Shown here: positions 1 through 53,383 of the stretch, one piece after another
Position numbering within the stretch: the first letter of the stretch is position 1
Layout: each line of letters opens with the position of its first letter
Origin: Anaerofustis stercorihominis
GTDB lineage: Bacteria; Bacillota; Clostridia; Eubacteriales; Anaerofustaceae
Direction: 5' to 3'
Length of the DNA stretch: 53,383 bases
Assembly: GCA_015058295.1 (NCBI GenBank)
Contig: SVCP01000009.1
Location: 1 to 53,383 of the forward strand
Translations under genes and position numbers: made by a program
The notes under the pieces: model-generated
Seen by the model: only the letters and a program-made list of their open reading frames with translations
Told to the model about the DNA's origin: nothing
Database searches by the model: none

Positions 1-536
1 AAAAGGGTGACAGTGTGAAAAAAGGGGATATACTGATTTCCGGAAAGGTTGAATATACATACAGAGAGGAACCTGGAATAAAAAATATTCACGCAACAGG
101 CAAAACTTTAAGCTATGAGAAAGTTTTTTATGATAACATCTGTGTGGATATGTATGCTCCGGACGAAAATGCCCCATATCTTTCCGAAAAGAATGTATAT
201 TTTATGGGAAGGACATTCAGTTGGTCGGATATTGAAGGTGATGTTGCAGATTATTTTGTCTCTGAGTTAAAAAATTTGCAAATTTCCGCAGGTTGGCTCA
301 ATCTTCCTATTTTATATGATGAAACAAGGTGGTATAATACAATCGACTGCCGTATCAGAAATGAACAGGAGATATACGAAGATGTGTATGATGCTGTGGA
401 GGGGATGCTTCCCGACGGATACACTCTCAGGCGTATGTCATATGTGACAGAACAGACAGACGGCGGGCATCTCAAAGTAAGTGTTGAGGCAGACTGCGCT
501 GTCAATGTTGGTGCGGAAAAAGAAATTATCGAATGA
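1..536 (+). CDS. yqfD: Sporulation protein YqfD, 3' part (gene runs in from before the window)
   Basis: The reading frame is open back to base 3, so the GTG at 15 is an internal valine and this is the C-terminal ~178 residues of a longer protein; the family is about 400 residues long. The visible start, KGDSVKKGDILISG, looks like a lipoyl/barrel-sandwich-type turn, as found in the C-terminal half of YqfD. No membrane segment lies in the visible part; in the full family it is N-terminal. YqfD belongs to a sporulation-linked family of unknown biochemical role. The assignment rests on this fragment plus position: yqfD directly precedes phoH in many Clostridia and Bacilli, and here phoH starts 9 bases after the stop. 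Confidence 0.8.
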   Translation, partial: KGDSVKKGDILISGKVEYTYREEPGIKNIHATGKTLSYEKVFYDNICVDMYAPDENAPYLSEKNVYFMGRTFSWSDIEGDVADYFVSELKNLQISAGWLNLPILYDETRWYNTIDCRIRNEQEIYEDVYDAVEGMLPDGYTLRRMSYVTEQTDGGHLKVSVEADCAVNVGAEKEIIE

Positions 537-545
537 AGAGGTACT

Positions 546-1520
546 ATGACAATTACGGAAACATTACCATATGAATCGGATATTGATCAGATCGAGATAT
601 TCGGAAGTAATGACGAAAATATGAAATATCTTGAGGAGATGTTCGATGTGAGCATTACTCTCAGAGGTAACGAAATAAAAATTACCGGAAGTGAGCTTGA
701 CACTCCCAAAGCTGCGGAAGTTCTTAACAGATTTATGAAGTATATCCGCAGCGGAAAAGTTCTTGATAAACAGACTGTTGAGTATATTGCAAACCGTGTG
801 CACAGTGGTGAGGATGGCGATGACGACTATTCGGATATGATCTGCCGCACAGTACGCGGACGCAGAATACTCAGCAAAACTCATGGACAGAAAAAATATG
901 TCAATGCAGTGAAAAAGAACGATATCGTTTTTGCCATCGGTCCTGCAGGAACAGGGAAAACATATCTGGCAATTGCAATGGCTGTAACGGCCTTGAAAAA
1001 CAATGAAGTCAGCAGAATTATTCTTGCCCGTCCTGCTGTAGAAGCAGGGGAACGCCTCGGTTTTTTGCCGGGAGATCTGAAGGACAAGGTTGACCCATAT
1101 CTCAGACCGCTTTATGATGCTCTCTTTGAGATCATGGGGATGGAAAATTATGAAAGACAGGTTGCCAAAGGTGCCATTGAAGTTGCTCCGCTGGCATATA
1201 TGAGAGGACGAACTCTCGACAGTGCATTCATAATTCTTGATGAAGCTCAGAATACAACTCCCGAGCAGATGAAGATGTTCCTTACCCGCCTCGGATTTGG
1301 CTCAAAAGCAATCATAACAGGTGATGTTACGCAGATCGACCTTCCGGAAGGAAAGAAGAGCGGACTTAATGTTGTTGGAAATATATTAAAAAATATCAAA
1401 GGAATAGAGTTTATTTATCTTGACAAGAGCGATGTTGTACGAAACAGTCTTGTTCAGAAGATAATAAATGCTTATGAAGCTTATGAAGACAAAGCTGAGA
1501 AAAATCAAGAAAAAAAATGA
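546..1520 (+). CDS. phoH: PhoH-like ATPase
   Basis: Cytoplasmic P-loop ATPase of the PhoH family (324 residues, normal length), often encoded beside ybeY and thought to act in RNA metabolism. The Walker A motif GPAGTGKT is at residues 132-139 and the Walker B motif LDEAQ at 231-235. The N-terminal ~100 residues resemble the KH-like lead domain of the family. It starts with ATG 9 bases after yqfD, behind a weak GAAGAGG. The end overlaps the start of the next gene by about 40-50 bases, so translation is probably coupled. Family assignment is secure; the exact substrate is not established for the family. Confidence 0.95.
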   Translation: MTITETLPYESDIDQIEIFGSNDENMKYLEEMFDVSITLRGNEIKITGSELDTPKAAEVLNRFMKYIRSGKVLDKQTVEYIANRVHSGEDGDDDYSDMICRTVRGRRILSKTHGQKKYVNAVKKNDIVFAIGPAGTGKTYLAIAMAVTALKNNEVSRIILARPAVEAGERLGFLPGDLKDKVDPYLRPLYDALFEIMGMENYERQVAKGAIEVAPLAYMRGRTLDSAFIILDEAQNTTPEQMKMFLTRLGFGSKAIITGDVTQIDLPEGKKSGLNVVGNILKNIKGIEFIYLDKSDVVRNSLVQKIINAYEAYEDKAEKNQEKK

Positions 1521-3543
1521 CACTTTTTCCGGAAAGGTGAACATTTCCGCGGGGAAAACAGTGTATATCCTTGTTGCCGTATTTATCATATTTGCTCTTC
1601 TTGTATCCAATTTCGAGCTGTCGGCAAATATGGTGGATGTAAAGGAAGGTGATATATGCCCTGAAAATATCATCGCTCCCAGAAGAATCGTCGATGCAAA
1701 AATGACGGAGGCACTGAAAGTTCAGGCGGAAAATTCAACTGCTGCAGTCTATGATACCATATCATCCGCATATACTGCTGCAAAGGATCAGGCAGAGCGT
1801 TTTTTCAATGCAATGGAATCTCTTGATGCCACGACACTGAGTTCAAATGTTGCTGATACTATGAACTCCATATACTCTCTTGAACTTACAGTGTCAGACT
1901 ATGAATATATTGCAAATCTGGGTGACAGTGAGTTTAATTCACTGTATACCAATACTATGGGATATGTTGAGTCTGCGTTCAGTAAAGAGCTCAAGGCAGA
2001 GAATTTTGATACGGAAAAAGCGGAGATACTGAACGAGATAGCCGGCTCTGAGTTGCCTGAAACATATGTCAGACTGATAAATGCAGTAGTCGGAGCTGTC
2101 CTCAGGCCGAATATGATACTCAATGAAGCCGCAACACAGCTTGCCAAAACAAACGCAAGAGACAGCGTTTACGAAGTTGTGTATGAAGCCGGTCAGACCA
2201 TAATTAACAGGGGAGAAGTTATAACAGAACATCACATTCAGCTCCTGACGGCAAACGGCCTTCTGCGTACAGGCGGAATTTTCTCAAGTGCGGCTGTTGC
2301 TGTGGGAAGACCTGTGTTTCTTATTCTTGTGACATTCCTGTTCCTGTTGTTTGTATACACATATCACGGAGATAGGTTTAAAGATACGAGAAACTGGTTT
2401 ATGTTGTTCTCTATGGGCATATTGATGCTTATTCTTTTCAAAGTGGCATCGCTTTTGTCTGTGTATCTCATACCTGCAGCTGCGTTTGCAATGTGTATGA
2501 GCATGTTGTTCGGAACGGGATTCGCCCTGGAAATAAATATTTTCGCTTCCTGCATTGCGGCGGTTGCGCTGCAGCTTGATATAGACGGGATGATATATCT
2601 TATGACGGCATCATTTGCGGCACTTGTATATATGAAAGGATTCTCTTCAAGAACCGATATTTTTAAAATTGCTTTTAAGGTAAGCATAATTAATATTGTG
2701 TGTGTCATTGCCATAGATATAATGCGTTCGGATATTACTGTCTCGACAACGGCAGATGTGGTGTATGCGCTTCTCGGAGGCATACTATCTTCATTTGTAA
2801 CAACAGCTCTTATAGGTATTTTTCAGCTGGTGTTCAATGTCGCCACACCGTTTAAGCTTATGGAGCTTTCCTCACCGGGATTCCCTCTGATGCAGCGACT
2901 TATCTCAAAGGCACAGGGCACATATCATCATTGTCTTATCGTGAGTAACATGAGTGAAAAAGCGGCTGAAGAGATAGGGGCAAATGCCCTGCTTGCTAGG
3001 GTTGGGGGATACTATCACGATATCGGAAAATCTGAAAATCCTGAGTATTTCAGTGAAAACCAGATTGCATCCAAAAATCCACATGATCTTCTTGCTCCCG
3101 AAGTGAGTGCCAATATCATAAAGAACCATGTGACGGAAGGACTTATGCTTGCAGACAAGTTCAGACTTCCCAAAGAAGTAAAAGAATTTATCGATACGCA
3201 CCACGGCACAAGTGAGATCTCATACTTCAAATATAAGGCGGCAAAAGAAGGATATTCGGGAGATGAGGATTTCCGTTATAACGGTGATGTTCCGCGTACC
3301 AAAGAATGTACCATTGTGATGCTCGCAGATTCTGTTGAGGCTGCTGTAAAAAGCCTCGATGCTCAGAGCGAGAAAAACATAACGGATATGATAGAAAAAA
3401 TAGTGGACAAGAAAATGGCTGAAGGACAGTTTGAGGGAAGTATGCTGTCGTTTGCGGAGTTGCAGACTGTAAAACGGTCATTTTTGGAAGTTCTGTCGGG
3501 TGTTTACCACAGTAGAGTAAAATATCCGCAGCAAGGTGAATGA
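1483..3543 (+). CDS. pgpH: HD-domain c-di-AMP phosphodiesterase, YqfF/PgpH type
   Basis: Membrane protein of the 7TMR-HD family. Counting from the upstream ATG at 1468, the order is: a short basic cytoplasmic start, one membrane segment (about residues 28-46), an extracellular region (about 50-270), a cluster of about seven membrane segments (270-455), then a cytoplasmic HD domain with the HH of TYHHC near 485 and the HD of YYHDIGKS near 516. Listeria PgpH, the characterised member, hydrolyses c-di-AMP to pApA. ATGs at 1468, 1474 and 1483 are all possible. None has a clear ribosome site, and I chose 1483 because it gives the usual short basic start; all overlap the end of phoH. Its last bases overlap ybeY (ATGA). 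Confidence 0.92.
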   Translation: MKTKLRKIKKKNDTFSGKVNISAGKTVYILVAVFIIFALLVSNFELSANMVDVKEGDICPENIIAPRRIVDAKMTEALKVQAENSTAAVYDTISSAYTAAKDQAERFFNAMESLDATTLSSNVADTMNSIYSLELTVSDYEYIANLGDSEFNSLYTNTMGYVESAFSKELKAENFDTEKAEILNEIAGSELPETYVRLINAVVGAVLRPNMILNEAATQLAKTNARDSVYEVVYEAGQTIINRGEVITEHHIQLLTANGLLRTGGIFSSAAVAVGRPVFLILVTFLFLLFVYTYHGDRFKDTRNWFMLFSMGILMLILFKVASLLSVYLIPAAAFAMCMSMLFGTGFALEINIFASCIAAVALQLDIDGMIYLMTASFAALVYMKGFSSRTDIFKIAFKVSIINIVCVIAIDIMRSDITVSTTADVVYALLGGILSSFVTTALIGIFQLVFNVATPFKLMELSSPGFPLMQRLISKAQGTYHHCLIVSNMSEKAAEEIGANALLARVGGYYHDIGKSENPEYFSENQIASKNPHDLLAPEVSANIIKNHVTEGLMLADKFRLPKEVKEFIDTHHGTSEISYFKYKAAKEGYSGDEDFRYNGDVPRTKECTIVMLADSVEAAVKSLDAQSEKNITDMIEKIVDKKMAEGQFEGSMLSFAELQTVKRSFLEVLSGVYHSRVKYPQQGE

Positions 3544-4007
3544 TGATAAAAGAAATAGATTTTGACAACAGATGTACCACGGAAGTGGATGAAATAGTAT
3601 ACGAATATGTCCGTAATGCAGCAGATGCCACATTTAAAGGCTTTGATTTCGAAGTGGGATACTATGTGAGTGTTTCTTTTGTGGATGCTGATGAAATAAA
3701 GCAGCTCAACAACGATTATCGTGGGGTGGACAAGGTTACAGATGTACTGAGTTTTCCAATGGAAGAGGTCGACGGCAGAGGTGTTGATCTTCTGGGAGAT
3801 GTAATTATTTGTGTCAGCAGGGCTAAGGAGCAGGCAATTGAGTTCGGGCACTCTACGGAAAGAGAGATTACATATTTAACGGTTCATTCGTTTTTGCATC
3901 TGTTAGGATATGATCACGAGGAAGATGAAGACAAGTCCGAAATGCGTCTGCTTGAAAAAGAAATTATGGCAGATCTGAAGATATTTAAAAATGAAAAGGC
4001 TGATTAG
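3540..4007 (+). CDS. ybeY: Endoribonuclease YbeY, rRNA maturation
   Basis: Single-strand endoribonuclease that needs a metal ion and matures 16S rRNA 3' ends and takes part in ribosome quality control. The signature H-x3-H-x5-H is seen as His116, His120 and His126 in HSFLHLLGYDH. Length (155 residues) is normal. The start overlaps the pgpH stop by four bases, with AAGGTGA just upstream; a second ATG at 3543 is equally possible. It lies in its usual neighbourhood between phoH/pgpH and dgkA/era. Its end overlaps dgkA by 17 bases. Confidence 0.95.
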   Translation: MMIKEIDFDNRCTTEVDEIVYEYVRNAADATFKGFDFEVGYYVSVSFVDADEIKQLNNDYRGVDKVTDVLSFPMEEVDGRGVDLLGDVIICVSRAKEQAIEFGHSTEREITYLTVHSFLHLLGYDHEEDEDKSEMRLLEKEIMADLKIFKNEKAD

Positions 4008-4350
4008 ATCATTCTCCCATGCGTCTGACGGTATAAAAACAGCTTTCAGTACGCAGGCTAATTTCAGAATACATACTTTTATGGCGGTTGTTGTAATAGC
4101 CGCAGGTGTTGTTTTCAGGCTTGATGTTACTGAATGGGCGATAATTATTGTCTGTATAGGTTCCGTAATTGGGGCTGAGTGCATCAATACAGCCATTGAA
4201 GCCGCAGTTGATCTGTATACATCAGAATATAACGAGAAAGCAAAGATCGCAAAAGATTGTGCGGCGGCAGGTGTGCTTGTTGTATCGATAATGAGCGCAG
4301 TTACAGGGATAATAATATTTTTTAGTAAACTCACAGATTTAATTTTATAA
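3991..4350 (+). CDS. dgkA: Diacylglycerol/undecaprenol kinase, DgkA family
   Basis: Small integral membrane kinase of 119 residues with three predicted membrane helices. The conserved signature GAECINTAIEAAVDL carries the catalytic Glu and the Asn-Thr-Ala-Ile-Glu block. Gram-positive members phosphorylate undecaprenol rather than diacylglycerol, so it probably feeds the lipid carrier pool for wall synthesis. Its first 17 bases lie inside ybeY, which indicates translational coupling. Substrate preference is inferred from lineage, not from sequence. Confidence 0.92.
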   Translation: MKRLIRSFSHASDGIKTAFSTQANFRIHTFMAVVVIAAGVVFRLDVTEWAIIIVCIGSVIGAECINTAIEAAVDLYTSEYNEKAKIAKDCAAAGVLVVSIMSAVTGIIIFFSKLTDLIL

Positions 4351-4367
4351 AAGATGGAAGGGAAAAT

Positions 4368-4760
4368 ATGAAAGAAATTCTTTTGAAAAAAGCAGTGGAA
4401 ATGCTGGAAATGTCGTATTCTCCGTATTCAAATTACAGAGTAGGTGCGGCAATTCTGACAGAATCGGGAAAAATATATACGGGATGCAATATCGAAAATG
4501 CATCATACGGTGCAACTATCTGTGCTGAAAGAACAGCGGCTGTAAAAGCAGTCAGCGAAGGTGAAAAGAAATTCAAGGCAATCGCTATTGCGTGTTCAGG
4601 AAATACATTTGCATATCCTTGCGGGATCTGCAGACAGTTTTTATATGAGTTTTCCGACAGCGAAATGAAACTGTATCTTATTAAAGCAGACGGAGAAACT
4701 GCAGAAACATACTTTGAACAAACTCTTCCGAATGGCTTCCGTGGAAGTGATATGGAATAA
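4368..4760 (+). CDS. cdd: Cytidine deaminase
   Basis: Homotetrameric-type zinc cytidine/deoxycytidine deaminase (130 residues, the short Gram-positive form) for pyrimidine salvage. The catalytic block NASYGATICAERTA holds the first zinc Cys and the proton-shuttling Glu; PCGICRQFL supplies the other two zinc Cys. It has a good AAGGGAAA site upstream and lies 17 bases after dgkA. The cdd-era pair is a common Firmicute arrangement and probably reflects operon ancestry rather than a shared pathway. Confidence 0.96.
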   Translation: MKEILLKKAVEMLEMSYSPYSNYRVGAAILTESGKIYTGCNIENASYGATICAERTAAVKAVSEGEKKFKAIAIACSGNTFAYPCGICRQFLYEFSDSEMKLYLIKADGETAETYFEQTLPNGFRGSDME

Positions 4761-4783
4761 ATAAGAAGGTCAGGAAAAGAATA

Positions 4784-6804
<2,021 letters not shown>

Positions 6805-6821
6805 TAATACGGAGGAAAATT

Positions 6822-7265
6822 ATGTTTAATATTTTAAATTCTGTTGTTGCAGAAGAATTCAGTTTACTTACAGCGATGAAAAACATGGGCAGCTTACTTA
6901 TCTGGTTCGTTCCTGTTTTTGTATTGCAGTATTTTACGATGATTCGTCCTCAGCAGAAAAAAGCAAAAGAGTATGAAGCTCTCGTGAATGAGATCATGAA
7001 AGGTGATAAGATCCTTACGAGCAGCGGATTCTATGGAACAGTTACTCATCTTGAAGAAGAAACTGTAGTTGTTGAACTTGAACCGGCAAAAGTTCGTCTT
7101 AAACTTCACAGAAACTGCATTCTTAATGTTATTGAACACGGTGAAGCGAGAAAGAATACAAAAATCATTGTTGATGAAAACAACAACTTTGTTAAAGTCG
7201 GTGCTCCGGAAGATAATGAAGAATACAATCCGGAAGATGATGTCTACAACAAAGACGAAGAATAA
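6822..7265 (+). CDS. yajC: Sec translocase accessory subunit YajC
   Basis: Single-pass membrane protein accessory to the SecDF-SecYEG translocase. One membrane helix spans about residues 22-40 (LLIWFVPVFVLQYFTM), followed by the family motif RPQQKKAKE and a cytoplasmic domain with KVGDKI/GxxG-type residues (GDKILTSSGFYGTV). The tail past residue 110 is long and acidic (147 residues against the usual 90-110). GGAGG lies 7 bases before the ATG. A strong terminator follows at once, so this gene probably ends the operon that began upstream of the window. Confidence 0.93.
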   Translation: MFNILNSVVAEEFSLLTAMKNMGSLLIWFVPVFVLQYFTMIRPQQKKAKEYEALVNEIMKGDKILTSSGFYGTVTHLEEETVVVELEPAKVRLKLHRNCILNVIEHGEARKNTKIIVDENNNFVKVGAPEDNEEYNPEDDVYNKDEE

Positions 7266-7273
7266 TTTTTCGT

Positions 7274-7301
7274 AAAGACCTGCTTTTACAGGTCTTTTTT
7301 T
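7274..7301 (+). terminator. Rho-independent terminator after yajC
   Basis: Perfect 9-bp stem AAAGACCTG / CAGGTCTTT with a 6-base loop, followed by a run of T. It closes the yqfD-to-yajC operon. Confidence 0.9.
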
Positions 7302-7377
7302 ATATCGGGATCTGTGTGTTGACAATGGAAAATTCTGATCTTATAATTATAAAAAACATTTTATAAGGAAATATAGT

Positions 7378-8772
7378 ATGAATATAAATGATACATTCCG
7401 ATATACAAATATACCACTTCCCGAGGATATCTTGCGGACTTTGTATAGCGGTGAGTACGACAGAACTATTCGTCTCATTGACATGCAATTATCCAATGAT
7501 TCCATAACGCAGGAGTACAGAAACAGTCTCGTGGCTCACAGAGAAATGATAAGGCGTGTGCCGAATGACTATCCGTTTACACGAAAAGAAGCAATAGAAT
7601 ATGCCAAGCAAAGGGTAAGTGATTTCACTGAAGAGGAATTTGATTCTTATGTCGACACATCGATGGTGAAATATATATATCTTAATGGAGAAGCAAGATA
7701 TTTTGAAAGATTCTTTGACAGCCTGTGCAAATCATTTCCTGCTTTTTCGGAAAGAGCAGGAGTGCAGTTTGCAGGTGCGGAAAGCGCACTTAAAGGTTCA
7801 TCTGGTGATATTCTGCTTGAAGAATGTATCCGTAAAATGAAAGAAAACGGAAGTATGACGAACAGAATACGCATCAGGGCTTCCGTAAAAGTAAAAGATG
7901 AATGTTTCCATAAAGGTATGTTTGTCCGTGTCCATATTCCGGTTCCTGCGTCATGTGAGCAACAAGGTGATATCTGTATTGAGAAGATTTTTCCTGAGGG
8001 AGGAATGCTCTCCGATGAGAATTCACTGCAGAGAACCGTATGTTGGGAAGAGTATATGACGGAAAATCACGAATTTGTCGTAGAATATTCTTATTTATAT
8101 ACGGCAAAATATACGGATACAACATTTCTTACAGAAACAACTACGGATATATACGATAATGAATATACAAAAGAAGAATACCCGCATATAGTGTTCACTC
8201 CATATATAAAAAACCTTGCACAGAAAATAACGGAAGGAATAAATGATCCCATCGAAAAAGCAAGAGCTATTTATGATTACATTACACTGAATGTAAAGTA
8301 TACATTTATGCCGTCGTATTTCTCTCTTGAAAATATACCCGAAAACTGCGCGAAAAGCCTTACAGGAGACTGTGGAGTTCTGGCTTTGTTGTTTATCACT
8401 CTTTGCCGATGTGTGGGGATCCCTGCAAGATGGCAAAGCGGGCTTGCTGCGGAGCCTGATTTTTGTGGTTGTCACGACTGGGCAAGGTTTTATGTCGCTC
8501 CTTACGGATGGCTTTATGCAGATGTATCATATGGCGTGGCTGCTGTGAGACTCAATAACGAAGACCGAAGAAAATTCTACTTTGGAAATACGGACTCATA
8601 TAGAATGGTAGCGAACAATGCATTTCAGGCTGATTTTGAGGTGACTAAAATGCACTGGAGATGTGATCCTTATGATAATCAGACAGGGGAGATAGAGACT
8701 TCTGAGCGTGGATTATGTTTCGATGAATATATCCGAAAAAAAGAAGTCATTCTGTGTGAAGAAATACAATAA
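7378..8772 (+). CDS. Transglutaminase-like domain protein
   Basis: A 464-residue protein with no signal peptide or membrane segment. The C-terminal third holds a transglutaminase-like core with a complete papain-type triad: Cys332 in TGDCGVLA, His366 in CHDWARFY and Asp382 in YADVSYG. The N-terminal ~280 residues are helical and then beta-rich and I do not recognise them. Such proteins can be peptidases or amidases; the substrate cannot be inferred. A weak AAGGAAATA precedes the ATG. It stands alone between two terminators, convergent with hppA. Confidence 0.8.
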
Positions 8773-8806
8773 AAAATATACCGCCTTCCAAATGGAGGGC
8801 GGTATT
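8771..8806. terminator. Bidirectional terminator between the transglutaminase gene and hppA
   Basis: A 12-bp stem (8778-8789 with 8794-8805, one G-T pair) is flanked on the left by six A. It therefore has a perfect T tail on the minus strand, ending hppA, and a weaker tail on the plus strand. Confidence 0.85.
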
Positions 8807-8844
8807 TGTGTGTGTGAAACGATTTTTACTTTGAATTGTCTAAA

Positions 8845-10842
8845 TTACATGAAAAGCGGAGCAAATACGAGTGCTACGATTGTCATAAGTTTGATAAGGA
8901 TGTTGAGTGACGGACCTGATGTATCTTTGAACGGGTCGCCTACTGTGTCACCGACAACTGCAGCTTTGTGCGGTTCACTTCCTTTACCACCGTGAGCACC
9001 GCCTTCGATGTATTTCTTAGCATTGTCCCATGCGCCGCCTGCGTTAGACATCTTGATAGCCATAAGAACGCCTGTTACGAGTGAACCTGCGAGAAGGCCT
9101 GCAAGAGCTTCTTTACCAAGAATGAGACCAACTCCGAGCGGAGCAGCAATAGCAATTATACCCGGAACGATCATCTTTCTGAGAGCCGCCTGTGTAGAAA
9201 TGCTTACGCAGCTTGTGTAGTCAGGTTTGCCTGTACCTTCCATGAGGCCCGGGATTTCTCTGAACTGACGACGAACTTCTTCTACCATGTCGTTAGCAGC
9301 TTCGCCTACAGCGTCCATTGTGAGAGCGCCGAATACGAACGGAAGCATACCACCGATGAAGAGACCGATGATTACCATCGGGTTCATGATTGACATAGCC
9401 GCTGCGTCGATCTTAGCAGCTTCTGCGTAAGAAGCGAAGAGAGCGAGAGCTGTAAGAGCAGCAGAACCGATAGCAAAACCTTTACCGATAGCAGCTGTTG
9501 TGTTACCAACTGAGTCAAGTGTATCTGTGATTTCACGTACTTTCGGATCGAGTTCGCTCATTTCAGCAATACCGCCCGCGTTGTCTGCGATAGGACCGTA
9601 TGCGTCAACAGCGATTGTCATACCTGAAATTGAAAGCATACCAACTGCTGAGAGTGCAATACCGTAAAGACCGTATGTTGCGTTTTCCATACCGCCGCTG
9701 AGCATATATGCGCAAAGGATAGCTACACAGATAAGAACGATAGGAGCCATTGTTGACATCATACCAACTGAAAGACCAGCGATGATTGTTGTTGCAGCAC
9801 CTGTTTCAGACTGTTTAGCGATTTTCTGAACATGTTTGTAGTCAGCTGATGTATAGATTTCTGTGATTTTACCGATTGCGATACCGCAAACGAGACCTGC
9901 AACGATTGCCCAGAAGAAATCGAGGCTGCCGAGGAAGTAGTTTGTGAGGAAGTATCCTGCTACGAGTACGATAACACCACTTACATATGTTCCGAGGTTA
10001 AGAGCTTTGTGCGGGTCGCTGCCATCTTTGCCTTTTACGAAGAAAGAACCGAGAATAGAAGCGATGATACCTGTTGCAGAAAGAGCGAGCGGGAAGAATA
10101 CTGAACCCATTCCGTTGATGCCTACTGCAACGCCGAGTGTGATAGCTGAAACGATTGAACCTACATATGATTCGAAAAGGTCAGCACCCATACCGGCAAC
10201 GTCACCTACGTTGTCGCCTACGTTGTCAGCGATAACTGCAGGGTTTCTCGGGTCGTCTTCCGGAATACCTGCTTCAACCTTACCAACAAGGTCAGCACCT
10301 ACGTCAGCAGCCTTTGTATAGATACCGCCGCCGACACGTCCGAAGAGAGCGATTGAAGAAGCACCGAGACCGAAGCCTGTAAGAATAGATGTGTCTCCTC
10401 CGGCAATAAGGTAAGCAACAGCCACACCTACAACACCGAGACCAACTACGCAAAGACCCATAACAGCACCACCGTTGAATGCAACTGCGAGAGCTTTTAC
10501 AAGACCGCTCTGAGCTTCCTGAGCTGTTCTTACGTTAGCTTTTGTTGCAACCTGCATTCCGAAGAATCCTGCGAGTGCAGAAAGGACAGCACCGATAACG
10601 AAGCAGATAGCTGTTTTGATTCCAAGGAAGATTGCAATTACAGCGAAGAGTGCTGCTACAAAGATAGCAACCCATTTATATTCGCTTGTAAGGAACGCCA
10701 TAGCACCTTCATGAATGTAAGATGCGATTTCGTTCATTCTTTCGTTTTCTACTTTGATTTTTGAAATTTTACCTGCAATGATGAATGCGTATGCAAGAGC
10801 TACAACACCAACTGCAAGTGCCAGATAAATAACAAATTCCAC
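8845..10842 (-). CDS. hppA: Membrane-bound ion-translocating pyrophosphatase, K+-dependent type
   Basis: Integral membrane pyrophosphatase of 665 residues with about 16 membrane helices. It uses PPi hydrolysis to pump H+ and/or Na+. Signatures are [19 protein letters not shown], the catalytic Asp/Lys block [14 protein letters not shown] and the C-terminal [19 protein letters not shown]. The subtype-determining site reads [10 protein letters not shown]: Ala, where K+-independent enzymes have Lys, so this is predicted to be the K+-dependent class that includes Na+ pumps. The start is GTG with GGAGG 5 bases upstream. It is co-directional with secG, 31 bases downstream of it. Confidence 0.95.
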
Positions 10843-10873
10843 TTTTGTCCTCCGATAAATTTAAAAAGAGTAC

Positions 10874-11101
10874 TTAACCGATTACGTTGTACAGAAGAAT
10901 AGAAATTACCAATACTGCAGACGATACGACAGTGATTCTCTTGAGTGTCGCCTGAGGACCGGTTGTTTTTGCTTTCCCGAAAAGTTTTTCGCTCTGACCT
11001 GCGATTGATCCGAGTCCTGTATCACCTGTTTCCTGCAGTATAACAGAACCGATCACGGCAACGCTTGCGAGAGCTACGACGATCAATAAAGCAATTTTCA
11101 T
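10874..11101 (-). CDS. secG: Preprotein translocase subunit SecG
   Basis: Small membrane subunit of the SecYEG channel, 75 residues with two membrane helices (about 2-22 and 54-74) joined by the polar Gly-rich loop QETGDTGLGSIAG typical of SecG. The open frame extends six codons further upstream, but GGAGGTG sits directly before the ATG at 11101 and fixes the start there. It is probably transcribed with hppA. Confidence 0.9.
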   Translation of the reverse strand: MKIALLIVVALASVAVIGSVILQETGDTGLGSIAGQSEKLFGKAKTTGPQATLKRITVVSSAVLVISILLYNVIG

Positions 11102-11346
11102 GATTACACCTCCACACACATTATTCTAAAATAGGCAAATGTTTATGCCTTAAGACAGTTAAAAGGGCATACGCCTCTTTAACTCCCGATATTATATCAC
11201 AGCATTTCCAAAATATAAAGTAAAATTTGCGTGTTTTGAGCATAAAAAAAGCAATTTTTTTTAAATTAAATTATTCAGCATAAGAACCGGTGTTTTTGCA
11301 GATACTTTGCCTTGAAGCATTTAAATAATCGGAAGGTGGATATAAA

Positions 11347-12312
11347 TTGAAAAGAATAGTTATTGCGCTCGGGGGAAATGCTCTTGGTGTAGGGCTTGAA
11401 GAACAGATAAAGAACGTGAAAAAGACAACAGAGATCATCTCCGGTCTGCTTGCAGACAAGGAAAATGAATATCAGATAGTCCTTACTCACGGCAACGGCC
11501 CTCAGGTAGGAATGATAAAGCTTGCATTTGAAAAATCGGGAATGGAGATGCCACTTACGGAATGCTGTGCAATGAGTCAGGGATACATCGGATACCATCT
11601 GCAAAGTGCTCTTAATGAAAGTATGAGTGCGCACGGCCTCAGGTATACGGCACAGGCACTTATAACTCAGGTTCTTGTCGATAAGAATGATCCAGCATTT
11701 GTTGTGCCGACAAAACCTATCGGCTCATTTTATTCTCTGGAAGAAGCAAGCCGGATAATGAGTGAAAATCCGGGTATTGTAATGAAAGAAGACAGTGGAA
11801 GAGGTTACAGACGTGTGGTAGCATCTCCAAAGCCTGTTGAGATACTGGAAAAATCATCTGTCCTCAGACTTCTCGATGAACATCACATTGTCATTACCTG
11901 TGGCGGAGGCGGGATTCCGGTGTGTGAGTCCTCCGGAAGAAAAGTCAGTGTGGAATGTATTGTTGATAAGGATCTCAGCGGCGCATTACTCGCAAAAGAA
12001 ATAAATGCGGATATTTTCTGTATACTGACTGCAGTCGATAATGTATATATCAACTACAACAAACCAAATCAGCAGTCTCTCGGAAAAATCTCATATTCCG
12101 AGCTTGAAAGATATGTGAATCAGGGACATTTTGCCGATGGAAGTATGCTTCCGAAAGTAATGGCTGCAATGGAATTTGTCAGTGAATCAAAAGACAAAAA
12201 AGCAGTGATTTCATCTCTTGAAAATATGGTTTCAGCCATAAACGGAGAAAGCGGGACAACGATATATCACGATAAAGCTGTGAGAAATGAAGAATTGCAG
12301 CCGGTTATGTAA
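11347..12312 (+). CDS. arcC: Carbamate kinase
   Basis: Amino-acid-kinase-fold enzyme interconverting carbamoyl phosphate + ADP with carbamate + ATP. The 321 residues begin IVIALGGNALG (nucleotide loop) and include VLTHGNGPQVG and CGGGGIPV, all family marks. The start is TTG with AAGGTGG about 8 bases upstream. No arginine deiminase or ornithine carbamoyltransferase is adjacent, so it may serve agmatine, purine or allantoin breakdown elsewhere in the genome, or work alone. Confidence 0.93.
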   Translation: MKRIVIALGGNALGVGLEEQIKNVKKTTEIISGLLADKENEYQIVLTHGNGPQVGMIKLAFEKSGMEMPLTECCAMSQGYIGYHLQSALNESMSAHGLRYTAQALITQVLVDKNDPAFVVPTKPIGSFYSLEEASRIMSENPGIVMKEDSGRGYRRVVASPKPVEILEKSSVLRLLDEHHIVITCGGGGIPVCESSGRKVSVECIVDKDLSGALLAKEINADIFCILTAVDNVYINYNKPNQQSLGKISYSELERYVNQGHFADGSMLPKVMAAMEFVSESKDKKAVISSLENMVSAINGESGTTIYHDKAVRNEELQPVM

Positions 12313-12326
12313 GCGAACACTATTAT

Positions 12327-12360
12327 TATTGCGGCGTGATGTCGCAATATACATATTTTT
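12327..12360 (+). terminator. Probable terminator after arcC
   Basis: A stem TATTGCG / CGCAATA with further G-T and C-G closing pairs, followed after ATACA by a run of T. The offset T tract makes it weaker than the others in the window. Confidence 0.55.
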
Positions 12361-12404
12361 TTGTCAAAAATACAGTAATAATGTCCTTTTGAATGTGTAT
12401 TTAA

Positions 12405-12433
12405 TTGATTTTTTTTTGTTGTTGTGATATAGT
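12405..12433 (+). promoter_or_regulatory. Promoter for the AI-2E family transporter
   Basis: TTGATT and TATAGT are separated by 17 bases. Transcription would begin near 12440, which makes the TTG at 12443 unusable and supports the ATG at 12470. Confidence 0.7.
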
Positions 12434-12469
12434 CTATCTGCATTGCGAAAGAAATCGGAGAAAATAAAA

Positions 12470-13666
12470 ATGAAAAAATTTTGGCAGGAGCTGGATAAGA
12501 GGTATGTCGGGCTTTCCGTGTGTCTCGTATTCAGTGTCTGTGTTGTTGTAGCGTTTTATCAGGTTGCAGACAACTTCACAGTGATAGTCAGCAGTATTGC
12601 ATCTTTTGTATCGTCATTTTTGTCGGCGTCGATGCCGATCATTTTCGGTATAATTATTGCATATCTGTTGAACCGACCGTGCAAGTGGATGGAGCGGCTT
12701 CTGAAAAAAGCGGGATTTTTTCAGAAAAGATCCCGTTTATGTCGGCTTGTTGCTGTTCTTGGGGTAAATATTTCTACGCTGGCGATGCTTGTTTTGTTTT
12801 GCTATGCGTTGGTTCCAAACATGATAATGAGTATGAACAGTATCGCTGAGCGAGGAGAGGAACTTATCGCTCCCATAGAAAAGGTAATAAGAGATATTGC
12901 GAATACAGGTTTTGTCGCGGAACTTATGAACTTTGCCCAACTTGATATTCAGGCTGACTTTATGGTCAAAATTCTGAATATGGGCAGGCAGCTTGTAAGT
13001 GAATTCAGCACATATATTCTCAGTTTTCTTATTGATACGGGAACACTTCTGTATAATGCCTTTTTCGGATTTGTTGCGGCTATATATATTAATGTAGACA
13101 TAGACAATATAAAGCGGCAGACAACCCGTTTTATAAGAGTGCTGTTTCCGAAAAAATACGGGAGTATGGTATATGTGACAAACCTCGCGAATGATATATT
13201 CTTCAAATATATCGTGGGAAAGGGAATATGTTCCATAATTGTCGGGTGCATGAGCCTTCTGGGATGTATCGTGTTCGGTATTGAGTATGCATCATTTATA
13301 TCTCTTATTATCGGAGTAACGAATATGATACCGACATTCGGGCCCATATTCGGTGCGATTCCCGCTTGTCTGTTTGCTGCACTTTCGGGCATTGACAAGG
13401 CGTTGATAATGCTTATAATGATAATTATAATCCAGCAGATTGATCCGAACATCCTTGCGCCTAAGATCATCGGTGGAATTGTGGATCTGAATGGATTTTG
13501 GATATTGGTGTCGATCATAGTGTGTGGTCATTTCTTTGGAATAATCGGTATGATAATTGGCATTCCGTTGTTTGCAACGTTAAAAATACTTATAAGACAA
13601 TGGCTGGAGAGAAAGGAATTTATGGCAAGTGTGGCAGCATCATTGCCGGATGAAGATTTTATATAA
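12470..13666 (+). CDS. AI-2E family transporter (UPF0118)
   Basis: Polytopic membrane protein of 398 residues with about eight membrane helices. The conserved C-terminal signature region (MIPTFGPIFGAIPA, then IIIQQIDPNILAPKIIG) is typical of the AI-2E/YdiK/YtvI family. Members have been linked to autoinducer-2 export or Na+/H+ antiport; the cargo here is unknown. The start is the ATG at 12470 with CGGAGAAA 9 bases upstream; the longer frame from a TTG at 12443 would start at the transcription start site. Confidence 0.88.
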   Translation: MKKFWQELDKRYVGLSVCLVFSVCVVVAFYQVADNFTVIVSSIASFVSSFLSASMPIIFGIIIAYLLNRPCKWMERLLKKAGFFQKRSRLCRLVAVLGVNISTLAMLVLFCYALVPNMIMSMNSIAERGEELIAPIEKVIRDIANTGFVAELMNFAQLDIQADFMVKILNMGRQLVSEFSTYILSFLIDTGTLLYNAFFGFVAAIYINVDIDNIKRQTTRFIRVLFPKKYGSMVYVTNLANDIFFKYIVGKGICSIIVGCMSLLGCIVFGIEYASFISLIIGVTNMIPTFGPIFGAIPACLFAALSGIDKALIMLIMIIIIQQIDPNILAPKIIGGIVDLNGFWILVSIIVCGHFFGIIGMIIGIPLFATLKILIRQWLERKEFMASVAASLPDEDFI

Positions 13667-13690
13667 GCTTTAAAGGAAAAGGAAATTATT

Positions 13691-15571
13691 ATGAAAAAAC
13701 TATTCACAAACAAAACGTATAAAAAGCACAGGGATGCGTTAATCATCGGCATCGATATGTGTCTGGTGTTATTTTCTGTATTGGCAGCTATATTTCTGAA
13801 GCTTGATTTCGATTTTAAAAATTATGTAGGTTACGGATACAAGAATTTTATTATTTATTTCATTGCTGTGTTGGTTGTGTATTTTATATCCTTTGAGATA
13901 TTCGGTGTGAACCGAAGTCTCTGGTCATACATAGGTATGAGAGAAGCAGCTGTAATGGCTCTTTCTGTAGTTGCTGCATCATTTGTCATTATTCTGGGAA
14001 TAATTCTGACATCTTCAAAGATGTTTCTTGTGAGCATTACGATAATTGCAGGTCTTATGAGTATTTCCCTGATGCTTAATGTCAGAGTAATATACCGACT
14101 GTTTGCACAGAAGAAAGATGCATCCACTGTTAAAAACGCACTTATCGTCGGAGCCGGTGACGGTGGTTATCTTATGCTCAAAGAATTGGAACAGAATCCT
14201 AAGTATAAAGCAAAAGTAATCGGGTTTGTAGATGATGCGAAGCATAAAAAAATTGTTTCCGGGAAAAATGTTCTGGGTGATACATATCAGATTCCGAAAC
14301 TCATTGAAAAATATAATATCAAAGTGATTTATATTGCTATCCCGTCTGCATCAAAAGCGGATATCAAGAGAATAGTAGCTCTCTGCCAGTCAAGCAGTGA
14401 AGTTGAAATCAAGATAATGCAGAAGGAAGATAACAGAATTCTTGACAACAAGACGGTTGAGTCATACCCTGTGAAACCTGTAAGCATCGCGGATCTTCTC
14501 GAAAGGGGAGAAGTTAATCTTAATGTAGAAGAAATTCTCTCCTATATAGGCGGAAAAGTTGTTCTTGTAACAGGCGCAGGAGGATCTATCGGTTCGGAAA
14601 TTTGTCGTCAGATAGCAAGATTTGCACCGAAGAAACTCGTAATGCTTGATATATATGAGAATAATCTCTATGACCTCGAGCAGGAACTCAAGCGTCGCAA
14701 GGGACAAGGTCTTATCAGTGAGGAGACGGAACTTATTACAGTTATCGCATCAGTCAGGGATATTGAAGCGCTGAAGAGTATATTTGAGAAATATTCGCCC
14801 AATGCGGTATATCATGCAGCGGCACACAAGCACGTTCCTCTTATGGAAACTGCTCCTCTGGAAGCTATAAAGAATAATGTTTTCGGAACAAAGAATGTAG
14901 CCGAATGTGCTCTCGAATACGGTGCTGAAAGGTTTATTCTCATCAGTACAGACAAGGCTGTAAACCCCACAAACGTAATGGGCGCTACAAAGAGAATGGC
15001 AGAGCTTATTATGCAGAGTCGTGCACGTTCATCAAGAAATAAGGGGACAAGAATGGCAGCAGTTCGTTTCGGTAACGTACTTGGTTCAAACGGATCGGTT
15101 GTACCGCTTTTCGCAAGACAGATCGCTGAAGGTGGTCCCGTAACTCTTACACACAGGGATATCGAAAGATTTTTCATGACTATTCCGGAAGCTGCGCAGC
15201 TCGTTTTGCAGGCTGGTTACTACGCAAAAGGCGGAGAAATCTATATTCTCGATATGGGTCAGCCGGTAAGAATTCTTGAGCTTGCGGAAAAGATGATCAG
15301 ACTTTCAGGATATGTACCGTATGAAGATATTGATATTGTGGAGATAGGACTCCGTCCCGGTGAAAAAATGTATGAAGAACTCAATCTTCCGGATGAAAGA
15401 ATGTATAAGACTGACAACAGCCTTATCAATGTATGCGAGCCTATCGGACTTACGGAAGAAGTCGTTGATGAAAAACTCGTTCAGCTCTGGCAGAGAGTTC
15501 AGCAGAAAGATGCTGATCTTGCAAAAGAGACACTGTTTGATGTGATCAAAAAGGACAAAGAAAGCGTATAA
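13691..15571 (+). CDS. Membrane nucleotide-sugar 4,6-dehydratase (CapD/PglF/WbpM type)
   Basis: A 626-residue fusion: four N-terminal membrane helices (about 18-125), a CoA-binding-like Rossmann domain (LIVGAGDGGYLM near 152), then an extended-SDR domain with VTGAGGSIGSEICRQ near 293. The catalytic region reads STDKAVNPTNVMGATKR, where Met replaces the usual Tyr of YxxxK, as in the CapD/PglF/WbpM group. Relatives dehydrate UDP-GlcNAc to a 4-keto-6-deoxy sugar, the first step to bacillosamine- or QuiNAc-type sugars of surface glycans. No glycosyltransferases are adjacent. It starts 24 bases after the transporter, behind AAAGGAAAAGG. Confidence 0.9.
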   Translation: MKKLFTNKTYKKHRDALIIGIDMCLVLFSVLAAIFLKLDFDFKNYVGYGYKNFIIYFIAVLVVYFISFEIFGVNRSLWSYIGMREAAVMALSVVAASFVIILGIILTSSKMFLVSITIIAGLMSISLMLNVRVIYRLFAQKKDASTVKNALIVGAGDGGYLMLKELEQNPKYKAKVIGFVDDAKHKKIVSGKNVLGDTYQIPKLIEKYNIKVIYIAIPSASKADIKRIVALCQSSSEVEIKIMQKEDNRILDNKTVESYPVKPVSIADLLERGEVNLNVEEILSYIGGKVVLVTGAGGSIGSEICRQIARFAPKKLVMLDIYENNLYDLEQELKRRKGQGLISEETELITVIASVRDIEALKSIFEKYSPNAVYHAAAHKHVPLMETAPLEAIKNNVFGTKNVAECALEYGAERFILISTDKAVNPTNVMGATKRMAELIMQSRARSSRNKGTRMAAVRFGNVLGSNGSVVPLFARQIAEGGPVTLTHRDIERFFMTIPEAAQLVLQAGYYAKGGEIYILDMGQPVRILELAEKMIRLSGYVPYEDIDIVEIGLRPGEKMYEELNLPDERMYKTDNSLINVCEPIGLTEEVVDEKLVQLWQRVQQKDADLAKETLFDVIKKDKESV

Positions 15572-15605
15572 ATACGGAAATTTGCTATAATTGAAAGTTT
15601 TCTCA

Positions 15606-15634
15606 TTGAAAATTTTTATATATAGTGTTAGAAT
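15606..15634 (+). promoter_or_regulatory. Promoter for serS
   Basis: TTGAAA and TAGAAT are separated by 17 bases, with an extended -10 TG (TGTTAGAAT). No T-box leader is seen before serS, in contrast to thrS. Confidence 0.7.
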
Positions 15635-15673
15635 GACAAAACAACAGATACAATTTATATTAAGGGGATTATT

Positions 15674-16936
15674 ATGTTAGATATAAAACGCATCAGAAAA
15701 GAACCTGAAAAGGTTGCAGAATTGTTAAGAAGAAGAGGAGACATTGATATTACTCCCGTTCTTGAAAAAGACGAAAAAAGAAGAGAAATCATCGGTCAGG
15801 TTGAAGAATTGAAAGCGCAGCAGAATGCCGCTTCAAAACAGATTCCCGTGATGAAGAAAAACGGCGAAGATACAACAGAACTCATGGCTCAGATGAAGGA
15901 AATTTCTGCTAAAGCAAAAGTTCTTGACGGTGAGCTTGCACAGCTTGAAGCAGACATCAACGCCCTCCTTCTGTCAATCCCGAATACACCGAATGAAAAT
16001 ATCGTGATCGGTGCAAGTGATGCGGACAATAAAGAAATAAGAAAAATCGGTGAACCGAGAACATTTGATTTCGAACTCAAAGCCCACTGGGATCTTGGTG
16101 TTGACCTTGGTATCCTTGATTTTGAAAGAGCTGTAAAGATTGCAGGTGCGCGTTTCTCTATGTGGGTAGGCCTCGGTGCAAAACTCGAAAGAGCTATCAT
16201 TTCATTCATGCTTGATATGCATACACCGAAAGGATATGTTGAAATTATCCCTCCGTTTATGGTAAACAGAGCATCAATGACAGGTACAGGTCAGCTTCCG
16301 AAGTTTGAAGAAGATGCTTTCAATGTAAGAAATAATGACTATTTCCTCATTCCGACTGCGGAAGTTCCGGTAACAAATATTCACCGTGACGAAATTCTTT
16401 CTTACGAAGATATGCCGAAATATTTTACAGCATACACACCGTGTTTCCGTGCGGAAGCAGGCAGTGCGGGAAGAGATACAAGAGGTCTTATCAGAAACCA
16501 TCAGTTCGATAAAGTTGAACTTGTAAAACTTGCTCTTCCGGAAAATTCATATGATGAGCTCGAAACACTTACAGCAGATGCAGAAGCGATCCTCAAGGCT
16601 TTGGGTATTCCGTATAGAGTTATTGAACTTTGTACAGGTGATATCGGATTCTCTTCAGCAAAAACATATGATATCGAAGTATGGATGCCCAGCTACAACC
16701 GTTATGTTGAAATCAGCTCATGCTCAAACTTCGAAGATTATCAGGCAAGAAGAGCAAACCTCCGTTTCAGAGACAAAGACGGTGTGGTAAAATATGTACA
16801 CACACTCAACGGCAGTGCTCTTGCTGTCGGAAGAACATTTGCAGCAATTCTGGAAAACTATCAGAACGAAGACGGTTCTGTTACAATTCCTGAAGTTCTC
16901 AGACCGTATATGGGCGGAATTGAGGTCATCAAATAA
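15674..16936 (+). CDS. serS: Seryl-tRNA synthetase
   Basis: Class II aminoacyl-tRNA synthetase charging tRNA-Ser (420 residues). It has the N-terminal two-helix arm (about 27-105) that grips the long variable arm of tRNA-Ser and a catalytic core with motif 2 [15 protein letters not shown] and motif 3 [18 protein letters not shown] lies 10 bases upstream of the ATG. The next gene follows after two bases, so the two are co-transcribed. Confidence 0.97.
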
Positions 16937-16938
16937 TT

Positions 16939-17850
16939 ATGTCAGAAGAGAATAACAGAGATAATTTAGAAAACGAAGTTGTGGAAATCGAAGAAACTGA
17001 AGAGGAATGCGTAATCTCTGACGAGTTTGCTGAAGAAAATTCCTCAGAAGAAACTATTCCTTCTGAAGTGATTCCTGAAGAAGATGATTCTGAGGAAGAG
17101 ATATTAGCCGGAAATGATCCTCTCGCAGAAGAAACAGAAGGTCCTGATTCGCTCACAGAAGATAATATTGAAGAAACTCCTTCAGTTGTTGATACACCAC
17201 AAACGCAAACTGATGAAATGCCCGAAAATAAGAAAAAAGGCATTGCCGGCAAGATATTCAAAGGTATCGGAGTCATTCTTTTACTTGTGTTCCTGGTTGC
17301 AGTAGGATTTATCGGATACAAGGTATGGGCATATCTTCAGATATATGTGTATGCAAATGTAAATCCTGTTCCGTCTACATTCTCCAACGAAACAATTTCT
17401 CTCAGTATTGACTCTGCTGAACTTATCGATGAGATAGCTGGTTTTGAACTTGATGAGGAATATGTGTATGTCGGAATCAAATACACTATAACGAATCTTT
17501 CTCAGGAAGCTGTTCAGTGGAAAGCGTTCCCGTATCTTTCTGTAAACGAATATGTTACGTCGGAAGATGAGAAAAAGCCGGGATATGTCCTCGTTGAAGA
17601 TACAGCACAGGCGTATGAACTCAACGGACTCAGAAACTACGGTATACATCAGGAAGTTGATTTCCGAAATGCGATAGACGATCTTGCTGTCGGTGAGGTA
17701 AGAACATCTGCTGATATTTTCAAGATCCTCAAGACTGACTATCAGCAGAAAGGATATTTCCTTACAACAGATCTGTTTAAAGAGATTGTTGATTTACCCC
17801 AGCTTGAGAGTGAAGATATCATCACTGACGATTCAACAGTAACCGAATAA
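16939..17850 (+). CDS. Membrane-anchored acidic protein with a C-terminal DUF4352-like domain
   Basis: 303 residues. Residues 1-95 are strongly acidic and low in complexity (Glu/Asp/Ser). A basic stretch (KKKGIAGKIFKG) and one membrane helix (about 111-130) follow, then an external beta-rich domain of about 170 residues with the pattern of a DUF4352-type immunoglobulin-like fold (VYVGIKYTITNLSQEAVQW). The acidic part would be cytoplasmic. The function is unknown. It is co-transcribed with serS, two bases after its stop, with no separate promoter seen, and ends at a strong terminator. Confidence 0.7.
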   Translation: MSEENNRDNLENEVVEIEETEEECVISDEFAEENSSEETIPSEVIPEEDDSEEEILAGNDPLAEETEGPDSLTEDNIEETPSVVDTPQTQTDEMPENKKKGIAGKIFKGIGVILLLVFLVAVGFIGYKVWAYLQIYVYANVNPVPSTFSNETISLSIDSAELIDEIAGFELDEEYVYVGIKYTITNLSQEAVQWKAFPYLSVNEYVTSEDEKKPGYVLVEDTAQAYELNGLRNYGIHQEVDFRNAIDDLAVGEVRTSADIFKILKTDYQQKGYFLTTDLFKEIVDLPQLESEDIITDDSTVTE

Positions 17851-17857
17851 GTAAAAT

Positions 17858-17890
17858 AAAACAGCGTATCATTATGATATGCTGTTTTTA
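17858..17890. terminator. Bidirectional terminator between the acidic membrane protein and the Nudix gene
   Basis: A 14-bp stem (17858-17871 with 17875-17888, one G-T pair) with a 3-base loop, T-rich on the plus strand and A-rich before it. It serves the two convergent genes. Confidence 0.88.
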
Positions 17891-17893
17891 TAT

Positions 17894-18442
17894 CTATCTG
17901 AAATTGTAATTATACATATGCAGCATCTCTCGTGAATGGCGCAACACCGGAAGCTCCCTGTTTGCAATGAGTCTGCCCAGTCTTGTCGATGAACACTTCT
18001 CATATTCTTCTATAGCATCTTCATAAGATAGCTTCAGCACTGACAGATGAAATATTTCGGTTTCATCACGTGTCAGGTTTCTTTTGCCGAAATCTGTAAT
18101 CCTGCAAAGGAAATAATTGTTTATATTGTGTCTGTGAATCAGATTGTAGTAGTCATCTATTATGCCTATTTTGCATAATATCTCAACACTTGCGCCTAAC
18201 TCCTCTTTAAGCTCTCTGTGCAGTGCAGTGCGCAGATCTTCTCCTGTTTCCACACCACCTCCGGCAGTTTCAATGGATGTCAGCCTTCCAAAATCATCAT
18301 CTCTGCTGACACGGACAAAATAAAAATAGCCTTCATCATCAAATACAACAGCTCTTACGATTTGTCTGTCATGGTCAGTATATTCAAAAGGCCACTCGTT
18401 ATCCTGAAAAGATAAGTGTATTTCATGTAAGCCATTATTCAT
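17894..18442 (-). CDS. Nudix hydrolase
   Basis: A 182-residue cytoplasmic pyrophosphohydrolase. The Nudix box is complete: Gly62, then Glu68, then RELKEELGA at residues 76-84, with the metal-binding glutamates in place. It resembles mutT/ADP-ribose-pyrophosphatase-type relatives, but the substrate cannot be read from the motif. The start is an ATG with GGAG 8 bases upstream. It sits downstream of thrS but is separated from it by a terminator. Confidence 0.88.
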   Translation of the reverse strand: MNNGLHEIHLSFQDNEWPFEYTDHDRQIVRAVVFDDEGYFYFVRVSRDDDFGRLTSIETAGGGVETGEDLRTALHRELKEELGASVEILCKIGIIDDYYNLIHRHNINNYFLCRITDFGKRNLTRDETEIFHLSVLKLSYEDAIEEYEKCSSTRLGRLIANRELPVLRHSREMLHMYNYNFR

Positions 18443-18494
18443 TATGTAACTCCGTGTTGCGATATGTCATGATTATATCACACCAAAAACAAAA

Positions 18495-18515
18495 GGCACA
18501 ACAAAATGTTGTGCC
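18495..18515 (-). terminator. Terminator after thrS
   Basis: Perfect stem GGCACAACA / TGTTGTGCC with a 3-base loop, followed on the minus strand by TTTTGTTTTTGG. Confidence 0.88.
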
Positions 18516-18536
18516 CGTATCGTGCATAACGCACAT

Positions 18537-20447
18537 TTACATTGCTTTTGTTTTGATTTCTTCAACAAGCATTGCTGCTGCTTCTTCGATGGGGAGGTTT
18601 TTCTGTTCTTCTGTTTTTCTTGAACGGATAGTAACAGTTCTTTCCTGAGCTTCTTTAGCTCCTACAACGAACATATACGGAATCTTTGCAAGCTGTGCTT
18701 CACGGATCTTGTAACCTAATTTTTCGTTGCGGTCATCAACTTCAACTCTGATCTTGAGTTCTTTGAGCATATCTGCGATTTCGTGGCAGTATGCATTGTA
18801 TTCTTCGTTTACGGAAAGAATCTTAACCTGTACAGGATTGAGCCAGAGCGGGAAAGCTCCTGCAAAATGCTCTGTAAGGATACCGATGAATCTTTCGATA
18901 GAACCGAATACTACTCTGTGAATAACGATCGGTCTGTGTTTTTCTCCGTCCGGGCCGATGTACGATGCGTCGAATCTTTCCGGAAGCTGGAAGTCAAGCT
19001 GGATAGTACCGCACTGCCATGTTCTTCCGATTGCATCGTTAAGGTGGAAGTCGATCTTCGGACCATAGAATGCGCCATCGCCTTCATTGATTACATAATC
19101 TTTGCCTGCTGCATTGAGGGCTTCGATGAGCTTGTTTGTAGCTTCTTCCCATTCTGCTTCTTCACCGATGTGTTTTTCAGGCATTGTTGAGAGTTCTACA
19201 TGGTAGCTGAATCCGAAAAGCGAATAGAAGTAATCAGCAAGTTGGATTACACCAAGAATTTCATCTTTGATCTGATCTTTTGTCATGAAGATATGGGCAT
19301 CGTCCTGTGTGAAGCAACGTACTCTCATAAGTCCGTGGAGGGCACCGCTCTTTTCGTGACGGTGTACATTGCCGAGTTCACCGACTCTCATGGGAAGATC
19401 TTTGTATGAAACAACTTTTCTGTTGAACAGGAGCATACCACCCGGGCAGTTCATCGGTTTGATGGCGAAATCTCTGTCATCAATAGTTGTGAAATACATA
19501 TTTTCATGGTAGTTGTCCCAGTGACCGCTTCTCTTCCAGAGTTCAGAATCAAGGATCATCGGAGTTTTGACTTCGTCATATCCTCTCTTCTGGTGTTCTT
19601 CTCTCCAGAAATTTTCGAGTTCATTTCTGAGGATCATTCCTTTCGGGTGGAAGAATGGGAATCCCGGTCCTTCTTCCATGATTGAGAAAAGATCGAGTTC
19701 TTTACCGAGTTTGCGGTGGTCTCTCTTCTTTGCTTCTTCCTGAATGTGAATGTATTCATCTAAAAGTTCCTGTTTCGGGAAAGAGATACCATAGATTCTC
19801 TGGAGCATCTTGTTCTTTTCGTCGCCTCTCCAATACGCACCTGCGATAGAGAGAAGCTTGAAGCTCTTTATCATTGATACAGCGGGAATGTGCGGGCCTG
19901 CGCAGAGGTCCCAGAATTCGCCCTGTTCGTAGAAGGAAATAGCTTCGCCTTCTTCGATAGCTTCGCAAAGTTCTACTTTGTAAATTTCATTTGCATCCTG
20001 AGCTTTTTTAAGAGAATCTTCTCTTGAAAGTTCATAACGGATGATCTTCGGATTTTCGCCGATGATCTTTTTCATTTCTTTTTCGATCTTTGTAAGGCTT
20101 TCCGGTGTGAAAGCTTCTTCGCAATCAAAATCATAATAAAAACCGTTGTCGATAGCCGGGCCGATAGCAACTTTTACTGTAGGGTAAAGTCTTTTTACTG
20201 CCTGAGCCATAACATGGCTTGTTGTGTGCCAGAATGCCTTCTTACCTGCTTCATCGTCGAATGTAAGTAATTTCAATGTGCAGTCTTTTTCAATCGGAAT
20301 GCGGATGTCTGTAACAACTCCGTCAACTTCTGCTGCAAGTACCTGTTTTGCAAGATTTTTGCTGATTGATGATGCTACTTCAAGGGAAGTAATACCGTTT
20401 TCGAATTCTCTGACAGCTCCGTCAGGGAATGTAATTTTGATTGACAT
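18537..20447 (-). CDS. thrS: Threonyl-tRNA synthetase
   Basis: Class II synthetase of 636 residues with the full order: TGS domain (1-60), editing/tRNA-SAD domain with HTTSHVMAQAVKRLYP, catalytic core with the motif 2 region VRCFTQDDAHIF and the substrate-binding KPMNCPGG, and a C-terminal anticodon-binding domain. AGGAGAA lies just before the ATG. Expression is governed by the T-box leader directly upstream, which senses uncharged tRNA-Thr. Confidence 0.98.
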   Translation of the reverse strand: MSIKITFPDGAVREFENGITSLEVASSISKNLAKQVLAAEVDGVVTDIRIPIEKDCTLKLLTFDDEAGKKAFWHTTSHVMAQAVKRLYPTVKVAIGPAIDNGFYYDFDCEEAFTPESLTKIEKEMKKIIGENPKIIRYELSREDSLKKAQDANEIYKVELCEAIEEGEAISFYEQGEFWDLCAGPHIPAVSMIKSFKLLSIAGAYWRGDEKNKMLQRIYGISFPKQELLDEYIHIQEEAKKRDHRKLGKELDLFSIMEEGPGFPFFHPKGMILRNELENFWREEHQKRGYDEVKTPMILDSELWKRSGHWDNYHENMYFTTIDDRDFAIKPMNCPGGMLLFNRKVVSYKDLPMRVGELGNVHRHEKSGALHGLMRVRCFTQDDAHIFMTKDQIKDEILGVIQLADYFYSLFGFSYHVELSTMPEKHIGEEAEWEEATNKLIEALNAAGKDYVINEGDGAFYGPKIDFHLNDAIGRTWQCGTIQLDFQLPERFDASYIGPDGEKHRPIVIHRVVFGSIERFIGILTEHFAGAFPLWLNPVQVKILSVNEEYNAYCHEIADMLKELKIRVEVDDRNEKLGYKIREAQLAKIPYMFVVGAKEAQERTVTIRSRKTEEQKNLPIEEAAAMLVEEIKTKAM

Positions 20448-20485
20448 ATATTTTCTCCTATGAATTTATTTACTTGGGACGAATA

Positions 20486-20712
20486 AAAAAATCCCTGTAT
20501 AAATACAGGGACGAATAATCCGTGGTTCCACCCAGTTTAGCTTACGCTCACTCATTATATCTTTAACGCAGAAATACGCACCGTCCTACTTTGTTCAGCG
20601 GTGAGCTCGGAAGGGGTTTTCGTAAGGCTTCAAATAAGACGCTTTCAGCATATGCATCTCTCTCTGGAAAAGAAGATTCTTACTACTCGTCTTCGTCACA
20701 GCTTTTGACACA
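20486..20712 (-). promoter_or_regulatory. T-box riboswitch leader of thrS
   Basis: Read on the minus strand, the leader carries the conserved T-box GGGTGGAACCACG (20521-20533), which pairs with the tRNA acceptor end, then a terminator stem TCCCTGTA / TACAGGGA followed by seven T (20485-20511). The AGAGAGA and AGTA-type elements expected of stem I lie near its 5' end. A candidate Thr specifier codon ACC is at 20600-20602. Uncharged tRNA-Thr would stabilise the antiterminator and allow thrS transcription. The element class is secure; the specifier assignment is tentative. Confidence 0.92.
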
Positions 20713-20716
20713 AAAC

Positions 20717-20745
20717 ATAATATCACTTTAATTTGGCTTTGTCAA
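20717..20745 (-). promoter_or_regulatory. Promoter for the thrS T-box leader
   Basis: On the minus strand, consensus TTGACA and TATTAT with 17 bases between. The -35 hexamer overlaps the -35 of a divergent promoter on the plus strand. Confidence 0.8.
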
Positions 20746-20768
20746 GGTGTTTTTTTAGTTCATATACA
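20739..20768 (+). promoter_or_regulatory. Candidate promoter for the small ORF and recombinase
   Basis: TTGTCA and TATACA with 18 bases between. Its -35 shares bases 20740-20744 with the thrS -35, so the two polymerases could not bind both at once. Confidence 0.5.
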
Positions 20769-20813
20769 GTGTTAAGCATCAAAAAACAGGCAATAATATT
20801 CCGGGAGGTAATT

Positions 20814-20918
20814 ATGCAGATTGTTAGCCATGTGAAAAATAATTTGACGGAAACGGTAATAGAAAATGAGGAGGTTTATGAGATCATCTCATCAGTGGTT
20901 GCGGAGACTGAAGAGTGA
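20814..20918 (+). CDS. 34-codon ORF coupled to the serine recombinase
   Basis: A short acidic peptide starting MQIVSHVKNNL and ending SVVAETEE, with an excellent CGGGAGG 7 bases before its ATG. Its TGA overlaps the GTG start of the recombinase (GTGA), and the recombinase has no ribosome site of its own beyond the GAGACTGAAGAG region. That makes translational coupling likely. It could be a leader peptide or a small partner of the recombinase; no family is recognised. Confidence 0.6.
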   Translation: MQIVSHVKNNLTETVIENEEVYEIISSVVAETEE

Positions 20919-22267
20919 GGGCTGCTCTTTATTGCAGAGTATCCACCGATATGCAGACAGAGGGATATTCCATTGACGCACAGAAAGAACTTCTTGCATC
21001 ATATTGTAAGATAAAGGGTATAAATAAATATTCGTACTATGTGGATGCAGGATATTCGGGAAGCAATATGCTTCGTCCGTCGCTCAGCAAACTTACAGCT
21101 GATTGTAAAGAAAAAAAGATCAGTGTCGTAATCGTTTACAAACTTGACCGACTTTCACGAAGTCAGAAAGATACGCTTTTTCTTATTGAGGAGGTTTTTA
21201 TACCCAACGGAGTGGATTTTATATCCATAAGTGAAAATTTTGATACTGCATCTCCGTTTGGAAAGGCTATGATAGGAATACTCTCCGTATTTGCTCAGCT
21301 TGAGAGAGAAACTATCAGGGAGCGTACCCGCATGGGTATGAAAGAGAGGGTAAAAGCAGGATATTTCCCCGGGGGAGGTAAACTTCCTTATGGATATGAC
21401 TACGACAAGAACCGGGGAATACTTGTTCCGAACGAAAGAAGCGAAGATGTCAGAAAAATGTACGAAATGTATATCAGCGGAATTCCGGTTGGGAGAATAG
21501 CAAAGCATTTCGGCATAAAGTACGATTCTCTCGTGAAAAACATACTGAAAAGCAAAATTAATTGTGGTATTCTTGAGTATAATGGAGAAGAATATCCTGC
21601 ACTTCATAAAGCTATAGTCGACAGAAAGACATATGAGCGTGCCATGGAGATAATGCAGAGAAAAGGCAGGAGCGCTGTCAGAGTAAGTAAAAATCTTTTG
21701 ACGGGAATAGTATACTGTGGTGTCTGCGGCGCAAAAATGCGTTATCAGAAATGGGGAAGTGCCGGGCATAAGATATGCTGTTATTCACAGCAGTCTGATA
21801 AAGAGTATATGATCAGGGATAAAAACTGTGACAATACGAAGCATTTTTCTCATATTATTGAAAATGCTGTTATGAGCGAGCTGTTTAAAATGTCACTTGA
21901 TCCGAACAGAATAAATTCGGAAAACCGCAGACAAAAAGAAGACGATCTGAAATGCCTGCAGAAAAAACTCAGCGAAAACAATAAAAAGATCAATAATCTC
22001 ATTGATTTTATAGCCAACGGAATAGCTGTAGATGAGGTATCTGAGAAACTGCAGAAACTGAAGGCGGAAAATGAAAAAATAGATTCAGAAATACAAAGCA
22101 AAAATAATATTACAAAGAAGATGCATCTGTTCAAAGAAAAAATATCGGGGCTCTCAGATGTATGGACAGAGCTTGATGAACAACAAAAACGCAATATTAT
22201 ACTTAGTCTGGTAGATAAAGTCGTAATAACCTACGACAGGATCGATATATTTTATACATTTGAGTGA
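20915..22267 (+). CDS. Large serine recombinase (site-specific integrase/resolvase family)
   Basis: 450 residues with the usual order: resolvase catalytic domain (1-140) with nucleophile Ser10 in YCRVSTDMQ and the downstream arginines of KLDRLSRSQKD, a recombinase domain (about 150-260), a zinc-ribbon-like part (YCGVCGAKM with later Cys near 300), and a C-terminal coiled coil (about 330-400). The protein looks intact. Such enzymes move phages and conjugative elements or rearrange sporulation genes. Here no phage, conjugation or attachment-site structure is visible next to it, so it may be a domesticated enzyme or a lone remnant. It starts at GTG, overlapping the 34-codon ORF. Confidence 0.93.
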   Translation: MRAALYCRVSTDMQTEGYSIDAQKELLASYCKIKGINKYSYYVDAGYSGSNMLRPSLSKLTADCKEKKISVVIVYKLDRLSRSQKDTLFLIEEVFIPNGVDFISISENFDTASPFGKAMIGILSVFAQLERETIRERTRMGMKERVKAGYFPGGGKLPYGYDYDKNRGILVPNERSEDVRKMYEMYISGIPVGRIAKHFGIKYDSLVKNILKSKINCGILEYNGEEYPALHKAIVDRKTYERAMEIMQRKGRSAVRVSKNLLTGIVYCGVCGAKMRYQKWGSAGHKICCYSQQSDKEYMIRDKNCDNTKHFSHIIENAVMSELFKMSLDPNRINSENRRQKEDDLKCLQKKLSENNKKINNLIDFIANGIAVDEVSEKLQKLKAENEKIDSEIQSKNNITKKMHLFKEKISGLSDVWTELDEQQKRNIILSLVDKVVITYDRIDIFYTFE

Positions 22268-22307
22268 TGCTTGCGGCAATATATTATGCACTATGAATTT
22301 TGAATGC

Positions 22308-22336
22308 TTGCTTTTTCCCGTGCATACGTATATAAT
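22308..22336 (+). promoter_or_regulatory. Promoter for the Cys-rich ATPase gene
   Basis: TTGCTT and TATAAT with 17 bases between, lying within an imperfect TGCATA-type palindrome (22321-22347). It separates this gene's expression from the recombinase. Confidence 0.7.
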
Positions 22337-22370
22337 GTATATGTGCATGTACAGTGCATTGGAGGAAATA

Positions 22371-23258
22371 ATGAGCAACGAATATGAAAAAAATTATGAT
22401 AAAGACAGAGTACTTGAAAGTGGCATAAAATCATGCTCCGACTGTTCTGATTGCGGTGATTGTGACGGTTGTGACGGAGAATGCGGTGAGATCTATGATA
22501 ATCTCAACAAAGAATCAAAGATCCGCTGTGTAGTTATGGTATGCGGTGTAAAAGGTGGCATAGGAAAATCAAGTGTATCCGGTATCCTTGCAAACAGATT
22601 GAGAACGCTTGGTTACAGTGTTGGTATCCTTGATGCAAATCTTTCGGCATCGGCAATAGGGGCTATGTATGGCGCTACACGCAAACCTATCGTCGGGGAT
22701 GCGGGAATTATTCCTGTATTTACGGAAAACGGAATCGAAATAATTTCGCTGCCGTGTTTTATTAACAACGAAGCTATTCCCATGAGCCTCGGTTCAAAAG
22801 ATGCAAAAGAATTTGCCCTTCAGTTTTACAGTGATGTTGTGTGGGGGATGCTTGATGTTCTTCTTATTGATTGTCCTTCAGACACAGCAGATGTAATGCA
22901 GGAGCTCATCAATATCGGAGAGCTTGACGGTGTTATTCTTGTTACGGACGCAGGGGAACTTTCAGGTATCATGGCTCAGAAAACTGCAAACTTTGCATGG
23001 ATAAACAAACTTAATGTTGTAGGTCTTGTTGAAAACTATGCGGACCTTTATGAAGATAAAGCTGTAATAGATTCTCTGTGTCAGAACTTCGGGATCAATT
23101 CCAGGGACAGCCTTGATACGGATATGAGTATCCGCAGACTCAGTGATAACGGCCTTTTCCACGAATATGATAAAGATGTTCTCGGAAATATAGTTGATAA
23201 ACTCATCTATATAAGTGAACACCATAATGACCGAGTATATGAGGTTGTTGAAGAATAA
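22371..23258 (+). CDS. P-loop ATPase of the Mrp/MinD/ParA superfamily with an N-terminal Cys cluster
   Basis: 295 residues from the ATG at 22371, which has GGAGG 5 bases upstream; the frame stays open further upstream without a site. Residues 22-38 hold six Cys in a regular C-x2-C ladder ending C-x3-C, rich in Asp and Gly. The deviant Walker A GVKGGIGKSS is at 59-68 with the signature Lys61, and LIDCPSDTAD is the switch/Walker B. Cys-rich starts are typical of Mrp/NBP35-type Fe-S carriers, but the CPxC motif that bridges the cluster in those proteins is absent from the C-terminal half. MinD/FlhG-like roles are therefore equally possible. It stands upstream of an operon with a cysteine desulfurase. 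Confidence 0.75.
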   Translation: MSNEYEKNYDKDRVLESGIKSCSDCSDCGDCDGCDGECGEIYDNLNKESKIRCVVMVCGVKGGIGKSSVSGILANRLRTLGYSVGILDANLSASAIGAMYGATRKPIVGDAGIIPVFTENGIEIISLPCFINNEAIPMSLGSKDAKEFALQFYSDVVWGMLDVLLIDCPSDTADVMQELINIGELDGVILVTDAGELSGIMAQKTANFAWINKLNVVGLVENYADLYEDKAVIDSLCQNFGINSRDSLDTDMSIRRLSDNGLFHEYDKDVLGNIVDKLIYISEHHNDRVYEVVEE

Positions 23259-23368
23259 AAAAATCGGAAAAAAGCATAACTTCGGTGTTATTTTAAGCTT
23301 AACTAAAGTTTGCGGTGATATCATAATGCCAAGATAATATTTTTTCCTTTCCTTTTTTATATAGCTTT

Positions 23369-23397
23369 AGGAGTTTGCGTACGCTTGCTCCTTTTTG
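23369..23397 (+). terminator. Probable terminator after the Cys-rich ATPase
   Basis: AGGAG / CTCCT outer stem around the palindrome GCGTACGC, then TTTTT. The mismatched middle lowers confidence. Confidence 0.6.
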
Positions 23398-23465
23398 CTT
23401 TTATTGAGAAAGTTTTTTTGATTATTTGTACAAATTTTATATGCTTTATGTGCAGATAGGGTTTG

Positions 23466-23480
23466 GTTTATGATATAATG
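23466..23480 (+). promoter_or_regulatory. Extended -10 promoter for the racemase-desulfurase-thiI operon
   Basis: TGATATAAT (TG, one base, TATAAT) lies about 50 bases before the racemase start. No good -35 is seen, as is usual for extended -10 promoters. Confidence 0.5.
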
Positions 23481-23527
23481 TACTGAGAATTTATTTTTAT
23501 AAAAGTAAATGTACTGTCGGAGGGGCT

Positions 23528-24598
23528 ATGAGAGCTACTGTTAATATCAATACGGATAAAATAAAATATAATGCAGCAATCATACTCAAGACATGCCATG
23601 ATGTGGGAATAGATGTTGCGGCTGTTACGAAAATGCATTCTGCCGATATAAATATATGCAGTGCTCTTCTTGAAAGCGGAGTAAAGTATCTTGCAGACTC
23701 GCGCATAGAAAACATTGCGTATATGAGCGAGAACGGCATAGATGCGGAAAAATGGCTTATGAGGATAGTTGCACCTAGTATTGTTCCTGATGTTGTGAAA
23801 TATGCGGATATGTCATTCAACAGCGATATAAGCACTATACGTTTATTGAACGACGAGGCTAACAGACAGGGAAAAAAACATAAGATAATGCTTATGTGGG
23901 ATCTCGGGGATCTGAGAGAAGGATATTTTGAGACAGCGCATCTCCTCTCATGTGTAAGGGATATGAAAGATCTTGACGGGGTCGAACTGTCCGGTCTGGG
24001 AACTAATCTATCATGTTACGGTGGAGTGAAACCAACCAGAACAAATCTCACAAGACTTGTTGAAGTTGCTTCAATGATTGAAAATGAAACGGGAAGAAAG
24101 CTTGATCATATTTCAGGAGGGAATTCAACGAGCTATTCATTGATTCTTGAAGGAAATATGCCTGAAGGAATAACAAATCTTCGTATCGGAGATTCGTTCT
24201 ATTTCGGCAGAGATGTGAAAAAACGAGAGTATATACCCGGTATGAAAAATGACTGTTTTATTCTCGAAGGAGAAGTAGTCGAAGTAAAGATAAAGCCATC
24301 GGTCCCTATCGGAGAAAGAGGTTATGCGGCACTGAACAGTCTGCCTGAATTTGAAGACAGAGGTATGATAAAGCGAGCTATTATCAGTGTCGGAAAACAG
24401 GACATTGATCTTGATATGACACCGATTGATGAAGGTGCTTTAATTCTCGGAGCAAGCAGCGATCATCTTCTGGTAGATGTTACGGACTGTACAAGAGACA
24501 TAAAAGTAGGAGATAAAATGCAGTTTAATATGCTTTATACTGCAACAATGCGTTCTTTTACAAGCAAATACATTGATAAGAGATATATAAATGAATAA
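23528..24598 (+). CDS. PLP-dependent alanine/ornithine racemase family protein
   Basis: 356 residues of the fold-III alanine-racemase N-terminal barrel. The PLP lysine is predicted as Lys35 in AAVTKMHSAD, with the family marks LADSRIENI, SGGNSTSYSLI and LRIGDSFYFGR. This pattern fits the alanine/ornithine racemase branch (Orr/YhfX-like) rather than cell-wall Alr. The substrate is not predictable. GGAGGGG precedes the ATG. It overlaps the desulfurase gene by 8 bases, so the three genes to thiI form one operon. Confidence 0.8.
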   Translation: MRATVNINTDKIKYNAAIILKTCHDVGIDVAAVTKMHSADINICSALLESGVKYLADSRIENIAYMSENGIDAEKWLMRIVAPSIVPDVVKYADMSFNSDISTIRLLNDEANRQGKKHKIMLMWDLGDLREGYFETAHLLSCVRDMKDLDGVELSGLGTNLSCYGGVKPTRTNLTRLVEVASMIENETGRKLDHISGGNSTSYSLILEGNMPEGITNLRIGDSFYFGRDVKKREYIPGMKNDCFILEGEVVEVKIKPSVPIGERGYAALNSLPEFEDRGMIKRAIISVGKQDIDLDMTPIDEGALILGASSDHLLVDVTDCTRDIKVGDKMQFNMLYTATMRSFTSKYIDKRYINE

Positions 24599-25748
24599 TA
24601 TTTATTTGGATAATGCAGCAACGACGAGAGTCTATGACGAAGTAATAGAATATCTTGCATCACAATATAAGGACAATTACGCGAATCCTTCGTCTGCTCA
24701 TAAATTCGGATCATCTGCTGCTGCAGAAGTGGAAAAAGCCGAACATGTAATACTTGATTTTTACGGATTGAAAAATGATGACTGGAAAGTGATATTTACT
24801 TCCGGTGCTACCGAGTCCGCAAATCTTGCGATCAAAGGAACACTGGACAAATATGATGATATTTCAAAGGCTAAAATAATAACAACAGCCATTGAACACC
24901 CGTGTGTAAGCAAGGTTTTTGAGTATTGCAAAAGTAAAGGCGCGGAAGCTGTTGTTATAAACACAGATTCTTTCGGCAGAGTTGATATCACAGCTCTGGA
25001 GAATGCCGTTGACGAAAAGACGAAACTCGTCAGTATTATATTTGTCAATAATGAAACGGGAATAATACAGGATATTGCAAATATCGGAAAGATCATAAAG
25101 AAAAAAAATAAAAGCACGCTCGTGCATATTGATGCCACACAGGGATATCTTGAAAAGTTATGCTGCGATGATATTGATCTGATAAGCATTTCCGCTCATA
25201 AATTCCATGCACCCAAAGGTGTCGGCGCGCTTATTGTGAGAAAGAACATTACGCTTTCTGCACAGATGCATGGTGGGGGACAGCAGAATGCAATCAGAAG
25301 CGGAACCGTAAATTCTCCGCTCATCGGGGCTATGGGAGTAGCTCTGGATACATTGAAAAAAAATGATCCGAGGCAGTATGTGAAAGAACTGCAGGAATAT
25401 CTTTATAAACAGATTTCCGATAAATTCGGTGAAGATGTGATCAATTCACGTATATACGAAGCAGACTATGCACCGCACATTCTCAGCATGTCATTTGAAG
25501 GACTTAACGGTTCGCATATTCTGTATAATCTGGAAGCAGTCGGGATATTTGTGTCCACTTCATCTGCCTGCTCAACACACTCGAAAGACAAAAGTGTCCT
25601 TGAGAATATGGGAATGACGAATAAAAGAGCCCAGGGAACAATCAGGGTGAGCCTGAGTGAATACAACACAAAAGAAGAAATAGATATATTTACTGAAGAA
25701 CTCAGTAAAGTAGTAACAAAACTAAGAAAGCTGTATAGGGTAAAATAA
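24591..25748 (+). CDS. Cysteine desulfurase (NifS/IscS family)
   Basis: PLP enzyme (385 residues) that takes sulfur from cysteine as an enzyme persulfide. The PLP lysine is Lys204 in SISAHKFHAPKG and the active Cys is Cys327 in STSSACSTHS. It lies immediately upstream of thiI, sharing one base with it. This is the arrangement of the dedicated desulfurase that feeds ThiI in Bacillus (NifZ). tRNA 4-thiouridine synthesis is therefore the likely destination, although a role in Fe-S assembly cannot be excluded. Confidence 0.95.
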   Translation: MNNIYLDNAATTRVYDEVIEYLASQYKDNYANPSSAHKFGSSAAAEVEKAEHVILDFYGLKNDDWKVIFTSGATESANLAIKGTLDKYDDISKAKIITTAIEHPCVSKVFEYCKSKGAEAVVINTDSFGRVDITALENAVDEKTKLVSIIFVNNETGIIQDIANIGKIIKKKNKSTLVHIDATQGYLEKLCCDDIDLISISAHKFHAPKGVGALIVRKNITLSAQMHGGGQQNAIRSGTVNSPLIGAMGVALDTLKKNDPRQYVKELQEYLYKQISDKFGEDVINSRIYEADYAPHILSMSFEGLNGSHILYNLEAVGIFVSTSSACSTHSKDKSVLENMGMTNKRAQGTIRVSLSEYNTKEEIDIFTEELSKVVTKLRKLYRVK

Positions 25749-26908
25749 TGGACAAAAGGCTTATACTTGTCAAATACGGAGAAATTACATTAAAAGGACT
25801 TAACCAGCATTATTTTCTTGAAACGCTTATGAAAAATATCAGATACGCAATAAAAGGTATCGAAGATGCAAAAGTAAGCAAGATTCAGGGAAGAATTACA
25901 ATAAATGATGTGAAAGCCGAAGATGAGGCTGAAGTTATCTCCCGCCTTAAAAAGGTATTCGGTATTGTTGCAATAGTCGTTGCAAGAGAATGCGAAGCAG
26001 ATATGGATTCGATTAAAGCTGTTGCTCTTGAAATTATGAAGGATAAGGAAAACTGTACATTCAAGGCGGAAGCAAAACGCGGAAACAAGGCCTTTCCGTA
26101 TACTTCTCCGCAGATTGCAAAGATGGTTGGTGCTCATGTTCTCGTCAATACAGAGACTATCACAGTCGATGTTCATAATCCGGATTATACCCTTACTGTA
26201 GAAGTACGAAATAAAGCTTATGTATACTGTGATGATATCCCGTGCGAAGCAGGTCTTCCCCTCGGCACAGGTGGAAGTGGTGCACTTCTTCTTTCAGGAG
26301 GTATCGACAGTCCTGTGGCCGGATATATGATGAACAGAAGGGGAATGAAAATCTGTTCTATCCACTTCCACTCATATCCTTATACAAGCCTTGAAGCTCA
26401 GAAAAAAGCAACGGATCTTGCACAGAAGTTGCGTCCATATAATATGGGGATGACACTTATAAATGTAAGTGTTACAAAGATTCAGGAAGAGATCATACAG
26501 AAATGCGATGAATCTTATCTTACGGTAATACTCAGAAGATTTATGTTCCGTATTGCCGAAAAGATATGTGAACAGAGAGACATCAGTGCCCTCATTACAG
26601 GAGAGAGTCTTGGCCAGGTCGCTTCGCAGACAATCGAAAGCATCAACTGTACAAATGCAGTGGTTTCGCTTCCGATTCTCCGACCGCTTATTGCCCACGA
26701 TAAAAATGAGATTATGGCACTTGCCCGTCATATAGATACTTATGATATCTCTATCCGTCCGTTTGAAGACTGTTGCACAGTGTTCGTTCCGAAACACCCG
26801 CAGATAAAGCCATCATTGGAAAAAGTAGAACTGCAGGAAAGCAGACTTGATGTTGATGCACTTGTACAGGAGGCGCTTGAAGGAATCGAGATCGTAAGGA
26901 TCCGCTGA
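25748..26908 (+). CDS. thiI: tRNA 4-thiouridine synthetase ThiI
   Basis: Adenylates U8 of tRNA and inserts sulfur received from a cysteine desulfurase. At 386 residues it has the NFLD-THUMP part (about 1-165) and the PP-loop domain with LLSGGIDSPVAGYM around residue 183, but no C-terminal rhodanese domain. It is therefore the short, Bacillus-type form. The ATG shares a base with the desulfurase stop. Confidence 0.95.
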   Translation: MDKRLILVKYGEITLKGLNQHYFLETLMKNIRYAIKGIEDAKVSKIQGRITINDVKAEDEAEVISRLKKVFGIVAIVVARECEADMDSIKAVALEIMKDKENCTFKAEAKRGNKAFPYTSPQIAKMVGAHVLVNTETITVDVHNPDYTLTVEVRNKAYVYCDDIPCEAGLPLGTGGSGALLLSGGIDSPVAGYMMNRRGMKICSIHFHSYPYTSLEAQKKATDLAQKLRPYNMGMTLINVSVTKIQEEIIQKCDESYLTVILRRFMFRIAEKICEQRDISALITGESLGQVASQTIESINCTNAVVSLPILRPLIAHDKNEIMALARHIDTYDISIRPFEDCCTVFVPKHPQIKPSLEKVELQESRLDVDALVQEALEGIEIVRIR

Positions 26909-26966
26909 TTTTTATACAGTTTATAAATAACATTCAAATACAGAGAACAAAGAGAGGAGTAGTTGT

Positions 26967-28583
26967 ATGAAGTTATCATTTTACGGTGCTGCTGAAACAG
27001 TAACCGGTTCGTGTATTATCGTGGAACATACCGGCGGCAAATTTATGGTTGACTGCGGAATGTTTCAGGGTTCAAAAGCCCTGAGAGAATTAAATGAGAA
27101 AGAATTTCAGTTTATTGTTTCTGATATAGACTTTCTCATTCTGACCCATGCCCATATAGATCATAGCGGTATGGTACCGAAGCTTGTGAAGCATGGATTT
27201 AATAAACCTATATATGCAACAAAACCCACAAATGAACTATGTGAGATTATGCTTGCAGACAGTGCTCATATTCAGGAAACGGATGCAGAATATGACACAC
27301 GTAAAAACAAAAGAAAAGGACTTCCTCCGGTAGAGCCGATTTACACAATGCAGGATGCTCAGGATGCTATGAAGCTGTTCAGGGAAGCTGAATACAACGA
27401 AGAATTTTCTCCGCAGGAAAATATCCGCATGAGATTTAATGATTCGGGGCATATGCTCGGAAGCGCAAGTGTAGAAGTATGGGTCACAGAAGACGGAAAG
27501 ACTGAAAAGATAGTATTCTCAGGGGACCTCGGAAACCATGACAAACCACTTCTCAAAGATCCTGCAATCATCACAGAAGCTGATTATGTAGTTCTTGAAT
27601 CCACATACGGCGGAAGAAACCATACATATGTGGATGCTTCAGACAAATTCCTTGATATCGTAAGAAGTACACTTGCTGTCGGTGGAACACTTGTTATCCC
27701 TGCGTTTGCTGTAGGAAGAACACAGGAAATTCTTTATGAATTAAATTACTATAAAGAAAATAATCTTCTCGGTGCATACAATGATGTAAGAGTATTCGTT
27801 GACAGTCCTCTTGCAATAAAAGCAACAGAAGTCTTCAAAAACAACTATGCGGCTATGGATGCTGAAACAAATGAACTTGTGTCTGAAGGCGATGATCCGC
27901 TCGTATTCAGTAATCTTAATTTTTCTGTGACAGCAGAAGACAGTAAAGCTCTGAATACAGACGAAGAACCGAAGATCATCATTTCAGCAAGCGGAATGTG
28001 TGATGCGGGCAGAATCCGTCATCACATAAAGCATAATGCTTACAAAGAAAACTGCACGATCCTTTTCGTAGGTTATCAGGCGGAAGGCAGCCTCGGAAGA
28101 CTGCTTCTTGACGGTGAAAAAGACATCAAACTTTTCGGTGAGAGAATAGCCGTAAACGCAAGAATCGAAAATATTGACTATTTCTCAGGTCACGCAGATC
28201 ATAATTCTCTCGTGAAATGGGCAGGAAACTTCAAAAATGTGAAGAGCATAATCCTCGTTCACGGAGAAGATGAAGCTCTTAAAGCACTTTCTGATTCATT
28301 GCAGAGCGAAAACGGACAGAATGTTCATATCGCTCAACATATGTCAACAATAGATCTGTCAGACATGAAGCCTGTTGAAGAATCTTCACCGAGACTCGTG
28401 CTGAAAACTCTCCGTAGTGGTGTTGAACCGCCAAAGGCAGAAACATATATCGATACTCTCGCTCAGATGGCTCAGAACATTGCGAATACGCTTAAAGATA
28501 AAGAAAAATTACTGGAAGAAAATGCTTTCGACAAAATAAAACTATTTTTGGAATGTGTCAATGATATACTTTCCAAAGAATAG
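26967..28583 (+). CDS. Metallo-beta-lactamase/beta-CASP RNase
   Basis: 538-residue RNA-processing nuclease of the YSH1/CPSF73-like bacterial group. Motif 2 is LTHAHIDHSG, the beta-CASP mark is VIPAFAVGRTQE, and the late motifs include SASGMCDAGRIRHH and YFSGHADH. All metal ligands appear present. The last ~80 residues form a helical extension. It probably cleaves RNA; its targets are unknown. GAGAGGAG lies upstream of the ATG, and a terminator follows. Confidence 0.92.
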   Translation: MKLSFYGAAETVTGSCIIVEHTGGKFMVDCGMFQGSKALRELNEKEFQFIVSDIDFLILTHAHIDHSGMVPKLVKHGFNKPIYATKPTNELCEIMLADSAHIQETDAEYDTRKNKRKGLPPVEPIYTMQDAQDAMKLFREAEYNEEFSPQENIRMRFNDSGHMLGSASVEVWVTEDGKTEKIVFSGDLGNHDKPLLKDPAIITEADYVVLESTYGGRNHTYVDASDKFLDIVRSTLAVGGTLVIPAFAVGRTQEILYELNYYKENNLLGAYNDVRVFVDSPLAIKATEVFKNNYAAMDAETNELVSEGDDPLVFSNLNFSVTAEDSKALNTDEEPKIIISASGMCDAGRIRHHIKHNAYKENCTILFVGYQAEGSLGRLLLDGEKDIKLFGERIAVNARIENIDYFSGHADHNSLVKWAGNFKNVKSIILVHGEDEALKALSDSLQSENGQNVHIAQHMSTIDLSDMKPVEESSPRLVLKTLRSGVEPPKAETYIDTLAQMAQNIANTLKDKEKLLEENAFDKIKLFLECVNDILSKE

Positions 28584-28605
28584 TATTCAAGGCAACTAAA
28601 TAAAG

Positions 28606-28636
28606 TCCCTCGGACACTGTTCGGGGGATTTTTTTG
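28606..28636 (+). terminator. Terminator after the beta-CASP RNase
   Basis: Stem TCCCTCG / CGGGGGA (one G-T pair) with a 9-base loop, followed by seven T. Confidence 0.8.
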
Positions 28637-28652
28637 TTTGTGAGGTAGTTAA

Positions 28653-29204
28653 ATGTACAATACAGTGTATGAACAAAACAATGAAGATATTCACGATGAT
28701 GCAAAGTTTTCCATCGGAGACCTTGCGAAAATGCTCGGCTGTAATAAATCCCTTCTCAGGTATTATGAAGAACAGTTTTCCCTGCAGATTCCGAGAAGCA
28801 AATCAAACAGACGGTATTACACGATTGTTGAAGCTGAAAAATTCCGCTACATATTAAAACTCAAGGACAGCGGTTTATCTAATAAAGAGATAAAAACTGT
28901 CCTTGAATCCGAAAGGATCGGAAATGCAGGGGATTCCTTTTCAGAAGAAGCAGAGCCCTCTGTTACGTCTGAAAGTACCTATGATAATGAGGACAAGCAG
29001 GAGCTGAGTGCATTGTTTGAGATAATAGCCGGGCTGCGTGATGAGATCAATGAGTTGAAAAAAGCAGGTATGATGAAGGATAAAAGTGAACTTGTTGCGG
29101 AAAACGAACAGCTTCGACAGAGACTGAAAGAAAAAACTTACGAACTCGTAAGTCTCAGAGAAGATATTCGTCTAAACACAAAGAAAAAAAGATTTTTCAG
29201 ATAG
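28653..29204 (+). CDS. MerR-family DNA-binding protein with C-terminal coiled coil
   Basis: 183 residues. Residues 18-90 form a MerR-type winged helix-turn-helix (SIGDLAKMLGCNKSLLRYYE, then a wing). An acidic linker follows, and then a coiled coil (about 120-175) ending in a basic tail, KKKRFFR. There is no effector domain, so it is not a classical metal or drug sensor. The size and order match RacA of Bacillus, which anchors the chromosome at the pole during sporulation, and the gene lies 8 bases before spoIIAA. Homology to RacA is inference only; a dimeric transcription factor is the alternative. Confidence 0.75.
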   Translation: MYNTVYEQNNEDIHDDAKFSIGDLAKMLGCNKSLLRYYEEQFSLQIPRSKSNRRYYTIVEAEKFRYILKLKDSGLSNKEIKTVLESERIGNAGDSFSEEAEPSVTSESTYDNEDKQELSALFEIIAGLRDEINELKKAGMMKDKSELVAENEQLRQRLKEKTYELVSLREDIRLNTKKKRFFR

Positions 29205-29212
29205 GAGAAGAT

Positions 29213-29566
29213 ATGAGCGAAAGTATTGAGATAAGGGGTTCTACCCTTGTATTTACGGTTATGGGAGAACTTGATGATCATGTTGCAGTAAGGAGCAGAG
29301 ACAGAATAGATAATCTGCTCATGACAAAAGGCATAAAAAATATAGTGTTCGATCTTTCGGAGCTATGTATGATGGATTCCGCAGGCATCGGACTTATTAT
29401 CGGCAGATATCGTATCATCAAGGAAAACGGAGGAGACGTTGTTCTCGTCATCGGAAACTCTCCCGCAAAGAAAGTACTGAAGATGAGCGGATTACTGAAG
29501 ATATTTAAGACATATGATACTTTGGATTCGGCACTTACTGCTGTTGAAAAAAGAGTATACGGATAA
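29213..29566 (+). CDS. spoIIAA: Anti-sigma-F factor antagonist SpoIIAA
   Basis: STAS-domain protein of 117 residues. In its dephosphorylated form it binds SpoIIAB and so frees sigma F in the forespore. The phosphorylation site is Ser56 in MMDSAGIGL. AGGAGAAG lies 3 bases before the ATG. It is first of the canonical spoIIAA-spoIIAB-sigF set. Confidence 0.95.
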   Translation: MSESIEIRGSTLVFTVMGELDDHVAVRSRDRIDNLLMTKGIKNIVFDLSELCMMDSAGIGLIIGRYRIIKENGGDVVLVIGNSPAKKVLKMSGLLKIFKTYDTLDSALTAVEKRVYG

Positions 29567-29582
29567 ATGAATGGAGAACATT

Positions 29583-30026
29583 ATGAATAATTATATGAGT
29601 ATAAGGTTTAAGAGTGTGTCTGAAAATGAGGCTCTTGCGAGGGCCTCTATCGCATCATTCGTTTCTTCTATGAACCCGTCAATAGAAGATCTTGCAGATA
29701 TAAAAACAAGCATTTCCGAGGCCGTTACAAACTGCATCGTGCATGGTTACGACGGCGGAGTGGGTATGGTGGAAATGAGTGCATATACGGAAGGGAAGAA
29801 ACTGACCGTAAAGATAACCGACAAGGGGAAGGGTATACATAACATCGAGCAGGCAAGAGAGCCTTTGTTTACTTCCAAGCCGGAGGCGGAACGCTCCGGA
29901 ATGGGTTTTACCATAATGGAAAGCTTTATGGACAACATTAAGGTCATCTCACAGGTCGGAAAAGGAACCACGGTGATTATGTCCAAAGTTTTGACGCAAA
30001 AGATGGAATGTGACGATGCAGGATGA
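29583..30026 (+). CDS. spoIIAB: Anti-sigma-F factor SpoIIAB
   Basis: GHKL-type serine kinase and anti-sigma factor (147 residues). The ATP-binding boxes are SEAVTNCIVHGY (N box), DKGKGI (G1) and GMGFTIM (G2). An ATG at 29571 is also in frame, but GGAG at 29573-29576 is ideally spaced for the ATG at 29583. It holds sigma F inactive and phosphorylates SpoIIAA. Its end overlaps sigF. Confidence 0.95.
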   Translation: MNNYMSIRFKSVSENEALARASIASFVSSMNPSIEDLADIKTSISEAVTNCIVHGYDGGVGMVEMSAYTEGKKLTVKITDKGKGIHNIEQAREPLFTSKPEAERSGMGFTIMESFMDNIKVISQVGKGTTVIMSKVLTQKMECDDAG

Positions 30027-30759
30027 ACATAATTCAAAATATTATACAAAAGAGCTTATTCATAAGGCTCAATCGGGGGATGAGCAGGCACTTGCCACTC
30101 TTGTGAAAAATAACAGTGCCCTGGTAAACAGCCTCATAAAGAAATATTCATATCTGAAGGAAAATACAGAGGACCTGTATCAGATCGGGGTCATCGGACT
30201 GATAAAAGCCATAAAAAATTTTGATTTCAGCTACAATACGCAGTTCTCCACATATGCGGTATATCTTATAAACGGGGAACTTAAGAGACATTTCCGTGAT
30301 GACGGCATAATCAAGGTGTCAAGAAGTGTAAAAAGCGTGTATCTTGCGGCAAAAAATGAAAGGGAACGGTTTATAAAGATCAATGGATATGAGCCGGGCA
30401 TAAATGATATATCCAAAAATATAGGTTGTACTCCGGAACAGGTATCTGAAGCTTTTGAAGCCTGCAGAATGCCGGATTATCTTTCTGAATCAGTCTCGGG
30501 GGAAAATGGTGAAGGGAAAAGTCTTGAAGAGTATGTACCTGATGACAAAAATCCACTGGAAGACAGCTTGGAGCGAATTGCCCTGAAAAATGCTATATCA
30601 TCTCTGCCTCCGAAAGAAAGACAACTTATTATGCTCAGGTATTTTTCAGGAATGACGCAGAGTAAGGTTGCGGAAATTCTTTCCATGAGTCAGGTGTCCG
30701 TAAGCAGGCTGGAAAAGAAAATAATAGAACGCCTCAGGGAGGGTATGGCAGATAAATAG
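30010..30759 (+). CDS. sigF: Forespore sigma factor F
   Basis: Sigma-70 family factor of 249 residues with region 2 (EDLYQIGVIGLIKAIKNFD, then FSTYAVYLINGELKR), region 3 and a C-terminal region 4 helix-turn-helix (SKVAEILSMSQVSVSRLEKK). It directs early forespore genes. It starts at GTG 30010, or at the ATG two codons later, inside spoIIAB, so the two are coupled. No spoVA genes follow, unlike in Bacillus; the operon ends at the next hairpin. Confidence 0.95.
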   Translation: MTMQDEHNSKYYTKELIHKAQSGDEQALATLVKNNSALVNSLIKKYSYLKENTEDLYQIGVIGLIKAIKNFDFSYNTQFSTYAVYLINGELKRHFRDDGIIKVSRSVKSVYLAAKNERERFIKINGYEPGINDISKNIGCTPEQVSEAFEACRMPDYLSESVSGENGEGKSLEEYVPDDKNPLEDSLERIALKNAISSLPPKERQLIMLRYFSGMTQSKVAEILSMSQVSVSRLEKKIIERLREGMADK

Positions 30760-30844
30760 CATTGCATCGCATAAAAACATAAATATGAATATGCCGGCCA
30801 TTTGTGCGGAGTAATTGTTTCTGAACAAATCCTATGAGAACAAT

Positions 30845-30870
30845 AAAAGGCACCAAATCGGTGCCTTTTG
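30845..30870. terminator. Terminator after sigF, bidirectional
   Basis: Perfect 10-bp stem AAAAGGCACC / GGTGCCTTTT with a 5-base loop. It also lies just beyond the end of the decayed gene on the minus strand and could serve both. Confidence 0.88.
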
Positions 30871-30890
30871 CGTATAGTAATATTTTTACA

Positions 30891-31268
30891 TTACCTCCAT
30901 ACGGAAATATATTCATTTTCATCTTTAATTCTAATTCTCGCATAATGACCGTCAAAGGGTTCCGGGTATTCGATTGTCCGTCCGGCAGAATTATCTTTGT
31001 CAATTTTTTTCTGCAGTTCATTATTGATTTCTTTGTACGTTCTGTATTTCGTAACCATAAGCAAAAGCTCAATATCTTCCGGTTTATCGCTGTTTTCAGC
31101 AAGTTCCGTAATGAATGACAGTTTTGCCTTATTGCATTATATGATATGTAAAATTTTGATTCGTAATCGAGCCTGTCGGAATTTACAAATTTTTCTTCAT
31201 CGAGAAGATACCTTATTGAAATTTCGAATCACATTAATACAGAAGCCAAGTCTGCATTAACTCCGTAA
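30891..31268 (-). pseudogene. Decayed gene with one frameshift and one in-frame stop
   Basis: On the minus strand two adjacent frames read as one protein. The C-terminal part (30891 to about 31118) runs from FITELAENSDKPEDIELLL to EYISVWR and stop. The preceding part (to about 31229) includes YLLDEEKFVNSDRLDYES in another frame. Adding one A in the AAAA run near 31124 would join them. Further upstream an in-frame TGA (about 31230) separates MQVYGVNADLASVLM. All parts have protein-like composition. The family is not recognised; total length would be about 125 residues. A sequencing error could explain one lesion but hardly both. Confidence 0.65.
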
Positions 31269-31292
31269 ACCTGCATATGGGAATTCCTGCTG

Positions 31293-31337
31293 TAACATAA
31301 AATGAAAAATCATTATTGTAATAAACGTTTTATGTTA
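31293..31337. repeat. Nested inverted repeat
   Basis: TAACATAAAA (31293-31302) and TTTTATGTTA (31328-31337) are exact inverted copies around a second small palindrome TTATTGTAATAA. AATATTTTTTT follows, so on the plus strand it could act as a weak terminator; it may instead be the scar of an insertion. Confidence 0.55.
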
Positions 31338-31361
31338 CGCAGACAATATTTTTTTACGCAG

Positions 31362-31402
31362 AAGGCGTTTTTTGTACTCATCGGACAAAGGACGCCTTTT
31401 TG
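31362..31402 (+). terminator. Strong hairpin with T tail upstream of nrdJ
   Basis: A 14-bp stem (31362-31375 with 31385-31398, two G-T pairs), a 9-base loop, and a short T run. No plus-strand gene lies between it and the sigF terminator, so it ends either a short untranslated RNA or read-through. Confidence 0.6.
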
Positions 31403-31413
31403 ATATATAGTTC

Positions 31414-31441
31414 TTGCATTCATGGTATTTTGTGGTATACT
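31414..31441 (+). promoter_or_regulatory. Promoter for nrdJ
   Basis: TTGCAT and TATACT with 16 bases between and an extended -10 (TGGTATACT). Transcription would start near 31448, immediately before two NrdR-like sites. Confidence 0.7.
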
Positions 31442-31451
31442 AATAACTGCC

Positions 31452-31499
31452 CACTACATATTGTTTTTATTTTTTAAATTCCCCACAATATATAGTGAA
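31452..31499 (+). promoter_or_regulatory. Tandem NrdR boxes in the nrdJ leader
   Basis: Two 16-base sites begin at 31452 (CACTACATATTGTTTT) and 31484 (CACAATATATAGTGAA). The second closely matches the NrdR consensus ACACTATATATAGTGT; the first is weaker. They lie 32 bases apart, three helical turns, which is the known spacing for cooperative NrdR binding. Their place just after the start site fits repression by dATP-loaded NrdR. The nrdR gene itself is not in the window. Confidence 0.72.
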
Positions 31500-31560
31500 A
31501 TATATTCAAAAAGATTACTGAATCATAAAAGGTGAATTAAAGTAAAGAAAGGAGTCAGAT

Positions 31561-34509
31561 ATGAGCGAACTGAAAAATATCCTGCAGCGTAAATATACGA
31601 CTTGTCTGCAGGATGACAAGACAAAAACAGTCTATGATCTGTTCGAATACGAAAAGATCGATGCAAAGATCGTGGATCATTCAACAGGCGATGTTATTGT
31701 TGATATGAGAGATCTGGAATTCCCTGTGGGATATTCCAAGAACGCATGCAACATTATCGCATCAAAATATTTCCGCAAAGCCGGAATCAATGATGAATTT
31801 GGCCATGAAACAAGTATGAAGCAGCTTGCAGACAGAATGGTAGGATTCTGGGCTGATGCTCTTATGGATGAAGGTATTATCGAAACAAAAGAGGAATGGC
31901 AGATATTCTATGACGAAATGGTATATGCCCTTCTTTCTCAGAAATGGGCGCCAAACTCTCCGCAGTGGTTTAATACCGGCATTAAACGAAACTACGGCAT
32001 TGCAGGCGACAGCGATGATATGTACTACTATGACGAGAAACAAGGCAAGGTAGTATTAAGCCCCGACCGTTATACACGCACACAGGCTTCAGCATGCTTC
32101 ATTCTTTCAATCGCGGATTCACTCATTGGTCCGCACTCTATCAGTGAGCAGTTCGTAACAGAAACAAAGCTTTTCAAAGGTGGCAGTGGTGTAGGGACAA
32201 ACTTCTCCACACTCAGAGGAGTCAATGAAAAATTATCAAGCGGCGGTGTGTCAAGCGGTGTTATGAGCTTTCTCAAAGGTCTCGATCGTAACGCAGGCGC
32301 AATCAAATCCGGCGGAACAACAAGAAGAGCAGCAAAAATGCTTATTCTTGATATCGATCATCCGGAGATCGAAGAATTTATTTCCTGGAAAGCAAAAGAA
32401 GAGGATAAAGTCAGAGCCCTCGGTAAAATGGGTTATGATGTCAGCATGGATGGCGAAGCTTATTCAACTGTAAGCGGACAGAACGGAAACAACTCCGTAA
32501 GAGTAAGTGAAGACTTTATGAAAAAAGTCCTCAATCTTGATAAAGATCCTGACAGCACAATAAAAATCAACGGTATCGTTGACAGCTCAGTCAACAGGGA
32601 AAAGAGTGTAAAAGAACTTTGGGATCTCATTTCCCAGTGTGCATGGGCATGCGCAGATCCGGCACTTCAGTTTGATGATCTTTACAATGGCTGGCATACC
32701 TGTCCTGCAGGTGAAGACGGTGTTTACGGAGCAAAATATAACCGTATCAATGCAACAAACCCCTGCAGTGAATATGCATTCCTTGACGATACATCATGCA
32801 ACCTTGCATCTATCAATATTTATAATTTCTTCAACAATGATACAAAAAAAGTTGATCTCGACGGATTTATTCATGTTGTAGGTCTTGTTCAGCTCGTACT
32901 TGAAGCAAGTATCCACCGCGGACAGTTCCCGACGGAAGATATTGCTAGAAAAACACATATGTTCCGTACGACAGGCCTTGGCATCGCAAACCTTGCGTCA
33001 CTTCTTATGGTTCTTGGTTTTGCATATGACAGCGATGAAGCAAGAAACACAGCTGCAGCAGTTTGCTCGATCATGACAGGCTACTCATATTATGTTTCTG
33101 CCCTTATGGCGAAAAAAGTCGGAGCATTTGAAAAATACGATATCAACAAAGAACACGTACTGAGAGTTCTCCGTAACCATGCAAGATGCGCAGGTGCACT
33201 TGGTGGAGAATTTGAAGGACTTACATATGTTCCCTTCTCTGTTGACAAAAATATCCTCAGCAAAAACGGTCTCGAAGATCTCGCGAATGTTGCGAAAAAC
33301 TGCTGGGAAATAGCTCTTGTTGAAGCTAACGAATACGGTGTAAGAAACGCACAGGTAAGTGTTATTGCTCCTACAGGTACTATTTCATTCGCTATGGATT
33401 GCGGTGCAACAAGTATTGAACCGTTCTATTCTCATGTTGTTTACAAAAAACTTGTAGGCGGCGGCGTTCTTGAAATCATCAACCCGATCATTGAGCAGAC
33501 ACTCGAAAATCTTGGTTACAGCGCAGAAGAGATCAGACTGGTAAGTGATTATCTCCTCGAAAAGAATGAAAGCGGAATGTTTGTTCATTATTCGCTTCTT
33601 GACTGTCCTGAAATCAGACCTGAGCACAGAAAGATATTTGAAAATGCAAATGAGATTTCTCCGGAAGGACATGTACTGATGGTTGCCGCTATCACACCGA
33701 TGATCAGTGGTTCTGTATCCAAGACGGTAAATATGGTTTCCACAGCGACGACTGAAGATATTTCGGATATTTACAAGCTGGCGTATAAAACAGGTGTAAA
33801 AGCTATTTCGATTTATCGTGACGGCTGTAAAGCATCTCAGCCTCTTACGATGGGTGATGATTCAGGGGATGATCAAAGTGATCTTTCAAAATACACATAT
33901 GCGGAACTTCTTCAGTTTGCGAAGAACTGCAGAAATTCACTTTCCAAGAGACTTCGTCCGGGCGGAATGCGAATGAGCAGAACTCACTCTGCGAAGATCG
34001 GTGATATCGAGCTTTATGTGACTATAGGATTCTATCCGGACGGAAACATGGCGGAATTGTTCGTTTCTTCAGATAAAGAAGGTACAGTTGTAAAAGGTTT
34101 GCTCGCATCTCTTTCAAAAGCTATCTCAAATATGTTACAATACAACGTGCCGCCGAAAGAAATCGCAAGAATTCTCAGAGGACAGCAGTTTGAGCCGAGC
34201 GGATTCGTATCACGTCATCCGTACATCAAGAGTGCATCCTCCATTGCGGATCTTATCAGTAAGATCATTGATATTGAGCTTGAAGATTTCAGCCGCTGTC
34301 AGGTAAAACCGCAGGATTTCATTCCTATCGTACCGAACAAACAGAAAGTAAAGGTCGTCGATATGAAACCTGTCGTAAATAAAGAAGACATTGAAAAAGG
34401 AGAACGTGTATATGGTGAACTTTGCCCGGAATGTTCTTCAACAAGACTCTTTAAAAACGGAACCTGCAAAGTATGTGCTGATTGCGGAAGTACAACAGGC
34501 TGCAGTTAG
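31561..34509 (+). CDS. nrdJ: Class II (adenosylcobalamin-dependent) ribonucleotide reductase
   Basis: Reduces ribonucleotides to deoxyribonucleotides with coenzyme B12 and needs no oxygen or separate small subunit. 982 residues. The marks are KWAPNSPQWFNTGI near the start, RINATNPCSEYAF with the loop cysteine, CNLASINIYNF, and a C-terminal part with a TSCPD-type domain and a zinc/redox Cys cluster (CPECSSTRLF, then VCADCG). AAAGGAGT precedes the ATG. The gene implies that the cell makes or imports cobalamin. It is followed after 12 bases by a TraB-type gene. Confidence 0.96.
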   Translation: MSELKNILQRKYTTCLQDDKTKTVYDLFEYEKIDAKIVDHSTGDVIVDMRDLEFPVGYSKNACNIIASKYFRKAGINDEFGHETSMKQLADRMVGFWADALMDEGIIETKEEWQIFYDEMVYALLSQKWAPNSPQWFNTGIKRNYGIAGDSDDMYYYDEKQGKVVLSPDRYTRTQASACFILSIADSLIGPHSISEQFVTETKLFKGGSGVGTNFSTLRGVNEKLSSGGVSSGVMSFLKGLDRNAGAIKSGGTTRRAAKMLILDIDHPEIEEFISWKAKEEDKVRALGKMGYDVSMDGEAYSTVSGQNGNNSVRVSEDFMKKVLNLDKDPDSTIKINGIVDSSVNREKSVKELWDLISQCAWACADPALQFDDLYNGWHTCPAGEDGVYGAKYNRINATNPCSEYAFLDDTSCNLASINIYNFFNNDTKKVDLDGFIHVVGLVQLVLEASIHRGQFPTEDIARKTHMFRTTGLGIANLASLLMVLGFAYDSDEARNTAAAVCSIMTGYSYYVSALMAKKVGAFEKYDINKEHVLRVLRNHARCAGALGGEFEGLTYVPFSVDKNILSKNGLEDLANVAKNCWEIALVEANEYGVRNAQVSVIAPTGTISFAMDCGATSIEPFYSHVVYKKLVGGGVLEIINPIIEQTLENLGYSAEEIRLVSDYLLEKNESGMFVHYSLLDCPEIRPEHRKIFENANEISPEGHVLMVAAITPMISGSVSKTVNMVSTATTEDISDIYKLAYKTGVKAISIYRDGCKASQPLTMGDDSGDDQSDLSKYTYAELLQFAKNCRNSLSKRLRPGGMRMSRTHSAKIGDIELYVTIGFYPDGNMAELFVSSDKEGTVVKGLLASLSKAISNMLQYNVPPKEIARILRGQQFEPSGFVSRHPYIKSASSIADLISKIIDIELEDFSRCQVKPQDFIPIVPNKQKVKVVDMKPVVNKEDIEKGERVYGELCPECSSTRLFKNGTCKVCADCGSTTGCS

Positions 34510-34521
34510 GAGATAATTATT

Positions 34522-35706
34522 TTGAGTATATTGGAAAATGAGAATGTAAAGATCTATAATATAGGCTCAAAGACAATATATGTATTGGGAACCGCTCATG
34601 TATCGGCTCAGAGTGCAGATGATGCGTATGAACTTATACATGAAGTGATGCCGGATTCTGTTTGTGTGGAACTTGACGATCAGAGAATCGAAAGTCTGAA
34701 AAATCCTAAAAAATGGAGTGACACAGACATTATCAGCATTGTCAAAAATAAACAGTCCGCTTTTATGCTGGCAAACCTAATTCTTTCTTCGTATCAGAAG
34801 CGTCTCGCGGATCAGTTAGGTGTTGCTGTAGGGCAGGAAATGATAGTCAGCATGAATGCGGCTGAAGAGATCGGTGCAAAAGTAGTTGCGGTTGATAGGC
34901 CAATAAAGACGACATTGATGCGTATATGGCGCAAAATGAATCTTAAAGATAAGCTTAAACTCATTTTTAATGTGGTATTTGGATTCCTTGATGATGAAGA
35001 TATTGACGAAAGCGACCTTGAAGAACTGAAATCCCAGGATATGCTTACATCAGCTATGTCAGAGTTGGGAGAAAGTTTTCCTTCGCTGAAAAGATATCTT
35101 GTAGATGAAAGAGATGAGTTTATTGCCCGTTCTGTTCTCAATGCTCCCGGTGAAAAAGTTGTTGCCGTTGTAGGTGCAGCTCATACGGTAGGGATGGACA
35201 GAATAATAAAAGAAAATGACAGTTCTGTGGATCTGAAAGAGTTGTCAGAAGTTCCTAAGCCGTCAAAATCGGGAAAGATAATAAGCTGGAGTATTCCCGT
35301 TGTACTTATCGGAATGGTCATATTTACTCTTTTCAAAGACCTGAGTGCTGGGCTTGGACAGATAAAATCATGGGTTATTATAAACGGGATTTTGTCTGCA
35401 TTGGGTACAGCCCTTGCGGGAGGACACATACTCTCGATCCTGACTGCATTCATCGTTGCTCCAATAACATCTCTTGATCCGATACTTGCGGCAGGATGGT
35501 TTGCAGGATTGGTTGAAGCTTATGTCAGAAAACCTGCAGTAAAGGACTTTGAAGCTCTCAGCGAAGATCTCAACTCTATCAAAGGTCTCTGGAAAAACAG
35601 AATCACAAGGCTTCTGCTTGTAGTTGTGTTTGCAAATCTTGGAAGTACCATTGGCACATTTGTAGGCGGGATCGATATATTCTCTGTATTCAAAAAATTT
35701 CTGTAG
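34522..35706 (+). CDS. TraB/PrgY family membrane protein
   Basis: 394 residues. The N-terminal TIKI/TraB-type domain has the conserved GTAHVS near residue 25, CVELDDQR, and the second block VVGAAHTVG near 215. The C-terminal half has about four membrane helices (260-390). Plasmid TraB/PrgY proteins block self-response to peptide pheromones, probably by degrading them, and the related TIKI proteins are metalloproteases. The chromosomal role here is unknown. The start is TTG with TTAGGAGA upstream. It is co-transcribed with nrdJ and ends at a terminator. Confidence 0.88.
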   Translation: MSILENENVKIYNIGSKTIYVLGTAHVSAQSADDAYELIHEVMPDSVCVELDDQRIESLKNPKKWSDTDIISIVKNKQSAFMLANLILSSYQKRLADQLGVAVGQEMIVSMNAAEEIGAKVVAVDRPIKTTLMRIWRKMNLKDKLKLIFNVVFGFLDDEDIDESDLEELKSQDMLTSAMSELGESFPSLKRYLVDERDEFIARSVLNAPGEKVVAVVGAAHTVGMDRIIKENDSSVDLKELSEVPKPSKSGKIISWSIPVVLIGMVIFTLFKDLSAGLGQIKSWVIINGILSALGTALAGGHILSILTAFIVAPITSLDPILAAGWFAGLVEAYVRKPAVKDFEALSEDLNSIKGLWKNRITRLLLVVVFANLGSTIGTFVGGIDIFSVFKKFL

Positions 35707-35726
35707 GGTAAATCCTGATCAGATAA

Positions 35727-35757
35727 GGGAACAGTGTAAAACTGTTCTCTTTTTTTA
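35727..35757 (+). terminator. Terminator after the TraB-type gene
   Basis: Stem GGGAACAGT / ACTGTTCTC (one G-T pair) with a 5-base loop, then TTTTTTT. Confidence 0.85.
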
Positions 35758-35840
35758 TGCGGCATATTGATTTGATTGCAGAAATAATATAAGATAATAA
35801 TGAACAATAATTAAAAATAATAATGCAAAGGAGATAATCT

Positions 35841-36440
35841 ATGGATAATGTGAAGTTAAACAAATCTGTCATTCTCGTACATAACCTTCTGAGGATCATG
35901 CGGGCGTTCTGCGTTGTTGCGGGAGTTATTATGGTGCTCGTGATGATTTCCTTTCCGGGAATCTGGGAATTTACGCAGGTGATGCTGAGCAATCCCTCCT
36001 ATTCAATCGGCATGGAGCCTGCACTGCTCAATCAGCTGCTTGAAATGAAAGACAGGGTGGCACCATATTTCTGCTCGATGATTGCGACAGGAATCCTGGG
36101 CATAGTGGTTGAATTCTTTTATCTGAAAACGCTTATCTCCGTTGTCGGGGAAATGCGTGATGGAGCTATTTTCGCGGAGCATTACGGAACTGAGCTCCGC
36201 AAAGTCGTAAAGCTTATAATCATTCAGATCGTTGCGACATTCGTTCTGGGTACGGTACTCACTTTTGTATTTGCACCGGAGCTGATGCAGAACCCGTCGG
36301 CATCCATTACGTTCAATTTCAACGGTTTATTCACGGCTGCATTCGTGTATTTCGCTTCATATATCCTCGATTACGGGTATTATCAGTCAACAAAGTCCGT
36401 TGAGCCTGCATGTACGGATATTACTGCAGAACAGGAATAG
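35841..36440 (+). CDS. Four-helix membrane protein, DUF2975-like
   Basis: 199 residues with four predicted membrane helices (about 20-42, 72-92, 119-141, 155-177). The short loop after helix 2 (EMRDGAIFAEHYGTELRKV) resembles DUF2975 proteins. Those are often followed by a small XRE-type regulator, which is absent here. The function is unknown. AAAGGAGA lies 8 bases before the ATG. Confidence 0.6.
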   Translation: MDNVKLNKSVILVHNLLRIMRAFCVVAGVIMVLVMISFPGIWEFTQVMLSNPSYSIGMEPALLNQLLEMKDRVAPYFCSMIATGILGIVVEFFYLKTLISVVGEMRDGAIFAEHYGTELRKVVKLIIIQIVATFVLGTVLTFVFAPELMQNPSASITFNFNGLFTAAFVYFASYILDYGYYQSTKSVEPACTDITAEQE

Positions 36441-36501
36441 GTGATATGCGGAGGTTTGTGCACGGCATAATATTATTTGTTGAAAATACAATATGTTAGT
36501 C

Positions 36502-36530
36502 TTGACCTTTTATTGTTGATGATATAAAAT
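36502..36530 (+). promoter_or_regulatory. Promoter for the first URO-D paralogue
   Basis: TTGACC and TAAAAT with 17 bases between, about 50 bases before the start codon. Confidence 0.75.
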
Positions 36531-36578
36531 GTATGTATACACTTTCTTTAGTGTTTATGTTATTTAAGGAGAAATTAG

Positions 36579-37631
36579 ATGATCAAAAAAACTTACAGTG
36601 AACAGGAACTCAGAGTTGTAGACACAAAGCCCGGTTTCGGCGGCGCACCCGGCACACCTATCTACAACACACCGATCTCTTACAGAGAAAATACAAAAGC
36701 TTTGTATTTCGAAAAGGATCCGGCATGGATACATACTTTCAGTGATTCTGACGGAATTCAGTCTACACTTTACAATCTCAATTTCGGACGTCCCCGTGCA
36801 GATAATGACGGTATGATCGACGTATTCGGTGCAAAATGGAAATATGTTGAAACAGCAGGTGGTTCTATTACGGAAACAGGCAGAGAAATTCTCGTAGATG
36901 TAAACGACTGGAAAGAAAAAATCAAAATGCCGGATGTTGAAAGCTGGGACTGGAAAACAGACCTCGCAGGCGTTGACAACAACCCCCGTTATGCTCAGGT
37001 ATTCACATTCGTAAACGGTTTCTGGTTTGAAAGACTTATCTCTCTCATGGACTTCGAAAACGCTGCTATGGCTCTCGTAGACGAAGATCAACAGGACGCT
37101 GTATATGAACTTTTCGGCGCTATGACAGATGTTGCGTGCAAACTCGTAGACCTTATCTGCGAATATGCACCGTCAGTAGACGGCTTCAATGTACATGATG
37201 ACTGGGGCAGCCAGAGAAGCCCGTTCTTCTCAGAAGAAATCGCAAGAAAACTCTTCCTCCCGCACATGAAGAGACTCGTTTCCCACATCAAATCTAAAGG
37301 CAGATTCGCAACACTGCACTCCTGCGGTTGTGTACAGGACAGAGTTGAAATCTTCATCGAAGCAGGATTTGACGGATGGCAGCCGCAGCCGATGAATGAT
37401 GTTGCAAAACTTTATGAACTGTATGGCGACAAGATGGTATTCGAAGCTACTCCGGAAGCTTTTGATATTGAAGATGATGAAGCTGCTGTTGCTTCAGCAA
37501 GAAAATTTGTTGACTACTACTGCAACAAAGGCAAACCGGCAGGTATCGGTACAGGCGGACGCCCGATGATGGCAAGCAAAGCTTTCAGCGAAGAACTTTA
37601 CAGATATTCAAGAGAAAAATATCTCAAATAA
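36579..37631 (+). CDS. URO-D superfamily protein 1 (methyltransferase-like), pair A
   Basis: 350 residues of the uroporphyrinogen-decarboxylase fold. This superfamily includes haem-pathway HemE and the zinc-dependent corrinoid/CoM methyltransferases MtaA, MtbA and CmuA. The conserved blocks shared by all four paralogues here are YNTPISYREN, WFERLISLMDFENAAMAL, HDDWGSQRSPFFS (His206) and TLHSCGC (His247, Cys249), the last matching two of the three zinc ligands of MtaA-type enzymes. The third ligand (Cys near the end) is not evident. The arginines that bind uroporphyrinogen in HemE are not seen at the start. AAGGAGAAA lies before the ATG. Closest relative in the window is the next gene. Confidence 0.85.
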   Translation: MIKKTYSEQELRVVDTKPGFGGAPGTPIYNTPISYRENTKALYFEKDPAWIHTFSDSDGIQSTLYNLNFGRPRADNDGMIDVFGAKWKYVETAGGSITETGREILVDVNDWKEKIKMPDVESWDWKTDLAGVDNNPRYAQVFTFVNGFWFERLISLMDFENAAMALVDEDQQDAVYELFGAMTDVACKLVDLICEYAPSVDGFNVHDDWGSQRSPFFSEEIARKLFLPHMKRLVSHIKSKGRFATLHSCGCVQDRVEIFIEAGFDGWQPQPMNDVAKLYELYGDKMVFEATPEAFDIEDDEAAVASARKFVDYYCNKGKPAGIGTGGRPMMASKAFSEELYRYSREKYLK

Positions 37632-37642
37632 ATCATATTTTT

Positions 37643-37665
37643 CAGCCCGACTGTATGTCGGGCTG
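37643..37665 (+). other. Hairpin between URO-D 1 and URO-D 2 without a T tract
   Basis: Perfect 9-bp GC-rich stem CAGCCCGAC / GTCGGGCTG with a 5-base loop, followed by GTGTATTTG. Lacking a T run, it is more likely an mRNA stabiliser or partial terminator than a full stop. Confidence 0.6.
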
Positions 37666-37681
37666 GTGTATTTGCAGTAAA

Positions 37682-37710
37682 TGTACAGAATTATTTTTTA
37701 TTGTGTACAG
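37682..37710 (+). repeat. Direct repeat TGTACAG upstream of URO-D 2
   Basis: TGTACAG occurs at 37682-37688 and 37704-37710, two helical turns apart and about 53-80 bases before the start codon. A regulator site is possible but unproven. Confidence 0.35.
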
Positions 37711-37762
37711 CTGTATTTTATATTGAACAGAAATAAAATATATAAACAAAAAGGAGAAAATC

Positions 37763-38818
37763 ATGGCAAGAATTAAGAAAGACTTCAGCCCGGAAGAACT
37801 CAGAGTGGTTGGTCAGAAACCCGGCAGAATGCCCCTTGATCTTTACAACACACCGATCTCTTACAGAGAAAACATCAACATGACATATTTTGACAAAGAT
37901 CAGTATTGGGTTCCGTCATTCAGCGAACTCGGAAGCGTTCAGTCTACACTTTACGCTACAAAACTCTCCCGTCCCGGTGCAGACAATGATGGTATGGTGG
38001 ACGTATTCGGCGCAAAATGGAAATGGGTTCCGAGCGCAGGTGGTGCTATTACTGAAGGAGGATCACCGATCTTCACAGATGCAAACGAATGGAAAGACAA
38101 AATCACTATTCCCGATGTGGACACATGGGACTGGGAAGCTGACCTTGCAGATAAACCGGCAGATGCTCGTTTCTCAAATCAGTTTACATTCCTCAATGGT
38201 TTCTGGTTTGAAAGACTTATCACTCTCATGGACTTTGAAAATGCGGCTATGGCTCTCGTAGATGAAGATCAGCAGGATGCTGTAATCGAAATTTTCGAAG
38301 CAATGACAGATATGGGTATCAAGATCGTTGATAATATCTGCAAATACGCTCCGTATATTGATGGATTCTCAATCCATGACGACTGGGGTGCTCAGAGAAG
38401 CCCGTTCTTCTCAGATGAAATCGCAAGAAAGCTCTTCCTTCCGTTCATGAAGGAACTTGTAGGCCACATCCACTCAAAGGGCAGATATGCTACGATCCAC
38501 TCCTGCGGACATATTGAAGACAGACTTCCGATCTTCGTAGAAGCAGGTCTTGACGGATGGCAGCCGCAGAATGCAAATGACATCCACAAGATGTATGATC
38601 TTTACGGTGATAAACTCGTAATCGAAGCATGGCCGGAGGCATTTGACCCTGCTGATGAAAAAGCAGCAAAACAGGCAGCAAGAGATTTCGTTGACTACTT
38701 CTGCAAACCGGGCAAACCGATTATGCTTGGCTACAACGCAGGCGCAGCTCTCAGCAGTAAAGTATTCAAAGAAGAACTTTACGAATACTCAAGAAAACAT
38801 TATCTCAACATGAAATAA
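37763..38818 (+). CDS. URO-D superfamily protein 2 (methyltransferase-like), pair A
   Basis: 351 residues, close paralogue of the preceding gene along its whole length: NTPISYREN, WFERLITLMDFENAAMAL, HDDWGAQRSPFFS (His205) and TIHSCGH (His246, Cys248). The residue after the motif is His where the other three have Cys. The two genes clearly arose by tandem duplication. The substrate is not known; a methyl transfer role is suggested only by the fold and the HxC motif. AAAAGGAGAAAA precedes the ATG. It ends at a bidirectional terminator. Confidence 0.85.
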   Translation: MARIKKDFSPEELRVVGQKPGRMPLDLYNTPISYRENINMTYFDKDQYWVPSFSELGSVQSTLYATKLSRPGADNDGMVDVFGAKWKWVPSAGGAITEGGSPIFTDANEWKDKITIPDVDTWDWEADLADKPADARFSNQFTFLNGFWFERLITLMDFENAAMALVDEDQQDAVIEIFEAMTDMGIKIVDNICKYAPYIDGFSIHDDWGAQRSPFFSDEIARKLFLPFMKELVGHIHSKGRYATIHSCGHIEDRLPIFVEAGLDGWQPQNANDIHKMYDLYGDKLVIEAWPEAFDPADEKAAKQAARDFVDYFCKPGKPIMLGYNAGAALSSKVFKEELYEYSRKHYLNMK

Positions 38819-38832
38819 TTATTTTAAACATC

Positions 38833-38860
38833 AAAACCGTCGGGGATCCGACGGTTTTTT
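38833..38860. terminator. Bidirectional terminator between URO-D 2 and the M3 lipoprotein gene
   Basis: Perfect 11-bp stem AAAACCGTCGG / CCGACGGTTTT with a 4-base loop, A-rich on one side and T-rich on the other. Confidence 0.92.
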
Positions 38861-38874
38861 ATTGTCGTATTTGG

Positions 38875-40494
38875 TTATTGCAGAACATCTTCAAACAAAG
38901 CTTTTACAGAATCTATTCTGCCTTTGCTGAAGGGGCTTTTTAGACCTGCATCATCAAGAAATGCCATAAAATAGCTTTCTTCTGTATCGATGTTATCTGT
39001 GAACAGCTTTTTTCCTTTTCCTGAGCGGTCAAGCTCCATTTCATATATCTGCATTGCTGCATCATTGCTGAGTACATAGCTTATAACATACATAGGATGA
39101 GTGTAATAATGTGATATTCCCACAAATTCACGGTTATCATACCCCACACTTTCAAATCCGTAATCCTCAGCTATATCCTCGTATATATCACGCAGATTAT
39201 CAACTGTCAGTTCATCATCTAAAAGGGAATACAGCTTCAGTTCAAAGTCTGCATATGCTGCCTGTTCCACATATGTGCACAGACTGTCTGCCATTTTATA
39301 TTTCATAAGCTCTTCTGAGTCTTCGGTATAACATAAACTCAGGTATTCCATACCCTGTGAAAATATTTCAGCAACATCGGCTCCCGCATAACTTCCGTAT
39401 GAAAGAAAGTCATTACAGAAATGCCCGAATTCATGCACAAGTGTCAGTTTGTCTGCCTGTATAAGTGAAGAATTCATGAATATAAATGGTTCAGCATAAC
39501 TTGTAAGATATACTTCGAATGCAGAACCGTATTTATTTTCTCCATAAGATATATCATAAAGACCTGCAGTTTGCATAAGCTTAAACGCCATATTTATCTC
39601 TCCACCCATATTATCGGCTGCTTCCTCCAGATATCGGAGAGTTTCTTTTTCGGATGCGTATGAATACGCTGCATTCCAGACATCGGAATCAAATAATTCC
39701 GAGTAAAGAGGGGATAATTCTTTACTTATATCTGCAAGATATGCTTCGACATCTGAGGAATCGTAATCCCTTGCGTAATAGTAATTATTTGCGAACTGTG
39801 TGTAATCATCATATCCCCAGTACTGAGCAATATCCTGTCTTACATTTACAAGATCAATAAGAAGTTCTGCAAGTTCATCGGCACATGCATCATAATATTC
39901 ATCGGATGCAAATTCGTATTCAGAAGATTCTTCCGAAATATCATAATATTCATTCTGTAACTGTGCTTCTTTTGTGAGCAGAGAATTCAGTTCATCGTCC
40001 CACAAGTTTTCACCGTCATATGCTTCAAAATATCCTTCGCCAAAGAATTCCTCTTCAAGCTGATCACGGCAGGGAGATTCTGCAAGCTCGTAATACAGGT
40101 TCTCAAGGGATGCGTCCACCTGAGGTATGTTTTCCGCAAAGAAATTACATTCGTCTTCCCAGTATTCATCGGTCAGGTCGTGACAGTATTTCAGATCTGC
40201 CAGCGAATAATATGTATAAAACCAATCGTATTCGTCGTAATAATCAAAGACGCATTCAAGAATATACTCTGCATCATAGCCTTCTGAGGCTTCGCAGGCT
40301 TTATTATATGCATCCATAACATCATCGGGATCGGGGCGCTTATATACCATATCATCGTATGAAACGACCTCGCCTGTTCCAAGCATTGCTTTTAGCAGAT
40401 TTTCTTTGAAGGAAGCATTTCCCGGTGTACATCCGGACAAAATGAGTATAATTACTGTAAATATTGCAATAATACGTATTTTAGATCTGTTCAT
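38875..40494 (-). CDS. Exported M3-family metallopeptidase lipoprotein
   Basis: 539 residues. A lipoprotein signal has the lipobox LSGC with Cys22, so the enzyme is anchored outside the membrane. The mature part is very acidic and helical and carries the zinc site HEFGH at residues 354-358 (LTLVHEFGHFCNDF), typical of M3 (oligoendopeptidase F/thimet) peptidases. A downstream EIFSQGMEYL supplies the third ligand region. Most M3 enzymes are cytosolic, so this would trim peptides at the cell surface. AGAGGTGA precedes the ATG. Confidence 0.88.
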   Translation of the reverse strand: MNRSKIRIIAIFTVIILILSGCTPGNASFKENLLKAMLGTGEVVSYDDMVYKRPDPDDVMDAYNKACEASEGYDAEYILECVFDYYDEYDWFYTYYSLADLKYCHDLTDEYWEDECNFFAENIPQVDASLENLYYELAESPCRDQLEEEFFGEGYFEAYDGENLWDDELNSLLTKEAQLQNEYYDISEESSEYEFASDEYYDACADELAELLIDLVNVRQDIAQYWGYDDYTQFANNYYYARDYDSSDVEAYLADISKELSPLYSELFDSDVWNAAYSYASEKETLRYLEEAADNMGGEINMAFKLMQTAGLYDISYGENKYGSAFEVYLTSYAEPFIFMNSSLIQADKLTLVHEFGHFCNDFLSYGSYAGADVAEIFSQGMEYLSLCYTEDSEELMKYKMADSLCTYVEQAAYADFELKLYSLLDDELTVDNLRDIYEDIAEDYGFESVGYDNREFVGISHYYTHPMYVISYVLSNDAAMQIYEMELDRSGKGKKLFTDNIDTEESYFMAFLDDAGLKSPFSKGRIDSVKALFEDVLQ

Positions 40495-40583
40495 ATGTCA
40501 CCTCTTTTTTATATTTTATCATATGCTCTGTTTGTAAACAACTCTCAGTAATATTAAATGAACTCCGCAGTTATAAAGTAAAA

Positions 40584-40605
40584 GCCACCGGAAATATCCG
40601 ATGGC
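40584..40605 (-). terminator. Terminator after the YwaF-type gene
   Basis: On the minus strand, stem GCCATCGGA / TCCGGTGGC (one G-T pair) with a 4-base loop, then TTTTACTTT. Confidence 0.75.
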
Positions 40606-40611
40606 AATATA

Positions 40612-41355
40612 TCAGGCTGTTTTTTTCTTCTTTTTTGATATGATTTCAAATGGTAGAAACATAAGTATCCATACAACGAATATAAGTGCCGCAAATCCGA
40701 CGAGATATCCCGGATTTCCCATAACTTCTCCCATAATTTCCAGCGGAGAATTTTCCTGAGGTCGGTTTATAAACATGAAATTCGTACCGGCAATCATATT
40801 GAATATGTAAATAAACGGAGCAATCGCAAGAAGTGCGCCTGCACACTTCGGAAGCATTTTCATATCGGGCTTTATATCCCCCGCATACAAAAGCATCACA
40901 GGATATGCAAACAGCTGAATATGCACTGTGAACGAGTGTATATGCGAAAAATTAACAACGGGCAGTGTCCACCACATAGGGAAAAGCAATGCTACAAGTG
41001 CTCCGGGCATACACAATGCATATAACATCTGGTTTTCGAGCTCTTTGTTGTAATATGCGTGGTGCAGTATGACAAATACATTTATACTGCACAGGTGCAA
41101 CGGAAGATAATCAAGTGTGTATCTGCCACCAATAAGCAGACATACCGTTTCAAAGATGTCGTTTGCCACAATGCTCCATGCAAATATTTTCCTGTATTTC
41201 AATCTTTTTTCTGCAGACTGTTTTTTATATGTAACGCACAATACCGCAGTTGATATTGCTGCGATTGCAAGCCACGCAATGTGTATCGGTCCGTAGTGTG
41301 TAAACCCCAGTCCTTCCGGAATTGTTTCCATTGTCTCTAAAAAGTATCTGAACAT
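40612..41355 (-). CDS. TIGR02206/YwaF-family membrane protein
   Basis: 247 residues with about six or seven membrane helices and the family signature LPLHLCSINVF near residue 85, plus HIQLFAYPVML. YwaF-type proteins are found widely in Firmicutes and have no established role. AGGAG lies 6 bases before the ATG. It is transcribed in the same direction as the M3 lipoprotein gene but is separated from it by a terminator. Confidence 0.85.
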   Translation of the reverse strand: MFRYFLETMETIPEGLGFTHYGPIHIAWLAIAAISTAVLCVTYKKQSAEKRLKYRKIFAWSIVANDIFETVCLLIGGRYTLDYLPLHLCSINVFVILHHAYYNKELENQMLYALCMPGALVALLFPMWWTLPVVNFSHIHSFTVHIQLFAYPVMLLYAGDIKPDMKMLPKCAGALLAIAPFIYIFNMIAGTNFMFINRPQENSPLEIMGEVMGNPGYLVGFAALIFVVWILMFLPFEIISKKKKKTA

Positions 41356-41490
41356 TATAGTCTCCTGTGTTTATATCTGACGAATGTAATAATACCACAT
41401 TTCTGTGTAAAGACAAGACTTATTTATGTTTTTATCGTAATAAAATATAAACATATACATCAATTTTTCTGATAAATCAGCGATTTTCTA

Positions 41491-41519
41491 TTGACATAAC
41501 AGTGCTGTGGGACTATACT
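41491..41519 (+). promoter_or_regulatory. Promoter for typA
   Basis: Consensus TTGACA and TATACT with exactly 17 bases between, about 30 bases before the start codon. Confidence 0.85.
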
Positions 41520-41549
41520 GTTTAGGTTGTTATACAATATGGAGGAAAT

Positions 41550-43367
41550 ATGATAAGAGACGATTTACGAAATATCGCAATCATCGCTCACGTTGACCAC
41601 GGAAAGACAACTCTTGTTGATGAAATGCTCAAACAGTGCGGCGAATATCGTGAAAATCAGGCTATTACCGAGAGAGTAATGGATTCTAATGACCTTGAAA
41701 AGGAAAGGGGTATTACTATCCTTGCGAAGAATACATCCGTTGAATACAAGGGCATAAAAATAAATATCGTTGACACACCGGGACACGCAGACTTCTCGGG
41801 AGAAGTAGAGCGTATCTTTAAAATGGTAGATGGTGCAATCCTTCTCGTAGATGCTGCGGAAGGACCTATGCCGCAGACAAGATTCGTTCTTGAACGTGCT
41901 CTCGAAATGAAAAAGAGCATTATTATTGTAATAAATAAAATAGACAGACCGGATGCAAGAATTTCTGAAGTCATTGATGAAATCCTTGAGCTTCTCATTG
42001 ATCTTAATGCGGATGATAATCAGCTGGACAGTCCTATCGTTTATTGTTCAGCAAGAGCAGGTACAGCTACCCTTGAAGAAGGTGGAGAAGGCACAGATCT
42101 TATTCCTCTTTTAGATACTATCATTTCACATGTTCCGTGTCCGGAAGGAGATGAGACGCTTCCTGTTCAGATGCTTGTTTCTTCCATCGACTATAATGAT
42201 TATGTGGGAAGAATCGCAATCGGCTCAATCGAAAGAGGTGTTCTCAGACAGAATCAGGAAGTATATATCACTGATTATCATGAAAAACACGCTCCGTATA
42301 AAGCGAAGATAACAAATATGTATCAGATCGATGGCCTTAAGCGTACGGCTGTTACAGAGGCAAGTGTAGGTGATATCGTTTGTATTTCAGGTGTTGCTGA
42401 TATTACTATCGGAGACACTATCTGTGATGTGAACAACATCGAGCCGCTTCCGTTTGTAAAGATCGGTGAACCGACCATCGAAATGCTTTTCTGTGTAAAT
42501 GACAGCCCGTTTGCAGGAAAAGAAGGCAAATTCGTCACATCTCGTCAGATCAGGGACAGACTTTATAAAGAACTTCTCAAGGATGTATCCCTCAGAGTTA
42601 CTGATACAGACAGTACAGACCGTTTCCTCGTCGCAGGAAGAGGTGAAATGCATCTTTCTATCCTCATTGAAACAATGAGACGAGAAGGCTATGAATTTGC
42701 TGTAGGCACACCGAGAGTTCTTGTTAAGGAAATCGACGGAGTGAAATGCGAGCCGTATGAAAAACTCATTATCGATGCCCCGAAAGACAGTGTGGGCACT
42801 GTTATCGAAAGTCTCGGTATGAGAAAAGGTGAGCTTGAGAATATTATCCCCATGGGAAGCAGAAGCCGTCTGAGCTACATTATCCCGTCAAGAGGTCTTC
42901 TCGGATACAGAAGCAGATTCCTTACAGAAACAAAAGGTGAAGGCATTATGAACTCTGTATTTGACAGCTACAGGGAATATAAAGGCGATATCGCAAGAAG
43001 ATATACAGGCTCTCTCATTGCGCATGAAACAGGCACTTCCATTACTTACGGTCTTTTCAACGCACAGGAAAGAGGAAGTCTCTTTATTCCGGCAGGTGTT
43101 GAAGTTTATGAAGGTATGGTCGTCGGAGAATCTCCGAAGAGTGGAGATATTGTTGTTAATGTATGCAAGAGAAAACACGTTACAAATATCCGTGCAGCAG
43201 GCAGCGACGATGCACTCAGACTTGTTCCGTATAAGAAAATGTCTCTTGAACAGTGCCTTGAATTCCTTGGCGAAGACGAACTTCTCGAAGTAACACCGAA
43301 AAATCTCCGTATCAGAAAAACTATTCTCAATAAGGAACTTCGTCTTAAGAGCGAAAGGCATCACTGA
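41550..43367 (+). CDS. typA: Ribosome-associated GTPase TypA/BipA
   Basis: Translational GTPase (605 residues, normal length) that binds the 70S ribosome and helps subunit assembly and stress responses. G1 is AHVDHGKTTL, G2 ERGITI, G3 DTPGHADF, G4 NKID. The EF-G-like domains III and V and the BipA-specific C-terminal domain follow (IIPSRGLLGYRSRF). TGGAGG lies 7 bases before the ATG. A 62-residue ORF follows after two bases. Confidence 0.97.
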   Translation: MIRDDLRNIAIIAHVDHGKTTLVDEMLKQCGEYRENQAITERVMDSNDLEKERGITILAKNTSVEYKGIKINIVDTPGHADFSGEVERIFKMVDGAILLVDAAEGPMPQTRFVLERALEMKKSIIIVINKIDRPDARISEVIDEILELLIDLNADDNQLDSPIVYCSARAGTATLEEGGEGTDLIPLLDTIISHVPCPEGDETLPVQMLVSSIDYNDYVGRIAIGSIERGVLRQNQEVYITDYHEKHAPYKAKITNMYQIDGLKRTAVTEASVGDIVCISGVADITIGDTICDVNNIEPLPFVKIGEPTIEMLFCVNDSPFAGKEGKFVTSRQIRDRLYKELLKDVSLRVTDTDSTDRFLVAGRGEMHLSILIETMRREGYEFAVGTPRVLVKEIDGVKCEPYEKLIIDAPKDSVGTVIESLGMRKGELENIIPMGSRSRLSYIIPSRGLLGYRSRFLTETKGEGIMNSVFDSYREYKGDIARRYTGSLIAHETGTSITYGLFNAQERGSLFIPAGVEVYEGMVVGESPKSGDIVVNVCKRKHVTNIRAAGSDDALRLVPYKKMSLEQCLEFLGEDELLEVTPKNLRIRKTILNKELRLKSERHH

Positions 43368-43369
43368 TC

Positions 43370-43558
43370 ATGAATACGGAAGAACTTATCCTCAGCGGAT
43401 TCTGTAAAACAAAGAATCTTACCAATACTGTCATAATCGAAGTTGAGGCAGGGGAGAATGGAAATACTATCGTGTATGCAAACTGCAAATATACGAAGTG
43501 TGAACATTTCACTGTATGCGAGATTATGAAAAATGCTGCAAATTATGAATTTAAATAA
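43370..43558 (+). CDS. Small Cys-containing protein downstream of typA
   Basis: 62 residues, starting two bases after the typA stop and ending at a good terminator, so probably a true operon member. Four Cys occur (FCKT, NCKYTKCEHF, VCEI); the last three, with the nearby His, could bind a metal. There is no membrane segment and I recognise no family. Confidence 0.6.
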   Translation: MNTEELILSGFCKTKNLTNTVIIEVEAGENGNTIVYANCKYTKCEHFTVCEIMKNAANYEFK

Positions 43559-43561
43559 ACA

Positions 43562-43590
43562 AAAGGCATCCGAATGATGCCTTTATTTTT
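43562..43590 (+). terminator. Terminator after the typA operon
   Basis: Perfect 9-bp stem AAAGGCATC / GATGCCTTT with a 5-base loop, then ATTTTT. Confidence 0.85.
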
Positions 43591-43604
43591 ATGATCTGAA
43601 TAAT

Positions 43605-43637
43605 AAAAAAGGAACAGTCTGACTGACTGTTCCTTTT
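43605..43637 (-). terminator. Terminator after the GPH symporter gene
   Basis: Perfect 13-bp stem AAAAGGAACAGTC / GACTGTTCCTTTT with a 5-base loop. The minus-strand transcript ends in TTTTTTATT. Confidence 0.9.
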
Positions 43638-43661
43638 ATGTATATCGTATTTACCGATAAA

Positions 43662-45074
43662 TTAAGCCTGAGCGAGCTTTTCAGCAGCTTCTCTTTCAGC
43701 GTTTGCTTTAGCGTACATAGCAGCTTCTTCGTCTGTAAGTTTGTAGAGGAGGAAGATGATTGCTGCAGCAGCGAGACAGCAAATAGCCGGTACGAATGTG
43801 ATAACGCTCATGAAGCCTTTGAGTGAAGCGAATGTACCAACGCCATCAACTACTTCATAACCTGTCCATGCAAGAGCGAAGCCCTGGAGTGTACCACCTA
43901 CAGCGAAACCGATTTTTGTCGGCCAGTTCATTACTGTAACAGCCATTGTTCTGTTGTCAACGCCTGTTGTGTAGTAACCGTATTCACCACAGTCGAGGTA
44001 GTAGTTAGCCATGAACGGTGTGTACATGTACATAGCTGACTGGCATACGCACATACCAACTGTCATAACAACGAGGTTAGCTTCGTTTGCTGAGTTAAGA
44101 CCAAACATACCCATGAATGAAAGACCTGCAGCGTAGATTACCCAACCTGCAACGAGTGACATTTTCTTACCGATCTTTCTACCGATCTTCGGAACTACCA
44201 TAGATGCGAGGAATGCACAGACAGCTCTTGCTGTAAGAGGAATTGTCATAAATGCGAAGTTTCCTGTAGCTTTGAAGTAGTATGATGTAAGGCCTGTGTA
44301 GAGCTGTGTACCTACTGTGAATACTGTGAAGCCGGCGAAAACAATGAGCATCTGTTTGTTTGTAACAACTGAAGAGATCATCTGTTTTACTGTCGGAGAC
44401 TGTTTCTTAGCAGCACCTGCCGGTGTTGGCGGATCGTACGGCTGACCTTCTTTGATGAAGATAACGTTGCAGACAACGAATGAAAGTGAGAATACGAGTG
44501 TTACGAGGAAGTAACCGAGTGACGGTGAACCTGTAAGCTTTTCAACGAACTGGATACACGGAAGTGTGATTGCTGAAGAAATGATTGAAACTGCAGCACC
44601 AACCTGAGCCTGACGAGCTGTGAGAGTTTTTCTTGCTTCCATGTCTGCACCTGCAAGCTTCGGAATAAGAGCAGCTCTTGATGTTGCGTTGAAGTTCATT
44701 GAACCATGGAACATTACGTAGAATACGCAAACGATGAGAAGTCTTACTGTCGGGCTTGAGATGAACGCTGTTGTGTCGAGCATCTGAACGATGTTACCGA
44801 AGAAGAGTGTAGCTGTGAGAAGTCTGATCCATGACATGTATTTACCATGTTTCATGTTGACTTTTTCGATGATACCGCCGGCAACGATAGAGATGATGAA
44901 GTCGAATGTCTTCGCAATACCCATACCTGTTCCGAGAGCTACCGGGTTGATTCCGAGATAGTCTGTGCAGAACATCATAAGGTACATTGTCGGAACTGTG
45001 AATGCCATTGTCAACGTACCCTGACCGAGAGCGTAGGAGTTGACAAGAAGCGGAGAAAGTTTTTTGTTTTCCAT
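43662..45074 (-). CDS. GPH-type sodium/sugar symporter (MFS_2 family)
   Basis: 470 residues with 12 membrane helices. The N-terminal signature YLMMFCTDYLGINP, followed by KTFDFIISIVAGG and then HGKYMSWIRL, is typical of glycoside-pentoside-hexuronide:cation symporters (MelB/XynB-like). It would carry a glycoside or related solute with Na+ or H+. It has its own promoter, lies between URO-D paralogues, and points the same way as URO-D 3. It may therefore import the substrate of that system, although this is inference. AAGGAG lies 8 bases before the ATG. Confidence 0.88.
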   Translation of the reverse strand: MENKKLSPLLVNSYALGQGTLTMAFTVPTMYLMMFCTDYLGINPVALGTGMGIAKTFDFIISIVAGGIIEKVNMKHGKYMSWIRLLTATLFFGNIVQMLDTTAFISSPTVRLLIVCVFYVMFHGSMNFNATSRAALIPKLAGADMEARKTLTARQAQVGAAVSIISSAITLPCIQFVEKLTGSPSLGYFLVTLVFSLSFVVCNVIFIKEGQPYDPPTPAGAAKKQSPTVKQMISSVVTNKQMLIVFAGFTVFTVGTQLYTGLTSYYFKATGNFAFMTIPLTARAVCAFLASMVVPKIGRKIGKKMSLVAGWVIYAAGLSFMGMFGLNSANEANLVVMTVGMCVCQSAMYMYTPFMANYYLDCGEYGYYTTGVDNRTMAVTVMNWPTKIGFAVGGTLQGFALAWTGYEVVDGVGTFASLKGFMSVITFVPAICCLAAAAIIFLLYKLTDEEAAMYAKANAEREAAEKLAQA

Positions 45075-45211
45075 TATGAGGACTCCTTATAAAAAATATG
45101 TTTCGGCATTTCAGATTTTCAATGAGACAATAGGCTGACTAACTATCGCCCGCAACACTGATGTGTTATATTTTTTTTGACGCAATTCAAAATCTGTAAT
45201 GCACTTTTCGA

Positions 45212-45240
45212 ATTATAAAGCTGAATATAAAAAAAGTCAA
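45212..45240 (-). promoter_or_regulatory. Promoter for the GPH symporter
   Basis: On the minus strand, TTGACT and consensus TATAAT with 17 bases between. Transcription would start near 45205, leaving a 130-base leader. An inverted repeat, ACTGCA / TGCAGT at 45272-45289, lies about 70-85 bases upstream of the start and could be an activator site. Confidence 0.75.
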
Positions 45241-45616
45241 CCTGTCATTTGTCGGAAAAAGAAGGCCTGAAAACTGCACAATGTTGCAGTAAAAGGTGTA
45301 TTCAAAATTTTGTATTAATTTATCGAAATATAATAATTTTCAGTAAATTTAATAAATGAGACGTTTTCAAGGTATATGCTTATAAAGAAAAATACATATG
45401 GATTTTGCCCATATAAATTTAATATATTTGTTTGTATCTGATTATATGGATATTTTCTCCAAAATTACTGTAATTACGGATTTTTATCAGAGAAAACGGA
45501 GAAATCAGCATGTGAAAATTTTTTATGAAGAAAAAAATATAAATAAATTGTGATTTTTTTATTGATTTGTGCCGGACATTCTTAACCGGACTTCAAAAAA
45601 ATTGGTCTATCCATAA

Positions 45617-45643
45617 GAAAACTCCCGGAATTTTCCGGGAGTT
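45617..45643 (-). terminator. Terminator after URO-D 3
   Basis: Near-perfect palindrome AACTCCCGGAA / TTCCGGGAGTT. The minus-strand transcript continues TTTCTTATGG. Confidence 0.75.
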
Positions 45644-45668
45644 CATATTATGTATTGAACATAAACTA

Positions 45669-46742
45669 TTATTTAGCGTAAGCGATTCTGCTCTGTCTGT
45701 AGAGAGCTTCAGCAAATTTCGGGTGAGCGCCTCTGAGTGAAGCGTAAATCGGGTATTTGCTGTATTTTTCAACGTATGCTTTAGCAGCTTCTTCAACTTC
45801 TTCGTCTGTAGCGTCTGCCGGGAGAACCGGAGCTTCGATACCGAGCATGATGTCTTTGCCGTATTTTTCATAAAGCATATCTTTGTCGTTCATCGGCTGA
45901 CCTGACCAGATGTCAACACCGATATCGATCATTGCAGGAACGAGGAGTTCGTTGCATCCGCAGGAGTGGAGCTGGAAGATAAGGCCGTTTTCATGGCAGA
46001 AGTCAGCAACTTTCTTGATGTGCGGAACGATCATTTCACGGCATGTAGCGAGTGAGAAGAACGGTGAACGCTGTGTTCCCCAGTCATCGTGGAAGAGAAC
46101 TTCACATACGTTTGCGCCTTCCATGTACTTTTTGATCATAGCAATGTACATATCAGCGAGTTTGTCGAAGAGATCATGGATAGCATCCTGCTGATCTTCA
46201 TCGATTACTGCCATAGCAGCGCCTTCGAAGTCCATGAAAGAGATGAGTCTTTCGAACATACCGTTCTGGAAGCAGCATCCGACAACTCTTGTTTCATCTT
46301 TGAACGGAGCGTTGAGTTCAGCCATTTCGTTCCACGGCATAGCATCGATATCCGGGAATGTGATCTTGTCATACCATTCGTTTGCATCAGAGAGTGTCGG
46401 ATCACCCGGTTTAACCATAGAACCGCCAGCTACCGGTACGAATACCCATTCAATACCGAAAAGGTCCGGTCCGCCTTTTTCTTCGAGAGGCTGTGCAGGA
46501 CCAAGGTCTCTTACTTCAGCACGAGCTACATGGTCAAGGTTAACTCTTGATTCGATGTTAACGATATCGTTTGAGTTTGCCATCCACATCGGTTCGCCTT
46601 TGAGGGCTTTGAACATATTTTCTCTTACTGTGATCGGTGTGTTCCAGATGGGTACTTCAGCCGGAGCATTGTCAACTGATTTGATGTTAAGGAATGTGCC
46701 TTTAACTTCTAATTCAGCAGGATTGAAAGGTACTTTTGTCAT
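45669..46742 (-). CDS. URO-D superfamily protein 3 (methyltransferase-like), pair B
   Basis: 357 residues from the ATG at 46742, which has AAGGAGAAAA upstream; the frame extends 21 more codons without a site. It has the URO-D fold with WNTPITVREN, MFERLISFMDFEGAAMAV, FHDDWGTQRSPFFS (His218) and QLHSCGCNELLVPAM (His259, Cys261). It is much closer to URO-D 4 than to 1 and 2: both share VNLDHVARAEV and VPVAGGSMVKPG. No Cys is found in the last 90 residues, so a complete MtaA-type zinc site is doubtful. Substrate unknown. Confidence 0.85.
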   Translation of the reverse strand: MTKVPFNPAELEVKGTFLNIKSVDNAPAEVPIWNTPITVRENMFKALKGEPMWMANSNDIVNIESRVNLDHVARAEVRDLGPAQPLEEKGGPDLFGIEWVFVPVAGGSMVKPGDPTLSDANEWYDKITFPDIDAMPWNEMAELNAPFKDETRVVGCCFQNGMFERLISFMDFEGAAMAVIDEDQQDAIHDLFDKLADMYIAMIKKYMEGANVCEVLFHDDWGTQRSPFFSLATCREMIVPHIKKVADFCHENGLIFQLHSCGCNELLVPAMIDIGVDIWSGQPMNDKDMLYEKYGKDIMLGIEAPVLPADATDEEVEEAAKAYVEKYSKYPIYASLRGAHPKFAEALYRQSRIAYAK

Positions 46743-46841
46743 TTTCGTTTTCTCCTTAGTGATAAATATTTTTAAATCTCGTCCGATTAAAAACACAACA
46801 AACAATGTTTAACAGACTTAATTCAATATTCCTATGCATTC

Positions 46842-46847
46842 ATTATA
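46842..46847 (-). promoter_or_regulatory. -10 box for URO-D 3
   Basis: Consensus TATAAT on the minus strand, about 100 bases before the start codon. The -35 is poor, which would fit an activator-dependent promoter. Confidence 0.5.
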
Positions 46848-47007
46848 ACAATTCAGAATATTTTTGCTATCCGAACTCTGTATAAAATAAATTGATTTTT
46901 ATTGACACATTGACAGTAAGAAAATGTAAGATGAATTTTAATATGCACCGACAAAGTGTTGTAGTAGCTGTTTCATTCAATATTTTAGATTGATGCTGAA
47001 AATCAAA

Positions 47008-47031
47008 GATACCCGCATATATGCGGGTATC
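47008..47031 (-). terminator. Terminator after the PucR-type regulator gene
   Basis: Palindrome GATACCCGCATA / TATGCGGGTATC; on the minus strand followed by TTTGATTTTC. Confidence 0.7.
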
Positions 47032-47046
47032 CGGATAGTGTGCTTA

Positions 47047-48588
47047 TCATGCGAGAGACATATCATAATGATCTTCAAGAAGATAGAAAGACAACATTAT
47101 ATGAAGTCTTGTTCTCTCATCGTCAAGATCAATGTTGCATATTTCTTCTATACGTTTGATCCTTGCGGCAAAAGTGGATCGGTGTATAAACAGCGAATCA
47201 CTCGTCTGTGTTGCGTTGTACTTATTCAGAAAGAAAAGACGAAGAGTCTTGCAGAATTCCGTATTTTCCTTTTCGTCATATTGGATAAGAGTTCTTATAG
47301 CCGGGTGAAGTACGTCTTTCAGCTCGAAATCCAGGTAACAGTGTTTGAGCATATAATCCAGAGAATATTCTCTGAATCTGTAGTGATTCTCCGGAGCTCC
47401 GCTTTCCTTGCCATACTGGTATGCCAATACAGCCTGATTGTAGTATGTACGCAGATTGTGAAAATTATCAAATACGTTGCTCGCTCCGGCTTTTGCTTTC
47501 AAATTTCCGAGGACAACTTCAAATTCTTTGCCGAACTGTTCCTCGGTTATATCTGCCGGCTTGGAGCAGTTGACTACCCAGACGATTCCTTTATCTGTTA
47601 CAACGCCTCTTGTAGAGCCCATATGAACCCTGTTCCACTTGTTTTCGAGGAATGTGGCAATATATGCAGATTTGATGGCAATGTTTACATCCTCTTCATA
47701 CGGAATATAGTAAACCGCATATTTATCATCCGGTTTCCACTGAACAGAGTTGAGTGCCGATGTGATCTCATTGTAATCATATGTATCATCTCCGTTTATG
47801 AGGGAGCGGATGATTTCCTGCATAGATTCGTATGAAGCAGAACGCATGGGCGATACGGCAAATCGTTCATACAGTGTCTCGAAATGCCTTGCAAATATGC
47901 GGAACAGTTGTTTGTCCGCAACGGTGATTTCGTTTGTGTAATCGCTTATGGCGATCAGTTTCCCCCTGTAATCGGAATTGTAGAAAATGTTAAAATGCAT
48001 GCCGATCTTTCTTACGGAAGGATTATCAAACAACTCGACTTCACCTTTTTCCAGTGTATCGGAAAGACTTGAATCGGAGAGAAGCGTATTTATAAGCACC
48101 TGATTGTTCTCGCTGAGCATATGTTTGTCTCCGAGTTCCGGAGTAAGTGCTATAGGAGTAAACCTGTTGTTCAGAAGAACGAGAGAAAATCTCAGATGCT
48201 GTCTTCCCACAGAAAACAACCTGTCGATATCCATATCTTTAAGAGCTATTCTTGCCATCTCGTCATCCCAGTATGTAAGCGTCTGGAAAATAAGCTGAAT
48301 CTGATTGAACAGAACGTTTATGGAAACACTTTCGTCCACGATGATTATATCTGCTTTGATGTCGGTATAGTCAAACTCCGGATAACCGATAGAGACAATC
48401 GTGGACAGGTGAATATCACCCAGTGATATATCTTTTCCGTAACAAATGTACATGTAATCCGGATACATTAGTTCACCTGAATAAAGCAAGGGTGCTCTCA
48501 GACCATTGTCACTGAAATTTTCTTTACTTTTCTTTGGCGCAAATATGCTTGGTAACTGCTGATATACCATACTTGCCGTAACTTTCAT
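47047..48588 (-). CDS. PucR/CdaR-family transcriptional regulator
   Basis: 513 residues from the ATG at 48588, with GGAGA 7 bases upstream; a longer open frame runs across the promoter region and is not used. The C-terminal ~60 residues form the PucR-type helix-turn-helix (NKYNATQTSDSLFIHRSTFA, then RIKRIEEI). The middle carries a GGDEF-like CdaR region, and the N-terminal 250 residues are an unassigned sensor part. Regulators of this family usually activate adjacent catabolic genes on sensing a substrate. It is divergent from URO-D 4 and also lies upstream of URO-D 3 on the same strand, so both pair B genes are likely targets. Confidence 0.85.
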   Translation of the reverse strand: MKVTASMVYQQLPSIFAPKKSKENFSDNGLRAPLLYSGELMYPDYMYICYGKDISLGDIHLSTIVSIGYPEFDYTDIKADIIIVDESVSINVLFNQIQLIFQTLTYWDDEMARIALKDMDIDRLFSVGRQHLRFSLVLLNNRFTPIALTPELGDKHMLSENNQVLINTLLSDSSLSDTLEKGEVELFDNPSVRKIGMHFNIFYNSDYRGKLIAISDYTNEITVADKQLFRIFARHFETLYERFAVSPMRSASYESMQEIIRSLINGDDTYDYNEITSALNSVQWKPDDKYAVYYIPYEEDVNIAIKSAYIATFLENKWNRVHMGSTRGVVTDKGIVWVVNCSKPADITEEQFGKEFEVVLGNLKAKAGASNVFDNFHNLRTYYNQAVLAYQYGKESGAPENHYRFREYSLDYMLKHCYLDFELKDVLHPAIRTLIQYDEKENTEFCKTLRLFFLNKYNATQTSDSLFIHRSTFAARIKRIEEICNIDLDDERTRLHIMLSFYLLEDHYDMSLA

Positions 48589-48925
48589 AATCGATTCTCC
48601 GAACAGATAATTGCAGATAAAGTCCTCTGTGTTAGTCTTATACAGTAACTTATCTGTACACATATTATAACTGAACAATGAAGCTTTGCACAAGAATAAA
48701 TTAAAAAAAATGATGGTATCTTTTACTAAACGAATGTGAAATGAGGATCTTTTTATTATGTGTATGGTTGTATTACGTGAAGTGATAGAGTATCGGTAAA
48801 TATTTGTGTTATATTCACAAAATTCAATTGTGGGCCGGCATGTATTTTCATACTCCCGGGACATACAAATTCCCGTTTATATCTGTTACAATTTGTGTAG
48901 TTTAAACATACAAAAGGAGAATATT
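48589..48925. promoter_or_regulatory. Divergent control region between the PucR-type regulator and URO-D 4
   Basis: Contains a minus-strand TATAAT (48664-48669) for the regulator, and a plus-strand extended -10 TGTTACAAT (48885-48892) for URO-D 4 with a weak -35. Phased repeats TTGTG (48804), CACAA (48816) and TTGTG (48828) lie 12 bases apart in alternating orientation. The first two are the arms of the palindrome TTTGTG-N7-CACAAA. A further TTGTG overlaps the URO-D 4 start region (48893-48897). This is a plausible operator for the regulator. Confidence 0.55.
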
Positions 48926-50026
48926 ATGGTAAAAATACCTTATTCAGATGATGAATTGAAAGTAATCGGTACTCATGTTTCGGCAAATTCAGCTTCACCG
49001 AGATGGAAAGCAATGATGGGAGAAACACCAAAATATAATACTCCCATTACGCCGAAAGAAAATATGTGGAAAGTTATCAACCGCGAAGGTGGTATGTGGA
49101 TTCCTACTGGTAACGATGTAACATATGTTGAATCAAGAATCAACCTTGACCATGTAGCCCGTGCTGAAGTTATGGACCAGGGCGAACCGCAGACAGATGA
49201 AGAAAAAGGCGGAAAAGACCTTTTCGGAATTGAATGGGTATATGTACCTGTTGCCGGCGGTTCAATGGTTAAACCGGGTGAACCGACACTTGCTGATGCA
49301 AACGAATGGTACGACAAGATCACTTTCCCGGATGTTGACGCTATGGACTGGGCAGCTATGGCAGAACTTAATGCTCCGTACAAAGGACAGACAAGATGTG
49401 TAGGTGCAACATTCCAGAATGGTCTTTTCGAAAGACTTATTTCTTTCATGGACTTTGAAGGCGCAGCTATGGCTATTATCGATGAAGATCAGCAGGATGC
49501 TATCCACGCTCTCTTTGCGAAACTCTGCGATATGTATGAATCATTTATCACACATTATCAGGAAGCAATCGGTATCGACAGCGTTATGTTCCATGACGAC
49601 TGGGGCAGCCAGAGAAGCCCGTTCTTCTCACTCGAAACATGTCGCGAAATGCTCGTTCCGTATCTCAAGAGACTTGTTGATTTCTGTCACTCAAAAGGCA
49701 TTTGGTTCCAGCTTCATTCCTGTGGATGTAATGAACTTCTCGTTCCCGCAATGATCGAAGCTGGCGTTGACTACTGGAACGGTCAGGATATGAACGACAA
49801 AGACAAACTTTATGAACTTTACGGCGACAAGATCATCCTCGGTATGCCACTTCCGGCAGTTGCTCCGGATGCAACGGATGAAGAAATCGATGCTGCCGCA
49901 AAAGCGTTTGTTGACAAATTTGCTCCTACATTCAACGAAAAACCGATCATCGTTTCCACATTCTTCGCTCCGAAGAAGATGGTGGAAGCAGTATATAAAT
50001 ACTCAAGAATTGCTCTTGCTCAGTAA
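48926..50026 (+). CDS. URO-D superfamily protein 4 (methyltransferase-like), pair B
   Basis: 366 residues from the ATG at 48926, with AAAAGGAGA 5 bases upstream; the frame is open for 40 more codons but without a site. It is a close paralogue of URO-D 3, with YNTPITPKEN, LFERLISFMDFEGAAMAI, FHDDWGSQRSPFFS (His223) and QLHSCGCNELLVPAM (His264, Cys266). Its promoter region faces the PucR-type regulator gene, so it is the best candidate for substrate-induced control. A methyltransferase role is inferred from the fold; no corrinoid partner is nearby. Confidence 0.85.
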   Translation: MVKIPYSDDELKVIGTHVSANSASPRWKAMMGETPKYNTPITPKENMWKVINREGGMWIPTGNDVTYVESRINLDHVARAEVMDQGEPQTDEEKGGKDLFGIEWVYVPVAGGSMVKPGEPTLADANEWYDKITFPDVDAMDWAAMAELNAPYKGQTRCVGATFQNGLFERLISFMDFEGAAMAIIDEDQQDAIHALFAKLCDMYESFITHYQEAIGIDSVMFHDDWGSQRSPFFSLETCREMLVPYLKRLVDFCHSKGIWFQLHSCGCNELLVPAMIEAGVDYWNGQDMNDKDKLYELYGDKIILGMPLPAVAPDATDEEIDAAAKAFVDKFAPTFNEKPIIVSTFFAPKKMVEAVYKYSRIALAQ

Positions 50027-50042
50027 ACAATGGTTAATAAAC

Positions 50043-50075
50043 AGGCACTCTTCGAAATGAAGAGTGCCTTGTTTA
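50043..50075 (+). terminator. Terminator after URO-D 4
   Basis: Perfect 11-bp stem AGGCACTCTTC / GAAGAGTGCCT with a 5-base loop, then TGTTTATTT. Confidence 0.8.
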
Positions 50076-50130
50076 TTTCATGTGCTGCTCATATTTATAT
50101 GTTAGTATATGATTATCTGCGAGAAATAAA

Positions 50131-50156
50131 AAATAAGAGGTATAGACCTCTTATTT
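50131..50156 (-). terminator. Terminator hairpin beside the tRNA-Leu 3'-end duplicate
   Basis: Perfect 11-bp stem AAATAAGAGGT / ACCTCTTATTT. It corresponds to the terminator that follows the intact tRNA-Leu at 50349-50367 and appears duplicated with it. Confidence 0.75.
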
Positions 50157-50165
50157 CGCACCTAT

Positions 50166-50190
50166 AAAAAAATGGTGCGAGAGACGGGAC
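50166..50190 (-). repeat. Duplicate of the tRNA-Leu 3' end (remnant)
   Basis: These 25 bases are identical to 50381-50405, the 3' end of the intact tRNA-Leu with its CCA. After the shared GAGACGGGAC the copy turns into unrelated, more GC-rich sequence (50191-50320). That insert ends in AGGCTTCAAGTCCC, close to an inverted copy of the tRNA's GGGACTTGAACCC. No complete tRNA can be folded. Confidence 0.75.
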
Positions 50191-50340
50191 GCAGCTCTGT
50201 ACTTCGCTTTGCTCCGTTTGACCTGCCGTGCTCCTCGACGCCTTGCTTACGCTCGTCGCACACTCACCTGAAAATGATTATCAATCATTTTCTTAACGGC
50301 TCGGACCCTCTTAGGCTTCAAGTCCCTTTGTGTTCATTAA
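50191..50340. other. GC-richer insert between the two tRNA-Leu 3' ends
   Basis: About 150 bases with a composition unlike the AT-rich surroundings, with no usable ORF. It includes a small palindrome, AAAATGATTATCAATCATTTT (shown in part: AATGATT / AATCATT), and ends beside an inverted copy of the tRNA T-arm. It may be a repeat family member or an integration scar. Confidence 0.5.
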
Positions 50341-50349
50341 TAAAAAAAT

Positions 50350-50367
50350 AAGAGGGATAAACCTCTT
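50350..50367 (-). terminator. Terminator after tRNA-Leu
   Basis: Stem AAGAGG / CCTCTT with a 6-base loop; the minus-strand transcript then runs into TATTTTTTTA. Confidence 0.65.
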
Positions 50368-50387
50368 TTTTCGCATCCATAAAAAAA

Positions 50388-50472
50388 TGGTGCGAGAGAC
50401 GGGACTTGAACCCGTACGCCATTCGACACACGCCCCTCAAACGTGCCTGTCTGCCAATTCCAGCACTCTCGC
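50388..50472 (-). tRNA. tRNA-Leu (anticodon GAG)
   Basis: 85 bases including an encoded CCA. The acceptor stem is GCGAGAG / CTCTCGC with discriminator A, the D-arm has AATTGGCAGAC, the anticodon stem is CACGT / GCGTG around loop TTGAGGG (GAG), the variable arm is long as expected for leucine, and the T-arm is ACGGGTTCAAGTCCCGT. Confidence 0.95.
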
Positions 50473-50601
50473 AACAAAATGTATTATAATACCGGTCAAG
50501 AAAAATTGCAAGTGTTTTTTTTATATTTTTGTTAATTTTTTTTTGAAAGTGAATAAATGAAACATGCAGGCAGTATATTTATGTTAAAAATGCGTAAAAT
50601 A

Positions 50602-50630
50602 TTGAAATCGACAAACAAAAAGTATATAAT
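50602..50630 (+). promoter_or_regulatory. Promoter for the small membrane protein gene
   Basis: TTGAAA and TATAAT with 17 bases between, 26 bases before the start codon. Confidence 0.8.
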
Positions 50631-50655
50631 GTTACAAAACGTCGGAGGTGTAACT

Positions 50656-50859
50656 ATGGATTACTATAAAGATGAATATAAAAAAGATGAATGTGATTTT
50701 GTGTGCGAAGCAGCAAAAGCAGGACTCGCTGTACTTGCATTTGCCGCAGCTTCCGCACTTGTTTATACAGGAATGCATCTCATCAAAGATAAAAAAGAAG
50801 AGAGTGATCTCGGCGGAAAGCTCCTTAAAGTAAATTATAAGTTTTCAAAGGAGTTTTAA
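50656..50859 (+). CDS. Small single-pass membrane protein
   Basis: 67 residues from the ATG at 50656, which has CGGAGGTG 5 bases upstream. It has a charged N-terminus (MDYYKDEYKKDE), one Ala-rich membrane helix (about 18-40) and a basic tail. The promoter and ribosome site are strong, so it is certainly expressed-looking. No family is recognised. Confidence 0.7.
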   Translation: MDYYKDEYKKDECDFVCEAAKAGLAVLAFAAASALVYTGMHLIKDKKEESDLGGKLLKVNYKFSKEF

Positions 50860-50896
50860 ATAATATCTCTTTTATTGTCCAAAAACAAATTAACAC

Positions 50897-50924
50897 TTGA
50901 TATTATGCTTTTTTGTGGTATAAT
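50897..50924 (+). promoter_or_regulatory. Promoter for tRNA-Thr
   Basis: TTGATA and TATAAT with 16 bases between and an extended TG before the -10; it lies 11 bases upstream of the tRNA. Confidence 0.8.
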
Positions 50925-50935
50925 ATCCGTGTTGT

Positions 50936-51011
50936 GCTGATGTGGCTCAGTCGGTAGAGCAATTGATTCGTAATCAATAGGTCGGAGGTTCGAATCCTCT
51001 CATCAGCACCA
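50936..51011 (+). tRNA. tRNA-Thr (anticodon CGT)
   Basis: 76 bases with encoded CCA. The acceptor stem is GCTGATG / CATCAGC, the D-arm is GCTCAGTCGGTAGAGC, the anticodon stem is ATTGA / TCAAT around loop TTCGTAA (CGT, reads ACG), and the T-arm is GGAGGTTCGAATCCTCT with a closing mismatch-free core. TTTTTATTTTTG follows as a short T tail. Confidence 0.96.
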
Positions 51012-51214
51012 TTTTTATTTTTGCAAAGTTCAGAGAAACGTGTTTAAAGCGTTTCTTTATTATTTACAGAAGGATATTCGCCCGCTCTCATATCACGATA
51101 TTTTATTGAACAGTAAGTGTGTTGCTTGCTGCTGTATTTTACAGAAAATACCACATTTTATCAGGCGTGGATGTGTTATAATTATCTCACAATATATTCC
51201 TTGTGAGGTGGGTT

Positions 51215-51628
51215 ATGGAAACGAAGATCATCCGTAAAAGTATTTCTGTTCTGACAGGAGCAATACTGATTAATTTCATTTCTTTAATTCTCGCAAGATA
51301 TATGTTTTTATACGGAAAAGTCCGCGAGGACAGGATTTTGTTGGGTATGGCACTTTGCATTATTCCTTCAGTACTCACTGTGAAAAGTATGTCCTTTTAT
51401 TGCATAAGTGAATTTTGCGTTGAAGAGCGAAATGTATTCGGTCATCCGGTTATGAGAGTACATATAAATGAAATCTCTGCTATATGTAGATACGAACAGT
51501 GCATATACTTTTTCAAGGAAGATATAAAAGATTTTGGACACGAACATACAATAAAGATTCCCTACAATGACCGGCTATGGGAAGAATTAGTCAACCTTTT
51601 TCCGTTAAAGATCTGTACAGGTATTTGA
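51215..51628 (+). CDS. Membrane protein of unknown function, two helices plus PH-like tail
   Basis: 137 residues from the ATG at 51215, with GAGGTGG 2-8 bases upstream; a GTG four codons earlier overlaps that site and is less likely. Two membrane helices (about 11-31 and 44-62) are followed by a beta-rich cytoplasmic domain (FCVEERNVFG, then IPYNDRLWEEL), the layout of small bacterial PH-domain proteins. A TATAAT at 51176-51181 lies upstream. Function unknown. Confidence 0.6.
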   Translation: METKIIRKSISVLTGAILINFISLILARYMFLYGKVREDRILLGMALCIIPSVLTVKSMSFYCISEFCVEERNVFGHPVMRVHINEISAICRYEQCIYFFKEDIKDFGHEHTIKIPYNDRLWEELVNLFPLKICTGI

Positions 51629-51739
51629 GAGAGTGCATATGTTGCGCTCTTATTTTTATGTACGCAAAAGACAATCTTGTCCGCAAAGTATTTATCTGTT
51701 ATAATAAAATTCATAAGAAAAATAATTCGGAGAAATTTA

Positions 51740-53101
51740 ATGAATATAAAAAAACATCAGACAATCGAAGTGGAAATTACGGAAAGAGCAAGTGTCACAA
51801 AGACCATCGCATATTATGAAGATCACAAGATCCTCATTGACGGTGGGTATGTCGGACAGAAGGCTCTCGTAAAGATACAGAAGATGCGTCCGGCAAGATG
51901 GGAAGCTACATTTGTTGAAGCGGTGGAGAAGGCAGATTATGAAGTTACTCCCGACTGCGTACATTTCGGCAAATGCGGCGGATGCAAATTCAGAGACTGC
52001 TCGTATGAAAAACAGCTCGAGATTAAATCAGATTATGTAAAAGGTCTTTTTGACAAAGCTCAGCTTCCTTACGAATCATATGAAGGAATCACCCCTTCTC
52101 CTATCGTAAGCGGATACCGCAACAAAATGGAGTATTCCTTCGGAGATGAAGTAAAAGGCGGAGAACTCTGCCTGGGCATGCACGAAAAAGGCAGACATCA
52201 CAACATCGTAAACCTCAGCGAATGTGCTATTTCTCCTGCTTCATTCGTTTCGATACTCACAGCCGTAAGAGAATATTTCCTCGAAAGGGAAGTGCCGTTT
52301 TACAACAAATTCTCAAAACAGGGGATACTTCGTCATCTCGTAATAAGAAAATCATTCGCAAACAAAGAGCTTATGGTGAATCTTGTTGCGACAAGTGAAC
52401 TTAAACTGAACGAAGAAGAATTCGTGAATATGCTTTTGGCCCTTGATATAGAGGAAAAGATCGTGTCTGTCTTGCTCACGACAAACGACGCAGGAAGCGA
52501 TGCTGTGGTTGCGCAGGGAGTGAAGCTTCTTTACGGACAGGATTATATCACAGAAAATATACATGAGCTCGGTTTTAAGATCACGCCGTTTTCGTTCTTC
52601 CAGACAAACTCCCTCGGAGCGGAGAAACTCTATGATAAGGTTATGGAATTTGCGGGAGACCTGAGTGACAAGACAGTATTTGACCTCTACAGCGGCACTG
52701 GCTCCATCGCACAGCTTGCGGCAAAGAGAGCAAACAAGGTATACGGCATCGAGATCGTGGAAGAAGCCGTCGAGTCTGCAAAGATAAACGCTGAAAAAAA
52801 TAACCTTACAAACTGCCACTTTATCTGTGACGATGTCGCAAAAGCCGTGGCAACCATCGGCGAAAAGGCAGATCTTATTATTCTTGACCCGCCGAGAGCA
52901 GGTCTTTCACCGAAGGCTGTGGAAGAAGTACTCGCATATGAGCCGGAAGTATTTGTATATGTTTCCTGCAAGGCAACTTCTCTCATCGACAACCTTCCGT
53001 CGTTCCTTGCCGCAGGATATAAGATCACCCGTGTGGCAACTGTAGACATGTTCCCGTATACGGAGCATGTGGAGACCGTGTGTCTGCTGTCAAGGAAGTA
53101 G
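51740..53101 (+). CDS. 23S rRNA (uracil-5-)-methyltransferase, RlmD/RumA family
   Basis: 453 residues from the ATG at 51740 (CGGAGAAA upstream); 21 more codons are open upstream but lack a site. It has an N-terminal TRAM domain, then four Cys for a [4Fe-4S] cluster (Cys73, Cys79, Cys82, Cys87 in CVHFGKCGGCKFRDC). A SAM-binding domain follows (FDLYSGTGSIAQLAA), then ILDPPRAG and the catalytic Cys410 in YVSCKAT. Such enzymes make m5U at 23S positions 747 and/or 1939, but which site cannot be told. Confidence 0.95.
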   Translation: MNIKKHQTIEVEITERASVTKTIAYYEDHKILIDGGYVGQKALVKIQKMRPARWEATFVEAVEKADYEVTPDCVHFGKCGGCKFRDCSYEKQLEIKSDYVKGLFDKAQLPYESYEGITPSPIVSGYRNKMEYSFGDEVKGGELCLGMHEKGRHHNIVNLSECAISPASFVSILTAVREYFLEREVPFYNKFSKQGILRHLVIRKSFANKELMVNLVATSELKLNEEEFVNMLLALDIEEKIVSVLLTTNDAGSDAVVAQGVKLLYGQDYITENIHELGFKITPFSFFQTNSLGAEKLYDKVMEFAGDLSDKTVFDLYSGTGSIAQLAAKRANKVYGIEIVEEAVESAKINAEKNNLTNCHFICDDVAKAVATIGEKADLIILDPPRAGLSPKAVEEVLAYEPEVFVYVSCKATSLIDNLPSFLAAGYKITRVATVDMFPYTEHVETVCLLSRK

Positions 53102-53128
53102 ATTTAACTTACCAAAGAAGGTGATAAG

Positions 53129-53383
53129 ATGATTCATAGTGCTGAATGGATAGAACAACCCTGTTCAGGGCAATATGTCGAAAAAATTTATGATATAAAA
53201 AGTCCATGGAATTCCAGCAAATGGACTTGGATAAAATTTTCGGATGAAGATGGGGAATGGTGTGGTGAGTTTAGAGGAGAGTACAGAGGAGTATCTATTT
53301 CTAATAATTTGGGAGTAGTGGTTGTCCTGACGTCCGATTATATGTTTAAGTTGGATATAAACACTGCAGAATTAATTGGATAT
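53129..53383 (+). CDS. Unknown protein, 5' part only (cut by the window end)
   Basis: 85 codons are visible from an ATG with GAAGGTG 6 bases upstream; the frame stays open to the window edge. The start reads MIHSAEWIEQPCSGQY and the rest is rich in Trp, Gly and Asp/Glu (FSDEDGEWCGEFRGEYRG), suggesting a small beta-rich soluble protein. Codon choice (frequent GGG, TTG, GGA, TCC) differs somewhat from the neighbouring rRNA methyltransferase gene. No family is recognised. Confidence 0.65.
   Translation, partial: MIHSAEWIEQPCSGQYVEKIYDIKSPWNSSKWTWIKFSDEDGEWCGEFRGEYRGVSISNNLGVVVVLTSDYMFKLDINTAELIGY

Follow-up and report, generated by a model that had tools for sequence, protein, structure and literature searches.

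The gene at positions 22371..23258 (+) of the window, that is, the whole 53,383-nt stretch of Anaerofustis stercorihominis DNA analysed here, encodes what is, by its sequence, a strongly diverged Mrp/NBP35 paralogue, with a six-Cys ladder at its N-terminus and without the CPxC motif. We give about even chances to the proposal that it is a lineage-restricted member of the family with a changed job, in which the ladder would hold a cluster or metal, ATP hydrolysis would be poor, and the protein would act as a homodimer or a mixed dimer. What the N-terminal cluster and ATP hydrolysis each do in Mrp/NBP35 proteins is described as unclear (PMC10108433, PMC6345978). Here a natural member has kept, and seemingly enlarged, its ladder and lost both the bridging motif and the catalytic Asp, so that these roles are separated without mutagenesis, in a variant that can be set directly beside the cell's ordinary Mrp. 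The variant may now serve another purpose in metal handling. Among the open-licence papers listed, none described an Mrp protein of such make-up. The reach of the finding is limited, because the known distribution of the variant is two genomes of one genus.

Family assignment and predicted fold

The open reading frame starts with ATG and encodes 295 residues plus a stop codon, as supported by its translation, its match to PF10609 and an orthologue of the same length. Profile searches against Mrp, MinD and ParA models, a check proposed along with the initial annotation, assigned the protein to the Mrp family. Against the Pfam model PF10609 (NUBPL/Mrp; cut-off 27.1), it scores 123.9 bits and its orthologue 127.9 bits, the ordinary Mrp of its own genome reaching about 300.6–300.8 bits. 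The NCBIfam models minD_arch and minD_bact gave 26.3 (cut-off 201.75) and 14.5 (cut-off 212.9), respectively, and the ParA-type NCBIfam models scored far under their cut-offs as well. The sole related Pfam model above its own cut-off was CBP_BcsQ (23.8 vs 21.3), which covers residues 54–90. The window ATPase also falls under the cut-offs of the NCBIfam equivalogs MrpORP (105.3 of 450) and ApbC (65.9 of 348), but this test is weak, since the ordinary Mrp of the same genome fails them too (329.4 and 207, respectively). Among solved structures, the nearest sequences are the archaeal Mrp/ApbC proteins 2ph1 and 3kb1, followed by Cfd1.

The AlphaFold model of the window ATPase, built with 15 aligned sequences, has a mean pLDDT of 81.8, with 171 of its 295 residues at or above 90. 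Residues 1–41 are nearly all of low confidence, which is expected without metal and is not informative. Searches with Foldseek and VIA-align revealed that the model is closest to 3kb1 (Z 27.7), ApbC 8zkc (Z 27.4), ATPase-type HypB 5aun/5auo (Z 27.0) and 2ph1. Altogether, Mrp, ApbC, ATPase-type HypB and Cfd1 (Z 24.9 to 27.7) rank above MinD, FleN, FlhG and NifH (Z about 20 to 21). The predicted fold is Mrp-like.

These results bear on the suggestion of the initial annotation that a MinD/FlhG-like protein might have gained a metal-binding tail. A positioning ATPase of the MinD/FlhG/ParA type would share the deviant Walker A motif and the fold class with the window ATPase, and FleN, MinD and FlhG still align with the model at Z 20–21. 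However, the scores lie far under the MinD and ParA cut-offs and far under the PF10609 score, the fold comparison places MinD, FleN and FlhG below Mrp, ApbC and Cfd1, and N-terminal Cys residues are already present in ordinary Mrps. We thus discarded membership in this group on the profile scores, and consider such an origin extremely improbable.

The cysteine ladder and the altered motifs

The same genome encodes a standard Mrp at locus L001, with the N-terminus CTSNCSTCDKSDC and CPDC further on; the window ATPase is therefore an extra member of the family and not the genome's Mrp, and most simply a paralogue of it. Indeed, both variant-bearing genomes possess an ordinary Mrp with CPDC, the sister-genome copy being L040. 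Our search for orthologues covered 61 relatives, 13 family genomes, 67 order genomes and 391 class genomes, in overlapping sets, and yielded a single one, in the sister genome, making two of the two genus genomes positive. In the class search, a sample of 391 genomes with at most six candidates scored in each and the 30 best matches read as loci, the two variants gave 634 and 646 bits, and the next best match 152. A contig scan with patterns from one protein returned the sister locus only, on JAFXKY010000054.1, a contig of a Eubacteriaceae MAG from sheep rectum; as this is the same locus as the sister-genome orthologue, it was counted once. The orthologue comprises 295 residues from the homologous ATG and shares 66% identity (195/294) with the window ATPase.

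The ladder lies at 22434..22484 (+) and, as seen in the translation and in the orthologue, follows the pattern CxxCxxCxxCxxCxxxC, with Cys 22, 25, 28, 31 and 34 at x2 spacing and Cys 38 at x3; besides Cys, it is rich in Asp. The translation agrees with the initial annotation, which had noticed six Cys (residues 22–38) ahead of a deviant Walker A motif with its signature Lys, here residue 61. Given the 11 Cys of the protein in total, a five-Cys ladder of x2 spacing arose once in 200,000 shuffles of its own residues, and six Cys inside 17 residues arose 90 times in 200,000. Among the window's 313 stop-to-stop frames of at least 60 aa, this ladder is the longest of its kind. All six Cys are kept in the orthologue, with four of the six codons changed synonymously, and C53, C129, C168 and C237 are conserved in the pair as well. 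The initial annotation had held that close homologues devoid of the ladder would make it dispensable; the sole close homologue found (n = 1) retains it. The spacing of Cys 28–38, CxxCxxCxxxC, is that of the ferredoxin motif. A ferredoxin domain at this place was rejected, for no Fer4 family matched at E up to 0.1.

Beyond the ladder, the two variants depart from ordinary Mrps at several motifs. The Walker A segment of the window ATPase, GVKGGIGKSS (residues 59–68; 22545..22574, +), was read from the translation. The core given for Mrp/NBP35 carriers, KGGXXK[S/T] (PMC9178275), is present as KGGIGKS in the window ATPase and as KGGIGKT in the orthologue; with respect to the full form given for Mrp, GKGGhGK[ST] (PMC6345978), the first Gly is replaced by Val in both (VKGGIGK). 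Alignments and a motif survey further located switch I, LDANLSA (residues 87–93; 22629..22649, +), where Asn90 takes the place of the second Asp of DxD, and switch II, IDCPSDTAD (residues 166–174; 22866..22892, +), which replaces (D)xPPGTGD. The Mrp signature of PROSITE, PS01215, includes PPGT[GS]D, instead of which both variants read PSDTAD. Following EN, the loop at residues 221–242 (23031..23096, +) is shortened and the CPxC stretch is gone; no CxxC was found after the EN motif (residues 221–222) of the window ATPase, in line with the absence of CPxC noted initially. The orthologue shares Asn90, which gives DAN in switch I instead of DAD, as well as PSDTAD and the missing CPxC, and the alignment shows that the KGGIGKS-type loop, the first switch I Asp and the Walker B Asp are intact in both.

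We compared these features across 66 distinct proteins from the fetched best-scoring loci L001–L094, one per locus, which is not a random sample. A CxxC after EN together with DxD in switch I occurs in 59 of the 66, and the window ATPase and its orthologue are the only ones with DAN and without CxxC; DAN in switch I is absent from all 64 others. Two further motifs absent from both variants, PPGTGD and W[RK]GP, are found in 63/64 and 62/64 of the others, respectively. As to the ladder, for which a survey of relatives had also been proposed at the outset, most ordinary relatives carry four or five N-terminal Cys (62/64 before Walker A), 45/64 in the spacing C-x3-C-x2-C-x3/4-C, from which the ladder differs; the exceptions are L065 with three Cys and L045 with none. 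None of the 64 has more than three consecutive x2-spaced Cys ahead of Walker A. Because 62 of the 64 carry at least four Cys there, the ladder looks inherited and enlarged. Moreover, Cys 25, 31, 34 and 38 match the four Cys of two ordinary proteins in a four-sequence alignment, so that two Cys were most likely added to an existing tail. Most likely the N-terminal tail was already there in the ancestor, and what went missing is CPxC.

Taken against the carriers ApbC, Mrp and NUBPL, the variant has in common the PF10609 match, the fold, KGGxGKS, the first switch I Asp, the Walker B Asp and, as in most examined relatives, an N-terminal Cys cluster; it differs in lacking the CPxC loop and WRGP, in reading DAN for DAD and PSDTAD for PPGTGD, and in having six Cys in its ladder against mostly four.

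Such divergence might also mark a decaying Mrp copy of no defined function. In a midpoint-rooted tree of Mrp-like proteins, itself one of long branches, the branch of the variant pair is very long (8.03 plus 1.97 changes per column, counted across the root), and its 66% identity compares with 90% (246/273; dN 0.07, dS 1.09) for the ordinary Mrp pair of the same two genomes. Against decay, both genomes encode the full 295 residues without internal stops and with the ribosome binding site kept, and the motifs are identical letter for letter in both variants. Furthermore, the dN of the variant pair, 0.28 with an undefined (saturated) NG86 dS, is close to those of orr (0.22) and nifS (0.23) in the same genome pair, where synonymous sites are saturated too. 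We therefore regard decay as highly unlikely.

The survey also contained other departures from the common pattern. L045 (G006) is a distant, ordinary-looking Mrp of the same family with CPHC present and zero N-terminal Cys; such clusters can accordingly be lost, and L045 would speak against the importance of N-terminal Cys tails in general. L029, L036, L079 and L093 are otherwise ordinary Mrps with CPDN, in which one ligand Cys is changed to Asn. L038 (G022), from a different family of the order, is a degenerate Mrp-like protein on a very long branch, with a KGGIGRS Walker A motif, PSGTGD, and no CxxC found.

Proposed mechanism and alternative metal sites

In ordinary Mrp, two monomers share a [4Fe-4S] cluster that is held by the CPxC loop. 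In the variant, the N-terminal ladder would be the sole cluster or metal site: an enlarged ancestral cluster site that may bind a [4Fe-4S] cluster or another thiophilic metal inside one chain. A precedent comes from human NUBP1, in which a mutant with CPXC changed to alanines is reported to retain about 0.7 [4Fe-4S] per chain at the N-terminal Cys (PMC10108433); as this mutant keeps a cluster, a CPxC-less protein of the Mrp type can hold one. NBP35/NUBP1 likewise bears an N-terminal Cys cluster, but its spacing in NUBP1 is CX13CX2CX5C as opposed to CX2CX2CX2CX2CX3C in the variant, its wild type carries CPXC, and it pairs with NUBP2/Cfd1. MrpORP of Desulfovibrio is another Mrp described with non-canonical four-Cys N-terminal motifs, but it retains CXXC and adds a Di-Nase domain (PMC6345978). 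A metal- or Fe-S-binding ATPase, as the initial annotation proposed, is a plausible reading.

Placed by its motif, the switch I residue that is Asn in the variant and normally the second Asp corresponds to D40 of MinD. The D40A mutant of Bacillus subtilis MinD is reported to have negligible ATPase activity and to behave like a locked dimer (PMC13246001). For Ind1, a protein of the Mrp type, alignment of its first Asp with D38 of MinD has been described (PMC6196649). By analogy, we infer that Asn at this position in an Mrp-type protein may act in a similar manner, the D-to-N change in the variant being milder than the D-to-A change studied in MinD. In our putative model, ATP would drive dimerisation as in MinD and Mrp, and hydrolysis would be slow or absent, resulting in a long stay in the ATP-bound dimer. 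The working form would be a homodimer, or a mixed dimer in which the cell's ordinary Mrp is the second subunit. The variant would then serve as a cluster-holding adaptor or regulator, and not as a carrier that cycles a bridging cluster. A second precedent is the ATPase-type HypB of Thermococcus, a Mrp/MinD-family protein that acts as the partner of HypA (PMC7055735); it shows that ATPases of the Mrp type can be metallochaperone partners even when the CPxC loop is missing. Based on NUBP1 and this HypB, we favour a ladder-bearing dimer that binds ATP and hydrolyses it slowly or not at all. A stricter form of this proposal, namely a hydrolysis-dead, ATP-locked dimer with its cluster on the ladder alone, possibly dominating or regulating the ordinary Mrp as its partner, and as such an inverted bacterial counterpart of the way in which eukaryotic NBP35 and Cfd1 divide their labour, appears possible but doubtful.

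Alternatively, an Fe-S carrier of the ordinary kind might still cycle with ATP but hold its transfer cluster on the ladder, having given up the CPxC bridge. It would be served by six N-terminal Cys where most ordinary relatives have four or five, by the intact KGGIGKS, first switch I Asp and Walker B Asp, and by the conserved C53, C129, C168 and C237 as possible ligands; nevertheless, Asn90 and the altered PPGTGD argue against normal hydrolysis, and an ordinary Mrp is also present in the genome, which makes this arrangement improbable.

The comparison with HypB also raises a role outside Fe-S chemistry, in which the acidic Cys ladder would hold a single metal (zinc, nickel, copper or other) in a metallochaperone or store resembling ATPase-type HypB. 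The fold is equally close to ATPase-type HypB (Z 27.0) and to Mrp (Z 27.7), Asp as well as Cys is abundant in the ladder, and a HypA-like protein is encoded in the same genome. The HypB of Thermococcus kodakarensis (3vx3, 5aun–5auq; residues 14–210 of the 3vx3 chain aligned) is likewise of the Mrp type and, at the corresponding position, also has no CPxC loop. Unlike the variant, however, it has DxD and PPG and, over the aligned residues, lacks a Cys ladder; it is described as HypA's partner in the maturation of [NiFe] hydrogenase, and HypB alone is reported to show no nickel site (PMC7055735). In addition, the HypA-like protein of the window's genome is a product of 84 aa without the Cys (Zn) domain, matching profile positions 1–68, and its gene adjoins a GTPase-type HypB gene (TIGR00073, 230.8 bits; cut-off 121.2); the variant-bearing sister genome has no HypA above the cut-off. 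The combination of a HypA in each genome with an unfilled HypB role was not found, the HypB search covering the window's own genome. The adjoining GTPase HypB and the lack of a HypA above cut-off in the sister genome thus lower the case for membership in ATPase-type HypB, and we consider a single-metal metallochaperone or store rather unlikely. At L181:805-2871, the genes for the 84-aa HypA-like protein, the GTPase HypB and a ferredoxin-domain protein lie side by side.

Genomic neighbourhood and distant relatives

The initial annotation placed the ATPase gene just upstream of a cysteine-desulfurase operon. Its position stands, but the first gene of that operon is ornithine-racemase-like (436.4 bits against NF040742, cut-off 480), and is joined to nifS and then thiI at 23528–26908 of the window. 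Among 16 orr-like loci examined, orr and nifS are adjacent in 10 of 13 family genomes; within flanks of about 1.5 kb, the ATPase accompanies them in just two, those of the genus. This distribution lowers a functional link to cysteine desulfurase. The ATPase gene is co-directional with orr-nifS-thiI in one genome and divergent in the other, the gene being inverted relative to them at the sister locus. The link of the ATPase to the nifS-thiI operon is weak, and we found no literature joining ornithine racemase, ThiI and cysteine desulfurase. As for other Fe-S genes, the window's genome has one SufB/D-type gene, and its only match to the IscU/NifU_N scaffold is sub-threshold (20.8 of 22 bits).

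A ribosome binding site, GGAGG, is evident in the sequence at 22361..22365 (+). Further upstream, pattern matching in both genomes revealed a possible promoter at 22308..22336 (+), consisting of TATAAT and a weak −35 box, TTGCTT, with a 17-nt spacer; a like-spaced box occupies the same place upstream of the orthologue. This box, whose −35 element is weak, is not among the 21 sites that a consensus promoter scan of the window reported, against 14.7 expected from shuffled sequence. Given a box of its own in both genomes, the ATPase gene is probably a separate transcription unit. Directly before it, at 20915–22267 of the window, lies a lone large serine recombinase gene, none being seen at the sister locus. 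Phase-variable inversion by such a recombinase was rejected, as no convincing flanking inverted repeats were found in the window or at the sister locus.

Comparison with the sister genome, together with folding, delineated a conserved, hairpin-prone 3' untranslated stretch at 23259..23372 (+). Within it, a T/C-rich run of 36 nt (23328–23363) is identical to positions 5252–5287 of L039 in the sister genome. Against shuffled sequences, folding of the 3' region gave z −2.9 in one species and −1.8 in the other, and the predicted structures of the two differ in detail. A repeated or mobile element was rejected, for the region occurs as a single copy in its own genome. At gathering thresholds, Rfam models matched only a T-box and tRNA in the window. 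The T-box leader, at 20504–20708 (−) with 115 bits, lies upstream of a threonyl-tRNA synthetase gene.

A scan of viral contigs with the window ATPase itself found no relative, and a scan with an alignment including ordinary Mrps gave 61 loci at 23–32% identity; the ladder is absent from all 21 non-redundant viral-contig loci among the matches listed. The best listed plasmid match has about 31% identity (best 6 of 102 records) and the best listed phage match about 30% (best 6 of 10 records). With only distant matches and no ladder among the matches listed, a viral or plasmid origin of the ATPase was rejected. Three loci catalogued as viral in IMG/VR, L112, L113 and L114, encode a clostridial-type Mrp with both N-terminal Cys and CPxC.

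Follow-up and report, generated by a model that had tools for sequence, protein, structure and literature searches.

Stand-alone URO-D-fold genes of an Anaerofustis stercorihominis genome: predicted methyltransferases that may share one corrinoid carrier

The stretch of DNA analyzed here (the window) comprises 53,383 nucleotides of a contig of Anaerofustis stercorihominis (SVCP01000009.1). It harbors four genes, W1−W4, in two pairs, i.e., the A pair (W1 and W2) and the B pair (W3 and W4), as well as a transporter gene and a regulator gene (Table 1). All four are intact open reading frames that encode the motifs HDDWG[SAT]QRSPFFS and HSCG, and the proteins are 63% (W1 and W2) and 62% (W3 and W4) identical within the pairs and ~37−42% between them, which confirms the two pairs of URO-D proteins of a preliminary description of this DNA. 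With the Pfam URO-D model the A pair scores 18 bits, i.e., below the cut-off of 23.9, and the B pair scores 32−35 bits, a weak match. The longest reading frame of W3 starts at a TTG at 46805, beyond the ATG used in Table 1. Between the A pair and the symporter and regulator genes lie genes for an M3-type peptidase, a TMEM164 protein and a 605-residue elongation-factor-like GTPase. The window contains no genes for a corrinoid protein (CP), a methyl-tetrahydrofolate transferase (MT-II) or an activase.

Table 1. Coordinates of the genes and putative control elements of the window
Feature	Positions	Strand	Basis
W1, predicted stand-alone MT-I (methyltransferase-I), A pair, 350 aa	36579..37631	+	intact ORF
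W2, tandem paralogue of W1, URO-D-fold, A pair, 351 aa	37763..38818	+	intact ORF
MFS_2/GPH-type symporter, 470 aa, probable importer of the B-locus substrate	43662..45074	-	Pfam MFS_2
G+C-rich hairpin 3' of W3	45620..45643	-	listed on the + strand by the scan; on the - strand TTTTCTT then follows
W3, predicted MT-I, B pair, 357 aa	45669..46742	-	intact ORF from ATG
Candidate operator CTACAACACTTTGTCG, located 144 bases 5' of the longest W3 ORF	46949..46964	-	weak sequence match
Terminator-like hairpin 3' of the regulator gene	47007..47032	-	consensus match only
PucR-type (HTH_30) transcriptional regulator of 513 aa, encoded between W3 and W4	47047..48588	-	Pfam HTH_30
Divergent intergenic region between regulator and W4, 337 bases, likely control region	48589..48925		position only
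W4, predicted MT-I, B pair, 366 aa, divergent from the regulator	48926..50026	+	intact ORF
Terminator-like hairpin 3' of W4	50043..50069	+	hairpin scan

The symporter and the PucR-type regulator had also been described amid the B pair and are indeed found there, with domains that pass the Pfam cut-offs (MFS_2, 159 bits, and HTH_30/PucR, 57.8 bits, against 27 in each case). The symporter attains 162 bits with the NCBIfam "gph" model, which has a cut-off of 231. Translation of the regulator probably starts at the ATG at 48588.

Terminator-like hairpins follow the regulator gene, W4 and also the symporter gene, and a G+C-rich hairpin follows W3, an arrangement which suggests that the B locus probably consists of several transcription units rather than one operon; the hairpin after W3 suggests in particular that W3 and the symporter gene are transcribed separately. 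No operator was identified in the divergent region between the regulator gene and W4, and a comparison of the regions upstream of W3 and W4 gave nothing convincing as a shared element. Elements resembling the 16-base candidate operator upstream of W3 are found upstream of an array of URO-D genes elsewhere in the genome (on contig C61) and upstream of the URO-D/GPH genes of a locus in a sister species (L013). Because its three matches at one mismatch or fewer barely exceed the 1.0 expected in shuffled sequences, this element is a lead only.

For W4, AlphaFold2 with 41 relatives as input gave a model with a pLDDT of 95.5, the top matches of which in the PDB are uroporphyrinogen decarboxylases (E 2.7e-10, TM ~0.6, ~15% identity). 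The model thus assigns W4 to the URO-D (TIM-barrel) fold, in agreement with the earlier assignment. A sequence-profile search of the PDB returned one chance match of 63 residues and no URO-D structure, so the fold call rests on the W4 model. A set of 129 homologues was collected from the same genome, a sister species, other Eubacteriales and named public contigs. Throughout this set, CP-linked members included, D224, D225 and H264 (W4 numbering) are invariant, N290 is found in 126 and H223 in 108 of the sequences. The two best-conserved motifs are located at strand ends of the W4 model, i.e., residues 223−226 after strand 219−223 and residues 264−267 after strand 260−264. Ether-cleaving MT-Is carry the zinc motif E-X14-E-X20-H; inspection of a few sequences by eye revealed no exact match to it.

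In the sister genome, the orthologues of W1 (L093:9931-11061, 76% identity) and W2 (L097:7808-8863, 70% identity) are found on separate contigs, with neither symporter nor regulator, and no linkage of the A pair to such genes was seen. The surroundings of the B pair are conserved. The sister orthologue of W4 is 83% identical and adjoins a symporter that is 77% identical to that of the window, the gene order being PucR, URO-D, GPH, GPH, URO-D (L013/L088). At L018 the order is PucR, URO-D, GPH, URO-D, GPH, URO-D, with a similar arrangement at L019, and at all of these loci the W3 orthologues adjoin GPH genes. At two further loci (L016 and L021) the transporter gene that precedes a URO-D pair encodes an MFS_1 protein instead of a GPH protein; L016, with its related URO-D pair, belongs to the cultured relative Hominifimenecus microfluidus CLA-AA-H215. 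Hence, the proposed linkage of URO-D, symporter and regulator genes in relatives holds for the B pair (sister genome, L018 and L019) and fails for the A pair, which is a separate, independent duplication. Only the B pair is associated with the symporter and the regulator, and the notion of a single four-gene pathway had to be given up.

Similar combinations are found more widely. Exactly two HTH_30 regulators are encoded in the genome from which the window derives, and both adjoin URO-D genes; of its nine MFS_2 transporters only two do so. PucR-type regulators are paired with URO-D genes at five loci of Acetobacterium-like genomes (L105, L106, L107, L111 and L113), and GPH-type genes occur together with URO-D, MT-II and CP genes at L108, L118 and L131, where the symporters are only ~25% identical to that of the window. 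Old-yellow-enzyme-type reductases adjoin family members at L017 and L027; these enzymes would suit unsaturated plant aromatics, a thin link.

A tree of 130 rows was inferred with a quick method and SH-aLRT support, in which CP/MT-II-linked genes from Acetobacterium-like genomes take the place of OdmB, VdmB, MtvB, MtoB and CdmB. A CP gene is found within 4 kb of 13 of the 129 homologues, and these CP-linked genes appear at four places in the tree, i.e., in a short-form clade, in a clade formed by L107, L108 and L118, at the MT-I gene of contig C44 of the same genome, and at L132. The short-form clade contains eight CP-linked genes as well as three paralogues from the window's genome (two at L050 and one at L054) that have no CP nearby. 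The A pair falls together with the C44 MT-I in one clade of 39 rows (support 99), and the B pair in the neighboring sister clade of 30 rows (support 86). W1−W4 are thus nested among the MT-Is of corrinoid-dependent demethylation systems. The simplest reading would be that all 129 homologues are MT-Is, and for W1−W4 themselves this function is quite probable. The earlier view that several methyl-substrate-specific enzymes are encoded here remains the best reading.

The genome (1.83 Mb in 91 contigs, 98.9% complete, with gene context read in stretches) harbors 30 copies of the URO-D family according to a family profile search and a divergent one at L048, i.e., 31 in total. Five are arranged in tandem on C61 (L067:3308-9712), and most of the remaining ones are single genes between unrelated genes. 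Against this number stand two CPs that exceed the Pfam cut-off, on C44 and C41. Besides AcsE there are two MT-II-like genes, of which one adjoins its CP on C44 and the other is located in a formate-THF ligase cluster on C89; the former is the only CP-linked MT-II of the genome. The gene order on C44 is URO-D, CbiD, MT-II, CP, and among the URO-D loci of this genome that were read it is the only one with a CP and MT-II cluster. Two RACo-type activases are encoded, on C56 and C23, and no MttB was found in the genome. Two acetyl-CoA synthases, CODH, AcsC, AcsD, AcsE and two formate-THF ligases make up a Wood−Ljungdahl gene set, the presence of which indicates that the organism is very likely an acetogen. 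The 27 further paralogues, the Wood−Ljungdahl genes and the scarcity of CPs were missed in the preliminary description because all of this is found beyond the window.

The numbers of URO-D and CP genes were compared over 61 genomes. The ratio is 30/2 in the window's genome and at least 34/1 in G001, the genome of the sister species RGIG6509, where the single CP match is weak (E 1.1e-8) and resembles the C41 CP. Other family members display 15/2, at least 34/3, 19/2, 17/3 and 13/2, and a few have almost no URO-D genes; many URO-D and few CP genes are seen in G000, G004, G005, G006, G010 and G011. In Acetobacterium-like genomes the values are 17/25, 24/19, 20/36, 19/24 and similar, with CP genes about as numerous as URO-D genes or more so, where the CPs also serve other methyltransferase families. 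About thirty predicted MT-Is facing one or two CPs suggest that many enzymes share one carrier. The C44 CP is 60−65% identical to CPs from the MT-I operons of other Eubacteriales, Acetobacterium-like genomes included, which fits one carrier serving many MT-Is. In G005 an MT-II and CP pair comes after the methyl-branch Wood−Ljungdahl genes, in the same orientation; AcsC, AcsD and AcsE are found after another ~10 kb, and the 37 kb that were read contain no URO-D gene. For the genome studied here, we regard a single CP/MT-II hub for many MT-Is as an evenly balanced proposition, to which the sister genome G001, with neither the C44-class CP nor its MT-II detected, is the main objection.

These observations are brought together in the following explanation, which as a whole we consider probable. 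Each MT-I would recognize and bind a methylated substrate of its own, probably a small methoxylated compound from plants, whose methyl group it would transfer to a carrier protein with its corrinoid in the Co(I) state. The MT-Is would mostly be stand-alone "spokes", while the carrier and MT-II would be shared and encoded elsewhere, the C44 pair being the best candidate, and the RACo-type activase encoded on C23 would maintain the carrier in its reduced state. The methyl-tetrahydrofolate formed would then enter the Wood−Ljungdahl pathway. In the B locus, uptake of the substrate is probably the role of the symporter, and the PucR-type regulator probably turns on W3, W4 and the symporter gene; the A pair would be an independent, duplicated MT-I. 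The fold, the nesting in the tree, the conserved linkage and the gene inventory are computational results, and methyl transfer, a shared carrier, substrate import and control by the regulator are inferred. As an observation on the substrate, the presence of a symporter points to a polar solute. The carboxylated or glycosylated substrate of the preliminary description, and a decarboxylation, found no supporting evidence and no pointers to either were encountered.

A broader formulation, on which we are more tentative and which falls slightly short of an even chance, is that in this gut and rumen acetogen family each genome has 13 to at least 34 substrate-specific MT-Is, mostly stand-alone, which share a single CP and a single MT-II of the Wood−Ljungdahl machinery, and that new substrates are added by duplication of an MT-I, accompanied at most by a transporter and a regulator of the PucR type.

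The alternative that survives best, though still unlikely, accepts the MT-I role and dispenses with the C44 hub: the spokes would use the C41-type CP, or each of them a carrier that was overlooked in the CP searches. It draws on the sister genome G001 (95% complete), where, alongside at least 34 URO-D genes, the C44-class CP and its MT-II were not detected and the weak match is C41-like; these genes either lie in the missing part of that genome or another carrier, for instance one of the C41 type, is used. In addition, the C41 CP is ~50% identical to the CPs of L133, which adjoins an MT-II, and L140, and there is the further MT-II on C89. On the other hand, the C44-class MT-II is retained at 64−76% identity in G004, G005, G006, G007, G010 and G011, and the CP that adjoins it belongs to the class encoded in MT-I operons.

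Thiol methyltransferases likewise have HSCG as their zinc motif. The members that carry this motif could be zinc-dependent enzymes of the MetE/MtaA kind, which transfer a methyl group to homocysteine or another thiol, i.e., act on the acceptor side and not as demethylating MT-Is. Such a role, which we consider improbable, would agree with the HxC motif, with the position of two family members after an S-adenosylhomocysteine hydrolase gene at L024, and with the C44-type CP and MT-II going undetected in the sister genome. Against it, the third cysteine that would serve as a zinc ligand is not conserved in the homologue alignment (25% in the best column), and five HSCG/HCCG-type members (L063, L107, L108, L118 and L132) adjoin a CP and a separate MT-II, which leaves them the demethylating role. 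The CP-linked members comprise both C266 (HSCG-like) and D266 (HHSD-like) enzymes, and with a separate MT-II present this also argues against the HSCG type as a folate- or thiol-side methyltransferase. Furthermore, the curated MtaA, MtbA and CmuA models yield only 12−24 bits against cut-offs of 235−600. Together with the missing cysteine these scores led us to reject membership in that family, which had earlier been named among those with this fold.

It is still less probable that the enzymes are MT-Is for halomethanes or methyl-sulfur compounds, similar to CdmB or CmuA, rather than for methoxyl groups. CdmB, a close O-demethylase relative, uses chloromethane but no methoxylated aromatics (PMC13222342), but a range of polar solutes would account better than a handful of small gases for about thirty diverse paralogues and for the linkage to a symporter gene. 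That W1−W4 are decarboxylases, in haem synthesis or for a carboxylated solute, is scarcely credible in spite of the common URO-D fold, as they nest among CP/MT-II-linked genes, the N-terminal RQAGR block of HemE is absent in 31 of 31 paralogues in the genome, E. coli HemE branches far outside the W1−W4 homologues in the tree and BLAST found no similarity between HemE and these proteins, which also bears out the earlier argument against haem synthesis and rejects HemE membership.

The demethylation of plant compounds and drugs in the gut involves corrinoid methyltransferase systems, which are normally counted as four-gene sets, and in this genome surveys for complete sets would overlook about thirty enzymes. 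Should all of them use one carrier, the question of how a single CP docks with so many different MT-Is becomes testable. The data indicate that small-genome gut acetogens may be broad demethylators, and the B locus supplies a candidate regulator, of the PucR type, in a class of systems for which regulation has hardly been explored (PMC13222342).

O-Demethylase systems are composed of an MT-I, which sets the specificity, a CP, an MT-II and an activating enzyme (PMC12915777). Six such systems are found in E. callanderi, one of them with two MT-Is (PMC12915777), A. dehalogenans harbors 26 methyltransferase systems (PMC13222342), and D. hafniense DCB-2 encodes 20 homologues of one O-demethylase corrinoid protein (PMC3306737). 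The system discussed here resembles the MtvB, OdmB and VdmB systems (PMC12915777, PMC13222342) in its URO-D-fold MT-Is, in the CP, MT-II, activase and Wood−Ljungdahl genes present in the genome, and in the class of the C44 CP and MT-II. It differs in that the MT-Is of the window stand alone, without CP or MT-II in the cluster (clustering is typical but not required for the reaction), and in that only three paralogues of this genome belong to the short-form clade, which accounts for the majority of the CP-linked genes. In descriptions of known acetogens each system has a CP, in contrast to 31 URO-D paralogues and two CPs here, and searches of open-licence papers turned up no genome described as having about thirty MT-I genes alongside one or two CPs.

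CdmB of Acetobacterium dehalogenans is likewise a UroD-superfamily MT-I of an acetogen and shows that paralogues can switch substrate class; close relatives of the O-demethylases may be zinc-independent and have haloalkanes as substrates (PMC13222342). The likeness to CdmB is one of description, and cdmBCA is a complete cluster, unlike the window genes, which have no CP or MT-II nearby. With MtaA, MtbA and CmuA the W proteins have the superfamily and the HxC motif in common and differ in the model scores and the third cysteine given above. Type 1 mlp clusters, which represent a different, MtaA-like lineage, also involve several UroD-superfamily proteins per genome in anaerobic Bacillota, but require at least two Mlps, a CP and a Ram/RACE activase within 2 kb, with no folate methylase nearby (PMC10418091); membership was rejected since CP and activase are absent from the window. 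The regulator is similar to PucR/CdaR-type regulators of catabolic genes in its C-terminal HTH_30 domain and in the position of its gene between target-like genes, and it attains the cut-off of none of the named equivalog models. The locus is, in summary, a new member of a known enzyme class, and the main interest lies beyond the window, in the genome-level imbalance between MT-Is and carriers, which would represent a variation on known chemistry and not a new kind.

A near-palindromic element, YTACRACAYNNTGTCR, is common to the region upstream of W3, a URO-D-fold predicted methyltransferase-I (MT-I) of the window (element at 46949-46964), and the region upstream of the URO-D array on contig C61 of the same genome (element at L067:3166), with weak statistics. 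The array and its counterpart in the sister species are listed in the table, together with further MFS_2/GPH-type symporters of this genome. The three encoded on contig C6 share 56-60% identity with the symporter of the window.

Genes for DUF2284 proteins (PF10050, predicted metal-binding) are found at L064:11440-11970, L120:2570-3112 and L124:11679-12239, and their neighbors across these loci are a URO-D gene, a RACo activase gene and a pair encoding a methyl-tetrahydrofolate transferase and a corrinoid protein. DUF2284 is possibly a forgotten component of URO-D/activase/corrinoid-protein systems. The CobW/G3E-type GTPases encoded near URO-D genes perhaps act in metal or corrinoid insertion. 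At L024:7310-12315, genes for an amidohydrolase and S-adenosylhomocysteine hydrolase lie directly upstream of two URO-D genes. This gene order is a hint that some members of the family work in the methionine cycle.

Two Wood-Ljungdahl genes of the genome are present in two copies each. The acetyl-CoA synthase copies are separated by a few kb and differ in strand (C6, L083:11292-18293), and the formate-THF ligase genes form a tandem pair (contig C89, L121:3209-6917).

Elsewhere in the window, the serine-recombinase-like character of one ORF (20915-22267) suggests a mobile element. The predicted 982-aa product of 31561-34509, judged by look of sequence, resembles a B12-dependent (class II) ribonucleotide reductase.

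Features in the window, its genome and related loci
Feature	Location	Strand	Remarks
Tandem array of 5 URO-D paralogues	L067:3308-9712 (C61)		all on same strand
Sister-genome counterpart of C61 array	L089:6149-11042		4 genes
3 more MFS_2/GPH-type symporters	C6:42149-46785		tandem
2 more MFS_2/GPH-type symporters	C52:530-3658		tandem
T-box leader	window 20504-20708	-	precedes tRNA-synthetase-like gene (18537-20447)
Serine-recombinase-like ORF	window 20915-22267	+	adjoins T-box leader/tRNA-synthetase-like gene
CobW/G3E-type GTPase gene near URO-D genes	L019:14107-14757		Lachnospiraceae-type locus; Pfam match
CobW/G3E-type GTPase gene near URO-D genes	L021:14868-15473		Lachnospiraceae-type locus; judged by look of sequence
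Hydantoinase/oxoprolinase-type ASKHA gene	L090:73-2058		on contig of sister's orthologue of C44 MT-I
Hydantoinase/oxoprolinase-type ASKHA gene	L126:12228-14264		near AcsE; judged by look of sequence
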